64,000 nt of DNA from Marchantia polymorpha subsp. ruderalis (lineage: Eukaryota; Streptophyta; Marchantiopsida; Marchantiales; Marchantiaceae): contig AP031355.1 in assembly GCA_037833965.1 (NCBI GenBank), positions 2,443,501 to 2,507,500 on the forward strand, read 5' to 3'. The position numbers and the translations under genes are program-made. Below, one piece after another: positions 1 through 64,000 of this stretch; positions within the stretch are counted from its first letter, which is position 1, and each line of letters starts with the position of its first letter. The notes below the pieces were generated by a model. It did no database searches. It was not told where the DNA came from and saw nothing but the letters and a program-made list of their open reading frames with translations.

Positions 1-1395
1 TACAGAGCCGCCAGCGCCTTTCCATCCAATATCTGAGGCTGAAAATTTTCAGGCATGCGTGGCCGGCCGAGATCAACGGCCTCACAAAATTTCAGATCCA
101 TCCGACCGTCCATCGCAAAGATATGGGCCCCGCAAGATCTTTGAACCTAGGCCAAAATTCCTTCTCCAAAATCCGAGGACTGTGGGTCCCACGCGTCCTA
201 CACGCAAGCCGCCTACTCGCAGGCCGCCTTGGGCCAAAGGCCCCTCTAACTGTTAACGCCGAAGGCTCCTCTATATGTTAACGCCGAAGGCCTCTCTCCT
301 AACCATGACAGCCGCTTTCGACGCTCATAACTCAGTGACGCCTTATCTGTTTCAAGCGTTATTGGTCTCGTTAGAACGAGCGTTGCAAGTTCTGTCCAAC
401 AAGACCCTAACTAAGTCAAACCGTTAAGAATTGAGAAAGTTATGACGGTTTCACTCTTCCGCCGAAGGCGTTTGCCTATGCACTCGCATGCGTTCGCGTC
501 CGCGTCGTAAGCCGCCTACTCGCAGGCGTCCGCGTCCGTGTCGCACTGTTGCGCTGGCGCCGAAGGCGCCGTACAAGTTCCAACCCCGAAGGCGCATTTC
601 TAGGGCCGAAGGCGGATTTCCCGCCGACGCCGAAGCGCCTACGCGTAGGCGGACTTCTCTCGTCCGCGCATAAGACAAACTTTCCTCGCCTACTCGTAGG
701 CGAGAAGCTGAGTATCTTGCGACCTTCATAACTCCCGGAGTCCTCATCCGTTCGTGGCTTTCTTGGGCTCGTTAGAATCAGCGCGTTGAGGTCTTTCCAA
801 CGAGACCCTAACCAAGTCGAGGCGCTGCGAATTGAGAAAGAAATGAGGGATTCACTCTTCCGCCGAATGCACTCTCCCGCATCGCCGAAGGCGTTGACTG
901 AAGGCGCATTTCTAGAGCCGAAGGCGGATTTCCCGCCGACGCCGAAGCGCCTACGCGTAGGCGGACTTCTCTCGTCCGCGCATAGGACAAACTTTGCTCG
1001 CCTACTCATAGGCGAGAAGCTGAGTATCTTGCGACTTTCATAACTCCTGGAGTCCTCATCTGTTCGTAGCGTTCTTGGGCTGGTTAGAATCAGCGCGTCG
1101 AGGTCTTTCCAACGAGACCCCAACCAAGTCGAGGCGTTGCGAATTGAGAAAGTTATGAGGGATTCATTCTTCCGCCGAATGCACTCTCCCGCATCGCCGA
1201 ACGCGTTGACCCGAAGGCGTCTACTGCCAAAGGCGCATCTTCCGGCGGTTCTTCCGCCGAAGGCGTACCGCCAAAGTCGCTCTACCACCGAAGGCCCCCC
1301 ATCAGTAACTTCCGACACTCATAACTCAGTGACCTCTCATCCGTTTCACAAGTTCTTGGGCTCGTTAGAACTAGCGCGTTGAGCTCTTTCAACTA
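1..1395 (-). repeat. LTR upstream segment of family G, inverted, left arm of a large inverted repeat
   Basis: This is GC-rich sequence of the palindrome-rich upstream (U3) part of the family G LTR, in minus orientation. Base 1 pairs with about base 2809, and the end near 1395 pairs with about 1626, so 1-1395 and 1626-2809 form a large imperfect inverted repeat around a spacer of about 230 bp. The left arm is longer because it has an internal tandem duplication. The same segment occurs in plus orientation at 49819-50838. No real gene is seen: the open frames here run through short repeats on both strands. Confidence 0.8.
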
Positions 1396-2450
1396 AAACA
1401 TTTTTGAATAGTAAGTACCGCGGCAGCAGCTGTAAACTGTAATCAGTACGCGAAACCAGAGTAAAAAGAGGATCGAGGACTTTCAAGGGGTTTTGGGCTT
1501 AGGCCACAGTGGGACGCTTGGGACGGAACGGGCGGTTCATGCTGCAGGATCTGCTTCGAGCACCTTCGGCGGTAGATCACTCATAACTTTCTCAATTTGT
1601 AACGCTTTGAGTTGTTTCGGGTTTTGTTGAAAAGACCTTAATATGCTGGTTCTAACAAACCCAAGAACTTGTGAAACGGATGAGAGGTCACTGAGTTATG
1701 AGTGTCGGAAGTTACTGATGGAGGGCCTTCGGCGGTAGAGCGACTTTGGCGGTACGCCTTCGGCGGAAGAATCGCCGGAAGATGCGCCTTCGGCGGTAGA
1801 CGCCTTCGGGTCAACGCCTTCGGCGATGCGGAAGAGTGCATTCGGCGGAAGAGTGAATCCCTCATAACTTTCTCAATTCGCAACACCTCGACTTGGTTAG
1901 GGTTTCGTTGGAAAGAGCTTGACGCGCTGATTCTAACGAGCCCAAGAACGCTACAAACGGATGAGGACTCCGGGAGTTATGAAGGTCGCAAGATACTCAG
2001 CTTCTCGCCTACGAGTAGGCGAGGAAAGTTTGTCCTATGCGCGGACGAGAGAAGTCCATTACGCGTAGGCGCTTCGGCGTCGGCGGGAAATCCGCCTTCG
2101 GCCCTAGAAATGCGCCTTCGGGGTTGGAACTTGTACGGCGCCTTCGGCGCCATCGCAACAGCGTGGACGGACGCGGAGGCCTGCGAGTAGGCGGCTAACG
2201 ACGCGGACGCCTGCGAGTAGGCGTACGCCTGCGTGTAGGACGCGCACGCCTGCGAGTAGGCGGCTTGCGACGCGGACGCGGACGCTTGCGAGTACATAGG
2301 CAAACGCCTTTGGCGGAAGAGTAAAACCGTCATAACTTTCTCCATTCTTAACGGTTTGACTTGGTTAGAGGCTCGTTGAAAAGAACTCAACGCGCCCGTT
2401 CCAACGAGCCCAAGAAAGTTACAAACGAAGCAGGGATCTGTGAGTTATGA
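325..2450. repeat. Seven copies of a ~121-bp module ending in TCATAACT / AGTTATGA
   Basis: Modules lie at 325-444, 726-846, 1038-1158 and 1319-1395 (partial) in minus orientation, and at 1581-1701, 1862-1982 and 2330-2450 in plus orientation. Each starts TCATAACT(TTCTCAATTC) and ends with a form of AGTTATGA, so the ends are short inverted repeats. The inside reads roughly as a shared 'GTTTCGTTGGAAAGAGCT' and 'CTAACGAGCCCAAGAAC' core. Further copies are at 50039-50159 and 50318-50438, and degenerate ones at the start of every family G LTR in the window. Function is unknown. Confidence 0.75.
591..1210 (-). repeat. Tandem duplication, period about 313 bp
   Basis: The block starting GCGCATTTCTAGGGCCGAAG at 591 recurs near 904 with few changes. 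Each copy holds one 121-bp module and one palindrome GCCTACGCGTAGGC. The right arm of the inverted repeat has only one such block, which explains the unequal arm lengths. Confidence 0.75.
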
Positions 2451-2882
2451 GCGACGGGGGTGACTGTTATAGATAGGCGACTCCATGCGGACGGGAGACT
2501 GCCTGCGCATAGGTGAGCGCCTACGCATAGTCGAGACTCACCTCCGGTGCAGCGCAGGAAAGGAAAGGTGCCGGCGGAAGATCCGCCTTCGGCTCAAGGG
2601 CCTTCGGTGCCACGTGGCAAAAGATTTCCGATGGCAGGAGTTGGCGGGATTATGTCAAGTATGGGACGCAGAACGGCGGGGCCCATATCTTTGCGATGGA
2701 CGGTCGGATGGATCTGAAATTTTGTGGCGCCGTTGATCTCGGCCGACCACGCATGCTTGCAAATTTTCAGCTTCAAATCTTGGATGGAAAGGCGCTGGCG
2801 GCTCTGTACAGTAGGCTTAGGATTCAGATTTAGGGTTAGGGTTAGATTTAGGTTGTAAGTTAGAGGGGAAGGCAGCCGCCGA
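1396..2882 (+). repeat. LTR upstream segment of family G, plus orientation (spacer and right arm)
   Basis: From TAAAACATTTTTGAATAG at about 1396 this matches 49852-50838 in the same orientation, apart from extra modules and palindromes. It includes a run of purine-rich units (GCCTGCGAGTAGGC and relatives) at about 2175-2295 and ends in GGCAGCCGCCGACT, as does the copy at 50838. It lacks the TGTGG tip of the LTR. No gene is seen. Confidence 0.75.
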
Positions 2883-3713
2883 CTACTCAGGTGTAGGATC
2901 TGTTGCGGCTCGCACCATGGCATAGTGCAGTGTAGTGCTTGTTAGGACTTAGAAGGTATAAAGTAGTTCAAGGCGTCTTGCCTTGTGATTTTTCCCAGTT
3001 TCGGAAGTGCAGATCAGGAACTCATTTTCTCTGCGTGTTTGTGTCCTTAGTTCTGTCACCACGCAAGAGGAGCTACAACTTGGCGTTCCGCATTTTGTAG
3101 CTGAAGGTCTTTGGCCGAATGTTCAGAGCTAGTACATTGGTTAGAGACTTGAGTAGTTCGGATCTACACCTGCGGGTCATTGCCGATGCTCAGAGCCAGT
3201 GACTAGTTAGATACTTGAATAGTTTCGCCCCTACACCTTCGAGTGTTTGTTTCTGATTGTACTCCTTCGGGATTTTTCCCCTGAATGCCAAAGTGAAGTT
3301 TTGCTACTTCGTGTAAGCCTTGGTTGTAAATTCAGGTTACGCTGCAGCAGGTGCCTTTGGGGTAACCCCTGTAGTATTTCTGGGAATGACAAGTGCCTAA
3401 GAATTCAAACTCTTCAATAGACTGTTATGGTGTGTTACTGGAATGTTTCTCAGTGAGTCCTTCAGTGCGGACCTATGTTCTCTGCGCATTTTGTGAGTTG
3501 AGAGTGTTGTTCACCGCGTATGAGTGACTTCGATCCGAAGTAGGTAGTCCAAACCGGGTTTCCTACGCTAGCAGCAAGCTAGTGGAAGCGTTGTAAAAGC
3601 CGGAGTTGGGAGTCACTACCCGCAGCTTCGCTGAGTGTACTCTTGAGAGACCTTCCCCCTGAAATCTTGAGTAGAGGTCCTGACGAATCTCTGGGTTGTG
3701 TTTCTGTAGTTTC

Positions 3714-3748
<35 letters not shown>

Positions 3749-3999
3749 GCTGCACTGTGCGACCTCCGAGTGCGCTCCGAGTGGACACTTGCAGTATTTC
3801 TGGGAGTGACAGTCGCCTGAGAATTCAAACTCCTCAATAGTCTGTTAAACGTGACACTTTGTACCCTGTGTGTTCCTCTGTCCCTGTGGGTTCGACCTTT
3901 CTACCACTATATTGCAGTTTTAGCCTTTAGTGGGTTATTATAGTGGGTTCGACCTTTCTACCACTATATTGCAGTTTTAGCCTTTAGTGGGTTATTACA
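2883..3999 (+). repeat. LTR downstream segment of family G (TATA to LTR end)
   Basis: This is the part of the family G LTR after its reading frame. It has a TATA box (TATAAAGT, 2957-2964), the short hairpin CAAGGC/GCCTTG at 2969-2985, a (GT)n run at about 3715-3745, and the LTR end GGGTTATTACA at 3999. It joins directly to a piece of the LTR reading-frame region at 4000, so two LTR fragments lie head to tail. Confidence 0.8.
3886..3999 (+). repeat. 57-bp tandem duplication of the LTR terminus
   Basis: GTGGGTTCGACCTTTCTACC begins at 3886 and again at 3943. The two 57-bp units are almost identical, and the second ends with the LTR terminal TTACA. Other LTR ends in the window have one unit. Confidence 0.9.
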
Positions 4000-6900
4000 T
4001 GAAGCCGCGCGTGAGAGAGAAGGCCGTTATATCTCGGAGCCGGCGCAGCCGTCAAGTGATTTGGCTTTCACGACCAAAAGCCGATCATGACCCCCTGCGA
4101 GCGGACAAAGGACACTCCATTCTTGAATTTGCGATTTCAATTCCTTGTGCGAGGTGCACGCGTCCACCTTCTAGCCGAGAGACGTTCTAGACACCACCGC
4201 GCGGAGAGTTACCCGGTGGTAGGGAGAGAATTGAGTGCGCGACATTTGGAATAGAGAGAGATTAGAGTTTGCAGAGGAAACAGAACCGCGAGCAAGAGGC
4301 TCGGGCATAGCAGAGAGAGTTGCGCAAACCAATTTCAAGAACGCGATGTCGACATCGGTGAAGTTGCGGATGGTGCCACTCAAGCTCCCGCAGAATGGAT
4401 TGCGTGCTTTTGAGGACGAGCTGATTGCGAGGAAACTCAAATTCTTGCTGTGGTGATGGAATTACGTGTGCGCATACATGGTGCGCGAATGGTTGGACGA
4501 GGAACGGCAACCTACGCGCGGATTCCGTCCGCACGTAGATTGATGGACTGTCCGCGATTGGGGACAGGCATTGGGGAGGTGTGCAGGTGAAGACGGGTAC
4601 CTCCTGTTCGACAGTGAGAGCGTCAAAGTATCGAAGGCGGACGAAGCCTCCTTTGTGGAATTGTTCAAGCGGGAGAGGTCCTCCAAGAACGGGTACTGGA
4701 CCCGAGACTACAAAGATCGTTTCCGCAGGACCGTAGCGATGGCGCTGCTGCAATTGTTGCAACCGCACCGCACTACGTACATCACGTTGTGGCAGGTGTC
4801 CTTCGTGGAGCTCACATTGGCTGGAGCTCTAGTTCACTGGTCGCGTATCATGCATAGGGTGATGCGACAGCATGCGTTTGAGGAGCGGGGAGGAACGCTC
4901 AATTACCTCTCCCCCTTCTTGATAAACTTTTATCGGTCGATGAATTGTTTAACCGCGGCCGAGCGTGCTCGATTTCGCCATTGTCAATCGACCATCCCGG
5001 GAGGTATGTGCGGGATAACGAAGTAGACACCGACGCGGAGGACTCACCAACTTCCACTCCACCAAGTCAACAGGATGCGGGGAGAGACACATCCGCAGCG
5101 CGAGTGCCGCGGAAGCGGAGATGGAGAGAGGACCCGGAGAATGAGCAACATCAAGAATCAGCTGCTCTCACCCGGAAGCGGCCACTGCACGAGATCTTCA
5201 ACCGGCCGAAGCAGAAAGCGCGCAGGCTTTCGCTACCTGCCAGCAGCGCGGAAACGGCGACGATCGCCACAGAGAAGGGAAGTCCATCCCTGGAGAAGGA
5301 TGGGACTGCGCGGACGGTCGAAGGGTCAGTAGACCAGCCTACGCCTTCGGCGGAGGAGAGACGACCTTCGGCTCAGGAGCTACAACGTGCGGCGCGGATG
5401 AGTGTGCCGCCTACGCATAGGCGACTCCCTGTGGATAGGCGACCCCTTGCGGACGTAGACTTGTGCCTACGCATAGGCAGAGAAAGTTCGCCTACGCATA
5501 GGCGGGTGCCTACGCATAGGCAGGACTCACCCCCGGTGCAACGCAGGAAGGGGAAGGAGCCGGCGGAAGATCCGCCTTCGGTTCAAGGGCCTTCGGGGCA
5601 AGGCGCTTCGGCGGTGAGATCGCCGGGATATGCGCCAGGGCCTTCGGGCCAAGGGACATCGGGCGGGCCGCCTTCGGCTCAACCGCCCTCGGTGGTTGCC
5701 CCGGGAATTGCGCCTACGCATAGGCCGGACGCATCCCTGGCGCAGGACCTAAGGGTGGAGCAGGACCGATTGGTGGAGCGGATTGACTGTCCGCAGGGTG
5801 AAATTCGTGCGCGCGATGCACAATTACACTCCGCGCAGGTACATTCCGCATGATCGCCTTCGGCAGTAGACGCCGGCGGCGAGGAGGTTACAGTAGCGGC
5901 GGGACAGGGACAGGCGGACGATGCGAATTTGGCACGGCCGCATTCACCCCCGCATTGGACATTTTAGCAGGGAGCAGCGAGGCTGCAGGAGCGCCAGCGG
6001 CGGCAGAGCACGCAGACGTCTCGCAGCCCCGCACAGGCCAATCGCCGACGAATTCAATGGCGACCGAAATCCTCAATTCGGAGGATGACGAAAAAAGAGA
6101 ATCCACAGAATCAGTGTCGGGATCGGGATCCACCGAGGAGGAGGAGGAGGAAATGGTAGGCGCGCTGACGACGGCGCTCTGTGAGCAGGTAGTACCTCAG
6201 CTGAGGTACCTGGAACGCAAGATGGAGAAGTACGCGGACCCTCGCCAGCCTGGGTCCTACGTCGAGTTAGTGCGTAGGCAAACTCGCACTAAAGTCCACA
6301 CCAGCAAGTTGCTGGCCCGTGTGGACCTGGGAACTTAAGGATCTGCGGGAGGAGCATGAGTGCCTGTGGGGTCAGTACAACCTCAATAGGAAGTTGTACA
6401 AACACTTCGACAAGACGAAGGACAAGAAGCTGGAAGAGTTCGCCAAGGAGAAGGCGAAGCTCACAGAGGCGCTGGATTCTGAGCAGGCTCAGAATCAAAT
6501 TTTGTCACAGGAGCTCGTGCGACAGACACGGTTGTTAGATCAGTGTCACCTCGCACGACAGGCGGATGAGGAATTAATCTGCAGACTACAGTCCGAGTGC
6601 GGGGAATTGAGAGCACAGCGTGCGGAGGCCGAATTGCAGTTGGTTGTAGTTGAAGACGATCGCCGGCGGGCGGCAGATCGCACGAAGAAAGAGATGGCGA
6701 GGCGAGTCACCCACTGTCTTAGGGGCTACGCCCACTGGGAAGTGGCGGCGCAGGAGAAACTCACACTGCGCGAGTTAGAGCTTTGTGCAGCCGGGTTGTT
6801 AACAGGTGACAGTCGGAGTCGGCAACGAGTGGCGAAGAAGCTAGACTCTTTTTTTGTTGAGATCGCGGGACACCATGGCCACCCTTGAGACGGAGGTTTC

Positions 6901-7042
6901 CGCGGTGTTGCGGCGGTTGGGACTGCGCAGTCGAGCTGAGGACTGGCAGGGTAGGGAGTTAGTGCACGGCAGTCCGTCGCGCAGGAGGCAAAGCACAGGT
7001 TCTGCAGAGTGTAGTGTAGCGTGGTTCCGTGCAGGCGTGTAG
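4000..7042 (+). pseudogene. Broken copy of the family G LTR-encoded protein
   Basis: The order of parts is the same as in the long frame at 38532-41669: an N-terminal conserved region (with the LPQNGLRAFE motif), a proline-rich middle, an acidic stretch with EEEEEE, a C-terminal coiled coil and the terminal AECSVAWFRAGV. Palindromes here are mostly GCCTACGCATAGGC, whereas the young copies use GCCTGTGCACAGGC. It is a fossil with roughly half a dozen breaks and is clearly older than the copies at 26122-42686. The family's function is unknown. Confidence 0.8.
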
Positions 7043-7962
7043 CATAGTGCAGTGTAGTGCTAGTTAGGACTTAGAAGGTATAAAGTAATTCAAGGCGTCT
7101 TGCCTTGGGATTTTTCCAATTTCGGAAGTGCAGATCAGGAACTCATTTCCTTTGCGTGTTTGTGTCCTTAGTTCTGTCACCACGCAAGAGGAGCTACACC
7201 TTGGCGGTCTGCATTGTGTAGCTGAAGGCCTTCGGCCGAACGTTCAGAGCTAGTACATTGGTTAGAGACTTGAGTAGTTCGGATCTACACCTGCGGGTGA
7301 TTGCCGATGCTGAGAGCCAGTGACGAGTTAGATACTTGAACAGTTTTCCCCTTCCACTTTCGAGTGACTGTTCCTGATTGTACTCCTTCGGGATTTTTCC
7401 CCTGAATGCCAAAGTGAAGTTCTGTTACTTCGTGTAAGCCTTGGTTGTAAATTCAGGTTACGCTGCAGCAGGTGTCTTCAGGGCAACCCCTGTAGTATTT
7501 CTAGGAATGACGAGTGCCTAAGAATTCAAACTCTTTAATAGACTGTTATGGTGTGTTACTGGAACGTTTCTCAGTGAGTCCTTCCGTGCAGACCTGTGTT
7601 CTCTGCGCGTTTTGTGAGTTGAGAGTGTTGTTCACCGCGTATGAGTGACTTCGATCCGAAGTAGGAAGTCCAACCCGGGTTCCCTACGCTAGCAGAAAGC
7701 TAGCAGAAGGGTTGTAAAAGCCGGAGTTGGGAGTCACTACCCGCAGCTTCGCTGAGTGCTCGCGAGAGACTTTCCCCCTGAAATCTTGAGTAGAGGCCCT
7801 AACCGACCTCTGGGTTGTGTTTCTGTAGTTTCAGGTGTGTGTGTGTGTGTGTTTGTGTGTGTGTTGAGTGAACTATGCTGCACTGTGCGACCTCCGAGTG
7901 AGCTCCGAGTGAACACTTGCAGTATTTCTGGGAGTGACAGTCGCCTGAGAATTCAAATTCAG
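7043..7962 (+). repeat. LTR downstream segment of family G, cut at its end
   Basis: It follows the broken frame directly. It has TATAAAGT at 7079-7086, the hairpin CAAGGC/GCCTTG at 7091-7107 and an interrupted (GT)n run at about 7836-7864. It runs to about 7962, where an inverted LTR tip begins, and the usual terminal TTACA is not present. Confidence 0.75.
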
Positions 7963-8224
7963 GATTTTCCTAGCGCTAAAGGCGGCTAGCGCCGAAGGCG
8001 TATTATGCGCCCGAAGGAGATTCCCTTCAGAATCGATCGTTCGGGCCGGAGCGCCTGTTCCAAACATTGAGCCCAACTCCTGGATTCTACGAGATCATAT
8101 GAGACCCGCGATTATCCATCTTCACTCTATTTAAATGTATCGATTATCATTTACACTGCTGCTGCGGTACTGTTTTCCAAAAATGTTTTAAATTCCGCAC
8201 AAAATCAAAAAGTGGGTTACCACA
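7963..8224 (-). repeat. Inverted LTR tip of family G (older subtype)
   Basis: The reverse complement starts TGTGGTAACCCACTTTTTG at 8224 and follows the start of the LTR at 48293 for about 260 bp. Only the tip is present. It sits between two plus-strand LTR downstream segments, so it is part of a rearranged mosaic. Confidence 0.8.
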
Positions 8225-8986
8225 GCTCGGAGCTAGTAACTGGTTAGATACTTGAACAGTTCGTCCCTACAACTTCGGGTGATTGTTCCTGTTTGTACTC
8301 CTTCGGGATGTATCCCCTGAATGCCAAAGTGAGGTTTTGTTACTTCGAGTAAACCTTGGTTGTGAATTCAGGTTTCGCTGCCTGTGGCGCCCTCGGGGCT
8401 AACCTCCGCAGTATTTCTGGGAATGACTAGTGCATGAGAATTCAAACTCGTCAATAGACTGTTATGGTGTGACACTGGATCTTTTTTCAGTTGAGGTTCT
8501 TAGTTTGGACCTATATGCTTTGCGCGTTTTGTGAGTTGAGTGTGTTGTTCACCGCGTGTGAGTGACTTTGGTTTGACGAAGGTACCGCATCCGAAGTAGG
8601 AAGTCCAACCCGGGTGCCCTGCGCTAGCAAAAACTAGTGGAAGGGTTGTAAAAGCCGGAGTTGGGAGACACTACTTGCAGAGCCTCTAAGTGTACTCCTA
8701 AGAAACTTTCCCCCTGAACCTTGAGTGGAGGTTCTAATTGACCTCTTAGTTGTGCTTTTCCAGTTTCAGGTGTGTGTTGGGGTGAACTAAGCTGCATTGT
8801 GCATCCTGCGAGTGACCTCCGAGTTGAGCACTTGCAGTATTTCTGGGAGTGACAGTCATCGGAGAATTCAAACTCTTCAATAGTCTGTTAAACATGACAC
8901 TTTGTACTCTATGTGTTGCCTCTGTCCCTGTGGGTTCGACCTTTTTGCTGCTATATTGAAGTTTTAGCCTTTGGTGGGTTATTACA
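8225..8986 (+). repeat. LTR downstream segment of family G (terminal part)
   Basis: It matches the last ~760 bp of the family G LTR from GGAGCTAGTAACTGGTTAG to the terminal TTATTACA at 8986. The (GT)n run is replaced by GGTGTGTGTTGGGGTGAAC. It is a more diverged subtype, like the inverted fragment at 47303-48292. Confidence 0.8.
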
Positions 8987-9005
8987 CACTTGGATCCATT
9001 TGATG

Positions 9006-9117
9006 TGTCGTGCGACTCAGTATCGCCATACATCATACATTGCTGACATGCTCTACTCACAACTCAAACATACATACACAAGGAACAAGAGTGTCCACAC
9101 ACAAAGGTATCACAACT
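9006..9117. repeat. Repeat A, first copy
   Basis: This is a 112-bp unit from TGTCGTGCGACTCAGTATCG to GGTATCACAACT. A second copy lies at 9410-9521, separated by repeat B. It may be LTR sequence of the methyltransferase-bearing element. Confidence 0.75.
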
Positions 9118-9409
9118 AAAAGAGATGTCGAAACACAAATACACAAAGAGTCGAGCCAAACTCACTACTCGTAGGTAGATTAAAAGTCGAAGCTAAGGGG
9201 AAAAACCCCGACGCGTAAGGCTCAACTCGAAGAACTGACAGTTCTTCGAGTTTGCCACGAATATAACCCACAGAAGGTGTCGACTCCATCCAACGTTCCT
9301 CGCTTGTCTGCCGCGGCCCAACGTTAGCCGACTCCCAACGTTCCCCGACTCCAATTCGAACTCAACGTGTCTCAACTCAAATCGATCCAACGTCTCGAGC
9401 CATGATAGC
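9118..9409. repeat. Repeat B, first copy
   Basis: This 292-bp unit contains AGAGATGTCGAAACACAAAT near its left end and GTCTCGAGCCATGA near its right end. A shorter copy lies at 18048-18239, which lacks about 90 bp present here. It contains ACTGACAGTTCTTCGAGTTT and several CAACGT words. It may be part of an LTR or an independent short element. Confidence 0.7.
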
Positions 9410-9521
9410 TGTCGTGCGACTCAGTATCGCCATACATCATACATCGCTGACATGCTCTACTCACAACTCACACATACATACACAAGGAACGAGAGTGTCC
9501 ACACACAAAGGTATCACAACT
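9410..9521 (-). repeat. Repeat A, second copy; candidate start of the 3' LTR of the methyltransferase element
   Basis: Read on the minus strand, a purine run (AGGGGGGCGAG) ends just before TTGTGATACCTTTGTGTG, which is the order polypurine tract then LTR start. This makes repeat A (perhaps with B) the best candidate for the element's 3' LTR. The matching 5' LTR was not found on the right side, so the assignment is an inference. Confidence 0.5.
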
Positions 9522-9534
9522 CGCCCCCCTAGCT
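9522..9534 (-). other. Candidate polypurine tract of the methyltransferase element
   Basis: On the minus strand CTAGGGGGGCGA lies directly before the candidate 3' LTR start TGTGATACC. Position and composition fit a plus-strand primer site. Confidence 0.5.
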
Positions 9535-9679
9535 GGCGGTCAGGTCCCTCTGACTCCCAGGTAGCCCTATCTACAACTACATGCTATGCACCTTCGTGGG
9601 TGCGCGAACCAGTAGGCCGGGTGCTATGTCGCCCCATTGTTAGTCGCCTATCTGCAATTCATAACATGTGAAGATCAAG

Positions 9680-10060
9680 TCATCTACCCTCTGAAGTACA
9701 TCGAGGACAAACCCACCGTCCAGTAGGAACAACATCGATAGGTGGAGTCAAGCACGACATGTGCCATCCCCTAAAACACCTATCACACACCAACATATGG
9801 GCCGCCTGATCAGTTGACCCACATAACATGCACCTCAAGCCGGCACGTACAATCGCCAAGCTTGGATCCATAGTACCATCCACGTTTGGGAGGTGGCATG
9901 GCGCACAGTTGCGCACATGATCCTTCCAAACGACACCGTCACGACCCTCCAACATGAGAATTCCAGACGGTAACACCTCTCGCACTCGCAGGATAGTGCG
10001 TCCTGCCGTCACATCCAACTTAGTCGGTGCAGTCTGCTGTAGATAGACGTAGTCTCCCAC
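9680..10060 (-). CDS. Integrase C-terminal region with PHD finger (element part)
   Basis: This 126-residue stretch starts with GDYVYLQQTAP and continues with VREVLPSGILMLEG, which fits the DNA-binding tail of a gypsy integrase. Residues about 77-122 form a PHD finger with C4HC3 spacing: CMLCG, VCDRCFRGWHMSC, then WVCPRC, including the conserved Trp two residues before the seventh cysteine. PHD fingers often read histone H3 tails, so this could steer integration to a chromatin state, much as chromodomains do in chromoviruses. The targeting role is an inference. The domain call is firm. Confidence 0.85.
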   Translation of the reverse strand: MGDYVYLQQTAPTKLDVTAGRTILRVREVLPSGILMLEGRDGVVWKDHVRNCAPCHLPNVDGTMDPSLAIVRAGLRCMLCGSTDQAAHMLVCDRCFRGWHMSCLTPPIDVVPTGRWVCPRCTSEGR

Positions 10061-10096
10061 GCGGAACCTACGAATCGATGGTCGATAACCTCCTCC

Positions 10097-11146
10097 TCAA
10101 ATAGTTGCATACCGCAACGTATCCCGGTGCTGAGCAATCGCAAGGTTCTCAAACGCTGCAGGCATAACTCTCCGAAAGAGCACTGCACGTTGACAACACA
10201 CTCTCACCCACATATCTGGATCATCAAGGTTCACCACCTCGCTAGACTCACGACGAATCGCTGCAGGCAAGTCTGGATCTCGGCCGTACAATATAAAATA
10301 TGGTGAAAACGAAGCCAAGGATGCTTGACGACTGAATCGATATCCCATGGCCAACCATGGTAACTTAATATCCCAGTCCCCAAGATGCCCCTTCTGTAGG
10401 CCGTACTTGCGCAACGCTCTCTTCACCGTCTGTACCATCCGCTCAGCCAAACCATCCGCCTCTGGATAATCTCGGGAAGTAGTCCGGTGATCAATCAGCG
10501 TCTTGTCACACAAGACCTGAAACTCACCCTGAAACTCTGTCCCCTAATCGGTCAACATCTCAGCTGGTGCACCAAAGTGATTAAGCACCCTGTCAAGGAA
10601 AGCATATGCTACTCCCTCACTCGCCTTGTCAGGTAATGCCACCAACTCAATCCACTTGGAGAAATGCTCCACCATCACCAACACATACCGATGATGTCGT
10701 GTAGTCAAGGGTAGTGGTCCAGCAAAGTCCAAACTCCAACGGTAACCCAATCCCATGATAGGTAAGGGATGTAACTCTGGTGTCGGGGCATTGAACGATG
10801 CCCTCACTCGATCACAAACCATGCAACGTGATACCAACTGCTGCACCTGCGTATGCATACCACGCCACCAATACTGACCTAGGAGTAAGCTGTACGTACG
10901 CTTCAATCCAAAATGTCCCAACTCCTCATGAGCATGCCTCACAATGCGTGCTCTGTGAGTTGGATGCGGTACTACCCGTACCCTACCGTCCTCCCACACT
11001 CGGAGAACATGTGCTCCCTCCAATCGGTATCTCTTCGCCCTCTGGAGAACACGATCTCGCTCCTTGGCACCCACTGTGCCTGGCACCATACTGGTCCGTA
11101 GGAACTCCAACACCAACGCATCATCGTGAACATCACGCTGGTCCAC
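10097..11146 (-). pseudogene. Integrase of the methyltransferase element
   Basis: The N-terminal zinc-binding part is visible as HAHEELGHFG followed by CMVCDRVR (HHCC). The catalytic core shows WSLDFAGPLPL (first Asp), EMLTD (second Asp) and EADGLAERMVQTVKRALRK around the Glu. The order and spacing are those of Ty3/gypsy integrases. It is part of a broken element, and the coordinates are for the recognisable span. Confidence 0.85.
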
Positions 11147-11176
11147 ACCACCATCCTCAACCTCAAGATCCGAAGA

Positions 11177-12811
11177 CTAACTATCTACTCTCTGACTAGA
11201 GTAAGATGTCAAGTGGTCCTCACTGCTAGAGGCTCCACAAAACCAACACATGAAGGCCGATGCATGCCAACCGGGCACCATCTCCTCATCAACCTCACCA
11301 TGCCACCTAGCTCCAGTGTCATCCTCTTGGCTAGTGCATGGGTTCCGACTCAAACCGTCGGCATCCAGGTTCGCAACTCCAGGCCTATGCACCACCTGAA
11401 AATCGTACTCCTGTAAGATGAGAGCCCACCGTGCAAGCTTCCCTGTGAGCTTGTCAGACTCCATCAACCACTTGAGCGGTTGATGATCGGTAACAAGGGT
11501 AAACTACGTACCAAACAAGTAACACCTGAAGTGTGCCACAGCCCACACCGCTGCCAAACACTCTACCTCGTACGAACTATACCGCGACTCTGCTGCATTG
11601 TTCGAACGACTAGCGTACGCAATCACAAACTCCTTGCTCTCATCATCACACTGCGTCAACACTGCTCCAAGTCCCAACATACTCCAATCAGTGTGCAACT
11701 GGTATGGTCGACCTCTGATAGGTCTCCTCAATATGGGAGCGGCCACCAACCTGGCCTTGAGCTCAACAAAAGCTCTCTCCTGCTCATCTCCCCATTGCCA
11801 CTCCTGATCCGACTTCAGCAACTGGTTCAAAGGCTTTGCTATAGCACTGAATCCCTTCACATATCTCCGGTAATAGTTCGCCAAACCCATGAATGCACGA
11901 ACTCTACTCACATCCGCTAGACGAGGAATGCGTGCAATAGCCTCCACCTTTGCCTGCTGAACTCCCAAACCACCTAGGTAGATCACATGACCCAAGTACT
12001 CCACCTTCTCCTGGAAGAACCTACACTTCCCAGGATGTAACCGTAGACCATGAGCCCTCAACCGCTCAAGCACAATCTGCAAATGTATCTGGTGTTGCTC
12101 CACTGTGTCGCTAAACACCAAGATATCATCAATGTAACATCTGACGAAATCTAGCCCCGCTAGAATCCTGTCCATCACTCTCTGGAACTCGGCAAGTGCA
12201 TTCTTCAACCCAAAGGGTAAGAATCGCCACTGATACAAACAATCCTTGCCGTGAGAGTTGACACCCCAAAACGCTGTCTTGGCCTTGTCCTCCTCTTGAA
12301 TCGGCAACTGGTGGTATCCCGCCCGAAGATCCAAAGTACTAAAAATTTTCGCATGTCCCACCACATCGAAGATCTCCTCAAACGTAAGCATGGCATACTT
12401 ATCGGCCTTCGTCTGCCGATTGATAGGACGGTAATCTCCACACATCCGCCTATCCGTGTAGTTGCCATGTACATCCTTCTTCGCTGGCATAACAGTGGCT
12501 GAAGCATACTCACCATGCGACAATTCCACTAACCCAGCCTCCAATAACTCCAACGTCCGACTCTTAATCAAGTCCCTTTCCATATCACTATATCGATAGG
12601 GACGACGGAAGATTGGCGTATCACTAGCCAACTCTATCCGTATGGCGGGTCCAATCAAAGTACCCAACTCCTTCATACTGAAGGCAAAACAACTCCTATA
12701 GTCACGTAGGAATTGTATCAACCGTCGTCTCTCTCCTCCGGTGATCTGAGAACCAATCGATGGCTCCCACTCCTCCTCCATGGAGCCACAAGAGGGAGGC
12801 GATACTGTCAC
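11177..12811 (-). pseudogene. Reverse transcriptase and RNase H of the methyltransferase element
   Basis: The RT shows the gypsy motifs MCGDYRPINRQT, FSTLDLRAGYHQL, FLPFGLKNALAEFQRVMD and the catalytic RCYIDDILVFS, then HPGKCRFFQ and VEYLGHVI. The connection and RNase H follow: YQLHTDWSMLGLGAVLTQ (first catalytic Asp), YSSYEVECLAAVWAV and VVHRPGVANLDADGLSR. The run of motifs is complete, but the element as a whole is broken. It lies directly after the methyltransferase frame, as expected for a Gag-Pol polyprotein. Confidence 0.9.
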
Positions 12812-12817
12812 TGGTTG

Positions 12818-14611
12818 CTATGACACCTCCTCCAAAGGAGGGCTCTCCGTACCCTCCTTCGTAGCAACCTCCCCGTGACTAACATCTCCAACTGCATGAG
12901 CGTCTACTCTCGCAAGTCCTCTCGTCACGTCCCATGAACTCCAAGGATGACGAATATCTCGCAAGTCGCCCCCAGCCATTGCCACTACCGTCCCGGTAGG
13001 CAATGAGCTAATAAGTGGTGTAACAACCACCAAATCTGCGCGCAAACGGCGTTGCTCGGCCAAACCCAAGCTCACAATCCACGTCAAGCATTTCAGGTCC
13101 ATAGCCTGACCCAAAACCTGACGACGCGATGCCTCTGAAACTGAAGAAGCCGCGGTCACACCAGTAAGAAACCCCATCGCACGCTCTCTCTCATCAGCGT
13201 TGGGCTCCATCAACTGATGTAGAGTACTGTCCCACAGTAGTCCAGGTCCCCCATCACGATATGCATGTGATGCCGGATAACTGACCAACGTAGGCAAAGC
13301 CATCCGAGGCTGACCTACGTGGTTCACCAATGCCATGGGTGACCTATCCGCCACTCTCACCACCTGAGAGTATCGAGAGACATCCAAGATCTTGTCAACG
13401 GTGAGGGTAGGATCACGATGCACAGAATCATACGCATGACGCAATATCTCTCGTGGTACAAGGTTGGTCCACCACAAACGTGCACGATGAGCACGTGAAC
13501 CAACCCTCGCAGCATCCAACAACACTGTTGATCCAATCCATGCCCTGACCTCATGGACACTCGCCATCAACTGGGCCTGAGTGTCACCCAACAATGGTAT
13601 GTTCTCTAGAATGTATGCAGGAGAACGTGTCTGCTGCTCCTGGAGATGACGTAAGACTCGTAGCATCTCCCAAAACATCCGAGATCTCGGATCATGTAAC
13701 CCTGCTCCATGCCTAGCGCGTGTATGCCCCTGACATGGCCATCCCGCCATCACCAAATCAATATGTCCAACTCGATCGAGGTCTGGCGCCCCCAGCAATG
13801 AAATGTCCGCAGGCAACGCCTTCTGGTATCCTCGAACAGCTAATCGCGGCAACAACAAAGGAAAACGCTGCATCAACTGTGTAACATGTCGTGAAAAAAC
13901 CCGACGTGCAGTCTCGTCCTTCTCCACGTACAAGTATCTACGTACAAGAATACCTGACTGCAACACTGCAGCCAAACCCGTGCTGATCCCTCCAAAAAGA
14001 TCCAGCAAACAAACACCCACTAAGGAATACTCCCATACAATAGGTGTAGTAACTAATGGTGATAGGGTGCTAAGACCACATACTAGCCGACCATCTGAGA
14101 CTCGCTCTGCCTCTGCTGGTAAAGAGGCCTCACTCCAAGCCTTCTTCACCAACCTATCAGCCTCCTGCTGTAATGCGTGGCAAGAATCCCAAAGTGGAAC
14201 ATCCAAAGATGATGACACTGCCGCTGCGAGACTCACCATCTCCTCCATCTCCTCATAGACTGGAGTATCCTCGGCTGACCTGTTCCCCTCCAACAAGTCA
14301 TCAGGCCATGTGAGCACTCCACTGAAACCCGCAATAGAGGCTAAAACTGCAGGAGAAGATCCAAGAGGTCGATCTCGAGAAATGAACCTCACAGGCAGCT
14401 CACTCATACGTCCATCACCGGACTTCCAACCAGGGCGATAAGCTGCCGTCTCCGTCCAATAATCCATCCGAAATCCCATCGGATATAACACCGCTCCACC
14501 AACAAGCACATCATATGACTCTGCTGATGTAACCACCGCTCGAACTCCAAACTGCGAGCTATCCTGAGCATGACCATGCCTCAACTGCACTGATATGCGC
14601 TCTCTGGTCAT
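12818..14611 (-). CDS. Dnmt3-like DNA cytosine-5 methyltransferase domain inside a gypsy polyprotein
   Basis: This open stretch has 597 residues. The first ~60 look like the end of the retroviral-type protease (ESYDVLVGGAVLYPMGF). Residues about 195-520 are a C5 methyltransferase: motif I LLDLFGGISTGLAAVL (about 202-217, AdoMet binding), motif IV AGWPCQGHTRARHG with the catalytic Pro-Cys (292-293), motif VI ILENIPLL with Glu 336, motif VIII GSRAHRARLWWTNL (371-384), and motif X RRQVLGQAMDLKCLTWIV (about 497-514). The AHRARxxWxNL signature and the ordering without circular permutation resemble Dnmt3 more than DRM, CMT or MET1. It would transfer methyl groups from AdoMet to cytosine. Activity is not shown. 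The last ~75 residues are an unassigned linker to the RT. All named catalytic motifs are present although the element is a fossil. Confidence 0.88.
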   Translation of the reverse strand: MTRERISVQLRHGHAQDSSQFGVRAVVTSAESYDVLVGGAVLYPMGFRMDYWTETAAYRPGWKSGDGRMSELPVRFISRDRPLGSSPAVLASIAGFSGVLTWPDDLLEGNRSAEDTPVYEEMEEMVSLAAAVSSSLDVPLWDSCHALQQEADRLVKKAWSEASLPAEAERVSDGRLVCGLSTLSPLVTTPIVWEYSLVGVCLLDLFGGISTGLAAVLQSGILVRRYLYVEKDETARRVFSRHVTQLMQRFPLLLPRLAVRGYQKALPADISLLGAPDLDRVGHIDLVMAGWPCQGHTRARHGAGLHDPRSRMFWEMLRVLRHLQEQQTRSPAYILENIPLLGDTQAQLMASVHEVRAWIGSTVLLDAARVGSRAHRARLWWTNLVPREILRHAYDSVHRDPTLTVDKILDVSRYSQVVRVADRSPMALVNHVGQPRMALPTLVSYPASHAYRDGGPGLLWDSTLHQLMEPNADERERAMGFLTGVTAASSVSEASRRQVLGQAMDLKCLTWIVSLGLAEQRRLRADLVVVTPLISSLPTGTVVAMAGGDLRDIRHPWSSWDVTRGLARVDAHAVGDVSHGEVATKEGTESPPLEEVS

Positions 14612-14653
14612 CCTGTAAGACCTGTCGCTGGTGCCACCGAGTGATGTCTGAAT

Positions 14654-15223
14654 CTAGAACGGACAAGGCTCCAACTCGGACCTCCGAACTCCCAAACTAA
14701 TGCAGGCAATCTTGCCCAACATCAAAGGCTGTGCACCAGAATCCAGCAACACTCTGGCTAGGACATACACCTGCAATGTAGCACTCACCAAGCGAAATAC
14801 ACCGCTCCGGTTGTCCACCATACACACACCAGGGACAACCCTCTCCCGATCAATGGCTTGTCGGGCTGGCAAGGACTCCATCCGTGCCGCTGCCGCCTGC
14901 CATGTCGACTCATCGCTCGATGGAGTCGTAGAGGATAGCTCCTCACCACTAGTCTCGCCTATGTCGGCACTCGTAACAGGGATACTCCCACGTTCACACA
15001 ACGTGGCTGCTGCACGAAAAACCCGAGCCAAGTCAATCCTAGAGTCCATCAGCTCCATAGCTGAAAATAATGGAGATCTCATCACTGAGCTAGCCATCCG
15101 CATCACTGCACTAGATGGTGTGTCCGTGTCCACCACACGTGACGTAGATGTCTCAGTACTCCCACTAAGGCCACTAGGTGGTACAGGTCTCATGGATGAA
15201 GTACTGCCCACCTCTGACAGCAA
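14654..15223 (-). pseudogene. Aspartic protease region of the methyltransferase element
   Basis: RVLLDSGAQPLMLGK contains the DSG-type active-site motif of retropepsins, preceded by VFRLVSATLQVYVLA. The second half of the protease fold appears to continue at the start of the methyltransferase frame (YDVLVGG). The upstream ~150 residues, rich in Ser and Thr, are not recognised. Confidence 0.7.
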
Positions 15224-15960
15224 AAACGACTAGATGATATCACCACCAAAGATCCACTATCTGCCACACCCCGCGCCTCTACAACCACTGATGCGCTAGG
15301 ATGAGGTAGCCGATACCTCAACTCACTCCACGTAAATCCTCCACGGTCCTCAACGGAACCCCCAAACTCCTCCGTGATGACTGACTCACCAATCGGCACC
15401 ACTGCCACAACTCCACCTGCCCTCGTCCCTGCACTAACCTGCTCTAGCCCTACTGACCATGGGTATGGGCAACCTAACCTGTCATCACCGCAAGAAGACT
15501 CTCCTGGTCCACTGGTCATCACTCCAGTCTCACCATGAGAGAAGCAAAGATAGGCGCCGGTGATCAAATCCAGCCGCACTATTGACAGCACACTGGAGTA
15601 AAACTACTCCGGAAATCAACGTCAACCCAGACATGGGCGCGCATCAAGAAGCCAGACTGGAGAGGATCCAAACACAAGAAAAACGGCTAGCAACGACTCT
15701 CCAGCCGAAATGAAACACAGCACAGAACAACACAACACACGGGACATCGCCTCGCATCGCGACCCCGAGTCGAACTCCATCGCCTCCTATCATCCTCCGC
15801 CTCTCGCGCCTGCAACGCTATCTCACTCATCCCGTCGCAAAGATGATATCCACCCTTCCACCTCCAGCGCCTACAATGTAACCTCTTCCACTAAGTCGCC
15901 AAGAGAATCTCCACTCCGAGTTGTCCCGCACTGCGCCTCATAACTCCACTTCGCACTACC
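15224..15960 (-). other. Unrecognised 5' part of the methyltransferase element
   Basis: A minus-strand open stretch continues to 15591 (IVRLDLITGAYLCFSHGET), with no family recognised. From 15592 to about 15960 the sequence is C-rich on the plus strand with no open frame of note, and at about 15960-16020 composition shifts to AT-rich. A gag zinc knuckle, a primer-binding site and a 5' LTR were looked for and not seen. Confidence 0.4.
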
Positions 15961-16528
15961 AATAGGGGCAAGGAATATCAAACTGTCTATCTACCCTAAC
16001 CGTTCCCCATAAGAAAAGAGATACGGATAAAATTTATGTTTCCACCACTTCAACAAACCTACACACTAAGCACTAAAATTTTTAATATAAGTTTGACCAC
16101 GTCATATGTATAGGAGTACAATGTCTTCACAACCAAAAATAAAATAAAAATATATAAATATAAAATCCTATAGTTCCCTTCAGAATATTCCTCAATAATA
16201 TATTCACTTTGTGACTCTTGAAAGAGCACAATATCTTCAACTATATCTAGAATCGGAATGTTCTCCTCAAGGTGCCAATAATTGTACCCCCCTCACTGAA
16301 TGTCAACGCTTGATATTCAATCAGCTAAGGAATGTTCAGTTCTGCCATGTGGGTAAACTAGGGTTCTTTCACTCTGGAGAAAGCAAAAAAAATACTGGAA
16401 TAACACACAAAGGCTTGTAATTACGAACTCTGCAGGTGGATATATCGTAAAATAAAATGAAATCCTCAAGATATCACACTAATCTTGTTCAAGCTTCTGC
16501 TTCGTTGTATGACTGCTGCGCACGTGGT
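15961..16528. other. AT-rich stretch without a gene
   Basis: The composition is AT-rich from about 16020, with short A/T runs and no convincing open frame. It leads into the G3BP-like pseudogene. Confidence 0.6.
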
Positions 16529-17325
16529 GGAAAATGCCTTCGAAAACCAGTAATACTATGCACAGCACTCCCAACGTTGTACACCGCTTCTACGCTGACG
16601 ATAGAAGACTTAACCGGGCCGAAGCAAGAGCAGATGGCGCCGTTGAGACATTCTTTTTGCAACGTGAGATCGACGAGAAGGTCATGTCTCTGGATTACTG
16701 TGATGTCAAGGCAAACAATTTTGCTGTAGACTCGTAGTCTTCGTTCTTTGGTGGAGTGCTTGCTATAGTTACAGGATTCCTATCCAGCAAGATTATTGGT
16801 AAGAGGAATTTTGTACATGGCTTCTTCTTGGCTCCCCAAGCGAAGGGCTACTACGTTTTAACTGATATCCTCAGGTATCTTGACGAGAAGCCCATCGCGA
16901 GCAAGTCACTAGCTGTTCTTGCGAATGGCATCTCAGAGCCCACTCCTGTGATAGACGAGCCCCTTCTTCTATGGCAGAACCCGCAGCTGCTGTCCTACCT
17001 ACGGAAGAGACTTTCGGATGAGTGCCAGAAAAATCTTATGCATCCATTCTTCGGCATCGGACCGCTGGGACTTCTCTGTCGTCTCCACTTACAATGCAGC
17101 TCCCAAAGCTGCTACTCCTACGCCTTAACGACCTGACGTGTCTTCTAGATTATTAACCATGCCCCGCAGCAACTCTCGGTGGCCAGGATAGTTTGGAAGA
17201 AGGTTTACTCAACGAGAACGAAGTCGACGGAAGGTCGGTTTACGTGAAGAATCTACCTATGGTAGTGACGCCTTCTCAAATTGCAAACCTGGATGCGAAG
17301 TTCAACTGCAAAGCAGTTTAAATAA
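16529..17325 (+). pseudogene. G3BP-like NTF2/RRM protein pseudogene
   Basis: Three pieces match the order of a plant G3BP-like (Ras-GAP SH3-binding protein-like) RNA-binding protein. Near 16529 VVENAFENQ and YYAQHS match the start of the NTF2 domain. From about 16574, NVVHRFYADDRRLNRAEARA and EKVMSLDYCDVKANNF continue it. From about 16747, FGGVLAIVTGFLSSK and GFFLAPQAKGYYVLTDILRY finish it. At 17228-17320 GRSVYVKNLPMVVTPSQIA matches the first strand and helix of an RRM. Breaks visible: a stop inside the first NTF2 segment (near 16556), a frameshift near 16570, a stop at about 16735, and loss of most of the linker and of the rest of the RRM. In intact family members NTF2 and RRM are separated by a long disordered linker. 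The closeness of the pieces here could mean a processed or internally deleted copy. Confidence 0.75.
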
Positions 17326-18047
17326 CAAAGAGCAACAGATCAGAATGAAATTGCACTGCAGTCCCAGACTTCAATTGTTCGCAATTCGCAGTTCGCAGAC
17401 TCTCACTGAATGAAGCCCAATTCAAGTATCTTTCCCACAGCATACGAGCATGTTTTACTCAAAGCCTTTCCCAAAAACTTATTCTTCGCATCCTCGAGAA
17501 CTCACGACTAAAATTAATTCACCAACCCCATCATCACCACCAAGCCAGACGAAGGATCTCAGCTCCTGAACAATGGCCGACTCGCAGACTTGAAATGTCA
17601 TCCCTGTTCAAGCATCGCCATTGAGCACCAAATATGTCGATTATGACCTGAATAGTTCACTACTTCACGTCGAAAGGTAATGTATAAATCGTCGAATCAG
17701 TCGCCATGGGCTGCAATCAGGTTTCCGAGATCACTTCTGTACGAAGGTCCGTAACTCAAGCTCTCAATGTCCAGTGCGGCATTTCTATCATTTGCTACTC
17801 AGGTCGAATTTGCACATTCTTTCAGTTAAGTTCCGACTTCACGTAAAATTGCATCCAGAATACTGTGACTATCATGTCGTACTTATGAACATCTCCAAGT
17901 TCTATCTGCATACTAGTAGCTGGAGCCAATCGATCTCTCCCCCCACCGACCATTCCAAGACGCCCTTCCGACAAATAAAGCTCTCGAGAAACAAGTTCTG
18001 ACTGCAAAATTCACCTCACCGATAGATTACACGCAGTTCTTTGAGAT
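17326..18047. other. No gene recognised
   Basis: The base composition is mixed. A 75-codon plus-strand open frame at 17774-18001 has no recognisable features and overlaps a minus-strand frame of similar length. Both are probably chance. Confidence 0.5.
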
Positions 18048-18239
18048 AAAGAGATGTCGAAACACAAATACACAAAGAGTCGAGCCAAACTCACTACTCG
18101 TAGGTAGACTAAAAGTCGAAGCTAAGGGGAAAAACCCCGACGCGTAAGGCTCAACTCAAAGAACTGACAGTTCTTCGAGTTCGCCACGAATATAACCCAC
18201 AGAAGGTGTCGACTCCATCCAACGTCTCGAGCCATGACA
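18048..18239. repeat. Repeat B, second copy
   Basis: It shares AGAGATGTCGAAACACAAAT through GTCTCGAGCCATGA with 9118-9409, without a ~90-bp inner block. AGATG occurs at both edges, at the left overlapping GAGATG and at the right following CCATGAC, which could be a 5-bp target duplication. That would make this a short independent insertion. Confidence 0.65.
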
Positions 18240-18749
18240 GATGCTATATTAATCAATTCTATTTTATCTTGAATGATTTAAATTTCAGTTCTTCTGAACT
18301 GAAAAATACCAAAATTTTATAAGTAATTGTTTCAAAATTTAAAAATTACATTCAATTATGATTTTAAACAATAATTTAGAATAAAAAATGAAGAGACTTA
18401 AATAAAACTTTATTCTTAAAACTCAAGAATAAAATTAAAGAGATATGATTATAATCTTCTCTTCAATTCCATTATTTTTATAAAACATTTCCATTTTCAT
18501 TTATTGTTAAGAAAAGATTATTGAAAATAACAATTTAATTTAACTTTTTTACTTTTCTAGTTAATATCAGCAAGATTTCAAATAAACATAACTTCATGAA
18601 TGAAAATATAAAAAAACGTCCACATCAAACATGATGTGAATACAACATAGAACACTTAGGGCTTGACCTGGAAGTCCCATGCCAATCCATAGTACTTAAG
18701 CGCCTCATGCTTGTAACAATGGACACAATTTCACACTTCTGCAACTTCA
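18240..18749. other. AT-rich stretch without a gene
   Basis: It is strongly AT-rich up to about 18620, with long A/T runs. It becomes balanced just before the SUVH-like frame. No motif could be supported. Confidence 0.6.
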
Positions 18750-19526
18750 ATGACGGATTTCATCATGCCGAGGCTGGGGGCAGCGAAGAACGGGAAGAAA
18801 CTTTTGCTGAGCAGAGCAAGTCGTTCGAAGGGCAGGTCATTGCTGCAGTTCGCCAGCAGAGCTCAAGTCAAGCCGCCGGATGCAATGCAGTTGAGGCGGC
18901 GGGGGCCTTCATATAAATGTTGGTCCGAGGATACAAATGTAGAGCGACTTTTGGATCAATTTGACACATTTCGAGAGAAGTACAGAAAGAAGAAGAAAAA
19001 TGAATCTGTTGCATTGAAGGATTTTTGCATACAGTTTCAAGCCTTGTTGTGCAATGGTGTGAAGAGTATCTATGGAGATATTCCCGGAATTAAAGTAGCA
19101 CATTACTTTAACTCCCGCGTGGAGTTATATCTGGTTGCAGCTCACCATCAACTTGAATCAGGAATCGATTATTTGCCGTCTATTCTAAGCCCATCAATGA
19201 TTGATGGGGAGTTTGTTTCCATCGTGGTTAGTGTTGTGTTGTTTGGAGAGAAAGATGATATTGACGACGAAGACACTATCCTTTACTGCGGCGAGGGAGG
19301 GATCGAGAGGCGCGTTGATGATGGACGCGTTACTGAAGATCAAAAGCTAGTGGGAGGAAATCTTGCTTTGAAGAATTCTGCGGAGATCAGTCCGAGTCAT
19401 TCGGAAGCACAGGGATTACTTCCATCAAGCCAAATTTTTCTACAGCTATGACGGGATGTACAAAGTCACCAGATGGTACACTGAGCGAAAGAAGGGAGCG
19501 ATGGTATATATGTTTGAGCTGAACCG
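18750..19526 (+). pseudogene. SUVH-like gene fragment with SRA (YDG) domain, cut by a solo LTR
   Basis: SUVH proteins are plant H3K9 methyltransferases whose SRA domain binds methylated DNA. The frame opens at 18750 (an alternative Met is at 18765). Residues 60-106 resemble the region before the SRA (VERLLDQFDTFREKYRKK). The SRA starts near residue 107: YGDIPGIKVAHYFNSRVEL, then DDIDDEDTILYCGEGG (169-184) and DQKLVGGNLALKNS (197-210). Near 19390 the frame shifts. In the next frame VRVIRKHRDYFHQAKFFYSY, the diagnostic YDGMYKVTRWYTERKKG and MVYMFELNR follow. At 19527 a family G LTR begins. After the LTR, host sequence resumes at 24888 with the duplicated AACCG and continues LPNQGQL, which fits the usual end of an SRA domain. 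No pre-SET or SET domain is seen after it. A possible splice donor (GTAGGT) is near 24917. This is a host pseudogene with one frameshift and one large insertion. Confidence 0.85.
19522..19526 (+). repeat. Target site duplication AACCG, left copy
   Basis: AACCG lies directly before the LTR start at 19527 and again at 24888-24892 after the LTR end. A 5-bp duplication is usual for Ty3/gypsy integration and proves an LTR insertion into the SUVH-like gene. Confidence 0.95.
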
Positions 19527-20770
19527 TGTGGTACCCCACTTTTGGCAATTTTGAGGAAATTAAAACATTTTTGGAAAACTGTACCCTGGCAGCATTGTAA
19601 ATAGCCTTCGGTACATCAAAACAGAGTGAATCCGGAAGATCGCGGGGATTCTCGAGGGATCTTGTAGAATCTGGGATTTGGGATGCCGCAGTAAGGACAG
19701 GCACCACCCTCCCTGCGAGCTCTGCAGTTAGGATCTCTACGGCGCAAGGCGCAAAACCCGCCTTCGGAGGTTGCGTCCGCGGCGGTAGGGAAACCCTCCC
19801 TAATTAGGTCAAACCTCGGGCGCCTTGACCAAGTTAGGATCCCGTTGGAAAGAGCTCGACGCACTGATTCCAACGAGCCCAAGAACGCTTGGAACGGATG
19901 AGGACTTAGGGAGTTATCGCTATTGGAAGAAACGGAGGCGGTCGCCTACGGCGGAAGGAATTCGCCACCGGCGCGAATTCCGCCTACGCGGAAGGGGGAA
20001 TCAAGTTTTGTCCTATGCGCGGACGAAGGCGTTCGCCTGTGCACAGGCGAAGTAGGGTTAGGGAAGGCGCGAAGTCCGCCTACGCACAGGCGTTCGCCTG
20101 TGCACAGGCGCTTCGGCGTCGGCGGAAAATCCGCCTTGGGCCCTAGAAATGCGCCTTGTGAGGTAGAAAGTGTACGGCGCCTTCCGCGCCAGCGCGGCGC
20201 CGCGTACGTCGGAAGAGCCGCCAGAGTAATCAAATCGGTACGGACCATGCGGACGGCACGGGTGGATGCGCTCTTGGACGGACGGAGTTGCGGCGGCGGA
20301 AGCGCCGACGGAGAGACAAGGAACGGACAGACTAGACGGAGACGGCTGACCACGGTCAACGCCTTCCGCGCCAGCGCGACGTAGCGCACGGAATTCGCCT
20401 GCGCACAGGCGAACGCCTGTGCACAGGAGGATGAAGTTCCGCACCGGCGGAGAATCCGCCGAGGCTCCTGCCTGCGCACAGGCAGGAGTTGAACTTTTGT
20501 CCGACATGCGGACACACGCGTCAAGGCAGAGGGGGATTGGCCGAGGGGCGGTACGAACAAGTGTACCGCGCAAGGCGGAAAACTCGCCTTCGGCGCTACG
20601 CCCGCATGTCCGCGGGGTAATACGCTCGCGGAGTTCAAATCCGCCAATTCGAGCGTGAGAGTTTAATCGACGACGGCGGAGCGTGAAGCCGCGCGTGAGA
20701 GCGAAGACCGTTCCAGCGTACAGCCGGCGCGGCCATCAAGTGAGACGTTCTTCACGACCAAGAGCCGACC

Positions 20771-23700
20771 ATGACCTTCGACCGGGCGGCGGAGAACGTC
20801 CCATTCTTGAATTCGCGATTCCAATCTCTTGTGCGCGCTGCGCGCATCCATCTGCTGGCTGCGGAACATTCTCGACGTCGTCGCACAGGAGATTTCTTGT
20901 TGATTGAGGGAGAAGTGAGTGCGCGTGATTTGGAATTGAGGGCGATTAGAGTTTGCCGAGAGAGAAAGAAGCGCGGGCAATGCGGAAGTAGAATGAGCGG
21001 GCGAGCGAACCTCAGGAACGCAATGACGAGACCGAGCAGATTGCGGATGGTGCCACTTCGCCTGCCGCAGAACGGGCTGCGCGCTTTTGAGGAGCGCTTA
21101 ATAGCAAGAAAGCTCGATTTCTTGCTATGGGGATGGAATTACATCTGTGCGAATATGGTGCGCGAGTGGCTAGAGCCACAGGGACCACCCTCGCGCGGAT
21201 TGCGTCCGCATGTTGACCGGTGGACAGTCCAAGATTGGGCGCAGGCGTTGGGAAGATGTGCTGGCATGCCAGGGCATCTCCTTTTCGACAGTGAGAGCAT
21301 CAAGGTGACCAAGCAAGAAGAGGCGCAATTTGTGGAGCTGTTCAAGACCGGGAGGTCTACCAAGAATGGGTACAGGACCCGTGATTACAAGGATCGATTT
21401 CGCCGGACTTTGTCCGCGGCGCTGATGCAATTACTGCAGCCGCACCGCGCCTGCTACATCACATTGTGGCAGGTCTCTTTTGTGGAGTGCGTCATCGAGG
21501 GAACTCCAATTCACTGGGCGAGCATCCTGCACAGGGTGATGCGACAGCACGCGTTTGAGGAGAAGGGGGGAACTCTAAACCATCTTTCTCCTTTCCTCAT
21601 CAATTTTTATCGACAGCGGAATTGTTTGACAGCGGCGGAGCTTGAACATTTTCCGCCATTGTCCATCGACCATCCCGGGAAGTATGTGCGGGAGAACGAG
21701 GTCGATACTGATGCAGAGGAGTCACCGACTTCTACCCCATCAAGACGGAGGGACGAAGGGAGACACACCCCTGCAGCGCGAGTGCCGCGGAAGCGGCGAT
21801 GGAGGGAAGAGTCCGAAGAGGAGCAGCATCAAGAACCCTCTGCTCCCATTCGACCGCGGCCGCTGTGCGAGCCATACAGCCGGCCGAAGCAGAAGGCACG
21901 CAGACTGGTGTTGCCAGCTGACAGTGCAGACACGGCGACAATTGCGACGGAGTTAGGAAGTGCGTCGCCAGAGAGGCATGAGGAAGCGCGGACGACCGCA
22001 GGAGCAACGGGCCACGCTGCAACCTCGACGGGAGAGAGGCCGCCTACGGGCCAAGGGCCTCCGGAGTTACCACGTGCGATGCGGACAGATGTTCCGTTTG
22101 CGCACAGACGAGCCTCCGCGGACGGACGAGCCTCCGCGGACCGGCGAACACAAGTGGACGTGGATCTACGCTTACGCGTGGGAAGGAGCAGTCCGCCTGT
22201 GCACAGGACACCTCCACACGTGCCGCCTGTGCACAGGCAAGAATCACCCCCGTTCCAACGCAGGAAGGGGAAGGAGCCGGCGGAAGAACCGCCTACGAGA
22301 CACCGGCCCTCGGGGCCAGACCCTCCGGCGCACCACGCGCCGCAATTTGCGCCTTCGGCGCCAGGGCCTTCGAGCCGAGGAGATACGAGCAGAGAGCGTG
22401 CGGAGGCCGCACCATCGGCGGGAAGTCCGCCGATAGATGCGCCTTCGGCGGTAGGGCCTATAGGCCAAGGAACATCGGGCGTGCGGCCCCCGGTCATGTC
22501 GCCTTCGGCGATAGATGTCCGCGGCGCTACGCCTGCGACGGACAAGGCGCCGGCAAATGCGCCTGCGCACGGGCCGGGCACAGCCCCCACGGACCGATCA
22601 AGGGAGCAGCAGACGATGGAGCGGAGTGACTGTCCGCGGGATGAAATCTCGATGCGCGATGCGCAATCAAACCCCGCGCAGCCACCCTCCGCTCAATCGC
22701 CTTCGGCGGCGGACGACGGAGACAGAGAGGACGCGGTAGACAATCAACAAGCGAGAGACGGGGATGCCGCACGGGTACATTCGCCTTCCGCCTTAGACAT
22801 TTTGGCGACGAGCAGCGAGGCTGCAGCCGTGCCTTCGCAGGCAGCACACGTCGACGACGTGCAGCCCCACTCGGGGCAGTCGCCGATGCAATCAATGGCG
22901 ACTGAAATTCTCCACTCGGATGATGACGACGGAGGCTCCACGGAAGAAATGTCAGGAGCAGAAGACACCGAGGAGGAGGAGGAGGAAACTGTTGGAGCGC
23001 CGGCGGCGGCGCTCTCTGAGCAGGTGATTCCGTTGCTGCGGTACTTGGATCGCAAGGTCGATAAATACGCCGACCCACTCCAGCCGGGATCTTACATCGA
23101 GTTAGTGCGCAGGCGGACTCGCACTAAAGTCCACACCAGCAAGCTATTAGCTAGAGTGGACCAGGAGTTGAGGGACTTGAAGGAGAAGCATGCGTGCTTG
23201 TGGGGTCAGTACAAGCTTAATCAGAAGTTCTACAAGCACACCGAGAAGATGAAGGATGAGAAACTGGGCGAGCTCACCAAGGAGCAGGTGAAGGTCAAGG
23301 AAGCACTCATTTCTGAGCAGGCCCAGAATCGGATTTTGTCAGAGGAGCTCGTGCGACAGACGCGGTTGTTGGAACAATGTTAGCTCGCACGGCAGGCGGA
23401 TGAAGAGTTAATCCGCAGGTTGCAGTCAGAGTGTGGCGAATTGAGAGCGCAACGTGCTGAAGCCGAATCGCAATTAGTGATAATTGAAGAGGATCGCAGG
23501 AAGGAGGCGGATCGCACGAAGGTGGAAACGGCGAGGCGAGTCGCCCACTGTCTCAAGGGCTACGCCCACTGGGAAGTGAAGGCGCAGGAGAAACTCACAC
23601 TGCGTGAGTTTGAATTGCGCGCAGCCGGGTTGTTGTCAGGCGACAGTAGGAGTCGGCGGAAGGTAGCGAAGAAGCTCGAGGCCTTTCTGTCGAAGGCACA

Positions 23701-23875
23701 GGATACCATGTCCGCCCTCGAAGGGGAGGTGTCCGCGGCGTTGCAGCGGTTGGGACTGCGCAGTCGAGCGGAAGATTGGCAGGGTAGGGAGTTAGTGCGT
23801 GGCAGTCGGCCGCGCAGGAGACGTAGTACAGGTTCCGCGGAGTGTAGTGTAGCGTGGTTCCGTGCAGGCGTGTAG
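20771..23875 (+). pseudogene. LTR-encoded protein of family G, solo-LTR copy
   Basis: It is collinear with the 1,045-1,050-residue frames at 27343 and 38532, from MTFDRAAENVPFLNS to ECSVAWFRAGV. It is nearly whole, with about one break. The proline-rich middle has fewer PVHR units than the later copies. The function of the family is unknown. Confidence 0.85.
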
Positions 23876-23911
23876 CGTAGTGCAGTGTAGTGTTAGGTAG
23901 GACTTAGAAGG

Positions 23912-23940
23912 TATAAAATAGTTCCAGGCGTTTTGCCTGG
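23912..23940 (+). promoter_or_regulatory. LTR TATA box and adjoining hairpin
   Basis: TATAAAAT lies at 23912-23919. The inverted repeat CCAGGC/GCCTGG lies at 23924-23929 and 23935-23940. The arrangement is kept in every family G LTR seen here. Confidence 0.65.
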
Positions 23941-24887
23941 GGTTCTTTCCCATCAGAAGTATAGATCAGGAACCCATTTCCTTTGCGTGTTTGTGTCCTT
24001 GAGTTCTGTCACCACGCATGAGGAGTTACAACTTAGCGTTCCGCATTTTGTAGCTGAAGGCCTTTGGCCGAATGTTCAGAGCTAGTACATTGGTTAGAGA
24101 CTTGAGTAGTTCGGATCTGCACCTGCGGGTGACTGCCGATGCTCAGAGCCAGTGACTAGTTAGATACTTGAACAGTTTCGCCCCTACACCTTCGAGTGTT
24201 TCTTTCTGATTGTACTCCTTTGGGATTTTTCCCCTGAATGCCAAAGTGAAGTTTTGCTACTTCGTGTAAGCCTTGGTTGTAAATTCAGGTTACGCTGCAG
24301 CAGGTGCCTTGAGGGTAACCCCTGTAGTATTTCTGGGAATGACAAGTGCCTGAGAATTCAAACTCTTCAATAGACTGTTGTTGTGTTACTGGAATGTTTC
24401 TCAGTGAGTCCTTCAGTGCGGACCTGTGTTCTCTGCGCGTTTTGTGAGTTGAGAGTGTTGTTCACCGCGTAGGAGTGACTTCGATCCGAAGTAGGCAGTC
24501 CAAACCGGGTTTCCTACACTAGCAGCAAGCTAGTGGAAGTGTTGTAAAAGCCGGAGTTGGAAGTCACTGCCCGCAGCTTTGCCGAGTGTGCTCGCGAGAG
24601 ACTTTCCCCCTGAAATCTTGAAGTAGAGGTCCTAACGGATCTCTGGGTTGTGTTTCTGTAGTTTCAGGTGTGTGTGTGTGTGTGTGTGTTACGCTGCACT
24701 GTGCGACCTCCGAGTGCGCTCCGAGTGGACACTTGCAGTATTTCTGGGAGTGACAGTTGCCTGAGAATTCAAACTCCTCAATAGTCTGTTAAAACGTGAC
24801 ACTTTGTACCCTGTGTGTTCCTCTGTCCCTGTGGGTTCGACCTTTCTACCACTATATTGCAGTTTTAGCCTTTAGTGGGTTATTACA

Positions 24888-24915
24888 AACCGACTTCCTA
24901 ATCAAGGACAATTAA
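24888..24915 (+). pseudogene. SUVH-like fragment continuing after the solo LTR
   Basis: The first five bases are the right copy of the target duplication AACCG. The host reading then gives LPNQGQLRW before a stop, consistent with the end of an SRA domain (commonly R-x-P/E-GQP-x-L). A GTAGGT just downstream could have been a splice donor. No further SUVH domain was recognised up to 26121. Confidence 0.65.
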
Positions 24916-26116
24916 GGTGGTAGGTACACAGCATGGAGTGGTATTCCAGCTTCAGTGACTGTAGTCATCCTTAGTCCGACCAAAGCAGCCTTTGTAGTAG
25001 CTATAATTTGTGACTATTGAGCTTGCTTAGGGACGTTACTAAACCTTGCTCAAACCAAATAGAATGTCCGAGTTGATGTAGTTGTCCATTTTGAGTTGCA
25101 GTTTGTAGATTCTACTTTGGTATGTTGTAATGAGACTCATATAGACCAAAACAATTACATATGGTATGGAGTCACATGTTAAGAACATGGACTTGTCCTG
25201 TAGACATAAAGAAAAGAGCCTAAGGTGCTATGATTCTTAATATTGACTATATTATTGAGTTTGAGTGCAATCTAGAACTCAGGATAGACTTTTTTTTTTT
25301 TTAGCTCTATGAAGTACAAAGTCTTATTATTTTGTTTTATTTAAGTTTATAATGCAAGATGATATAGCTTTCAATCAGCATTTGAAGTTCAAATTCTTCT
25401 ATAGAAGCATGTGTATGAAAAACAAACGGTAAGTTTTTGTCAAATTTTTTGTATTTTTATTTCAGTTTTAGATGCAAGATAATTTAGCTTTGAACCAACT
25501 CTCTGATGTCCAAAGTCTTATATGGAATCGTGTGTATGGAGTATACACAAAGACAACTTTGGTTAAATTATTATATATTGTGATATTTTAGTTTATGGTG
25601 CAACATGATTTTACATGGAGATGTGGTTTAGTCTCTTTTTCCTAGTAGTTTGGACAATCTGCTATGTTTCTTGTTTGAGTCTGCAATGTCTATTTGGCAT
25701 AAAGATCACATTTTTCCATGTCAGCTGTAGGTATAGCTCACTTCCTAGTTATTTTAGACAACCCACCGACATCCATGTTTTCATACAAATTATTATAATC
25801 CGGTTATTGAGTAGTATTAATTGATGAATGTCACATTGTCATGTTTTGTTGGATCTTTTGGAAGTTTGCTAATGCAAGATAGCTAAAATCACTATTCTCA
25901 TATTTTACCATGAATAAGGGCGAGCAGTTATGAGCAGTTTATTTATCCATCAATTATAATTGATGGATAAATTCATTGATTGATGAATTTATAAAAATTT
26001 TAGTTAATAAAAAAATTCAACTTTTTTATTATATATATATGTTTTTTATGTAATGAAAATTTATTTTCATTAATATGTTAGTTGGTAGCAACATGTAGAT
26101 GTTATATGTTTTTATT
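24916..26116. other. AT-rich stretch without a recognised gene
   Basis: It was probably intron or flank of the SUVH-like gene. There are T runs near 25290 and AT-rich simple sequence near 25960-26060, including an inverted pair around ATCCATCAATTATAATTGATGG (about 25949-25970). A 69-codon frame at 25615 has no features and is probably chance. Confidence 0.5.
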
Positions 26117-26121
26117 AGGTG
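26117..26121 (+). repeat. Target site duplication AGGTG, left copy
   Basis: AGGTG directly before the 5' LTR at 26122 recurs at 42687-42691 directly after the 3' LTR, which defines the insertion exactly. Confidence 0.95.
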
Positions 26122-27342
26122 TGTGGTACCCCACTTTTGGCAATTTTGAGGAAATTAAAACATTTTTGGAAAACTGTACCCTGGCAACATTGTAAATAGC
26201 CTTCGGTACATCAAAACAGAGTGAATCCGGAAGATCGCGGGGATTCTCGAGGGATCTTATAGAATCTGAGATTTGGGGTGCCGCAGCAAGCACAGGCACC
26301 ACCCTCCCTGCGAGTTCCGCAGTTAGGATCTCTACGGCGCAAGGCGCAAAATCCGCCTTCGGAGGTTGCGTCCGCGGCTGTAGGGAAACCCCCCGTAATT
26401 AGGTAAACCCTCGGGCGCCTTGACCAAGTTAGGGTCTCGTTGGAAAGAGCTCGACGCGCTGATTCTAACGAGCCCAAGAACGCTTGGAACGGACGAGGAC
26501 TTAGGGAGTTATCGCTACTGGAAGAAACGGAGGCGGTCGCCTTCGGCGGAAGGATTTCGCCACCGGCGCGAATTCCGCCTACGCGGAAGGGGGAATCAAA
26601 TTTTGTCCTATGCGCGGACGAAGGCGTTCGCCTGAGCACAGGCAAAGTAGGGTTAGGGAAGGCGCGAAGTCCGCCTACGCACAGGCGAACGCCTGTGCAC
26701 AGGCGCTTCGGCGTCGGCGGGAAATCCGCCTTGGGCCCTAGAAATGCGCCTTGTGAGGTAGAAAGTGTACGGCGCCTTCCGCGCCAGCGCGGCGCCACGT
26801 ACGGCCGCCAGAGTAATCCCATCGGTACGGACCGTGCGGACGGCACGGGTGGATGCGCTCTTGGACGGACGGAGTTGCGGCGGCGGAAGCGCCGACGGAG
26901 AGACAAGGAACGGACAGACTGGACGGAGACGGCTGACCACGGTCAACGCCTTCCGCGCCAGCACAGCGCCGCGGACGGAATTCGCCTGTGCACAGGAGGA
27001 TGTTCAAGTTCCGCACCGGCGGAGGATCCGCCGAGGCTCCTGCCTGCGCACAGGCAGGAGTTGAATTTTTGTCCGATATGCGGACACACGCGTCAAGGCA
27101 GAAGGGGATTGGCCGAGGGGCGGTACGAACAAGTGTACCGCGCAAGGCGGAAAACTCGCCTTCGGCGCTACGCCCCCATGTCCGCAGGGCGACACGCTCG
27201 CGGAGTTCAAATACGCCAATTCGAGCGTGAGAGTTTAATCGACGACGGCGGAGCGTGAAGCCGCGCGTGAGAGCGAAGACCGTTCCAGCGTACAGCCGGC
27301 GCGGCCATCAAGTGAGACGTTCTTCACGACCAAGAGCCGACC

Positions 27343-30300
27343 ATGACCTTCGACCGGGCGGCGGAGAGCGTCCCATTCTTGAATTCGCGATTCCAATCTC
27401 TTGTGCGCGCTGCGCGCATCCATCTGCTGGCTGCGGACCATTCTCGACGTCGTCACACAGGAGATTTCTTGCTGATTGAGGGAGAAGTGAGTACGCGTGA
27501 TTTGGAATTGAGAGCGATTAGAGTTTGCCGAGAGAGAAAGAAACGCGGACAGTGCGGAAGTAGAATGAGCGGGCGAGCGAACCCCAGGAACGCAATGGCG
27601 AGACCGAGCAGATTGCGGATGGTGCCACTTCGCCTGCCGCAGAACGGGCTGCGCGCTTTCGAAGAGCGCTTGATAGCAAGAAAGCTCGATTTCTTGCTAT
27701 GGGGATGGAATTACATCTGCGCGAATATGGTGCGCGAGTGGCTAGAGCCACAGGGACCACCCTCGCGCGGATTGCGTCCGCATGTTGACCGGTGGACAGT
27801 CCAAGATTGGGCGCAGGCGTTGGGAAGATGTGCTGGCATGCCAGGGCATCTCCTTTTCGACAGTGAGAGCATCAAGGTGACCAAGCAAGAAGAGGCGCAA
27901 TTTGTGGAGCTGTTCAAGACCGGGAGGTCTACCAAGAATGGGTACAGGACCCGTGATTACAAGGATCGATTTCGCCGGACTTTGTCCGCGGCGCTGATGC
28001 AATTACTGCAGCCGCACCGCGCCTGCTACATCACATTGTGGCAGGTCTCTTTTGTGGAGTGCGTCATCGAGGGAACTCCAATTCACTGGGCGAGCATCCT
28101 GCACAGGGTGATGCGACAGCACGCGTTTGAGGAGAAGGGGGGAACTCTAAACCATCTTTCTCCTTTCCTCATCAATTTTTATCGACAGCGAAATTGTTTG
28201 ACAGCGGCGGAGCTTGAACATTTTCCGCCATTGTCCATCGACCATCCCGGGAAGTATGTGCGGGAGAACGAGGTCGACACTGACGCAGAGGAGTCCCCGA
28301 CTTCTACCCCATCAAGACGGAGAGACGAAGGGAGACACACCCCTGCAGCGCGAGTGCCGCGGAAGCGGCGATGGAGGGAAGAGTCCGAAGAGGAGCAGCA
28401 TCAAGAACTCTCTGCTCCCATTCGACCGCGGCCGCTGTGCGAGCCATACAGCCGGCCGAAGCAGAAGGCACGCAGACTGGTGTTGCCAGCTGACAGTGCA
28501 GACACGGCGACGATTGCGACGGAGATAGGAAGTGCGTCGCCGGAGAGGCGAGAGGAAGCGCGGACGACCGCAGGAGCGACGGGCCACGCTGCAACCTCGT
28601 CGGGAGAGAGGCCGCCTACGGGCCAAGGGCCTCCGGAGTTACCACGTGCGATGCGGACAGAGGTTCCGTTTGCGCACAGGCGAACCTCCGCGGACGGACG
28701 AGCCTCCGCGGACCGGCGAACACAAGTGGACGTGGATCTACGCTTACGCGTGGGAAGGAGCAGTCCGCCTGTGCACAGGCGCTCGCCTGTGCACAGGTCG
28801 CCTGTGCACAGGTCACCTGTGCACAGAACACCTCCGCACGTGCCGCCTGTGCACAGGCAAGAATCACCCCCGTTCCAACGTAGGAAGGGGAAGGAGCCGG
28901 CGGAAGAACCGCCTACGAGACACCGGCCCTCGGGGCCAGACCCTCCGGCGCACCACGCGCCGCAATTCGCGCCTTCGGCGCCAGGGCCTTCAAGCCGAGG
29001 GTATACGAGCAGAGAGCGTGCGGAGGCCGCACCATCGGCGGGAAGTCCGCTGATAGATGCGCCTTCGGCAGTAGGGCCTATAGGCCGAGGAACATCGGGC
29101 GTGCGGCCCCCGGCCATGTCGCCTTCGGCGATAGATGTCCGCGGCGCTACGCCTGCGGCGGACAAGGCGCCGGCAAATGCGCCTGCGCACGGGCCGGGCA
29201 CAGCCCCCACGGACCGATCGAGGGAGCAGCAGACGGAAGAGCGGAGTGACTGTCCGCGGGACGACATCTCGATGCGCGATGCGCACTCCAACCCCGCGCA
29301 GCCACCCTCCGCTCGATCGCCTTCGGCGACGGACGACGGCGACAGAGAGAATGCGGGAGGCAATCAACAAGTAAGCGACGGGGATGCCGCGCGGGTACAT
29401 TCGCCTTCCGCCTTAGACATTTTGGCGACGAGCAGTGAGGCCGCAGCCGTGCCTTCGCAGGCAGCACACGTCGAGGACGTGCAGCCCCACTCGGGGCAGT
29501 CGCCGACGCATTCAATGGCGACTGAAATTCTCCACTCGGATGATGACGACGGAGGCTCCACGGAAGAAATGTCAGGAGCAGAAGACACCGAGGAGGAGGA
29601 GGAGGAAATTGTTGGAGCGCCGGCGGCGGCGCTCTCTGAGCAGGTGATTCCGTTGCTGCGGTACTTGGATCGCAAGGTCGATAAATACGCCGACCCACTC
29701 CAGCCGGGATCTTACATCGAGTTAGTGCGCAGGAGGACTCGCACTAAAGTCCACACCAGCAAGCTATTAGCTAGAGTGGACCAGGAGTTGAGAGACTTGA
29801 AGGAGAAGCATGAGTGCTTGTGGGGTCAGTACAAGCTTAATCAGAAATTCTACAAGCACTCCGAGAAGATGAAGGATGAGAAACTGGGCGAGCTCACCAA
29901 GGAGCAGGTGAAGGTCAAGGAAGCACTCATTTCTGAGCAGGCCCAGAATCGGATTTTGTCAGAGGAGCTCGTGCGACAGACGCGGTTGTTGGAACAATGT
30001 CAGCTCGCACGGCAGGCGGATGAAGAGTTAATCCGCAGGTTACAGTCAGAGTGTGGCGAATTGAGGGCGCAACGTGCTGAAACCGAATCGCAATTAGTGA
30101 CGATTGAAGAGGATCGCAGGAAGGAGGCGGATCGCACGAAGGTGGAGACGGCGAGGCGAGTCGCCCACTGTCTCAAGGGCTACGCCCACTGGGAAGTGAA
30201 GGCGCAGGAGAAACTCACACTGCGTGAGTTTGAATTGCGCGCAGCCGGGTTGTTGTCAGGCGACAGTAGGAGTCGGCGGAAGGTAGCGAAGAAGCTCGAG

Positions 30301-30495
30301 GCCTTTCTGTCGAAGGCACAGGATACCATGTCCGCCCTCGAGGGGGAGGTGTCCGCGGCGTTGCAGCGGTTGGGACTGCGCAGTCGAGCGGAAGAGTGGC
30401 AGGGTAGAGAGTTAGTGCGCGGCAGTCGGCCGCGTAGGAGACGTAGTACAGGTTCCGCGGAGTGTAGTGTAGCGTGGTTCCGTGCAGGCGTGTAG
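27343..30495 (+). CDS. LTR-encoded protein of family G, 1,050 residues (5' LTR copy)
   Basis: The family is not recognised with confidence. Residues 1-300 are a compact conserved part (LPQNGLRAFEERLIARKLDF, IHWASILHRVMRQHAFEE, LSPFLINFYRQRNCLTAAE) that loosely recalls the 'putative plant transposon protein' domain found beside some plant gypsy elements. Residues about 310-720 are proline-rich and low in complexity, with PVHR units encoded by palindromic repeats. An acidic stretch follows (SDDDDGG, TEEEEEE). Residues about 790-1010 are a predicted coiled coil (SEQAQNRILSEELVRQTRLL, ELIRRLQSECGELRAQRAE). The tail is basic (RGSRPRRRRSTG). No signal peptide or membrane segment is visible, so it is not an envelope. 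There is no zinc knuckle. A structural or gag-like role, or a regulator, is possible. Confidence 0.85.
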   Translation: MTFDRAAESVPFLNSRFQSLVRAARIHLLAADHSRRRHTGDFLLIEGEVSTRDLELRAIRVCRERKKRGQCGSRMSGRANPRNAMARPSRLRMVPLRLPQNGLRAFEERLIARKLDFLLWGWNYICANMVREWLEPQGPPSRGLRPHVDRWTVQDWAQALGRCAGMPGHLLFDSESIKVTKQEEAQFVELFKTGRSTKNGYRTRDYKDRFRRTLSAALMQLLQPHRACYITLWQVSFVECVIEGTPIHWASILHRVMRQHAFEEKGGTLNHLSPFLINFYRQRNCLTAAELEHFPPLSIDHPGKYVRENEVDTDAEESPTSTPSRRRDEGRHTPAARVPRKRRWREESEEEQHQELSAPIRPRPLCEPYSRPKQKARRLVLPADSADTATIATEIGSASPERREEARTTAGATGHAATSSGERPPTGQGPPELPRAMRTEVPFAHRRTSADGRASADRRTQVDVDLRLRVGRSSPPVHRRSPVHRSPVHRSPVHRTPPHVPPVHRQESPPFQRRKGKEPAEEPPTRHRPSGPDPPAHHAPQFAPSAPGPSSRGYTSRERAEAAPSAGSPLIDAPSAVGPIGRGTSGVRPPAMSPSAIDVRGATPAADKAPANAPAHGPGTAPTDRSREQQTEERSDCPRDDISMRDAHSNPAQPPSARSPSATDDGDRENAGGNQQVSDGDAARVHSPSALDILATSSEAAAVPSQAAHVEDVQPHSGQSPTHSMATEILHSDDDDGGSTEEMSGAEDTEEEEEEIVGAPAAALSEQVIPLLRYLDRKVDKYADPLQPGSYIELVRRRTRTKVHTSKLLARVDQELRDLKEKHECLWGQYKLNQKFYKHSEKMKDEKLGELTKEQVKVKEALISEQAQNRILSEELVRQTRLLEQCQLARQADEELIRRLQSECGELRAQRAETESQLVTIEEDRRKEADRTKVETARRVAHCLKGYAHWEVKAQEKLTLREFELRAAGLLSGDSRSRRKVAKKLEAFLSKAQDTMSALEGEVSAALQRLGLRSRAEEWQGRELVRGSRPRRRRSTGSAECSVAWFRAGV
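28766..28859. repeat. Cluster of GCCTGTGCACAGGC palindromes inside the LTR frame
   Basis: Copies of the palindrome (core TGTGCACA) lie 15 bp apart and encode PVHRRSPVHRSPVHR in frame. The matching cluster in the 3' LTR (39955-40033) is one 15-bp unit shorter, so the array has changed since this insertion. Confidence 0.9.
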
Positions 30496-30530
30496 CGTAG
30501 TGCAGTGCAGTGTTAGTTAGGATTTAGAGG

Positions 30531-30559
30531 TATAAAATAGTTCCAGGCGTTTTGCCTGG
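30531..30559 (+). promoter_or_regulatory. LTR TATA box and adjoining hairpin (5' LTR promoter)
   Basis: TATAAAAT lies at 30531-30538, and the hairpin CCAGGC/GCCTGG at 30543-30548 and 30554-30559. It lies about 35 bp after the end of the LTR frame and about 1 kb before gag, so it is the best candidate for the promoter of the genomic transcript. Confidence 0.65.
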
Positions 30560-31285
30560 GGTTCTTTCCCAAACTCAGAAGTATAGATCAGGAACCCATT
30601 TCCTTTGCGTGTTTGTGTCCTTGAGTTCTGTCACCACGCAGGAGGAGTTACAACTTAGCGTTCCGCATTTTGTAGCTGAAGGCCTTCGGCCGAATGTTCA
30701 GAGCTAGTACCTTGGTTAGAGACTTGAGTAGTTCGGATCTGCACCTGCGGGTGACTGCCGATGCTCAGAGCCAGTGACTAGTTAGATACTTGAACAGTTT
30801 CGCCCCTACACCTTCGAGTGTTTCTTTCTGATTGTACTTCCTTGGGATTTTTCCCCTGAATGCCAAAGTGAAGTTTTGCTACTTCGTGTAAGCCTTGGTT
30901 GTAAATTCAGGTTACGCTGCAGCAGGTGCCTTGAGGGTAACCCCTGTAGTATTTCTGGGAATGACAAGTGCCTGAGAATTCAAACTCTTCAATAGACTGT
31001 TGTTGTGTTACTGGAATGTTTCACCGTGAGTCCTTCAGTGCGGACCTGTGTTCTCTGCGCGTTTTGTGAGTTGAGAGTGTTGTTCACCGCGTAGGAGTGA
31101 CTTCGATCCGAAGTAGGCAGTCCAAACCGGGTTTCCTACACTAGCAGCAAGCTAGTGGAAGTGTTGTAAAAGCCGGAGTTGGAAGTCACTGCCCGCAGCT
31201 TTGCCGAGTGTGCTCGCGAGAGACTTTCCCCCTGAAATCTTGAAGTAGAGGTCCTAACGGATCTCTGGGTTGTGTTTTGTAGTTT

Positions 31286-31319
<34 letters not shown>

Positions 31320-31536
31320 GCTGCACTGTGCGACCTCCGAGTGCGCTCCGAGTGGACACTTGCAGTATTTCTGGGAGTGACAGTTGCCTGAGAATTCAAA
31401 CTCCTCAATAGTCTGTTAAAACGTGACACTTTGTACCCTGTGTGTTCCTCTGTCCCTGTGGGTTCGACCTTTCTACCACTATATTGCAGTTTTAGCCTTT
31501 AGTGGGTTATTACATAAGAAGCCGACAACTTCTTTT

Positions 31537-31555
31537 TGGCGCCGCTGCCGGGGAC
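31537..31555 (+). other. Primer-binding site, tRNA-Asp type
   Basis: TGGCGCCGCTGCCGGGGAC starts 22 bp after the 5' LTR end. It is complementary to the 3' end of plant tRNA-Asp, with one difference from the usual TGGCGCCGTTGCCGGGGA. The same site is at 53534-53552 and, inverted, at 63438-63456. Confidence 0.9.
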
Positions 31556-31600
31556 AGTTGCGTCAACACCGGGGTTTTTACGAGCAGTCATGCTCGGTGA

Positions 31601-34432
31601 ATGTCGACTGGGGCTGGCGGGAGCAACCTAAGTGCTAGAGCTGTCCGCAAGTTCCGACGAGATTCAGAGAAGGCCGTGGAAGAGACACGGCGTCAAAACA
31701 AGAAAACACCAAAAAGAGTACCTAAGCCTAGTTCGGCCGACGCCCTTGGGGAACCTACCCCCGACGACTCGGAACCAAACTTGGTGCTTACAGTTCTACT
31801 AGATATTCCTTGCACGGACCCGCCTAGTGAAGGAGAACCGACCGCCCGAAGACCGTCGACAGACACACCGATGGCGGACGGACAAGCCAATGTGCGGCTA
31901 CCTCAGCCGATTACTAAACATTCCTACCCGAAGTACAAAGGGAGTGGGGATGACGACGATGCAGATTCATACATCAAGTTGTTCGAGTCGGTGTCTATTG
32001 CCAATCGCGAGATCGCAGACGACGACCGACTAAGGATCTTTCCAAGCCTTCTGCGGAAGAAAGCGAGGAGTTGGTATAATCACGAGAGCATCGATCCGAC
32101 TGGGTTGACAACATGGGCCCAGCTGAAGGAGAAGTTCCTGCGCCGTTTCCGCGAGCTCGGCTACGACAGCCGGGTTTTGACAAAGTTACGTAATTTGCAG
32201 CGAGAGAAGAAGGAGAGTCTGCGTGACTACACTGAGAGATTTCTGGACCTTCTCGACAGAATACCGAAAACAGGACCAGGGTCCCCTTTCTCGGTACAAC
32301 AAGCTGTGGATTGGTACGTGACCGGTTTAACTCGGGAGATGGAGACTTTTTGCCGACGCAGCAAGTGCGACACTATTGAGGACGTGATTGCATCGGCAGA
32401 AGCCTTCGAAACTTCCACTCTCAACCGAAGAGGGAGAGAGAGACGGGAGTCGAAGGAACGAAAACCGAAGGGGGGGCGAAGACGACGTAGAGGTACAACT
32501 CCGTCATCGGAGGAATCGTCTTCGGACGAGAACCGTTCTTCATCCGAAGAAGAGGAAACCTCATCGTCGGAGGAGGAGAAGAAGAGGAAGAAGCATGGGT
32601 CAGCGAAGAAAAAGGGCATCCGACGAGTGACTACGGACAGAGCGCCGGGAGATATAGCTTCGAAGATGGAGACCCTTGTGAAGGACTTCGCCGATCTCAA
32701 GGTTCAAGTGGTAGGCGGGCATGATCGCAGAAAATCACCCGGGAGAGTGCGAGCGAACTTATGGTGTACTACGTGCGGGGCGGTGGGACATGCAAACACC
32801 GAGTGCCTTACCACCCGGCCGTCATATCCAGTCAACGCAGTAGAGTGGGCGCAACCGTACTATGGAGAGCACCCTCAGTACTATGGAGAGGCTAGCGAAG
32901 AGACAGCCTACGCCGTCCAGTCGGTTCCTACCCCTCCTGCAGTTTCAGCAATGCAAGTCCCACGATATATTCCGGTGGATCGGGCCACTACGGTACCTGT
33001 GAGGCGGAGAGCACCTCCAGGGACGTTTGACCCACCGCCACCGCGAGCTTGTTATAATTGCGGGGAAGTTGGGCACTTCTCACCGCAGTGTCCCCATCCA
33101 AAAAGGCGAAACGATTATGCTCCGACATGTAGTAATTGCAAGAAGGTCGGGCACACTGCGCCAGAGTGTGATCAGCCACCGGTCCCTCGGCCAGTGGTAC
33201 GATTTGTGAACACTCCTGCCAAGGAGGACGTGCAAGTTAACCAGGTCGAAGTAGGTTCAGACGGGGATGGCGAAGACGAAGAATGGCCGGCTGAAGAGGT
33301 TATGTGCGCACGGGTCGAAACTCGTAGCTCCAAGAAATCCAAGGAGCAAGAGCGTGACACTCGCAAGCACGAACGGAGAACCGCCGACCGGACGGGAAAA
33401 GGAAAGGAGAAGACATCCAGCAAGTCCGACTCGCGACCTGCTCGGAAGACTTCGGCTACGCGGGAGGCACCAGCAGTGCGCCCCCAGACAGCAGTCGAGG
33501 ACGAGCCAGTGCGCCTACTGAAACGTGACTATGCTCCGGATATCCGCAACGAGGTAGCCAACCTGTTGCAGGAAGCGATCCGCACGCAAAAGGACCCACC
33601 GCGGCCAGACTTGACATCCTCCCTTGGGGCGAAGTTGGCAGTCACCATGGAACCTCGCAGAGCGTCGCCGACCCCGGCGACCCAACGCGCCCACTATGAC
33701 TTGGTTGAAGATCTCGGGAGTCGAAAAGTGAACATCACGTTCAAGCAGCTCTTGGAGGACAATAAGACGTATCGGAGAATGTTGATGCTTTCGCTACGGC
33801 ATCCGCGGAAGCCGCGCGCATCCACATCCTCTCAAGTATATCAAGTGGAGAGCGAAGACCAAGGGCCACCCGAGATCGATGTAGAGATCGCAGGGTGTTG
33901 TGTACGCAGAGTGCCAATCGACTCTGGATCAGGAGTCAACATAATGACGGAGGATACAGCGAGGGCCTTGGGGTACAGTCAATACGAACCTTCGAAGCGT
34001 GTGTTGAGATTGGCGGATCAGACGCGGAGAATGCCTGCAGGTATGCTGCGCAATGTCAAGACAACCATCGGGGGTGCGGACTTTCGGTTGACGTATATCA
34101 TCCTTCAACCGATGATGAAGCAGGGCTATGACGTTCTGCTCGGGCGACCATGGCTATATGGTGCACAAGTCAGATGTGATTGGCGAAGACATCGCCTTAA
34201 GTTTCCTCACCCTTCGGAACCGACCAAAACCATTACGGTACCCTGGAATAGGGTCAGGCACGAAGGAGAGACCCCATCGACAAGTGCAGGTTACACATCG
34301 GGCGAGGACAGTGAGTCGACCGCGCGATCGGATTCCAGTGGTACCGAATCCGATTACTTCGTGGGATTCGTTGCCTGCTGTTCGGTGGAAGAAGAAGAAG
34401 AGCCGGAAGCTATTCAGCCGGAAGACGAATAG
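31601..34432 (+). CDS. gag: Gag-protease of family G, 943 residues
   Basis: The ATG is the first after the primer-binding site. Residues about 105-260 are a Retrotrans_gag capsid domain (ARSWYNHESIDPTGLTTWAQ, LKEKFLRRF, SLRDYTERFLDLLDRIP). After a Ser/Glu/Lys-rich stretch come three CCHC zinc knuckles: CTTCGAVGHANTEC, CYNCGEVGHFSPQC and CSNCKKVGHTAPEC, which bind RNA. Near residues 763-855 is the aspartic protease (RVPIDSGSGVNIM, YDVLLGRPWLYG). The frame ends in UAG, followed by CAA UUA and the pol frame in the same phase. The copy at 60558-63392 is nearly identical in layout. Confidence 0.95.
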   Translation: MSTGAGGSNLSARAVRKFRRDSEKAVEETRRQNKKTPKRVPKPSSADALGEPTPDDSEPNLVLTVLLDIPCTDPPSEGEPTARRPSTDTPMADGQANVRLPQPITKHSYPKYKGSGDDDDADSYIKLFESVSIANREIADDDRLRIFPSLLRKKARSWYNHESIDPTGLTTWAQLKEKFLRRFRELGYDSRVLTKLRNLQREKKESLRDYTERFLDLLDRIPKTGPGSPFSVQQAVDWYVTGLTREMETFCRRSKCDTIEDVIASAEAFETSTLNRRGRERRESKERKPKGGRRRRRGTTPSSEESSSDENRSSSEEEETSSSEEEKKRKKHGSAKKKGIRRVTTDRAPGDIASKMETLVKDFADLKVQVVGGHDRRKSPGRVRANLWCTTCGAVGHANTECLTTRPSYPVNAVEWAQPYYGEHPQYYGEASEETAYAVQSVPTPPAVSAMQVPRYIPVDRATTVPVRRRAPPGTFDPPPPRACYNCGEVGHFSPQCPHPKRRNDYAPTCSNCKKVGHTAPECDQPPVPRPVVRFVNTPAKEDVQVNQVEVGSDGDGEDEEWPAEEVMCARVETRSSKKSKEQERDTRKHERRTADRTGKGKEKTSSKSDSRPARKTSATREAPAVRPQTAVEDEPVRLLKRDYAPDIRNEVANLLQEAIRTQKDPPRPDLTSSLGAKLAVTMEPRRASPTPATQRAHYDLVEDLGSRKVNITFKQLLEDNKTYRRMLMLSLRHPRKPRASTSSQVYQVESEDQGPPEIDVEIAGCCVRRVPIDSGSGVNIMTEDTARALGYSQYEPSKRVLRLADQTRRMPAGMLRNVKTTIGGADFRLTYIILQPMMKQGYDVLLGRPWLYGAQVRCDWRRHRLKFPHPSEPTKTITVPWNRVRHEGETPSTSAGYTSGEDSESTARSDSSGTESDYFVGFVACCSVEEEEEPEAIQPEDE

Positions 34433-34438
34433 CAATTA
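34430..34438 (+). promoter_or_regulatory. Candidate gag-pol read-through site, UAG CAA UUA
   Basis: gag-protease and pol are in the same phase with only this stop between them. UAG followed by CAA UUA fits the CAR-YYA context known to promote read-through in tobamoviruses. The same nine bases separate gag and pol in the other copy (60552-60560). Read-through at a gag stop is established in gammaretroviruses. Its use here is an inference from the conserved arrangement. Confidence 0.65.
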
Positions 34439-34441
34439 ACT

Positions 34442-37273
34442 GTGGGACTGGGAAGGAGTGAGACGAGTCACACCGAGGGCATTGTCGACCCTAGTGACTG
34501 TCGCGAAGTACAACTCAGTCCCGGCAAGTGCTTGAAGGTATCAAGCGCAGTGAGAGGAGACGAGCTAAGGAAAGTACAGGCATTCCTTAGCCATTATGTC
34601 GACGTCTTCGCCTGGAAGATCGAAGACATGAAGGGGATACCTGCACGGTATGGGGAACACCGTATCGATTTACTGGACGACTCGGTACCCATACGACAGC
34701 GCCAGTATCGCCTCAACCCAAAGTACTCCTTGCTAGTGAAAGAGGAGATAGATAAGTACTTGAGCGCTGGTATTATTTACCCGGTGCTCAGCAGTGAGTG
34801 GGTGTCGCCGATTGTTATCGTACCCAAGAAGTTGACGGGTAAGATACGAGTGTGTCAGGATTTCCGGAAGTTGAATGCAGCAACACGCAAGGATCATCAC
34901 CCGTTACCATTCACGGATGCCATTCTAGACCATGTCGCAGGACATGAATGTTATAGCTTCCTGGATGGGTTCTCAGGTTACAATCAGGTGTCTATCCGTG
35001 AACAGGACAAGGATAAAACTACGTTCACAACCGACTGGGGAACTTACGCATACCACAAGATGCCCTTCGGTCTGTGCAACGCGCCTGCCACCTTTCAACG
35101 GATGATGACCAATATCTTTCAGGAACAACTGAGGAAGTTCCTGGAAATATTCATAGATGACTTCTGTGTCTTTGGGAAGCGGTCTGAACACCTAAGTCAC
35201 TTGAAGCAGACCTTCGATAAATGCAGGGAGAGCAGTTTATCACTGCATCCCGAGAAGTGCTTTTTCTTTATGACTAGTGGGATCTTGTTGGGTCATCGAG
35301 TCTCGGCAGACGGCATTGCGGTGGACGTCGAGAAGGTCAAGGTTATACTCGAGCTTGAGCCACCCACGAATCTAAGGGAGCTGCGAGCATTCCTGGGTCA
35401 TGTGGGCTATTACCGAAGATTCATACACATGTATGCAATACTAGCGGCGGACCTGACCAAGTTGTTGAAGAAGGACGAGCCTTATGCTTGGGGTGCGAAC
35501 CAGCAGACAGCATTTGAAGCTCTGAAAGCAAAACTCACGACTGCTCCCGTACTAAGGAGTCCAGACTGGAATCGACCATTCCATGTTTACGTTGACACAT
35601 CGGCATTCGCCATCGGTGTAGTACTGAGTCAAAAGGATAACAACAAAAAGGACTACCCGATCTACTTCGCGAGCCGACAGCTGTCTCTAGCAGAGCGGAA
35701 GTACACCACGACGGAGAGAGAAGCGTTGGGGATGGTGTACTCCTGTAAAAAGTTCCGTCACTACCTAATCTGCTACGAGTTTGTGTTCCATGTGGACCAC
35801 TACGCATTGCAACACCTAGTCAAGAAAGCCGACCTATCCGGTCGAATCGCCAGGTGGGTGTTGTTACTACAAGAGTTCACCTACACAGTCCAGACCAGGA
35901 AAGGGGTGCACCACGAAAATGCGGATTACTTGTCCCGACTATGGACCCAGCCGACGGAGGAGGAATTGGTGGACGATTTTCCAGATGAAGAGTTATTTCA
36001 GTTGTCTGCAGGACATGAGTCCCGCTATGCCGACCTGTATCGATATCTGCTAACCCTCCAGTGCCCCGAGGGCATGGATTTGGAACAGCGAACTGTCTTT
36101 ATTCATAAGGCAGGCCCATATCAACTCCAGCAGGGGGTTTTGTTCAAGAAGATGGCGGATGAGCGATTATGCAGATGCCTGGAGGAATCAGAAGTACCAA
36201 GAATAGTGAGTGCGATGCACACAGAGGAGGCGGGTGGACACTATGCCACCAGGAACACGGTCACAAAGATCCTAAACGCGGGATATTGGTGGCCGACCAT
36301 GTTTAAGGATGTTCTCGATTACATCCGCAAGTGCGATAGTTGCCAGAGGACGGGGAGACCGACGCCTACAACACGCTGGCCCCTGACTCCCATCATGCCT
36401 CTAGCACCTTTCGAAAAGTGGGGTATTGACTTTGTAGGGCCGATACAACCAGTGACTAGAAGTACACGAAGGCGCTACATTCTGGTAGCAACGGACTACG
36501 CCACCAAAATGGTAGAGGCCAGAGCCACCAGAAAGGATGATGCTGCCACAGTGGCAGCATTCTTGTTTGAGTCAATCATCACACGCTATGGATGTCCCTT
36601 AGAGCTAGTCAGCGACCGGGGCACGCATTTTCTGAATCAGATCATCGAAGACCTGACACGGTATTTCCACATCAAGCACCGGAAAACTACTCCATACAAT
36701 CCCAAGGCAAATGGACTGACGGAGAAGTCCAATGGTCTGCTGTGTAAAATACTACTCAAGGTCACGGTGAATCACGCTCACGACTGGGATACGAAGCTAG
36801 CGGCCGCTCTATGGGCGTACCGCACAGCTGAGAAGATCACGACCAAACAGACACCATACTTTCTGGTGTATGGGCAACACCCGATCCTCCCAATCGAATT
36901 TGAAGTACCCACCCATCGAACGATGGATTTGCAGAGGATGGGCGCAGAGGAGAGTCAGCTCTACAGGTTACAGGAGGTCATGCTGCTGGATGAGAGGAGA
37001 CGAGACGCCGAAGATCGCACCAGGAAAATCCAGCTCCGCCGAAAGGAGAGATACGATAAAAAGATCAAACCGGTACTCCTGCAGGCGGGTGATTTGGCAT
37101 TGCTCTACGACAGCAGGCATGCCAGATTCCCAGGCAAACTGCACCTAAGGTGGATGGGACCTTACAGGGTTGTCGAAGTCTTCCCGAATGGATCCATCCA
37201 ACTTGCGGACCTGGCCGGCGATTTGTTAGGCACCCGAGTCAACGGGTGGCGGTTGAAGAAATACCACATGTGA
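34442..37273 (+). CDS. pol: Pol (reverse transcriptase, RNase H, integrase) of family G
   Basis: The first Met in this frame is at 34442, but the frame is open from the UAG at 34430. The RT shows VCQDFRKLNAATRKDHHPLP, CYSFLDGFSGYNQV, MPFGLCNAPATFQRMM, the catalytic FIDDFCVFG (FIDD in place of YIDD) and HPEKCFFF. RNase H shows FHVYVDTSAFAIGVVLSQ and TTTEREALGMVYSCKKFRHY. Integrase has the HHCC finger (CDSCQRTGRP), core residues in WGIDFVGPI, LVSDRGTHFLNQ and NPKANGLTEKSNG, and a GPY/F-like tail (WMGPYRVVEVFPNGSIQL). No chromodomain follows. Confidence 0.95.
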   Translation: MGLGRSETSHTEGIVDPSDCREVQLSPGKCLKVSSAVRGDELRKVQAFLSHYVDVFAWKIEDMKGIPARYGEHRIDLLDDSVPIRQRQYRLNPKYSLLVKEEIDKYLSAGIIYPVLSSEWVSPIVIVPKKLTGKIRVCQDFRKLNAATRKDHHPLPFTDAILDHVAGHECYSFLDGFSGYNQVSIREQDKDKTTFTTDWGTYAYHKMPFGLCNAPATFQRMMTNIFQEQLRKFLEIFIDDFCVFGKRSEHLSHLKQTFDKCRESSLSLHPEKCFFFMTSGILLGHRVSADGIAVDVEKVKVILELEPPTNLRELRAFLGHVGYYRRFIHMYAILAADLTKLLKKDEPYAWGANQQTAFEALKAKLTTAPVLRSPDWNRPFHVYVDTSAFAIGVVLSQKDNNKKDYPIYFASRQLSLAERKYTTTEREALGMVYSCKKFRHYLICYEFVFHVDHYALQHLVKKADLSGRIARWVLLLQEFTYTVQTRKGVHHENADYLSRLWTQPTEEELVDDFPDEELFQLSAGHESRYADLYRYLLTLQCPEGMDLEQRTVFIHKAGPYQLQQGVLFKKMADERLCRCLEESEVPRIVSAMHTEEAGGHYATRNTVTKILNAGYWWPTMFKDVLDYIRKCDSCQRTGRPTPTTRWPLTPIMPLAPFEKWGIDFVGPIQPVTRSTRRRYILVATDYATKMVEARATRKDDAATVAAFLFESIITRYGCPLELVSDRGTHFLNQIIEDLTRYFHIKHRKTTPYNPKANGLTEKSNGLLCKILLKVTVNHAHDWDTKLAAALWAYRTAEKITTKQTPYFLVYGQHPILPIEFEVPTHRTMDLQRMGAEESQLYRLQEVMLLDERRRDAEDRTRKIQLRRKERYDKKIKPVLLQAGDLALLYDSRHARFPGKLHLRWMGPYRVVEVFPNGSIQLADLAGDLLGTRVNGWRLKKYHM

Positions 37274-37297
37274 GTGTTCGCGTGGGCGCTCACAATT

Positions 37298-37308
37298 GAG
37301 GAGGGGGG
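37298..37308 (+). other. Polypurine tract
   Basis: GAGGAGGGGGG lies two bases before the 3' LTR start at 37311, the expected site for plus-strand priming. Confidence 0.9.
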
Positions 37309-38531
37309 CATGTGGTACCCCACTTTTGGCAATTTTGAGGAAATTAAAACATTTTTGGAAAACTGTACCCTGGCAACATTGTAAATAGCCTTCGGTACAT
37401 CAAAACAGAGTGAATCCGGAAGATCGCGGGGATTCTCGAGGGATCTTATAGAATCTGAGATTTGGGGTGCCGCAGCAAGCACAGGCACCACCCTCCCTGC
37501 GAGTTCCGCAGTTAGGATCTCTACGGCGCAAGGCGCAAAATCCGCCTTCGGAGGTTGCGTCCGCGGCTGTAGGGAAACCCCCCGTAATTAGGTAAACCCT
37601 CGGGCGCCTTGACCAAGTTAGGGTCTCGTTGGAAAGAGCTCGACGCGCTGATTCTAACGAGCCCAAGAACGCTTGGAACGGACGAGGACTTAGGGAGTTA
37701 TCGCTACTGGAAGAAACGGAGGCGGTCGCCTTCGGCGGAAGGATTTCGCCACCGGCGCGAATTCCGCCTACGCGGAAGGGGGAATCAAATTTTGTCCTAT
37801 GCGCGGACGAAGGCGTTCGCCTGAGCACAGGCAAAGTAGGGTTAGGGAAGGCGCGAAGTCCGCCTACGCACAGGCGAACGCCTGTGCACAGGCGCTTCGG
37901 CGTCGGCGGGAAATCCGCCTTGGGCCCTAGAAATGCGCCTTGTGAGGTAGAAAGTGTACGGCGCCTTCCGCGCCAGCGCGGCGCCACGTACGGCCGCCAG
38001 AGTAATCCCATCGGTACGGACCGTGCGGACGGCACGGGTGGATGCGCTCTTGGACGGACGGAGTTGCGGCGGCGGAAGCGCCGACGGAGAGACAAGGAAC
38101 GGACAGACTGGACGGAGACGGCTGACCACGGTCAACGCCTTCCGCGCCAGCACAGCGCCGCGGACGGAATTCGCCTGTGCACAGGAGGATGTTCAAGTTC
38201 CGCACCGGCGGAGGATCCGCCGAGGCTCCTGCCTGCGCACAGGCAGGAGTTGAATTTTTGTCCGATATGCGGACACACGCGTCAAGGCAGAAGGGGATTG
38301 GCCGAGGGGCGGTACGAACAAGTGTACCGCGCAAGGCGGAAAACTCGCCTTCGGCGCTACGCCCCCATGTCCGCAGGGCGACACGCTCGCGGAGTTCAAA
38401 TACGCCAATTCGAGCGTGAGAGTTTAATCGACGACGGCGGAGCGTGAAGCCGCGCGTGAGAGCGAAGACCGTTCCAGCGTACAGCCGGCGCGGCCATCAA
38501 GTGAGACGTTCTTCACGACCAAGAGCCGACC

Positions 38532-41500
38532 ATGACCTTCGACCGGGCGGCGGAGAGCGTCCCATTCTTGAATTCGCGATTCCAATCTCTTGTGCGCGCT
38601 GCGCGCATCCATCTGCTGGCTGCGGACCATTCTCGACGTCGTCACACAGGAGATTTCTTGCTGATTGAGGGAGAAGTGAGTACGCGTGATTTGGAATTGA
38701 GAGCGATTAGAGTTTGCCGAGAGAGAAAGAAACGCGGACAGTGCGGAAGTAGAATGAGCGGGCGAGCGAACCCCAGGAACGCAATGGCGAGACCGAGCAG
38801 ATTGCGGATGGTGCCACTTCGCCTGCCGCAGAACGGGCTGCGCGCTTTCGAAGAGCGCTTGATAGCAAGAAAGCTCGATTTCTTGCTATGGGGATGGAAT
38901 TACATCTGCGCGAATATGGTGCGCGAGTGGCTAGAGCCACAGGGACCACCCTCGCGCGGATTGCGTCCGCATGTTGACCGGTGGACAGTCCAAGATTGGG
39001 CGCAGGCGTTGGGAAGATGTGCTGGCATGCCAGGGCATCTCCTTTTCGACAGTGAGAGCATCAAGGTGACCAAGCAAGAAGAGGCGCAATTTGTGGAGCT
39101 GTTCAAGACCGGGAGGTCTACCAAGAATGGGTACAGGACCCGTGATTACAAGGATCGATTTCGCCGGACTTTGTCCGCGGCGCTGATGCAATTACTGCAG
39201 CCGCACCGCGCCTGCTACATCACATTGTGGCAGGTCTCTTTTGTGGAGTGCGTCATCGAGGGAACTCCAATTCACTGGGCGAGCATCCTGCACAGGGTGA
39301 TGCGACAGCACGCGTTTGAGGAGAAGGGGGGAACTCTAAACCATCTTTCTCCTTTCCTCATCAATTTTTATCGACAGCGAAATTGTTTGACAGCGGCGGA
39401 GCTTGAACATTTTCCGCCATTGTCCATCGACCATCCCGGGAAGTATGTGCGGGAGAACGAGGTCGACACTGACGCAGAGGAGTCCCCGACTTCTACCCCA
39501 TCAAGACGGAGAGACGAAGGGAGACACACCCCTGCAGCGCGAGTGCCGCGGAAGCGGCGATGGAGGGAAGAGTCCGAAGAGGAGCAGCATCAAGAACTCT
39601 CTGCTCCCATTCGACCGCGGCCGCTGTGCGAGCCATACAGCCGGCCGAAGCAGAAGGCACGCAGACTGGTGTTGCCAGCTGACAGTGCAGACACGGCGAC
39701 GATTGCGACGGAGATAGGAAGTGCGTCGCCGGAGAGGCGAGAGGAAGCGCGGACGACCGCAGGAGCGACGGGCCACGCTGCAACCTCGTCGGGAGAGAGG
39801 CCGCCTACGGGCCAAGGGCCTCCGGAGTTACCACGTGCGGTGCGGACAGAGGTTCCGTTTGCGCACAGGCGAACCTCCGCGGACGGACGAGCCTCCGCGG
39901 ACCGGCGAACACAAGTGGACGTGGATCTACGCTTACGCGTGGGAAGGAGCAGTCCGCCTGTGCACAGGCGCTCGCCTGTGCACAGGTCACCTGTGCACAG
40001 AACACCTCCGCACGTGCCGCCTGTGCACAGGCAAGAATCACCCCCGTTCCAACGTAGGAAGGGGAAGGAGCCGGCGGAAGAACCGCCTACGAGACACCGG
40101 CCCTCGGGGCCAGACCCTCCGGCGCACCACGCGCCGCAATTCGCGCCTTCGGCGCCAGGGCCTTCGAGCCGAGGGTATACGAGCAGAGAGCGTGCGGAGG
40201 CCGCACCATCGGCGGGAAGTCCGCCGATAGATGCGCCTTCGGCGGTAGGGCCTATAGGCCGAGGAACATCGGGCGTGCGGCCCCCGGCCATGTCGCCTTC
40301 GGCGATAGATGTCCGCGGCGCTACGCCTGCGGCGGACAAGGCGCCGGCAAATGCGCCTGCGCACGGGCCGGGCACAGCCCCCACGGACCGATCGAGGGAG
40401 CAGCAGACGGAAGAGCGGAGTGACTGTCCGCGGGACGACATCTCGATGCGCGATGCGCACTCCAACCCCGCGCAGCCACCCTCCGCTCGATCGCCTTCGG
40501 CGACGGACGACGGCGACAGAGAGAATGCGGGAGGCAATCAACAAGTAAGCGACGGGGATGCCGCGCGGGTACATTCGCCTTCCGCCTTAGACATTTTGGC
40601 GACGAGCAGTGAGGCCGCAGCCGTGCCTTCGCAGGCAGCACACGTCGAGGACGTGCAGCCCCACTCGGGGCAGTCGCCGACGCATTCAATGGCGACTGAA
40701 ATTCTCCACTCGGATGATGACGACGGAGGCTCCACGGAAGAAATGTCAGGAGCAGAAGACACCGAGGAGGAGGAGGAGGAAATTGTTGGAGCGCCGGCGG
40801 CGGCGCTCTCTGAGCAGGTGATTCCGTTGCTGCGGTACTTGGATCGCAAGGTCGATAAATACGCCGACCCACTCCAGCCGGGATCTTACATCGAGTTAGT
40901 GCGCAGGAGGACTCGCACTAAAGTCCACACCAGCAAGCTATTAGCTAGAGTGGACCAGGAGTTGAGAGACTTGAAGGAGAAGCATGAGTGCTTGTGGGGT
41001 CAGTACAAGCTTAATCAGAAATTCTACAAGCACTCCGAGAAGATGAAGGATGAGAAACTGGGCGAGCTCACCAAGGAGCAGGTGAAGGTCAAGGAAGCAC
41101 TCGATTCTGAGCAGGCCCAGAATCGGATTTTGTCAGAGGAGCTCGTGCGACAGACGCGGTTGTTGGAACAATGTCAGCTCGCACGGCAGGCGGATGAAGA
41201 GTTAATCCGCAGGTTACAGTCAGAGTGTGGCGAATTGAGGGCGCAACGTGCTGAAACCGAATCGCAATTAGTGACGATTGAAGAGGATCGCAGGAAGGAG
41301 GCGGATCGCACGAAGGTGGAGACGGCGAGGCGAGTCGCCCACTGTCTCAAGGGCTACGCCCACTGGGAAGTGAAGGCGCAGGAGAAACTCACACTGCGTG
41401 AGTTTGAATTGCGCGCAGCCGGGTTGTTGTCAGGCGACAGTAGGAGTCGGCGGAAGGTAGCGAAGAAGCTCGAGGCCTTTCTGTCGAAGGCACAGGATAC

Positions 41501-41669
41501 CATGTCCGCCCTCGAGGGGGAGGTGTCCGCGGCGTTGCAGCGGTTGGGACTGCGCAGTCGAGCGGAAGAGTGGCAGGGTAGAGAGTTAGTGCGCGGCAGT
41601 CGGCCGCGTAGGAGACGTAGTACAGGTTCCGCGGAGTGTAGTGTAGCGTGGTTCCGTGCAGGCGTGTAG
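38532..41669 (+). CDS. LTR-encoded protein of family G, 1,045 residues (3' LTR copy)
   Basis: It has the same layout as the copy at 27343-30495 and lacks five residues of the PVHR array. In the genomic RNA this copy lies downstream of pol, where many retroelements carry env or accessory frames, but here it is inside U3. The only familiar parallel for a protein encoded in U3 is the sag gene of mouse mammary tumour virus. The long frame is open in both LTRs and almost open in the solo LTR, which argues for past selection. Confidence 0.85.
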   Translation: MTFDRAAESVPFLNSRFQSLVRAARIHLLAADHSRRRHTGDFLLIEGEVSTRDLELRAIRVCRERKKRGQCGSRMSGRANPRNAMARPSRLRMVPLRLPQNGLRAFEERLIARKLDFLLWGWNYICANMVREWLEPQGPPSRGLRPHVDRWTVQDWAQALGRCAGMPGHLLFDSESIKVTKQEEAQFVELFKTGRSTKNGYRTRDYKDRFRRTLSAALMQLLQPHRACYITLWQVSFVECVIEGTPIHWASILHRVMRQHAFEEKGGTLNHLSPFLINFYRQRNCLTAAELEHFPPLSIDHPGKYVRENEVDTDAEESPTSTPSRRRDEGRHTPAARVPRKRRWREESEEEQHQELSAPIRPRPLCEPYSRPKQKARRLVLPADSADTATIATEIGSASPERREEARTTAGATGHAATSSGERPPTGQGPPELPRAVRTEVPFAHRRTSADGRASADRRTQVDVDLRLRVGRSSPPVHRRSPVHRSPVHRTPPHVPPVHRQESPPFQRRKGKEPAEEPPTRHRPSGPDPPAHHAPQFAPSAPGPSSRGYTSRERAEAAPSAGSPPIDAPSAVGPIGRGTSGVRPPAMSPSAIDVRGATPAADKAPANAPAHGPGTAPTDRSREQQTEERSDCPRDDISMRDAHSNPAQPPSARSPSATDDGDRENAGGNQQVSDGDAARVHSPSALDILATSSEAAAVPSQAAHVEDVQPHSGQSPTHSMATEILHSDDDDGGSTEEMSGAEDTEEEEEEIVGAPAAALSEQVIPLLRYLDRKVDKYADPLQPGSYIELVRRRTRTKVHTSKLLARVDQELRDLKEKHECLWGQYKLNQKFYKHSEKMKDEKLGELTKEQVKVKEALDSEQAQNRILSEELVRQTRLLEQCQLARQADEELIRRLQSECGELRAQRAETESQLVTIEEDRRKEADRTKVETARRVAHCLKGYAHWEVKAQEKLTLREFELRAAGLLSGDSRSRRKVAKKLEAFLSKAQDTMSALEGEVSAALQRLGLRSRAEEWQGRELVRGSRPRRRRSTGSAECSVAWFRAGV
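39955..40033. repeat. Palindrome cluster in the 3' LTR frame
   Basis: It has one GCCTGTGCACAGGC-type unit fewer than 28766-28859. The spacing of 15 bp keeps the reading frame. Confidence 0.85.
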
Positions 41670-41704
41670 CGTAGTGCAGTGCAGTGTTAGTTAGGATTTA
41701 GAGG

Positions 41705-41733
41705 TATAAAATAGTTCCAGGCGTTTTGCCTGG
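41705..41733 (+). promoter_or_regulatory. LTR TATA box and adjoining hairpin (3' LTR)
   Basis: TATAAAAT lies at 41705-41712, and CCAGGC/GCCTGG at 41717-41722 and 41728-41733. In the older subtype (2969-2985, 7091-7107, 52546-52562) the stem is CAAGGC/GCCTTG. One base pair has changed on both sides, so pairing is kept. Confidence 0.65.
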
Positions 41734-42686
41734 GGTTCTTTCCCAAACTCAGAAGTATAGATCAGGAACCCATTTCCTTTGCGTGTTTGTGTCCTTGAGT
41801 TCTGTCACCACGCAGGAGGAGTTACAACTTAGCGTTCCGCATTTTGTAGCTGAAGGCCTTCGGCCGAATGTTCAGAGCTAGTACCTTGGTTAGAGACTTG
41901 AGTAGTTCGGATCTGCACCTGCGGGTGACTGCCGATGCTCAGAGCCAGTGACTAGTTAGATACTTGAACAGTTTCGCCCCTACACCTTCGAGTGTTTCTT
42001 TCTGATTGTACTTCCTTGGGATTTTTCCCCTGAATGCCAAAGTGAAGTTTTGCTACTTCGTGTAAGCCTTGGTTGTAAATTCAGGTTACGCTGCAGCAGG
42101 TGCCTTGAGGGTAACCCCTGTAGTATTTCTGGGAATGACAAGTGCCTGAGAATTCAAACTCTTCAATAGACTGTTGTTGTGTTACTGGAATGTTTCACCG
42201 TGAGTCCTTCAGTGCGGACCTGTGTTCTCTGCGCGTTTTGTGAGTTGAGAGTGTTGTTCACCGCGTAGGAGTGACTTCGATCCGAAGTAGGCAGTCCAAA
42301 CCGGGTTTCCTACACTAGCAGCAAGCTAGTGGAAGTGTTGTAAAAGCCGGAGTTGGAAGTCACTGCCCGCAGCTTTGCCGAGTGTGCTCGCGAGAGACTT
42401 TCCCCCTGAAATCTTGAAGTAGAGGTCCTAACGGATCTCTGGGTTGTGTTCTGTAGTTTTAGGTGTGTGTGTGTGTGTGTGTGTGTGTTACGCTGCACTG
42501 TGCGACCTCCGAGTGCGCTCCGAGTGGACACTTGCAGTATTTCTGGGAGTGACAGTTGCCTGAGAATTCAAACTCCTCAATAGTCTGTTAAAACGTGACA
42601 CTTTGTACCCTGTGTGTTCCTCTGTCCCTGTGGGTTCGACCTTTCTACCACTATATTGCAGTTTTAGCCTTTAGTGGGTTATTACA

Positions 42687-42691
42687 AGGTG
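42687..42691 (+). repeat. Target site duplication AGGTG, right copy
   Basis: It matches 26117-26121 exactly. Confidence 0.95.
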
Positions 42692-43271
42692 TATCTGTCA
42701 AGTCATGAATCCAATAGTAGTGGAATGATGATGGATGTTGAGAAATATTTTTTTCCATATTGGAAAGATTACTATAATAAAAATAATCATTTTATGTATC
42801 TTCACGGTTGGTGATTTATTCTAAAATAAAATTATCTCTTTATCTCCACTTTTATACAGGATGATTTTATTTTATATTATATCTGATAGTATTTTATGTA
42901 TAGCTTTGAGGACATGTTGACTAAGAATTCCTATGAAGAGCAAAAAAATTGCATCATTGTTGACTCAGAAGGTATCCAAAACATTATTTGACAAGAATCT
43001 TAAAATTTTTTTCCGTCATTCTAATATTGAAACAACAAAGATGAGTATCATCAAAAAATTGATAATTATATGCATAGCCACATACTTGAAAACTTTGACT
43101 ACTATGTTTCACTTGCCATACATCCAATATAATGAAGAACCATCAAATTTTAACCTTGTCAAATGAAAAATTAATTTTACATTACATACAACAAAAACAG
43201 GATACTCTTGAATCACACAACTGCATGGCATATCAAACCCCATGTAAGTTTTTCTGACATATTCAAGTTAT
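42692..43271. other. AT-rich 3' flank of the lectin gene
   Basis: No kinase motif is present on the minus strand, and none is seen on the far side of the insertion (24916-26116). A 77-codon plus-strand frame at 42933 is AT-rich, has no recognisable features and is likely chance. Confidence 0.55.
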
Positions 43272-44348
43272 TCAAAAGTCATATTCAAGAGTTCTTCTGA
43301 CACCCAAGTCCATCCCATCCACACTGAGCGCTGGCATATCCCCACCTTCAGGACGATTCAATTTCTTCTGTCGAAGGACCAGTTCAACGATAGCCAGGAT
43401 TGAGATTAACAGCACGACACCCAGTGAGACTCCAGCGATCAAAGCAACCGGTACTTTGCCTCCGCCACCTGGTTCCGGAGATGATGCTGGAAGAATGGGA
43501 GGCGATACTTGAATTATGGATTCAGGGTCAGAAACATATGAAAAATTCCAGTCATGGACTGTGTAGAAATTGAAACATACACAGATTCCGTTGGCTGCTG
43601 AAAACCCGACGTACACTAGCTCGTCTGGATGGAAGACGTCGAACAGATTTAGTGCGTAGACAATAAAAGGTAGAGACGGCTTAGCTTTGTCACGGCTGAT
43701 TCTCACCTCCAGGTTTTGAGCCGAGGAGTTGTAATCTATCCACGAGTATATGCTATAACTTCCAGCAAGATCTATACTGACATCCCAGGCGCTTCTTGCT
43801 AATGTTGAATTGACATCTTGTACGTCCACTCCCACATGATTGTTGTTTTCGTCCCCGACATCCGAATTTTCATGAGTGTCAAACTCGATTGCCAGTGTCC
43901 TGGCGATCTGATGTCCGCGTGTATCGAAGACTCCCAAAGAACTTCCATAAAAGCCTTGAAGACCTTCACTGAGCATCACAAATGCCATCCCGTCGCCCCG
44001 ATAATTTGGATAAGAAGGTTCGATGGTGAAGCGGAAAGAAGTGCTGAAGGAGATCGACGTTCGGGTCGGATCGCTCTCACTCTTTTGCAGCGGGATTTGA
44101 GTTGTAGACAGTGCCATCCCGGCTGAGGGAGAGTAATATACATGAGTCATGTTGGGCCTATAGATTGGAGTGAGCATCAGACCTGCGGGACTCGCACTTG
44201 CGTTTCCAAAACACCATAAATTTCCCTGGTCTGTGCACTGGAAAGACGTTCCGCTCGCTCCCAGTGTGAAGTTTGCTACCACATGCTTGACAAGAGCCCT
44301 CAAGATAATGATCGATAACACACTTTGAAGGCGAACTGGTCTGATCAT
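43272..44348 (-). CDS. L-type (legume-type) lectin receptor-like protein lacking a kinase
   Basis: The frame is open from 44447, but the Met at 44348 is preferred because a signal peptide follows (MIRPVRLQSVLSIIILRALV). That gives about 358 residues. The legume-lectin domain spans about residues 26-270 of this start: SISFSTSFRFTIEP, GDGMAFVMLSEG, LAIEFDTHEN with the NNHVGVDV metal-site region, and LVYVGFSAANG. A Pro/Gly-rich stalk, a transmembrane helix (VALIAGVSLGVVLLISILAI) and a short basic cytoplasmic tail (VLRQKKLNRPEG) follow. L-type lectin receptor kinases would continue with a kinase domain of ~300 residues. Here the frame stops after GVRRTLEYDF, where the kinase should begin. It may be a truncated gene, a lectin receptor-like protein, or a gene whose kinase exon is lost. 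The 16.6-kb element lies 580 bp downstream. It would sit in the plasma membrane with the lectin outside. Confidence 0.85.
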   Translation of the reverse strand: MIRPVRLQSVLSIIILRALVKHVVANFTLGASGTSFQCTDQGNLWCFGNASASPAGLMLTPIYRPNMTHVYYSPSAGMALSTTQIPLQKSESDPTRTSISFSTSFRFTIEPSYPNYRGDGMAFVMLSEGLQGFYGSSLGVFDTRGHQIARTLAIEFDTHENSDVGDENNNHVGVDVQDVNSTLARSAWDVSIDLAGSYSIYSWIDYNSSAQNLEVRISRDKAKPSLPFIVYALNLFDVFHPDELVYVGFSAANGICVCFNFYTVHDWNFSYVSDPESIIQVSPPILPASSPEPGGGGKVPVALIAGVSLGVVLLISILAIVELVLRQKKLNRPEGGDMPALSVDGMDLGVRRTLEYDF

Positions 44349-44804
44349 TCTGACCTTGATCATCAAAAACTTTTCACGCCTCAGGGACGAGATGTGAATA
44401 TGCCTATTCCCAGTCAAGCTCTCAGATGAAAGTTTGAGCTTGCGCATGTCTGACTATACGTTTAGTGATCTTCTGGCTTTTCCGGTTGTCATACTAGTCG
44501 TTAAATGTTTTTCTCCATTAAATTCAAAATATATTATACTAATTTTTTGACATGTGGGGTTGTCACATGATAGACATAGTCACCTTTCAAAGTGCATAAT
44601 GATTCAGTTTCGAAGGTTATACGGGCCATGGTTTACCTGCCGTGTGCTAGATTTCATCTATGACTTTCTGGTTAGAGTCTGAGTTACAGTGAAGGTAGCA
44701 ATAAAATATGCAATGGAATCCAGCCTCGTTAGGAAACATGCGGCCATCGAGATTCCCTCTATGAGGTGTTGGGGAATGAGTCACATCAATACGACATCTA
44801 ATCA
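44349..44804. other. 5' flank of the lectin gene
   Basis: This is the probable promoter side of the minus-strand lectin gene. No TATA box or other site could be assigned with confidence. Confidence 0.4.
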
Positions 44805-44970
44805 GAGTCAAATCGCGTGCACGCATGAGTCTCTTGACCATCTTGCGAGGCACTTCCGAGTTGATCATCAAGGAAACGACCTGATAGGAGTCAAAGCGCA
44901 GTGCACGCATGCCACACTTGACCACCTTGCGACGCACATCCGAGTTGATCATCAAGACAACGATCTGATA
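44805..44970. repeat. 83-bp tandem repeat, two copies
   Basis: Units 44805-44887 and 44888-44970 share GAGTCAAA.CGC, GTGCACGCATG, TTGACCA.CTTGCGA and CGAGTTGATCATCAAG. The period is not a multiple of three, so it is unlikely to be a protein repeat, although short minus-strand frames cross it. Confidence 0.8.
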
Positions 44971-47302
44971 AAGATTTCTGAGAGTTCTTCATCCCACGGG
45001 TTGACCTTTTGAATGATCCGCATCTCATGACCAAAGTACAAGCGTTGATTCCATATAATGTCGAACATGTCGAGGGGTCGAGAATAGACGAGAGGTCTGT
45101 TTCATTAGCTGGCCGTTCTCTGTAGCCCGTCTCCTTCCACCATGAGACCGTCCATTGGTCAGTTGTAGTGTTCTGCAAGGTTCTGAGTCATGTAGCAAAG
45201 TGATTTAAAACTTGAAAAATCTGGAGCCTTGAACTCGCACGCAGATTTCATTGTCAGTCAATGTCGAAGCTGAACTTCCAGAATCACACGCACTCAATGT
45301 GGGGTCAAAATCGGGACATTGGAATAAACAGTGGAAGAATGGATAGTGAAGAATTAGAAAAGTGTTTATTTGACTTCTTCTATTCTTGAGGGGAAGAGAA
45401 GAGTAGAGAAACTATCAGCTCCTCAAGTCTCGATTTCCACACAAGTCTCGAGCAATTCAAGAACTGGAAAACTTGTCACTTGTCACGCACCCCAATGACG
45501 CTGTGACTCACAAGGCACGCTGACACCTGTCAACACTTGCAGAATGCACCCCACGCCAGTTCACAACCAAGAGACATAGACATCACACTAGCACCAACTC
45601 TCAAAGAGCCAGGCGCTTATAGTGCAACATGAGCATAACGTGAGATAGATATATAAATTCAGGTTTTTTGCAGCCCATTGAAATTGAATTGATCGTCTTC
45701 TGTACACCGTCATCTAAAATTTAGATTCTGCCATGCAATAGCGTTATACGAGGTGTAGATAAATAATGTATGCATAATCAACATCACAGATCCATGCCTT
45801 TGTGCGCTGGAAATGTTATATATCTTCAGACATGAGAAAAGTGTGACATATTTTGTTTTGATATGACTAAGAGGGTTTCAAAAGAAGAACAATTTATTCG
45901 TGTTATGTAAGCTTATTAAGTACATGGTCAAATTTTGATCACCATGAAGTGTCATGTAATGACATAAATGATGGATGTGTATGTTTGTCAAGTTCATATA
46001 ACTGCATACGTGACAAAATTCAAACAATGACTTTTCAAAAGGTAGAATAAAGAACTACATACTACTCGATTTTATGATACTCTTCGCAAACTGATGTATT
46101 ACTGATTACCTAGCTCTACTTCAGTATAGATCCACATTAAATTGGTAGTTTTAAGTCTCACATGAAAGAGCTTACAACGATTTTTTGAAAACAGTATTTT
46201 TTGAAAACTTTTGTTTATTCATATACTAAAAATATTTTTTTTGATGCATCCAAATTTTCTTATTAAAATTTCTAGTACAAAAGATGATATACTAATTTTT
46301 TTTTTTACTGAATATTCTAAGTTAAATTATGGAGTATTTTTTTATTTTCTTCCAATCATTTGAAGTTGAAGCCATAATTTAATCTTTCGATTTTTCAATC
46401 ATAAATTTTTCATAATAACGGATGAAAAATGACGATGACCAAGATTCAATTTTTACAGTTAGAATTGCAAAGTTGAACTTATAGTCACAATCTTAATACA
46501 ATGGCTAAAAATCTCTATACAAGCAAGTTTCTAACAAATTGTCTTTGAAATCAAGTTTTAATAATATTCAATGTTATAGTGTAACTCTGCATTAACTGAA
46601 CCTACGGTTTTATATTTAAATCAAATTTATATACAAGGTTGTACCTAATGTCAAAAATGTTATAATTAAAGGTTAAAAATTGACATGAGAATTGTGATCA
46701 TATGAGCTTGAAAAGAAATATTTTTTAAAAATTAAGAATAAAATTGTTAAAAATACACAAAGTTTCACATGCAATTTATTGTTCAAATGTTGAGAACTAC
46801 AAACATTTCACAATAGAGTATAGATCACGTTATAGAATTAAATATGAAGATTGGAATATGATATTTCATTCAAGACATTTTGAAAGTAAATCTACAATAA
46901 GAGATTTGAACGTTTATAGACTATGGCAGTAACAATGATGAATGAAATGAAATGAAAGTTCATTTAAAAATTAAACCACTAGATTTTAAGAAAAAAATTT
47001 CACTCCAAGACAAAACACAACTAATGAAATGAAAAATATCTAGAATGTTTTCCTTGTACAAGAATCACAAGAATAACACATTGAGAATCACAAATGCAAA
47101 TTACATATCAATGAACGTGGTTCAACTCCACATGAAACTACGTCCACCGGCTGAAATTAAAGCTTCACTAAAGCGAGAATGTTACATCAGTACTTCATAG
47201 CTCAACTTCTAAATTATCTATTCTCGCACATGTACATATGAGATTAAACTGAAACATGCTCATCCTAGGATTAAGTATCTCAAACCCTAACTAGAGTCCA
47301 AG
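44971..47302. other. Intergenic DNA, mostly AT-rich, no gene recognised
   Basis: 45000-45650 is of balanced composition without a convincing frame. 45650-47302 is AT-rich with long T and A runs (for example near 46230 and 46290). A 62-codon frame at 46744 has no recognisable features. No RNA gene was identified. Confidence 0.6.
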
Positions 47303-48292
47303 TGTAATAACCCATCAAAGGCTAAAACTGCAGTATAGCAGCAAAAAGGTCGAACCCACAGGGACAGAGGCAACACACAGAGTACAAAGTGTCACGTTTT
47401 AATAGACTATTGAGGAGTTTGAATTCTCAGGCTACTGTCACTCCCAGAAATAGTGCAATTGCTCAACTCGGAGGTCACTCGGAGGTCGCACAGTGCAGCG
47501 TAGTTCACCCCAACACACACCTGAAACTGGAAAAGCACAACTCAGAGGTAGATTAGGACCTCTACTTAAGTTAAGGGGGAAAAGTTTCCCAAGAGTACAC
47601 TTAGAGGATCTGCAGGTAGTGACCCCAACTCCGAATTTACAACTCTGTCACTAGTCACTGCTAGTGCAGAGCATCCAGGTTGGACTTCCTACTTCGAATG
47701 CGGTACCTTCGTCAAACCGAAGTCACTCTCACGCGGTGAACAACACACTCAACTCACAAAACGCGCAGAGAATACAGGATCCAAACTGAGAAACTCAATT
47801 GAGAAAAGATCTAGTGTCACCACTTATCATTCTATTGACGAGTTTGAATTCTCAGGCACTAGTCATTCCCAGAAATACTACGGGGGCTACCTCCGAAGGC
47901 GCCTCGCGCAGCGTAACACACACAACCTGAATTTACAACCAATGCTTACTCCGAAGTTAACAAAACTTCACTTTGGCATTGAGGGGGAAAAATCTTGAAG
48001 GAATACAAACAGGGAAAATCGTCCGAAGGTGTAAGTCCGAATTGGAAGATCCTGACTAGACTATCTGCTAGCTCAGAACATTCGACCGAAGGCCTTCAAC
48101 TACAAAATGCGGTAACTTCGACAAGCTGTAGCCTCTCTTGCGCGGTGACAGAACAAAGGAGACAAATGCGCAGAGAAAACGAGTCCCTCAACTGAACTTC
48201 CCAAACTAGAAAATCCCCCAAGGCCAACGCCTTGAGCTACTTTATAAACTCTAAAATCCTAACTACCAAACACTCTACTCTACGTTTCATCT
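47303..48292 (-). repeat. LTR terminal fragment of family G (older subtype), inverted
   Basis: The reverse complement ends GGGTTATTACA at 47303 and covers the last ~990 bp of the LTR, up to just after the TATA region. At 48293 a plus-strand LTR begins, so the rest of this copy may have been split off by that insertion. Confidence 0.8.
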
Positions 48293-49818
48293 TGTGGTAA
48301 CCCACTTTTTGTTTTTGTGCGGAATTTAAAACAATTTTGGAAAACAGTACCGCAGCGGCCGTGTAAATGGTGATCGGTACATTTAAATAGAGTGAAGATG
48401 GATAATCGCGAGTCTCGTGTGATCTCGTAGTATCCAGAAGTTGGGCGCAATGTCCGGAACAGGCGCACCAACCTGAACGATCAATTCTGAAGGAGTTCTC
48501 CTTCGGCGCAAGGCGCATAATCCGCCTTCGGCGATACGCCTTCGGCGCTAGGGAAATCCCTCAGAGCTTATTCAATTCACAACGCCTTGACTTTTTTAGG
48601 GTTTCGTTGAAAAGAACTTGACACGCTTGTTCTAACGAGTCCAAGAACGCCTGGAACGGATGAGGACTCAGGGAGTTGTGACTATTGGAAGATACGAAGA
48701 CGTCCGCCTTCGGCGGAAGGAGTTCGCCTTCGGCGGTAAGTCCGCTGGAAAATCCGCCTTCGGCAGAAGGAGTTCACCTTTGGCGTAGGCAGTTTGCCTT
48801 CGGCGGAATATCCGCCTTCGGCCCTAGAAGTTTGCCTTTGGGGGTGAAGTTCTTTGTACGGCGCCTTCGGCGCCAACGCATCAAGATTAGGTAAATGACT
48901 TCGGAGGTAGCAACTCCGTACGGTCCGCCTTCGGCTCAATGCCTTCGGCGGGATGGACCGGTGCGCCTTTGGCGCGACAGAGCTCCAGCGGCGAGAGCGC
49001 CTTCGGAGGGACAAGAGGGATCAACAGACAAGACAAGATCCATTGACCACGGCCAACGCCTTCGGCACAGCCGCCTTCGGCGTTGCGCCTTCGGCGATGC
49101 ACCTACGCCGACGGACATCTTTAGAGAGTTCGCCTTCGGCGCTGGGAGTCAACGCCTTTGGCGGTGCGGGATGGATACAAGTAGCGAGTTGGCCAAGGGC
49201 GAAAGCCTTCGCCGCCGCGCCTTCGGCGGAACGCCTTCGGCGCTGCGCGACCATGACCGCGGTGAAGTACGATGGCGGAACTCAAATTGAAATCTCGAGC
49301 ATGTGAGTGCGCGCGACGGCGGAGCGTGAAGCCGCACGTGCAAGAGGAGGGCTGTTACGCCTCCAAGCTGGCGCAGCCATCAAGTGAGTCGACACTCACG
49401 ACCAAGTGTCGACAATGACAACCTACGAGCCAAGGGCGGACACTTCATTCTTGAATTTGCGATTCCAATTTCTTGTGCGAGCTGCGCGTGTCCATCTTCT
49501 GCACCGACCTTTGAGAAATTTGCGACACCGACGCGTAGAGACTCGCAAGGTGACAGAGAGAGAATTGAGTGCGCAACAATCGGAATTGAGAGAGATAAGA
49601 GTTTGCAGGAGAATCGTAGTCGCGGGCAAGAAGCTTGAGTATAGCGGAGGAGAGTTTACGAAATCCAATTCCAAGAACGCGATGTCGAAGCCCACTCAGC
49701 TGCGGATGATTCCGCTGAAGATCCCGCAGATTTGGTTGCGCGCTTTCCAGGACCGGCTGTTTGCGGTGAAGCTCGATTTCCTCCTGTGGGGATGGAATTA
49801 CGTGTGCCATGACATGGT
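48293..49818 (+). mobile_element. LTR fragment of family G (older subtype), start to N-terminal part of its frame
   Basis: It starts TGTGGTAACCCACTTTTTG at 48293. The palindrome-rich part here uses mostly CGCCTTCGGCG units. A frame at 49406-49818 matches the N-terminal part of the LTR protein (LRMIPLKIPQIWLRAFQDRL, FLLWGWNYVC) and is then interrupted by the next LTR at 49819. It is a broken fossil. Confidence 0.85.
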
Positions 49819-52800
49819 TGTGGTAACCCACTTTTTGTTTTTTGTCGGAACTAAAACATTTTTGAATAGAAAGTATCGAGGCAGCAGCTGTAAATAGTAA
49901 TCGGTATGCGAAACCAGAGTAAAAAGAGGATCGAGGACAGTCAAGGGGTTTTGGGCTTAGGCCACAGTGGGACGCTTGGGACAGAACGGGCGGTTCATGC
50001 TGCAGGATCCACTTCGAGCACCTTCGGCGGTAGATCACTCATAACTTTCTCAATTCGTAACGTCTTGAGTTGCTTCGGGTCTTGTTGGAAAGAGCTTGCG
50101 ACGCTCGTTCTAACGAGCCCAAGAACTTGTGAAACGGATGAGAGGTCACTGAGTTATGAGTGTCGGAAGTTACTGATGATGGGCCTTCGGCCTGTGCACG
50201 GACGCGAACGGCCTGCGGAGCGGACGCGGACGGCCAGCGCAACGCCGCGGACAGCCTGTGCACGGACGCGGACGGCTTGTGGATAGGCAAACGCCTTCAG
50301 CGGAAGAGTAAAAACCGTCATTACTTTCTCAATTCTTAACGGTTTGACTTAGTTAGGGTCTTGTTGGAAAGAGCTCGCGACGCTCGTTCTAACGAGACCA
50401 AGAACTCTTGGAACGGATAAGGCGTCACTGAGTTATGAGCGTCGAAAGCGGCTGTCATGGTTAGGAGAGAGGCTTTTCGGGGTTAACATATAGAGGAGCT
50501 TTCGGCGTTAACAGTTAGAGGGGCCTTCGGCCTAAGGCGCCATGCGAGTAGGCAGCTGGCGTGTAGGACGCGTGGGACCTACAGTCCTCGGATTTTGGAG
50601 AAGGAATTTTGGCCTAGGTTCCGAGATCTTGCGGGGCCCATATCTTTGCAATGGACGGTCGGATGGATCTGAAATTTTGTGGGGCCGTTGATCTCGGCCG
50701 GCCACGCATGCCTGCAAATTTTCAGCCTCAGATCTTGGATGGAAAGGCGCTGGCGGCTCTGTAAAGTAGGCTTAGGATTAAGATTTAGGGTTAGGGTTAG
50801 ATTTAGGTTGTAAGTTAGAGGGGAAGGCAGCCGCCGACTCTTGGCAAGTGTCTTTCTTGGCAAGTGTCTTTCGTGGAGCTGGCGTTGGCCGGAGCTCCGA
50901 TTCACTGGTCGCGTATCTTGCATAAGATAACGTGACTGCATGCGTTTGAGGAGAAGGGGGGATCGATCAATCATCTCTCCCCCTTCTTGATCAACTTTTA
51001 TCGGTCGATGGGTTGTTTAACCGCGACCGAACGTGTTCAGTATCCGCTGCTGTCACTCAACAATCCCGGGAGTTATGTGAGGGATAACGAGGTGGACACC
51101 GACGCGGACGAAACTCCGGCCTCCACGCCACCAGCCCAACAAGGTGCGGAGAGGGAAACATTCGTAGCACGAGTGCCGCGGAAGCGGAGATGGAAGGGAG
51201 AACCAGAGAAGGGTCCACATCAAGACTCGATGGCTCTCAAACGGAAGCGGCCACTGGAGGAAATTTGCAGTCGGCCGAAGCAGAAAGCACGCAGGCTCGT
51301 ATTGCCTGCAAGTAGCGCGGAGACAGTGCCTGCCGCCGGAGAGAAGGAGACGCCATCCTCGGAGGAGGATGGGAACGCGCGGACGGCAGAGGGGTCAGCA
51401 GACCTCCCTACGCCGAAGGCACGGACGCCTTCGGCGGAAGCAAGACGGCCTTTGGGTCAAGAGAAACAACACGCGGCACGGATGAGTGTGCCGGCAGCAG
51501 ATAGGAGAGCCGCTCGAGCACCGTACGCGGACTCGCCTTCGGGGCTGGGGCCATTGGCTCGAGCGCCTTCGGCGCAATCGACTCCGGTGCAGCGAAGGAA
51601 GGGGAAGGAAGGGGAAGGAGCCGGCGGAAGATCCGCCTTCGGCTCAAGGGCCTTTGGGGCAAGGTCCTTCAAAAGTATGCAGACCCCCGCCAGCCTGGGT
51701 CCTACGTCGAATTAGTGCGTAGGCGGACTCGCACTAAAGTCCACACCAGCAAGTTGTTGGCCTGTCTGGATGGGGACCTTAAAGATCTGCGGGAGAAGTA
51801 TGAGTGTATGTGGGGCCACCTTAATCTCACTCGGAAGATGCACATGGCCATCGACAAGTCGAAGGACGAGAAGCTTGAAGAGGCGGCAAAGGAGTTCGCC
51901 AAGGAGAAGGCGAAGCTCGTAGAGGAGCTGGATTCTGAGCAGGCTCAGAATCGAATTTTGTCAGAGTAGCTCGTGCGACAAACACGGTTGTTGGAGAAGT
52001 GTCAGCTCGCACGTCAGGCGGATGAAGAATTAATCCGCAAACTGCAATCCGAGTGCGGGGAATTGAGAGCGCAGCGTGCGGAGGCCGAATTGCAGTTGGT
52101 TGTAGTTGAAGACGATCGCCGGCGGGAGGCAGATCGCACGAAGGAAGAGTTGGCGAGGCGAGTCGGCCACTGTCTTAGAGGTTACACCCACTGGGAAGTG
52201 GCGGCGCAGGAGAAACTCAGACTGCGCGAGTTAGAGCTTCGTGCGGCGGGTTTGGTGTCAGGTGACAGTCGGAGATGGCGGCGAGTGGCGAAGAAGTTAG
52301 ATTCGTTTCTGTCAAAGTTGCGGGACGCAATGGCCACCCTCGAGACAGAGGTTTCTACGGTGTTGCGGCGGCTAGGACTGCGCAGTTGAGCTGAAGACTG
52401 GTAGGGTAGGGAGTTAGTGCGCGGCAGTCCGTCGCGCAGGAGGCGAAGCACGGGATCTGCGGAGTGTAGCGTAGCGTAGTTCCGTGCAGGCGCGTGGTAC
52501 ATTGTAGTGTAGTGTTAGTTAGGACTTAGAGGGTATAAAGTAGTTCAAGGCGTCTTGCCTTGGGATTCTTCCAGTTCGGAAGTGCAGATCAGGAACTCAT
52601 TTTCTCTGCGTGTTTGTGTCTTTAGTTCTGTCACCACGCAAGAGGAGCTACAACTTGGCGATCCGCATTTTGTAGCTGAAGGCCTTCGGCCAAATGTTCA
52701 GAGCTAGTGTACTGGTTAGAGACTTGAGTAGTTCGGATCTACACCTGCGGGTGATTGCCGATGCTCAGAGCTAGTAACTAGTTAGATACTTGAACAGTTC

Positions 52801-53510
52801 CCCCTTACACTTTCGAATGATTGTTCCTGATTGTACTCCTTCGTGATTTTTCCCCTGAATGCCAAAGTGAAGTTTTGTTACTTCGAGAAAGCCTTGGTTG
52901 TAATTCAGGTTACGCTGCACCAGGGCCTTCGGGGCAACCCCTGTAGTATTTATGGGAATGACAAGTGCCTAAGAATTCAAACTCTTCAATAGACTGCTAT
53001 GATGTGCTACTGGATCGTTTCTCAGTTGAGTCTCTCAGTTCGGACTTGTGTTCTCTGCGTGTTTTGTGAGTTGAGTGTGTTGTTCACCGCGTGTGAGTGA
53101 CTTCGATCCGAAGTAGGAAGTCCATTCTAGGTTCCCTGTGCTAGCAAAAACTAGTGGAAGGGTTGTAAAAGCCGGAGTTGGGAGTCACTACCCGCAGATT
53201 CGCTGAGTGTACTCGCGAGAGACTTTCCCCCTGAAATCTTAAGTGGAGGTCCTAACCGACCTCTGAGTTATGTTTCTATAGTTTCAGGTGTGTGTGTGTG
53301 TGTTGAGTGAACTACGCTGCACTGTGCGACCTCCGAGTGAGCTCCGAGTGAACACTTGCAGTATTTCTGGGAGTGACAGTCGCCTTAGAATTCAAACTCT
53401 TCAATAGTCTGTTAAATGTGACACTTTGTACTCTGTGTGTTGCCTCTGTCCCTGTGGGTTTGACCTTTCTACCACTATATTGCAGTGTTAGCCTTTGGTG
53501 GGTTATTACA
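49819..53510 (+). mobile_element. 5' LTR of an older family G element, inserted in the previous LTR
   Basis: It starts TGTGGTAACCCAC at 49819 inside the reading frame of the LTR at 48293, and ends GGGTTATTACA at 53510, directly followed by the leader and primer-binding site of an internal region. At 3.7 kb it is shorter than the young LTRs. It includes two 121-bp modules, TATAAAGT at 52534 and the hairpin at 52546-52562. A (GT)n run is at about 53287-53301. Confidence 0.85.
50857..52492 (+). pseudogene. Partial, broken LTR-encoded protein (older subtype)
   Basis: It has pieces of the middle and C-terminal parts: IHWSRILHK, SPFLINFYRSMGCLTATE, a proline-rich part, then a coiled coil with SEQAQNRILSE and ADEELIRKLQSECGELRAQR. 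The N-terminal third is not present. It is a fossil with several breaks. Confidence 0.8.
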
Positions 53511-53533
53511 TAAGAAGCCGACAACTTCTTTTT

Positions 53534-53552
53534 TGGCGCCGCTGCCGGGGAC
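53534..53552 (+). other. Primer-binding site, tRNA-Asp type (older element)
   Basis: TGGCGCCGCTGCCGGGGAC lies 24 bp after the LTR end, identical to the site at 31537-31555. Confidence 0.9.
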
Positions 53553-53594
53553 AGTGCGTCAACACCGGAGTACGTGAGCAGCAATGCTCGGTGA

Positions 53595-53748
53595 ATGTTG
53601 ACAGGAGCAAGTGGAAGCAAACTCAGTGCGCGATCTGCCCGCAAACTCCGTCGAGATTTAGAAAAAGCCGTGAAAGAGACACGGCGTCAGAAAGAGAACC
53701 AGAAAATATCAAAAACATTACCCAAGTCTAGTTCGGCTCGCACCACTG
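53595..53748 (+). pseudogene. gag: Start of gag, cut by another LTR
   Basis: MLTGASGSKLSARSARKLRR matches the gag start at 31601 (MSTGAGGSNLSARAVRKFRR). At 53749 a family G LTR begins. The rest of this element is presumably beyond the right edge of the window. Confidence 0.85.
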
Positions 53749-56700
53749 TGTGGTACCCCACTTTTGGTAATTTTGAGGAAATTAAAACATTTTTGGAAAA
53801 CTGTACCACGGCAGCAATGTAAATAGCCTTCGGTGCATCAAAACAGAGTGAATTCGGAAGATCGCAGAGATTCTCGAGGGACCTCGTAGAATCTAGGAGT
53901 TGGGTGCAGCGGTAAGGAAGGGCACCACCCTCCCTGCGAGCTCTGCAGTTACGATCCCTACGGCGCAAGGCGCAAAATCCGCCTTCGGCGCTGCGTCCGC
54001 GGCGGTAGGGAAATCCTTTATATTTAGATCAACCCCCAAACGTCTTGACTTAGTTAGGGTCTCGTTGGAAAGAGCTCGACGCGCTGATTTCAACGAGCCC
54101 AAGAACGCCAACAACGGATGAGGACTCCGGGAGTTATGAAGGTTGTAAGATACTCAGCTCTTCGCCTGTGCACAAGCGGAGAAATTTTGTCCTATGCGCG
54201 GACGAAGGAAGTTCGCCTGCGCACAGGCGAAATAGGGTTTTGATGTAGGCGCGAAGTTCACCTACGCACAGGCGTGCGCCTGTGCACAGGCGCTTCGGCG
54301 TCGGCGGGAAATCCGCCTTGGGCCCTAGAAATGCGCCTTGTGAGGTAGAAATTGTACGGCGCCTTCTGCGCCAGCGCAACGCCGCGGACGAGCAAGGAGC
54401 CGCCAGAATAGTAAAATCCGTACGGACCGTACGGACTGTACGGACGGGACGGATGGATGCGCCCTTGGACGGACGGAGTTGCGGAGGCGGAGCGCGCCGA
54501 CGGAGAAACAAGGAACGGACAGTCTGGACGGAGGCTATTGACCGCGGTCAACGCCTTCCGCGCCAGCGCATCGACGCGGACGGACTTCGCCTGCGCACAG
54601 GCGAGCGCCTATGCACAGGCGGGTGAAGTTCCGCCTGCGCGCAGGCGGGAGTTGAACTTTTGTCCGACATGCGGACACACGCGCCGAGGCAGAGGAGGAT
54701 TGGCTGAGGAGCGGTACGAACAAGTGTACCGCGCAAGGCGGAAAATCCGCCTTCGGCGCTGCGCACCCGTGTCCGCGGCGTAGTACGCTCGCGGAGTTCA
54801 AATTCGCCAATTCGAGCGTGAGAGTTTAATCGGCGACGGCGGAGCGTGAAGCCGCGCGTGAGAGCGGAGACCGTTTTAGCGTAGAGCCGGCGCGGCCATC
54901 AATTGAGTCGTCCTTCACGAGCAAGAGCCGACCATGACCTTCGACCGGGAGACGGAGAGCGCCCCATTCTTAAATTCGTGATTCCATTCTCTAGTGCGAG
55001 CTGCGCGCGTCCACCTGCTGGCTGCTAAGCATTCTCGACATCGCCGCGTAGAGGATTTCTTGGTAATTGAGGGAGAAGTGAGTGCGCGTGATTTGGAATT
55101 AAGGGAGGTTAGAGTTTGCCGAGGCAGAAAGGGGCTCGAGCGGAGCGGCAGAAGAATTAGCGAGCAGGCGAACTCCAAGAACGCAATGACGAGACTGGGC
55201 CGATTGCGGATGCTGCCGCTCCGACTACCACAGAACGGGCTGCGCGCTTTTGGGGAGCGCCTGATAGCAAGAAAGCTCGATTTCTTGCTATGGGGATGGA
55301 ACTACATCTATGTGGATATGGTGCGCGAGTGGCTAGAGCCACAGGGACCACCTACGTGCGGATTGCGGCCGAATGTTGATCGATGGACAGTCCATGATTG
55401 GGCGCAGGCATAGGGGAGATGTGCCGGCATCCCAGAGCACCTCCTCTTCGATAGTGAGAGCGTCAAGGTGACCAAGCAGGAAGAGGCGCAATTTGTGGAG
55501 TTGTTCAAGAAGGGGAAGTCTACTAAGAATGGGTACAAGACCCGCCATTACAAGGATCGATTCCGCCGAACTTTGGCTACGGCGCTGCTGCATTTACTGC
55601 AGCCACACCGCGCCTGCTACATCACATTGTGGTAGGTCTTTTTGGTGGAGTGCATCATCGAGGGAACTCCAATTCACTGGGCGAGCATCCTGCACAGGGT
55701 GATGCGACAGCACGCTTTTGAGGAGAAGGGGGGAACTCTAAATCATCTCTCTCCTTTCCTCATCAATTTTTATCGACAGCGAAATTGTTTGACCGCGGCG
55801 GAGCTTGCTCGTTTTCCGCCGTTGTCCGTCGACCATCCCGGGAGGTATGTGCGGGAGAATGAGGTCGACATTGATGCAGAGGAGTCGCCGACGTCTACTC
55901 CGTCAAGGCGGAGGGACGAAGGGAGAAATACTCCTGCAGCAAGAATGCCGCGGAAGCGGCAATGGAGAGAAGGGTCCGAAGAGGAGCAGCATCAAGAACC
56001 CACTGCTCCCATTCGACCGCGGTCGTTGTACGAATCGTACAGCCGGCCGAAGCAGAAGGCGTGCAGGCTTGTGTTACCAGCCAGCAGCGCGGACACGGCG
56101 ACGATTGCGACAGAGAAAGGAAGTGCGTCGCCAGAGAAGAACGAGGGAGCGCGGACGTCTGCAGGAGCAACGGACCCCGCTGCACCTTCGACGGACGAGA
56201 GGCCGTCTACGGGCCAAGGGCCTCCGGAGTTACCACGTGCGTTGCGGACAGGTGTTCCGCCTGCGCACAGGCGAGCCTCGACGGACGGGCGAGCCTCGAC
56301 GGATCGGCGACCACAAGCGGACGTGGACCTACGCCTACGCGTGGGAAGAAGCAGTCCGCCTGTTCACAGGTCACCTCCACACGTGCCGCCTGTGCACAGG
56401 CAGGAATCACCCCCGTTCCAACGTAGGAAGGGGAAGGAGCCGGCGGAAGATCCGCCTACGGGACATAGGCCTTCGGGGCCAGACCCTCCGGCGCACAACG
56501 CGCCGCGATTTGCGCCTTCGGCGCCAGGGCCTTCGGGCCGAGGAGATGCGAGCAGGGAGCGTGCGGAGGCTACACCATCGGCGGGTAGTCCGCCGGTAGA
56601 TGCGCCTTCGGCGGTAGGGCCTACGGGCCAAGGAACATCGGGCGAGCGGCCCCCGGCTATATCGCCTTTGGCGATAGACGCCTTCGGCGCTGCGCCTGCG

Positions 56701-57100
56701 GCGGACAAGGCGCCGGCATTTGCGCCTACGCACAGGCCTTGCACAGCCCCCGCGCAGGACCGATCGAGGGAGCAACACCTGACGGAGGAGCGGATTGACT
56801 ATCCGCGGGACGAAATTTCGGTGCGCGATGCGCAATCAAACCCTGCGCAGACACCCTCCGCTCGATCGCCTTCGGCGGCGGACGTCGGCGGCAGAGGGGA
56901 TACGGTAGAAGACCAACAAGCGGGCGACGGGGATGTAGCACGGCCACCTTTGCCCACCGCCTTAGACATTTTGGCGAAGAGCAGCGAGGCTGCAACGGTG
57001 CCTTCGCAGGCAGCACACGTCGACGACGTGCAGCCTCACTCGGGTCAGTCGCCAACGCAATCAATGGCGACTGAAATCCTCAACTCGGATGATGACGACG
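53749..57100 (+). mobile_element. Family G LTR inserted in gag, itself split by the next element
   Basis: It starts TGTGGTACCCCACTTTTGG at 53749, preceded by CACTG (candidate left target duplication). It runs through the palindrome-rich part and most of the LTR frame to 57100, where a minus-strand element begins. The remainder must lie beyond 64000. Confidence 0.85.
54934..57100 (+). pseudogene. LTR-encoded protein, split copy
   Basis: From MTFDRETESAP at the start to MATEILNSDDDDV at the point of insertion, it is collinear with residues 1 to about 730 of the young copies. It is a broken fossil with a few breaks before the insertion. It has few PVHR units. Confidence 0.8.
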
Positions 57101-58290
57101 TGTAATAACCCACTAAAGGCTAAAACTGCAATATAGTGGTAGAAAGGTCGAACCCACAGGGACAGAGGAACACACAGGGTACAAAGTGTCACGTTTTAAC
57201 AGACTATTGAGGAGTTTGAATTCTCAGGCAACTGTCACTCCCAGAAATACTGCAAGTGTCCACTCGGAGCGCACTCGGAGGTCGCACAGTGCAGCGTACA
57301 CACACACACACACACACACACCTGAAACTACAGAAACACAACTCAGAGATCCGTTAGGACCTCTACTTCAGGATTTCAGGGGGAAAGTCTCTCGCGAGCA
57401 CACTCGGCGAAGCTGCGGGTAGTGACTTCCAACTCCGGCTTTTACAACACTTCCACTAGCTTGCTGCTAGTGTAGGAAACCCGGTTTGGACTGCCTACTT
57501 CGGATCGAAGTCACTCATACGCGGTGAACAACACTCTCAACTCACAAAACGCGCAGAGAACACAGGTCCGCACTGAAGGACTCACTGTGAAACATTCCAG
57601 TAACACAACAACAGTCTATTGAAGAGTTTGAATTCTCAGGCACTTGTCATTCCCAGAAATACTACAGGGGTTACCCTCAAGGCACCTGCTGCAGCGTGGC
57701 CTGAATTTACAACCAAGGCTTACACGAAGTAGCAAAACTTCACTTTGGCATTCAGGGGAAAAATCCCAAAGGAGTACAATCAGAAAGAAACACTCGAAGG
57801 TGTAGGGGCGAAACTGTTCAAGTATCTAACTAGTCACTGGCTCTGAGCATCGGCAGTCACCCGCAGGTGCAGATCCGAACTACTCAAGTCTCTAACCAAT
57901 GTACTAGCTCTGAACATTCGACCGAAGGCCTTCAGTTACAAAATGCGGAACGCTAAGTTGTAACTCCTCGTGCGTGGTGACAGAACTCAAGGACACAAAC
58001 ACGCAAAGGAAATGGGTTCCTGATCTGCACTTCTGATGGGAAAGAACCCCAGGCAAAACGCCTGGAACTATTTTATACCTTCTAAGTCCTACCTAGCACT
58101 ACGCTACACGCCTGCACGGAACCACGCTACACTACACTCCGCGGAACCTGTACTACGTCTCCTGCGCGGCGGAATGCCGCGCACTAACTCCCTACCCTGC
58201 CAATCTTCCGCTCGACTGCGCAGTCCCAAACGCTGCAACGCCGCGGACACCTCCACTTCGAGGGCGGACATGGTATCCTGCGCCTTGGGA
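57101..58290 (-). repeat. Partial 3' LTR of the minus-strand element
   Basis: It contains the C-terminal end of the LTR frame, the TATA box and hairpin (GGCAAAACGCC core at about 58052-58062), a (GT)n run at about 57298-57321 (as CA on the plus strand) and the LTR end. Confidence 0.85.
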
Positions 58291-60548
58291 TTGTATGGAG
58301 TAGTCTTCCGGTGCTTGATGTGGAAATACCGTGTCAGATCTTCGATGATCTGATTCAGAAAATGCGTGCCCCGGTCGCTGACTAGCTCTAAGGGACATCC
58401 GTAGCGTGTGATAATCGACTCAAACAAGAAGGCTGCCACTGTGGCAGCATCATCCCTTCTGGTGGCCCTGGCCTCCACCATTTTGGTGGCGTAGTCCGTT
58501 GCTACCAGAATGTAGCGCCTTCGTGTGCTTCTAGTCACTGGTTGTATCGGCCCTACAAAGTCAATGCCCCACTTTTCGAAAGGTGCTAGAGGCATGATGG
58601 GAGTCAGGGGCCAGCGTGTTGTAGGCGTCGGTCTCCCCGTCCTCTGGCAACTGTCGCACTTGCGGATGTAATCGAGAACATCCTTAAACATGGTCGGCCA
58701 CCAATACCCCGCATTTAGAATCTTTGTGACCGTGTTCCTGGTGGCATAGTGTCCACCCGCCTCCTCTGTATGCATCGCACTCACTATTCTTGGTACCTCT
58801 GATTCCTCCAGGCATCTGCATAAGCGCTCATCTGCCATCTTCTTGAACAAAACCCCCTGCTGGAGTTGGTACGGGCCTGCCTTATGAATAAAGACAGTTC
58901 GCTGTTCCAAATCCATGCCTACGGGACACTGGAGGGTTAGCAGATATCGATACAGGTCGGCATAGCGGGACTCATGCCCTGCAGACAACTGAAATAACTC
59001 TTCATCTAGAAAATCGTCCACCAATTCCTCCTCTGTCGGCTGGGTCCATAATCGGGACAAGTAATCCGCATTTTCGTGGTGCACCCCTTTCCTGGTCTGG
59101 ACTGTGTAGGTGAACTCTTGTAGTAACAACACCCACCTGGCGATCCGACCGGATAGGTCGGCTTTCTTGACTAGGTGTTGCAATGCGTAGTGGTCCACAT
59201 GGAACACAAACTCGTAGCAGATTAGGTAGTGACGGAACTTTTTACAGGAGTACACCATCCCCAACGCTTCTCTCTCCGTCGTGGTGTACTTCCGCTCTGC
59301 TAGAGACAACTGTCGGCTCGCGAAGTAGATCGGGTAGTCCTTTTTGTTGTCATCCTTTTGACTCAGTACTACACCGATGGCGAATGCAGATGTGTCAACG
59401 TAAACATGGAATGGTCGATTCCAGTCTGGACTCCTTAGCACGGGAGCAGTCGTGAGTTTTGCTTTAAGAGCCTCAAATGCTGACTGCTGGTTCGCACCCC
59501 AGGCATAAGGCTCGTCCTTCTTCAACAACTTGGTCAGGTCCGCCGCCAGTATTGCATACAGGTGTATGAATCTTCGGTAGTAGCCCACATGACCCAGGAA
59601 TGCTCGCAGCTCTCTTAAATTCGTGGGTGGCTCAAGCTCGAGTATAACCTTGACCTTCTCGATGTCCACCGCAATGCCGTCTGCCGAGACCCGATGACCC
59701 AACAAGATCCCACTAGTCATAAAGAAAAAGCACTTCTCGGGATGCAGGGATAAACTGCTCTCTCTACATTTATCGAAGGTCTGCTTCAAGTGACTTAGGT
59801 GTTCAGACCGCTTCCCAAAGACACAGAAATCATCTATGAATATTTCCAGGAACTTCCTCAGTTGTTCCTGGAAGATATTGGTCATCATCCGTTGAAAGGT
59901 GGCAGGCGCGTTGCACAGACCGAAGGGCATCTTGTGGTATGCGTAAGTTCCCCAGTCGGTTGTGAACGTAGTTTTATCCTTGTCCTGTTCCCGGATAGAC
60001 ACCTGATTGTAACCTGAGAACCCGTCCAGGAAGCTATAGCATTCATGTCCTGCGACATGGTCTAGAATGGCATCCGTGAATGGCAACGGGTGATGATCCT
60101 TGCGTGTTGCTGCATTCAACTTCCGGAAATCCTGACACACTCGTATCTTACCCGTCAACTTCTTGGGTACGATAACAATCGGCGACACCCACTCACTGCT
60201 GAGCACTGGGTAAATAATACCAGCACTCAAGTACTTATCTATCTCCTCCTTAACTAGCAAGGAGTATTTTGGGTTGAGGCGATACTGGCGCTGTCGTATG
60301 GGTACTGAGTCGTCCAGTAAATCGATACGGTGTTCCCCATACCGTGCAGGTATCCCCTTCATGTCTTCGATCTTCCAGGTGAAGACGTCGACATAATGGC
60401 TAAGGAATGCCTGTACTTTCCTTAGCTCGTCTCCTCTCACTGTGCTTGATACCTTCAAGCACTTGTCGGGACTGAGTTGTACTTCGTGACAGTCACTAGG
60501 GTCGACAATGCCCTCGGTGTGACTCGTCTCACTCCTTCCCAGTCCCAC
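58291..60548 (-). pseudogene. pol: Pol of the minus-strand element (incomplete)
   Basis: It is almost identical to the pol at 34442: VCQDFRKLNAATRKDHHPLP, FIDDFCVFG, FHVYVDTSAFAIGVVLSQ, CDSCQRTGRP, WGIDFVGPI and LVSDRGTHFLNQ. RT and RNase H are complete. Integrase is incomplete, and LTR-derived sequence follows in the same reading direction. Confidence 0.9.
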
Positions 60549-60551
60549 CGT

Positions 60552-60560
60552 TAATTGCTA
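60552..60560 (-). promoter_or_regulatory. Candidate gag-pol read-through site, UAG CAA UUA (second copy)
   Basis: It has the same nine bases and the same phase relation between gag and pol as at 34430-34438. Confidence 0.65.
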
Positions 60561-63392
60561 TTCGTCTTCCGGCTGAATAGCTTCCGGCTCTTCTTCTTCT
60601 CCCACCGAACAGCAGGCAACGAATCCCACGAAATAATCGGATTCGGTACCACTGGAATCCGATCGCGCGGTCGACTCACTGTCCCCGCCCGATGTGTAAC
60701 CTGCACTTGTCGATGGGGTCTCTCCTTCGTGTCTGACCCTATTCCAGGGCACCGTAATGGTCTTGGTCGGTTCCGAAGGATGGGGAAACTTAAGGCGATG
60801 CCTTCGCCAATCACATCTGACTTGTGCGCCATATAGCCATGGTCGCCCGAGCAAAACGTCATAGCCCTGCTTCATCATCGGTTGAAGGATGATATACGTC
60901 AACCGAAAGTCCGCACCACCGATGATTGTTTTGACATTGCGCAGCATACCTGCAGGCATCCTCCGCGTCTGATCCGCTAATCTCAACACACGCTTCGAGG
61001 GTTCGTATTGACTGAACCCCAAGGCTCTCGCGGTATCCTCCGTCATTATGTTGACTCCTGAACCAGAGTCGATTGGTACCCTGCGTACACAACACCCTGC
61101 TATTTCCACATCGATCTCTGGTGGCCCTTGGTCTTCGCTCTCCACTTGATATACTTGAGAGGATGTGGATGCGCGCGGCTTCCGCGGACGCCGTAGCGAA
61201 AGCATCAACATTCTCCGATACGTCTTATTGTCCTCCAGGAGCTGCTTGAACGTGATGTTCACTTTCCGACTCCCGAGATCTTCGACCAAGTCATAGTGGG
61301 CGCGTTGGGTCGCCGGGGTCGGCGGCGACGCTCTGCGAGGTTCCACGGTGGCTGCCAACTTCGCCCCAAGGAAGGATGGCAAGTCTGGCCGCTGTGGGTC
61401 CTTTTGAGTGCGGATCGCTTCCTTCAACAGGTTGGTTACCTCGTTGCGGATATCCGGAGCATAGTCCCGTTTCAGCAAGCGTACTGGCTCATCCTCGACT
61501 GCTGTCTGGGGGCGCACTGCTGGTGCCTCTCGCGTAACCGAAGACTTCCGTGCAGGTCGCAAGTCGGACTTGCTGGATGTCTTCTCCTTCCCTTTTCCCG
61601 TCCGGTCGTCGGTTCTCCGTTCGTGCTTGCGAGTGTCACGCTCTTGCTCCTTCGATTTCTTGGAACTACGAGTTTCGACCCGTGCGCACATAACCTCTTC
61701 CGCCGGCCATTCTTCGTCTTCGTCATCCCCGTCTGAACCTACTTCGACCTGGTTAACTTGGACGTCCTCCTTGGCAGGAGGGTTCACAAATCGTACCGCT
61801 GGCCGAGGGACAGGTGGCTGATCACACTCTGGCGCAGTATGCCCGGTCTTCTTGCAATTACTACATGTCGGAACATAATCGTTTCGCCTTTTTGGATGGG
61901 GACACTGCGGTGAGAAGTGTCCAACTTCCCCGCAGTTATAACAAGCTCGCGGTGGCGGTGGGTCAAACGTCCCTGGAGGTGCTCTCCGCCTCACGGGTAC
62001 TGTAGTGGCCCGATCCACCGGATGATATCGTGGGACTTGCATTGCTGAAACTGCAGTAGGGGTGGGAACCGACTGGACGGCGTAGGCTGTCTCTTCGCTA
62101 GCCTCTCCATAGTACTGGGGGTGCTCTCCATAGTACGGTTGTGCCCACTCTACTGCGTTGACTGGATATGACGGACGGGTGGTAAGGCACTCGGTGTTTG
62201 CATGTCCCACCGCCCCGCACGTAGTACACCATAAGTTCGCTCGCACTCTCCCGGGTGATTTTCGGCGATCATGCCCGCCTACCACTTGAACCTTGAGATC
62301 GGCGAAGTCCTTCACAAGGGTCTCCATCTTCGAGGCTATGTCTCCCGGCGCTCTGTCCGTAGTCACTCGTCGGGTGCCCTTCTTCTTCGCTGCCCCATGC
62401 TTCTTCCTCTTCTTCTCCTCCTCCGACGATGAGGTTTCCTCTTCTTCGGATGAGGAACGGTTCTCGTCCGAAGACGATTCCTCCGATGACGGAGTTGTAC
62501 CTCTACGTCGTCTTCGCCCTCCCTTCGGTTTTCGCTCCTTTGACTCCCGTCTCTCTCTCCCTCTTCGGTTGAGAGTGGAAGTTTCGAAGGCTTCTGCCGA
62601 TGCAATCACATCCTCAATAGTGTCGCACTTGCTGCGTCGGCAAAAAGTCTCCATCTCCCGAGTTAAACCGGTCACGTACCAATCCACAGCTTGTTGTACC
62701 GAGAAAGGGGACCCTGGTCCTGTTTTCGGTATTCTGTCAAGGAGGTCCAGAAATCTCTCAGTGTAGTCACGCAGACTCTCCTTCTTCTCTCGCTGCAAAT
62801 TACGTAACTTTGTCAATACCCGACTGTCGTAGCCGAGCTCACGGAAGCGGCGAAGGAACTTCTCCTTCAGCTGGGCCCATGTTGTCAACCCAGTCGGATC
62901 GATGCTCTCGTGATTGTACCAACTCCTCGCTTTCTTCCGCAGAAGGCTTGGAAAGATCCTTAGTCGATCATCGTCTGCGATCTCGCGATTGGCGATAGAC
63001 ACCGATTCGAACAACTTGATGTATGAATCTGCATCGTCGTCATCCCCACTCCCTTTATACTTTGGGTAGGAATGTTTAGTAATCGGCTGAGGTAGCCGCA
63101 CATTGGCTTGTCCGTCCGCCATCGGTGTGTCTGTCGACGGTTCTCGGGCGGTCGTTTCTAAATCACGAGGCGGGTCCGTGCAAGGAATATCTAGTAGAAC
63201 TGTAAGCACCAAGTTTGGTTCCGAGTCGCCGGGGGTAGGTTCCCCAAGGATGTCGGCCGAACTAGGCTTAGGTACTCTTTTTGGTGTTTTCTTGTTTTGA
63301 CGCCGTGTCTCTTCCACGGCCTTCTCTGAATCTCGTCGGAACCTGCGGGCAGCCCTAGCACTTAGGTTGCTCCCGCTAGCTCCAGTCGACAT
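60558..63392 (-). CDS. gag: Gag-protease of the minus-strand element, 944 residues
   Basis: It is open throughout and close to the frame at 31601-34432. It has the capsid domain (TTWAQLKEKFLRRFRELG), three CCHC knuckles (CTTCGAVGHANTEC, CYNCGEVGHFSPQC, CSNCKKTGHTAPEC) and a protease with PIDSGSGVNIM. Amino-acid differences are scattered, with a small cluster near residues 75-90. The element belongs to the same young lineage. Confidence 0.95.
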   Translation of the reverse strand: MSTGASGSNLSARAARRFRRDSEKAVEETRRQNKKTPKRVPKPSSADILGEPTPGDSEPNLVLTVLLDIPCTDPPRDLETTAREPSTDTPMADGQANVRLPQPITKHSYPKYKGSGDDDDADSYIKLFESVSIANREIADDDRLRIFPSLLRKKARSWYNHESIDPTGLTTWAQLKEKFLRRFRELGYDSRVLTKLRNLQREKKESLRDYTERFLDLLDRIPKTGPGSPFSVQQAVDWYVTGLTREMETFCRRSKCDTIEDVIASAEAFETSTLNRRGRERRESKERKPKGGRRRRRGTTPSSEESSSDENRSSSEEEETSSSEEEKKRKKHGAAKKKGTRRVTTDRAPGDIASKMETLVKDFADLKVQVVGGHDRRKSPGRVRANLWCTTCGAVGHANTECLTTRPSYPVNAVEWAQPYYGEHPQYYGEASEETAYAVQSVPTPTAVSAMQVPRYHPVDRATTVPVRRRAPPGTFDPPPPRACYNCGEVGHFSPQCPHPKRRNDYVPTCSNCKKTGHTAPECDQPPVPRPAVRFVNPPAKEDVQVNQVEVGSDGDDEDEEWPAEEVMCARVETRSSKKSKEQERDTRKHERRTDDRTGKGKEKTSSKSDLRPARKSSVTREAPAVRPQTAVEDEPVRLLKRDYAPDIRNEVTNLLKEAIRTQKDPQRPDLPSFLGAKLAATVEPRRASPPTPATQRAHYDLVEDLGSRKVNITFKQLLEDNKTYRRMLMLSLRRPRKPRASTSSQVYQVESEDQGPPEIDVEIAGCCVRRVPIDSGSGVNIMTEDTARALGFSQYEPSKRVLRLADQTRRMPAGMLRNVKTIIGGADFRLTYIILQPMMKQGYDVLLGRPWLYGAQVRCDWRRHRLKFPHPSEPTKTITVPWNRVRHEGETPSTSAGYTSGGDSESTARSDSSGTESDYFVGFVACCSVGEEEEPEAIQPEDE

Positions 63393-63437
63393 TCACCGAG
63401 CATGGCTGCTCGTAAAAACCCCGGTGTTGACGCAACT

Positions 63438-63456
63438 GTCCCCGGCAGCGGCGCCA
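63438..63456 (-). other. Primer-binding site, tRNA-Asp type (minus-strand element)
   Basis: The reverse complement is TGGCGCCGCTGCCGGGGAC, 22 bp inside the 5' LTR end at 63479. Confidence 0.9.
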
Positions 63457-63478
63457 AAAAGAAGTTGTCGGCTTCTTA

Positions 63479-64000
63479 TGTAATAACCCACTAAAGGCTA
63501 AAACTGCAATATAGTGGTAGAAAGGTCGAACCCACAGGGACAGAGGAACACACAGGGTACAAAGTGTCACGTTTTAACAGACTATTGAGGAGTTTGAATT
63601 CTCAGGCAACTGTCACTCCCAGAAATACTGCAAGTGTCCACTCGGAGCGCACTCGGAGGTCGCACAGTGCAGCGTACACACACACACACACACACACCTG
63701 AAACTACAGAAACACAACCCAGAGATCCGTTAGGACCTCTACTTCAGGATTTCAGGGGGAAAGTCTCTCGCGAGCACACTCGGCGAAGCTGCGGGTAGTG
63801 ACTTCCAACTCCGGCTTTTACAACACTTCCACTAGCTTGCTGCTAGTGTAGGAAACCCGGTTTGGACTGCCTACTTCGGATCGAAGTCACTCATACGCGG
63901 TGAACAACACTCTCAACTCACAAAATGCGCAGAGAACACAGGTCCGCACTAAAGGACTCACTGAGAAACATTCCAGTAACACAACAACAGTCTATTGAAG
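63479..64000 (-). repeat. 5' LTR of the minus-strand element, cut by the window edge
   Basis: Read on the minus strand it ends TTATTACA at 63479. The visible 522 bp match the LTR end region, including the (GT)n run at about 63676-63697. Confidence 0.9.

Follow-up and report, generated by a model that had tools for sequence, protein, structure and literature searches.

Why should a transposon carry an enzyme of the kind used for silencing transposons? For algae, de Mendoza et al. (2018; PMC5890265, cited here and below from part of its text) put forward this still open question, and a locus of the liverwort Marchantia polymorpha poses it again, in a stretch of 64,000 nucleotides of contig AP031355.1 (the window). 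An earlier note, made from the letters of the window, placed a Dnmt3-like cytosine methyltransferase inside a gypsy polyprotein, between protease (PR) and reverse transcriptase (RT). We found that the element, itself decayed, belongs to a large gypsy-type family that was active recently. This methyltransferase-bearing family is young, occurs in many copies in a liverwort and has been under selection, which makes the question testable in a land plant. M. polymorpha is a model plant for which transformation and methylome methods are routine.

Identity of the methyltransferase

The minus-strand ORF at 12818-14611 was confirmed exactly at these coordinates and encodes 597 aa, containing the second half of a retropepsin and a complete Dnmt3-like C5-methyltransferase. 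Since the first 115 residues or so belong to the retropepsin, the methyltransferase proper is restricted to about residues 186-527. The DSG half of the retropepsin lies upstream and is cut off in the window copy by an in-frame stop at 14656. Residues 283-378 match the Pfam model PF00145 (E-value of 3.2e-07; score of 30.5 bits, where the cut-off is 22), and the catalytic Cys (PC) and the Glu-Asn pair (EN) of C5 cytosine methyltransferases are present. All 29 PDB sequences matched with E-values up to 0.001 were DNMT3A, 3B or 3C (best 1.5e-09). In a PDB profile search, DNMT3 sequences occupied the top 29 of 57 rows with 58-79 bits; DNMT2-type tRNA methylases also matched, weakly (14.5-24.7 bits). 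The catalytic domain of DNMT3A/3B is the best match for both sequence and fold, with 21-24% identity, and the catalytic loop of the predicted model (residues 291-300) is poor, with a pLDDT of 52.

All motifs named by the earlier note are present in the order it gave (I, then IV, VI, VIII and X), and its main claim, that of a Dnmt3-like methyltransferase, is thus borne out by the Pfam and PDB matches. The domain does not belong to DRM, whose motifs are rearranged, while motif I here precedes the others. It shares with DNMT3A/3B the unrearranged order and a DNMT3-like motif VIII, but its motif IV reads PCQ where DNMT3A has PCN in the PDB alignment, and for this reason we call it Dnmt3-like rather than a DNMT3 member. 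Neither PWWP nor ADD was found among the Pfam matches of the element.

Structure of the element

The element spans 9006-18239 on the minus strand, with the same 4-bp target duplication on both sides (Table 1). It has the protease, the RT-RNase H-integrase order and the DDE integrase (rve) of Ty3/gypsy elements, as well as TG...CA termini with a short target duplication. We name it only gypsy-type because it lacks plain long terminal repeats at both ends. The window copy is decayed. It lacks most of gag and has stops within the protease, the RNase H, the integrase and the integrase tail; its matches from 15157 to 9698 all fall in one frame. Uninterrupted copies are present elsewhere in the genome. 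Within the space of the missing gag, the opposite strand (16500-17136, plus strand) encodes a piece that by eye resembles the NTF2 part of a G3BP-type protein.

Table 1. Parts of the gypsy-type element in the window, in the 5' to 3' order of the element.
Feature	Position	Strand	Remark
4-bp target-site duplication CATC, 5' side	18240-18243	.	
5' terminal repeat, block B, starting TGTCATGG	18047-18239	-	98% direct repeat over 178 nt
ORF1 remnant in a different frame	15232-15399	-	matches residues 1-56 of P0008, 91%
ORF1 piece that includes the first retropepsin half (DSG at 14735-14743) and closes with an in-frame TAG	14654-15223	-	
ORF with retropepsin C-terminal half (residues ~1-115), spacer, methyltransferase and variable tail	12818-14611	-	
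Dnmt3-like C5-methyltransferase domain (residues 186-527)	13031-14056	-	
TAG-CAA-CCA at the end of ORF1, in the RT frame	12812-12820	-	fits the leaky-stop motif TAG-CAR-YYA
Reverse transcriptase (RVT_1) and RNase H	11504-12811	-	Pfam
Integrase zinc-binding domain and first part of core (rve)	10544-11146	-	Pfam
Remaining integrase, set off by an in-frame stop	10097-10513	-	no Pfam match of its own; aligns to L013 ORF2
C-terminal part of the integrase, including a PHD finger (9698-9832)	9680-10060	-	Pfam
Polypurine tract AGGGGGGCG, directly before block A	9522-9530	-	
3' terminal repeat, block A, 112 bp	9410-9521	-	
3' terminal repeat, block B, 290 bp	9118-9407	-	joined to A by 2-base GC
Second block A, ending GCACGACA at the 3' end of the element	9006-9117	-	
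4-bp target-site duplication CATC, 3' side	9002-9005	.	

Copies in the host genome, selection and decay

In the host genome (241 Mb, 9 contigs), at least 73 near-full-length copies were found (73 scored of 860 candidates, each covering almost the entire query). They are distributed over all 9 contigs, which rules out a one-off insertion, contamination or misassembly. The copies form two groups, one with 90-97% identity (besides the window copy itself) and another with 86-88%. When the genome was searched with PF00145, 123 of 290 candidates were scored as matches. Of these, 77 are not among the 73 copies, and the merged lists comprise 150 distinct loci on all contigs, a few of which are presumably host enzymes. 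RT copies were scored as well (97 of 3665 candidates): a methyltransferase match lies on the same strand no more than 4 kb upstream of 82 of them, and in 57 of those 82 a full-length match lies within 521 bases. The order PR-methyltransferase-RT, which the earlier note proposed to look for elsewhere in the genome, is therefore carried by many copies, and neither of the findings that it thought would speak against its claim (no C5 methyltransferase match, or an insertion confined to one copy) was obtained. A query with the integrase tail and PHD finger gave 150 scored genome matches of 546 candidates.

We fetched 53 of the 73 copies, 39 from group 1 and 14 from group 2. Between the groups, the methyltransferase has a dN/dS of 0.16 (NG86; dN 0.040, dS 0.27), a figure drawn from 546 pairs that span one single split and are not independent. 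The corresponding values are 0.18 for the protease, 0.23 for the spacer and 0.68 for the variable tail. For RT the median is 0.086 and the pooled value 0.53, the latter probably disturbed by frame-broken copies. Within groups the ratio is 0.44 in group 1 and 0.21 in group 2, the higher value in group 1 being expected for decaying copies. The motif IV Cys is conserved in 52 of the 53 copies, while the motif VI Glu and Asn and the motif VIII His are present in all of them. The methyltransferase domain is free of stops in 33 copies and interrupted in the other 20. Five other copies were picked for having both ends listed, among 40 scored of 640 candidates; comparison of their two B repeats shows 0, 3, 1, 1 and 1 differences over 287-290 sites. 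Given the low dN/dS and these nearly identical repeats, the methyltransferase domain has been kept by selection and the element has moved recently. A ratio computed from sequences can show just that the domain was kept, and says nothing more about the role suggested by the earlier note, that of marking the element itself or its target.

Across copies, 78 stops were classified, and the commonest changes behind them are CAG-to-TAG (19) and CGA-to-TGA (14). Between nearest copies, C/T-type differences affect 1.85% of CG, 1.81% of CHG and 0.96% of CHH cytosines (unpolarised, from pairs that are not independent). This excess at CG and CHG, about twice the CHH value, fits the decay of methylated, silenced copies, and host enzymes would explain it equally well. 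Strong CpG depletion was dropped as evidence of methylation, the composition figures being ambiguous through strand skew.

The junction between methyltransferase and reverse transcriptase

The earlier note had RT directly after the open stretch of the methyltransferase. The two do not form one uninterrupted stretch: between them lies a TAG (12818-12820), in frame with the RT ORF and followed by CAA-CCA. The same in-frame TAG is found at the junction in 52 of the 53 fetched copies, with no stop in the remaining one. After it come CAA-CCA in 46 copies, CAA-CTA in 3, CAA-CAA in 2 and CTA-ACA in 1, so that 49 of the 53 carry TAG-CAR-YYA (35/39 in group 1 and 14/14 in group 2). By comparison, these copies have 78 further in-frame stops ahead of the junction, and CAR-YYA follows none of them. 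TAG-CAR-YYA is a readthrough signal known from TMV and SIRE1, with TAG-CAA-TTA being the TMV form. Here the same signal stands at the PR-MTase/RT junction, where readthrough is predicted.

Agreement within groups is partly due to recent common descent, and the informative comparisons are those between groups, with L013 and with another gypsy lineage. The bases preceding the stop differ between groups 1 and 2. In L013, a relative with 37-40% identity in the ORF, the junction reads TAG-CAA-TCA. Two other, more distantly related gypsy elements of the window, at 31601-37273 (plus strand) and 58104-63392 (minus strand), have no methyltransferase and are near-copies of each other, with about 32% identity to L013 in ORF2. 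Both have gag-PR, then TAG-CAA-TTA, then RT-IN, all in frame. The mere presence of the motif is uninformative, since the window has 4 sites against 2.88 expected by chance, but 3 of these 4 lie exactly at a PR(-MTase)/RT junction, which is informative.

The in-frame TAG in nearly all copies and its leaky context in most of them place the enzyme at the end of ORF1, ahead of RT. As far as the reading frames indicate, the methyltransferase is the last domain of ORF1 (gag-PR-MTase), and RT-RH-IN-PHD is probably made by readthrough of a leaky TAG. The claimed position between the protease and RT of a gypsy-type element thus stands, but not the placement inside the Pol part of a single polyprotein. 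Not every member of the wider family has the leaky stop, since in P0055, a relative from a metagenome, a single ORF with no stop spans methyltransferase and RT.

Terminal repeats and integration

In the 6 copies examined, the terminal repeats follow the layout B ... A-B-A, with block B only at the 5' end and A-B-A at the 3' end, and a simple LTR model was dropped. Identical 4-bp target duplications flank all six, the window copy included. In the window copy, the 5' block B is about 95 bp shorter than the 3' one. Such split direct repeats are those of DIRS/PAT elements, but membership in that group was rejected, as the integrase is of the rve type rather than a tyrosine recombinase and 4-bp target duplications are present. 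Four of five fetched copies, and also L013, have CACGACA-GC-TGTC at the A-B joint; the fifth has GT in place of GC, and the window copy has GC-TATC. A polypurine tract stands before block A.

A circle with two A-B units, if cut at one A-B joint, would yield exactly B ... A-B-A. The combination of split repeats, DDE integrase and 4-bp duplications points to an unusual route, in which the element would insert from an intermediate that is circular or tandem. One genome locus (C5:31860225-31861145) reads A-B-A-B-A.

In five of five fetched copies (L072, L074, L076, L078 and L080), a primer-site-like stretch of 12 bases, CTCGAAGAACTG, directly follows the 5' block B and is exactly complementary to CAGTTCTTCGAG, a part of B; it is altered in the window copy. 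This complementarity would allow self-priming, for which the retrotransposon Tf1 offers a comparison. Block B also contains a hairpin of which these 12 bases are one arm, and the match may therefore be nothing more than a repeat.

Relatives and descent

A protein search returned 71 proteins, from 7995 candidates scored. By source name, sorted by eye, 25 come from M. polymorpha (spanning several annotation releases and therefore not 25 loci), 4 from Calypogeia fissa, 3 from Sphagnum and 1 from Riccia sorocarpa, and 38 carry no host name. Protease and methyltransferase are joined in P0026. The methyltransferase and RT are in one protein in P0055 and in the Marchantia gene model P0015, which may splice over the TAG junction.

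L013 is a contig binned as a Synechococcales cyanobacterium and is probably a eukaryotic contamination of that bin. Its ORF1 (1162 aa, open at the 5' end) has the order gag-PR-MTase, with CCHC zinc knuckles recognised by eye, a weak protease match and the methyltransferase; no gag match was found there by Pfam. ORF2 contains RT, RNase H, integrase and PHD. Identity with the window is 37% for ORF1 and 63% for ORF2. A viral origin was rejected after a scan of viral contigs gave 12 loci, all weak (26-36% identity over query segments). A bacterial origin was likewise rejected, the 5 loci of the contig scan being 4 weak ones in Streptomyces plus L013 itself.

In a tree of 34 rows, from which Riccia is absent, Sphagnum and Marchantia form a group that leaves out Calypogeia (support 99/93). 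Simple vertical descent with the hosts is not supported by this tree, and the grouping hints at horizontal transfer or at old paralogous lineages.

Comparison with known systems

The earlier note regarded methyltransferase capture by retrotransposons as rare, and this one is not without precedent. The closest is KnitGypsy-Dnmt3 of Klebsormidium nitens, a gypsy element with a Dnmt3-related domain (PMC5890265). The accessible text of that paper describes gypsy domains, an unrearranged Dnmt3-related domain with its key residues kept, purifying selection (Ka/Ks < 0.2) and a DIRS-like repeat arrangement (Fig. 4 legend), all of which are shared by the liverwort family. The two differ in that the DNMT of KnitGypsy-Dnmt3 lies in the Pol ORF, whereas that of the liverwort family ends ORF1 before a conserved TAG. 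KnitGypsy-Dnmt3 copies are also fewer than those in Symbiodinium, while the liverwort family has at least 73 and lives in a land plant. The liverwort integrase bears a PHD finger, and the words "PHD" and "protease" are absent from the main text of PMC5890265, figures aside. The capture of DNMTs by retrotransposons was therefore known from algae (PMC5890265), and what is seen here is its occurrence in a land plant, at the end of ORF1 before a TAG, with a PHD finger on the integrase. According to PMC5890265, the KnitGypsy-Dnmt3 DNMT is an independent acquisition in the K. nitens lineage. The shared repeat layout makes a single lineage with the liverwort family likelier, the two being likened by published description and not by sequence.

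The dinoflagellate elements SymbioDIRS-Dnmt3 and SymbioLINE-Dnmt also encode DNMTs (PMC5890265), but are of the DIRS (tyrosine recombinase) and LINE types, whereas the liverwort family has RT-RH-DDE integrase and 4-bp target duplications. In a yeast assay, de novo CG methylation was reported for SymbioDIRS-Dnmt3 enzymes but not for SymbioLINE-Dnmt or KnitGypsy-Dnmt3, negatives that the authors call inconclusive because human DNMT3B was inactive there too (PMC5890265). The present family sits in an apparent bryophyte (compare PMC12344493, PMC6453930 and PMC6338049).

Possible role of the enzyme

We suggest, with a confidence slightly above even, that a gag-PR-MTase protein ending at a leaky TAG is made at the Gag level, packaged, and methylates the element's own DNA de novo. 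Most ribosomes would stop at the TAG and some would read through, and the methyltransferase would thus be made at the Gag level, far above RT, so that its position before the leaky stop predicts a particle-level dosage. Gag would carry the enzyme into the particle, and there or later, freed by PR cleavage or still fused, it would act on the element DNA, be it the cDNA or a freshly joined copy. A new insertion would then arrive pre-marked, benefiting the element by passing as native silenced DNA or by doing less damage. The activity of SymbioDIRS-Dnmt3 in yeast (PMC5890265) would, by analogy, speak for this explanation. Against it stand the negative result of KnitGypsy-Dnmt3 in the same paper, the PCQ of motif IV, the poorly modelled catalytic loop, the junction of P0055, and the one copy without a stop and three with altered contexts among the 53. 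More tentatively, and with doubts that clearly outweigh our confidence, the family might represent an ancient streptophyte gypsy-type lineage, reaching from algae to liverworts and mosses, that packages a Dnmt3-like enzyme at Gag stoichiometry. Its DDE integrase would insert a circular two-repeat intermediate cut at CACGACA-GC-TGTC; with the intermediate methylated first, every new copy would be born methylated.

The enzyme could instead act in trans, on the host genome or the target site, by way of the integrase PHD finger. Insertion sites would then be methylated, and the element would moderate its own harm or exploit silencing. PHD fingers read histone H3, and one is present at the integrase C-terminus of both the window element and L013, with the many genome matches of the tail query pointing the same way. 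The enzyme and the finger, however, are in different ORFs, which a leaky stop would express at unequal levels. No coupling between the two is obvious, and we think this action in trans improbable, though worth keeping in sight. Methylation of RNA (of the element or tRNA) rather than DNA seems less probable still. It is discussed for the LINE-borne DNMT in PMC5890265, agrees with the yeast result of KnitGypsy-Dnmt3 (where human DNMT3B failed too), and finds an echo in the DNMT2-type matches, but these score far below the DNMT3 proteins in the same search.

That the domain is a functionless passenger, or a one-off insertion into a single copy, we consider scarcely credible. The stops in the domain of 20 copies would suit a passenger, but the dN/dS between subfamilies and the conserved catalytic residues contradict it, as the 73 scored copies contradict a one-off event. 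The TAG itself might be an ordinary terminator, with ORF2 made by reinitiation, splicing or a separate RNA. A same-frame stop alone proves nothing, the motif occurs in the window at numbers near chance, and the P0015 model joins both sides of the junction, perhaps by a predicted splice. The precise location of the motif at the junction in three window gypsy elements (two of them near-copies) and in L013, its frequency among the fetched copies and its absence after the other in-frame stops make this reading of the TAG quite unlikely.

Other repeats in the window

On the plus strand, three long and very similar ORFs were found at 20771-23383, 27343-30495 and 38532-41669, with no Pfam match in the two that were scanned. 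The C-terminal tail of the two longer ones is also the end of a truncated RT-IN ORF in the element at 58104-60548. The three ORFs may be part of a repeat unit or a chimera.
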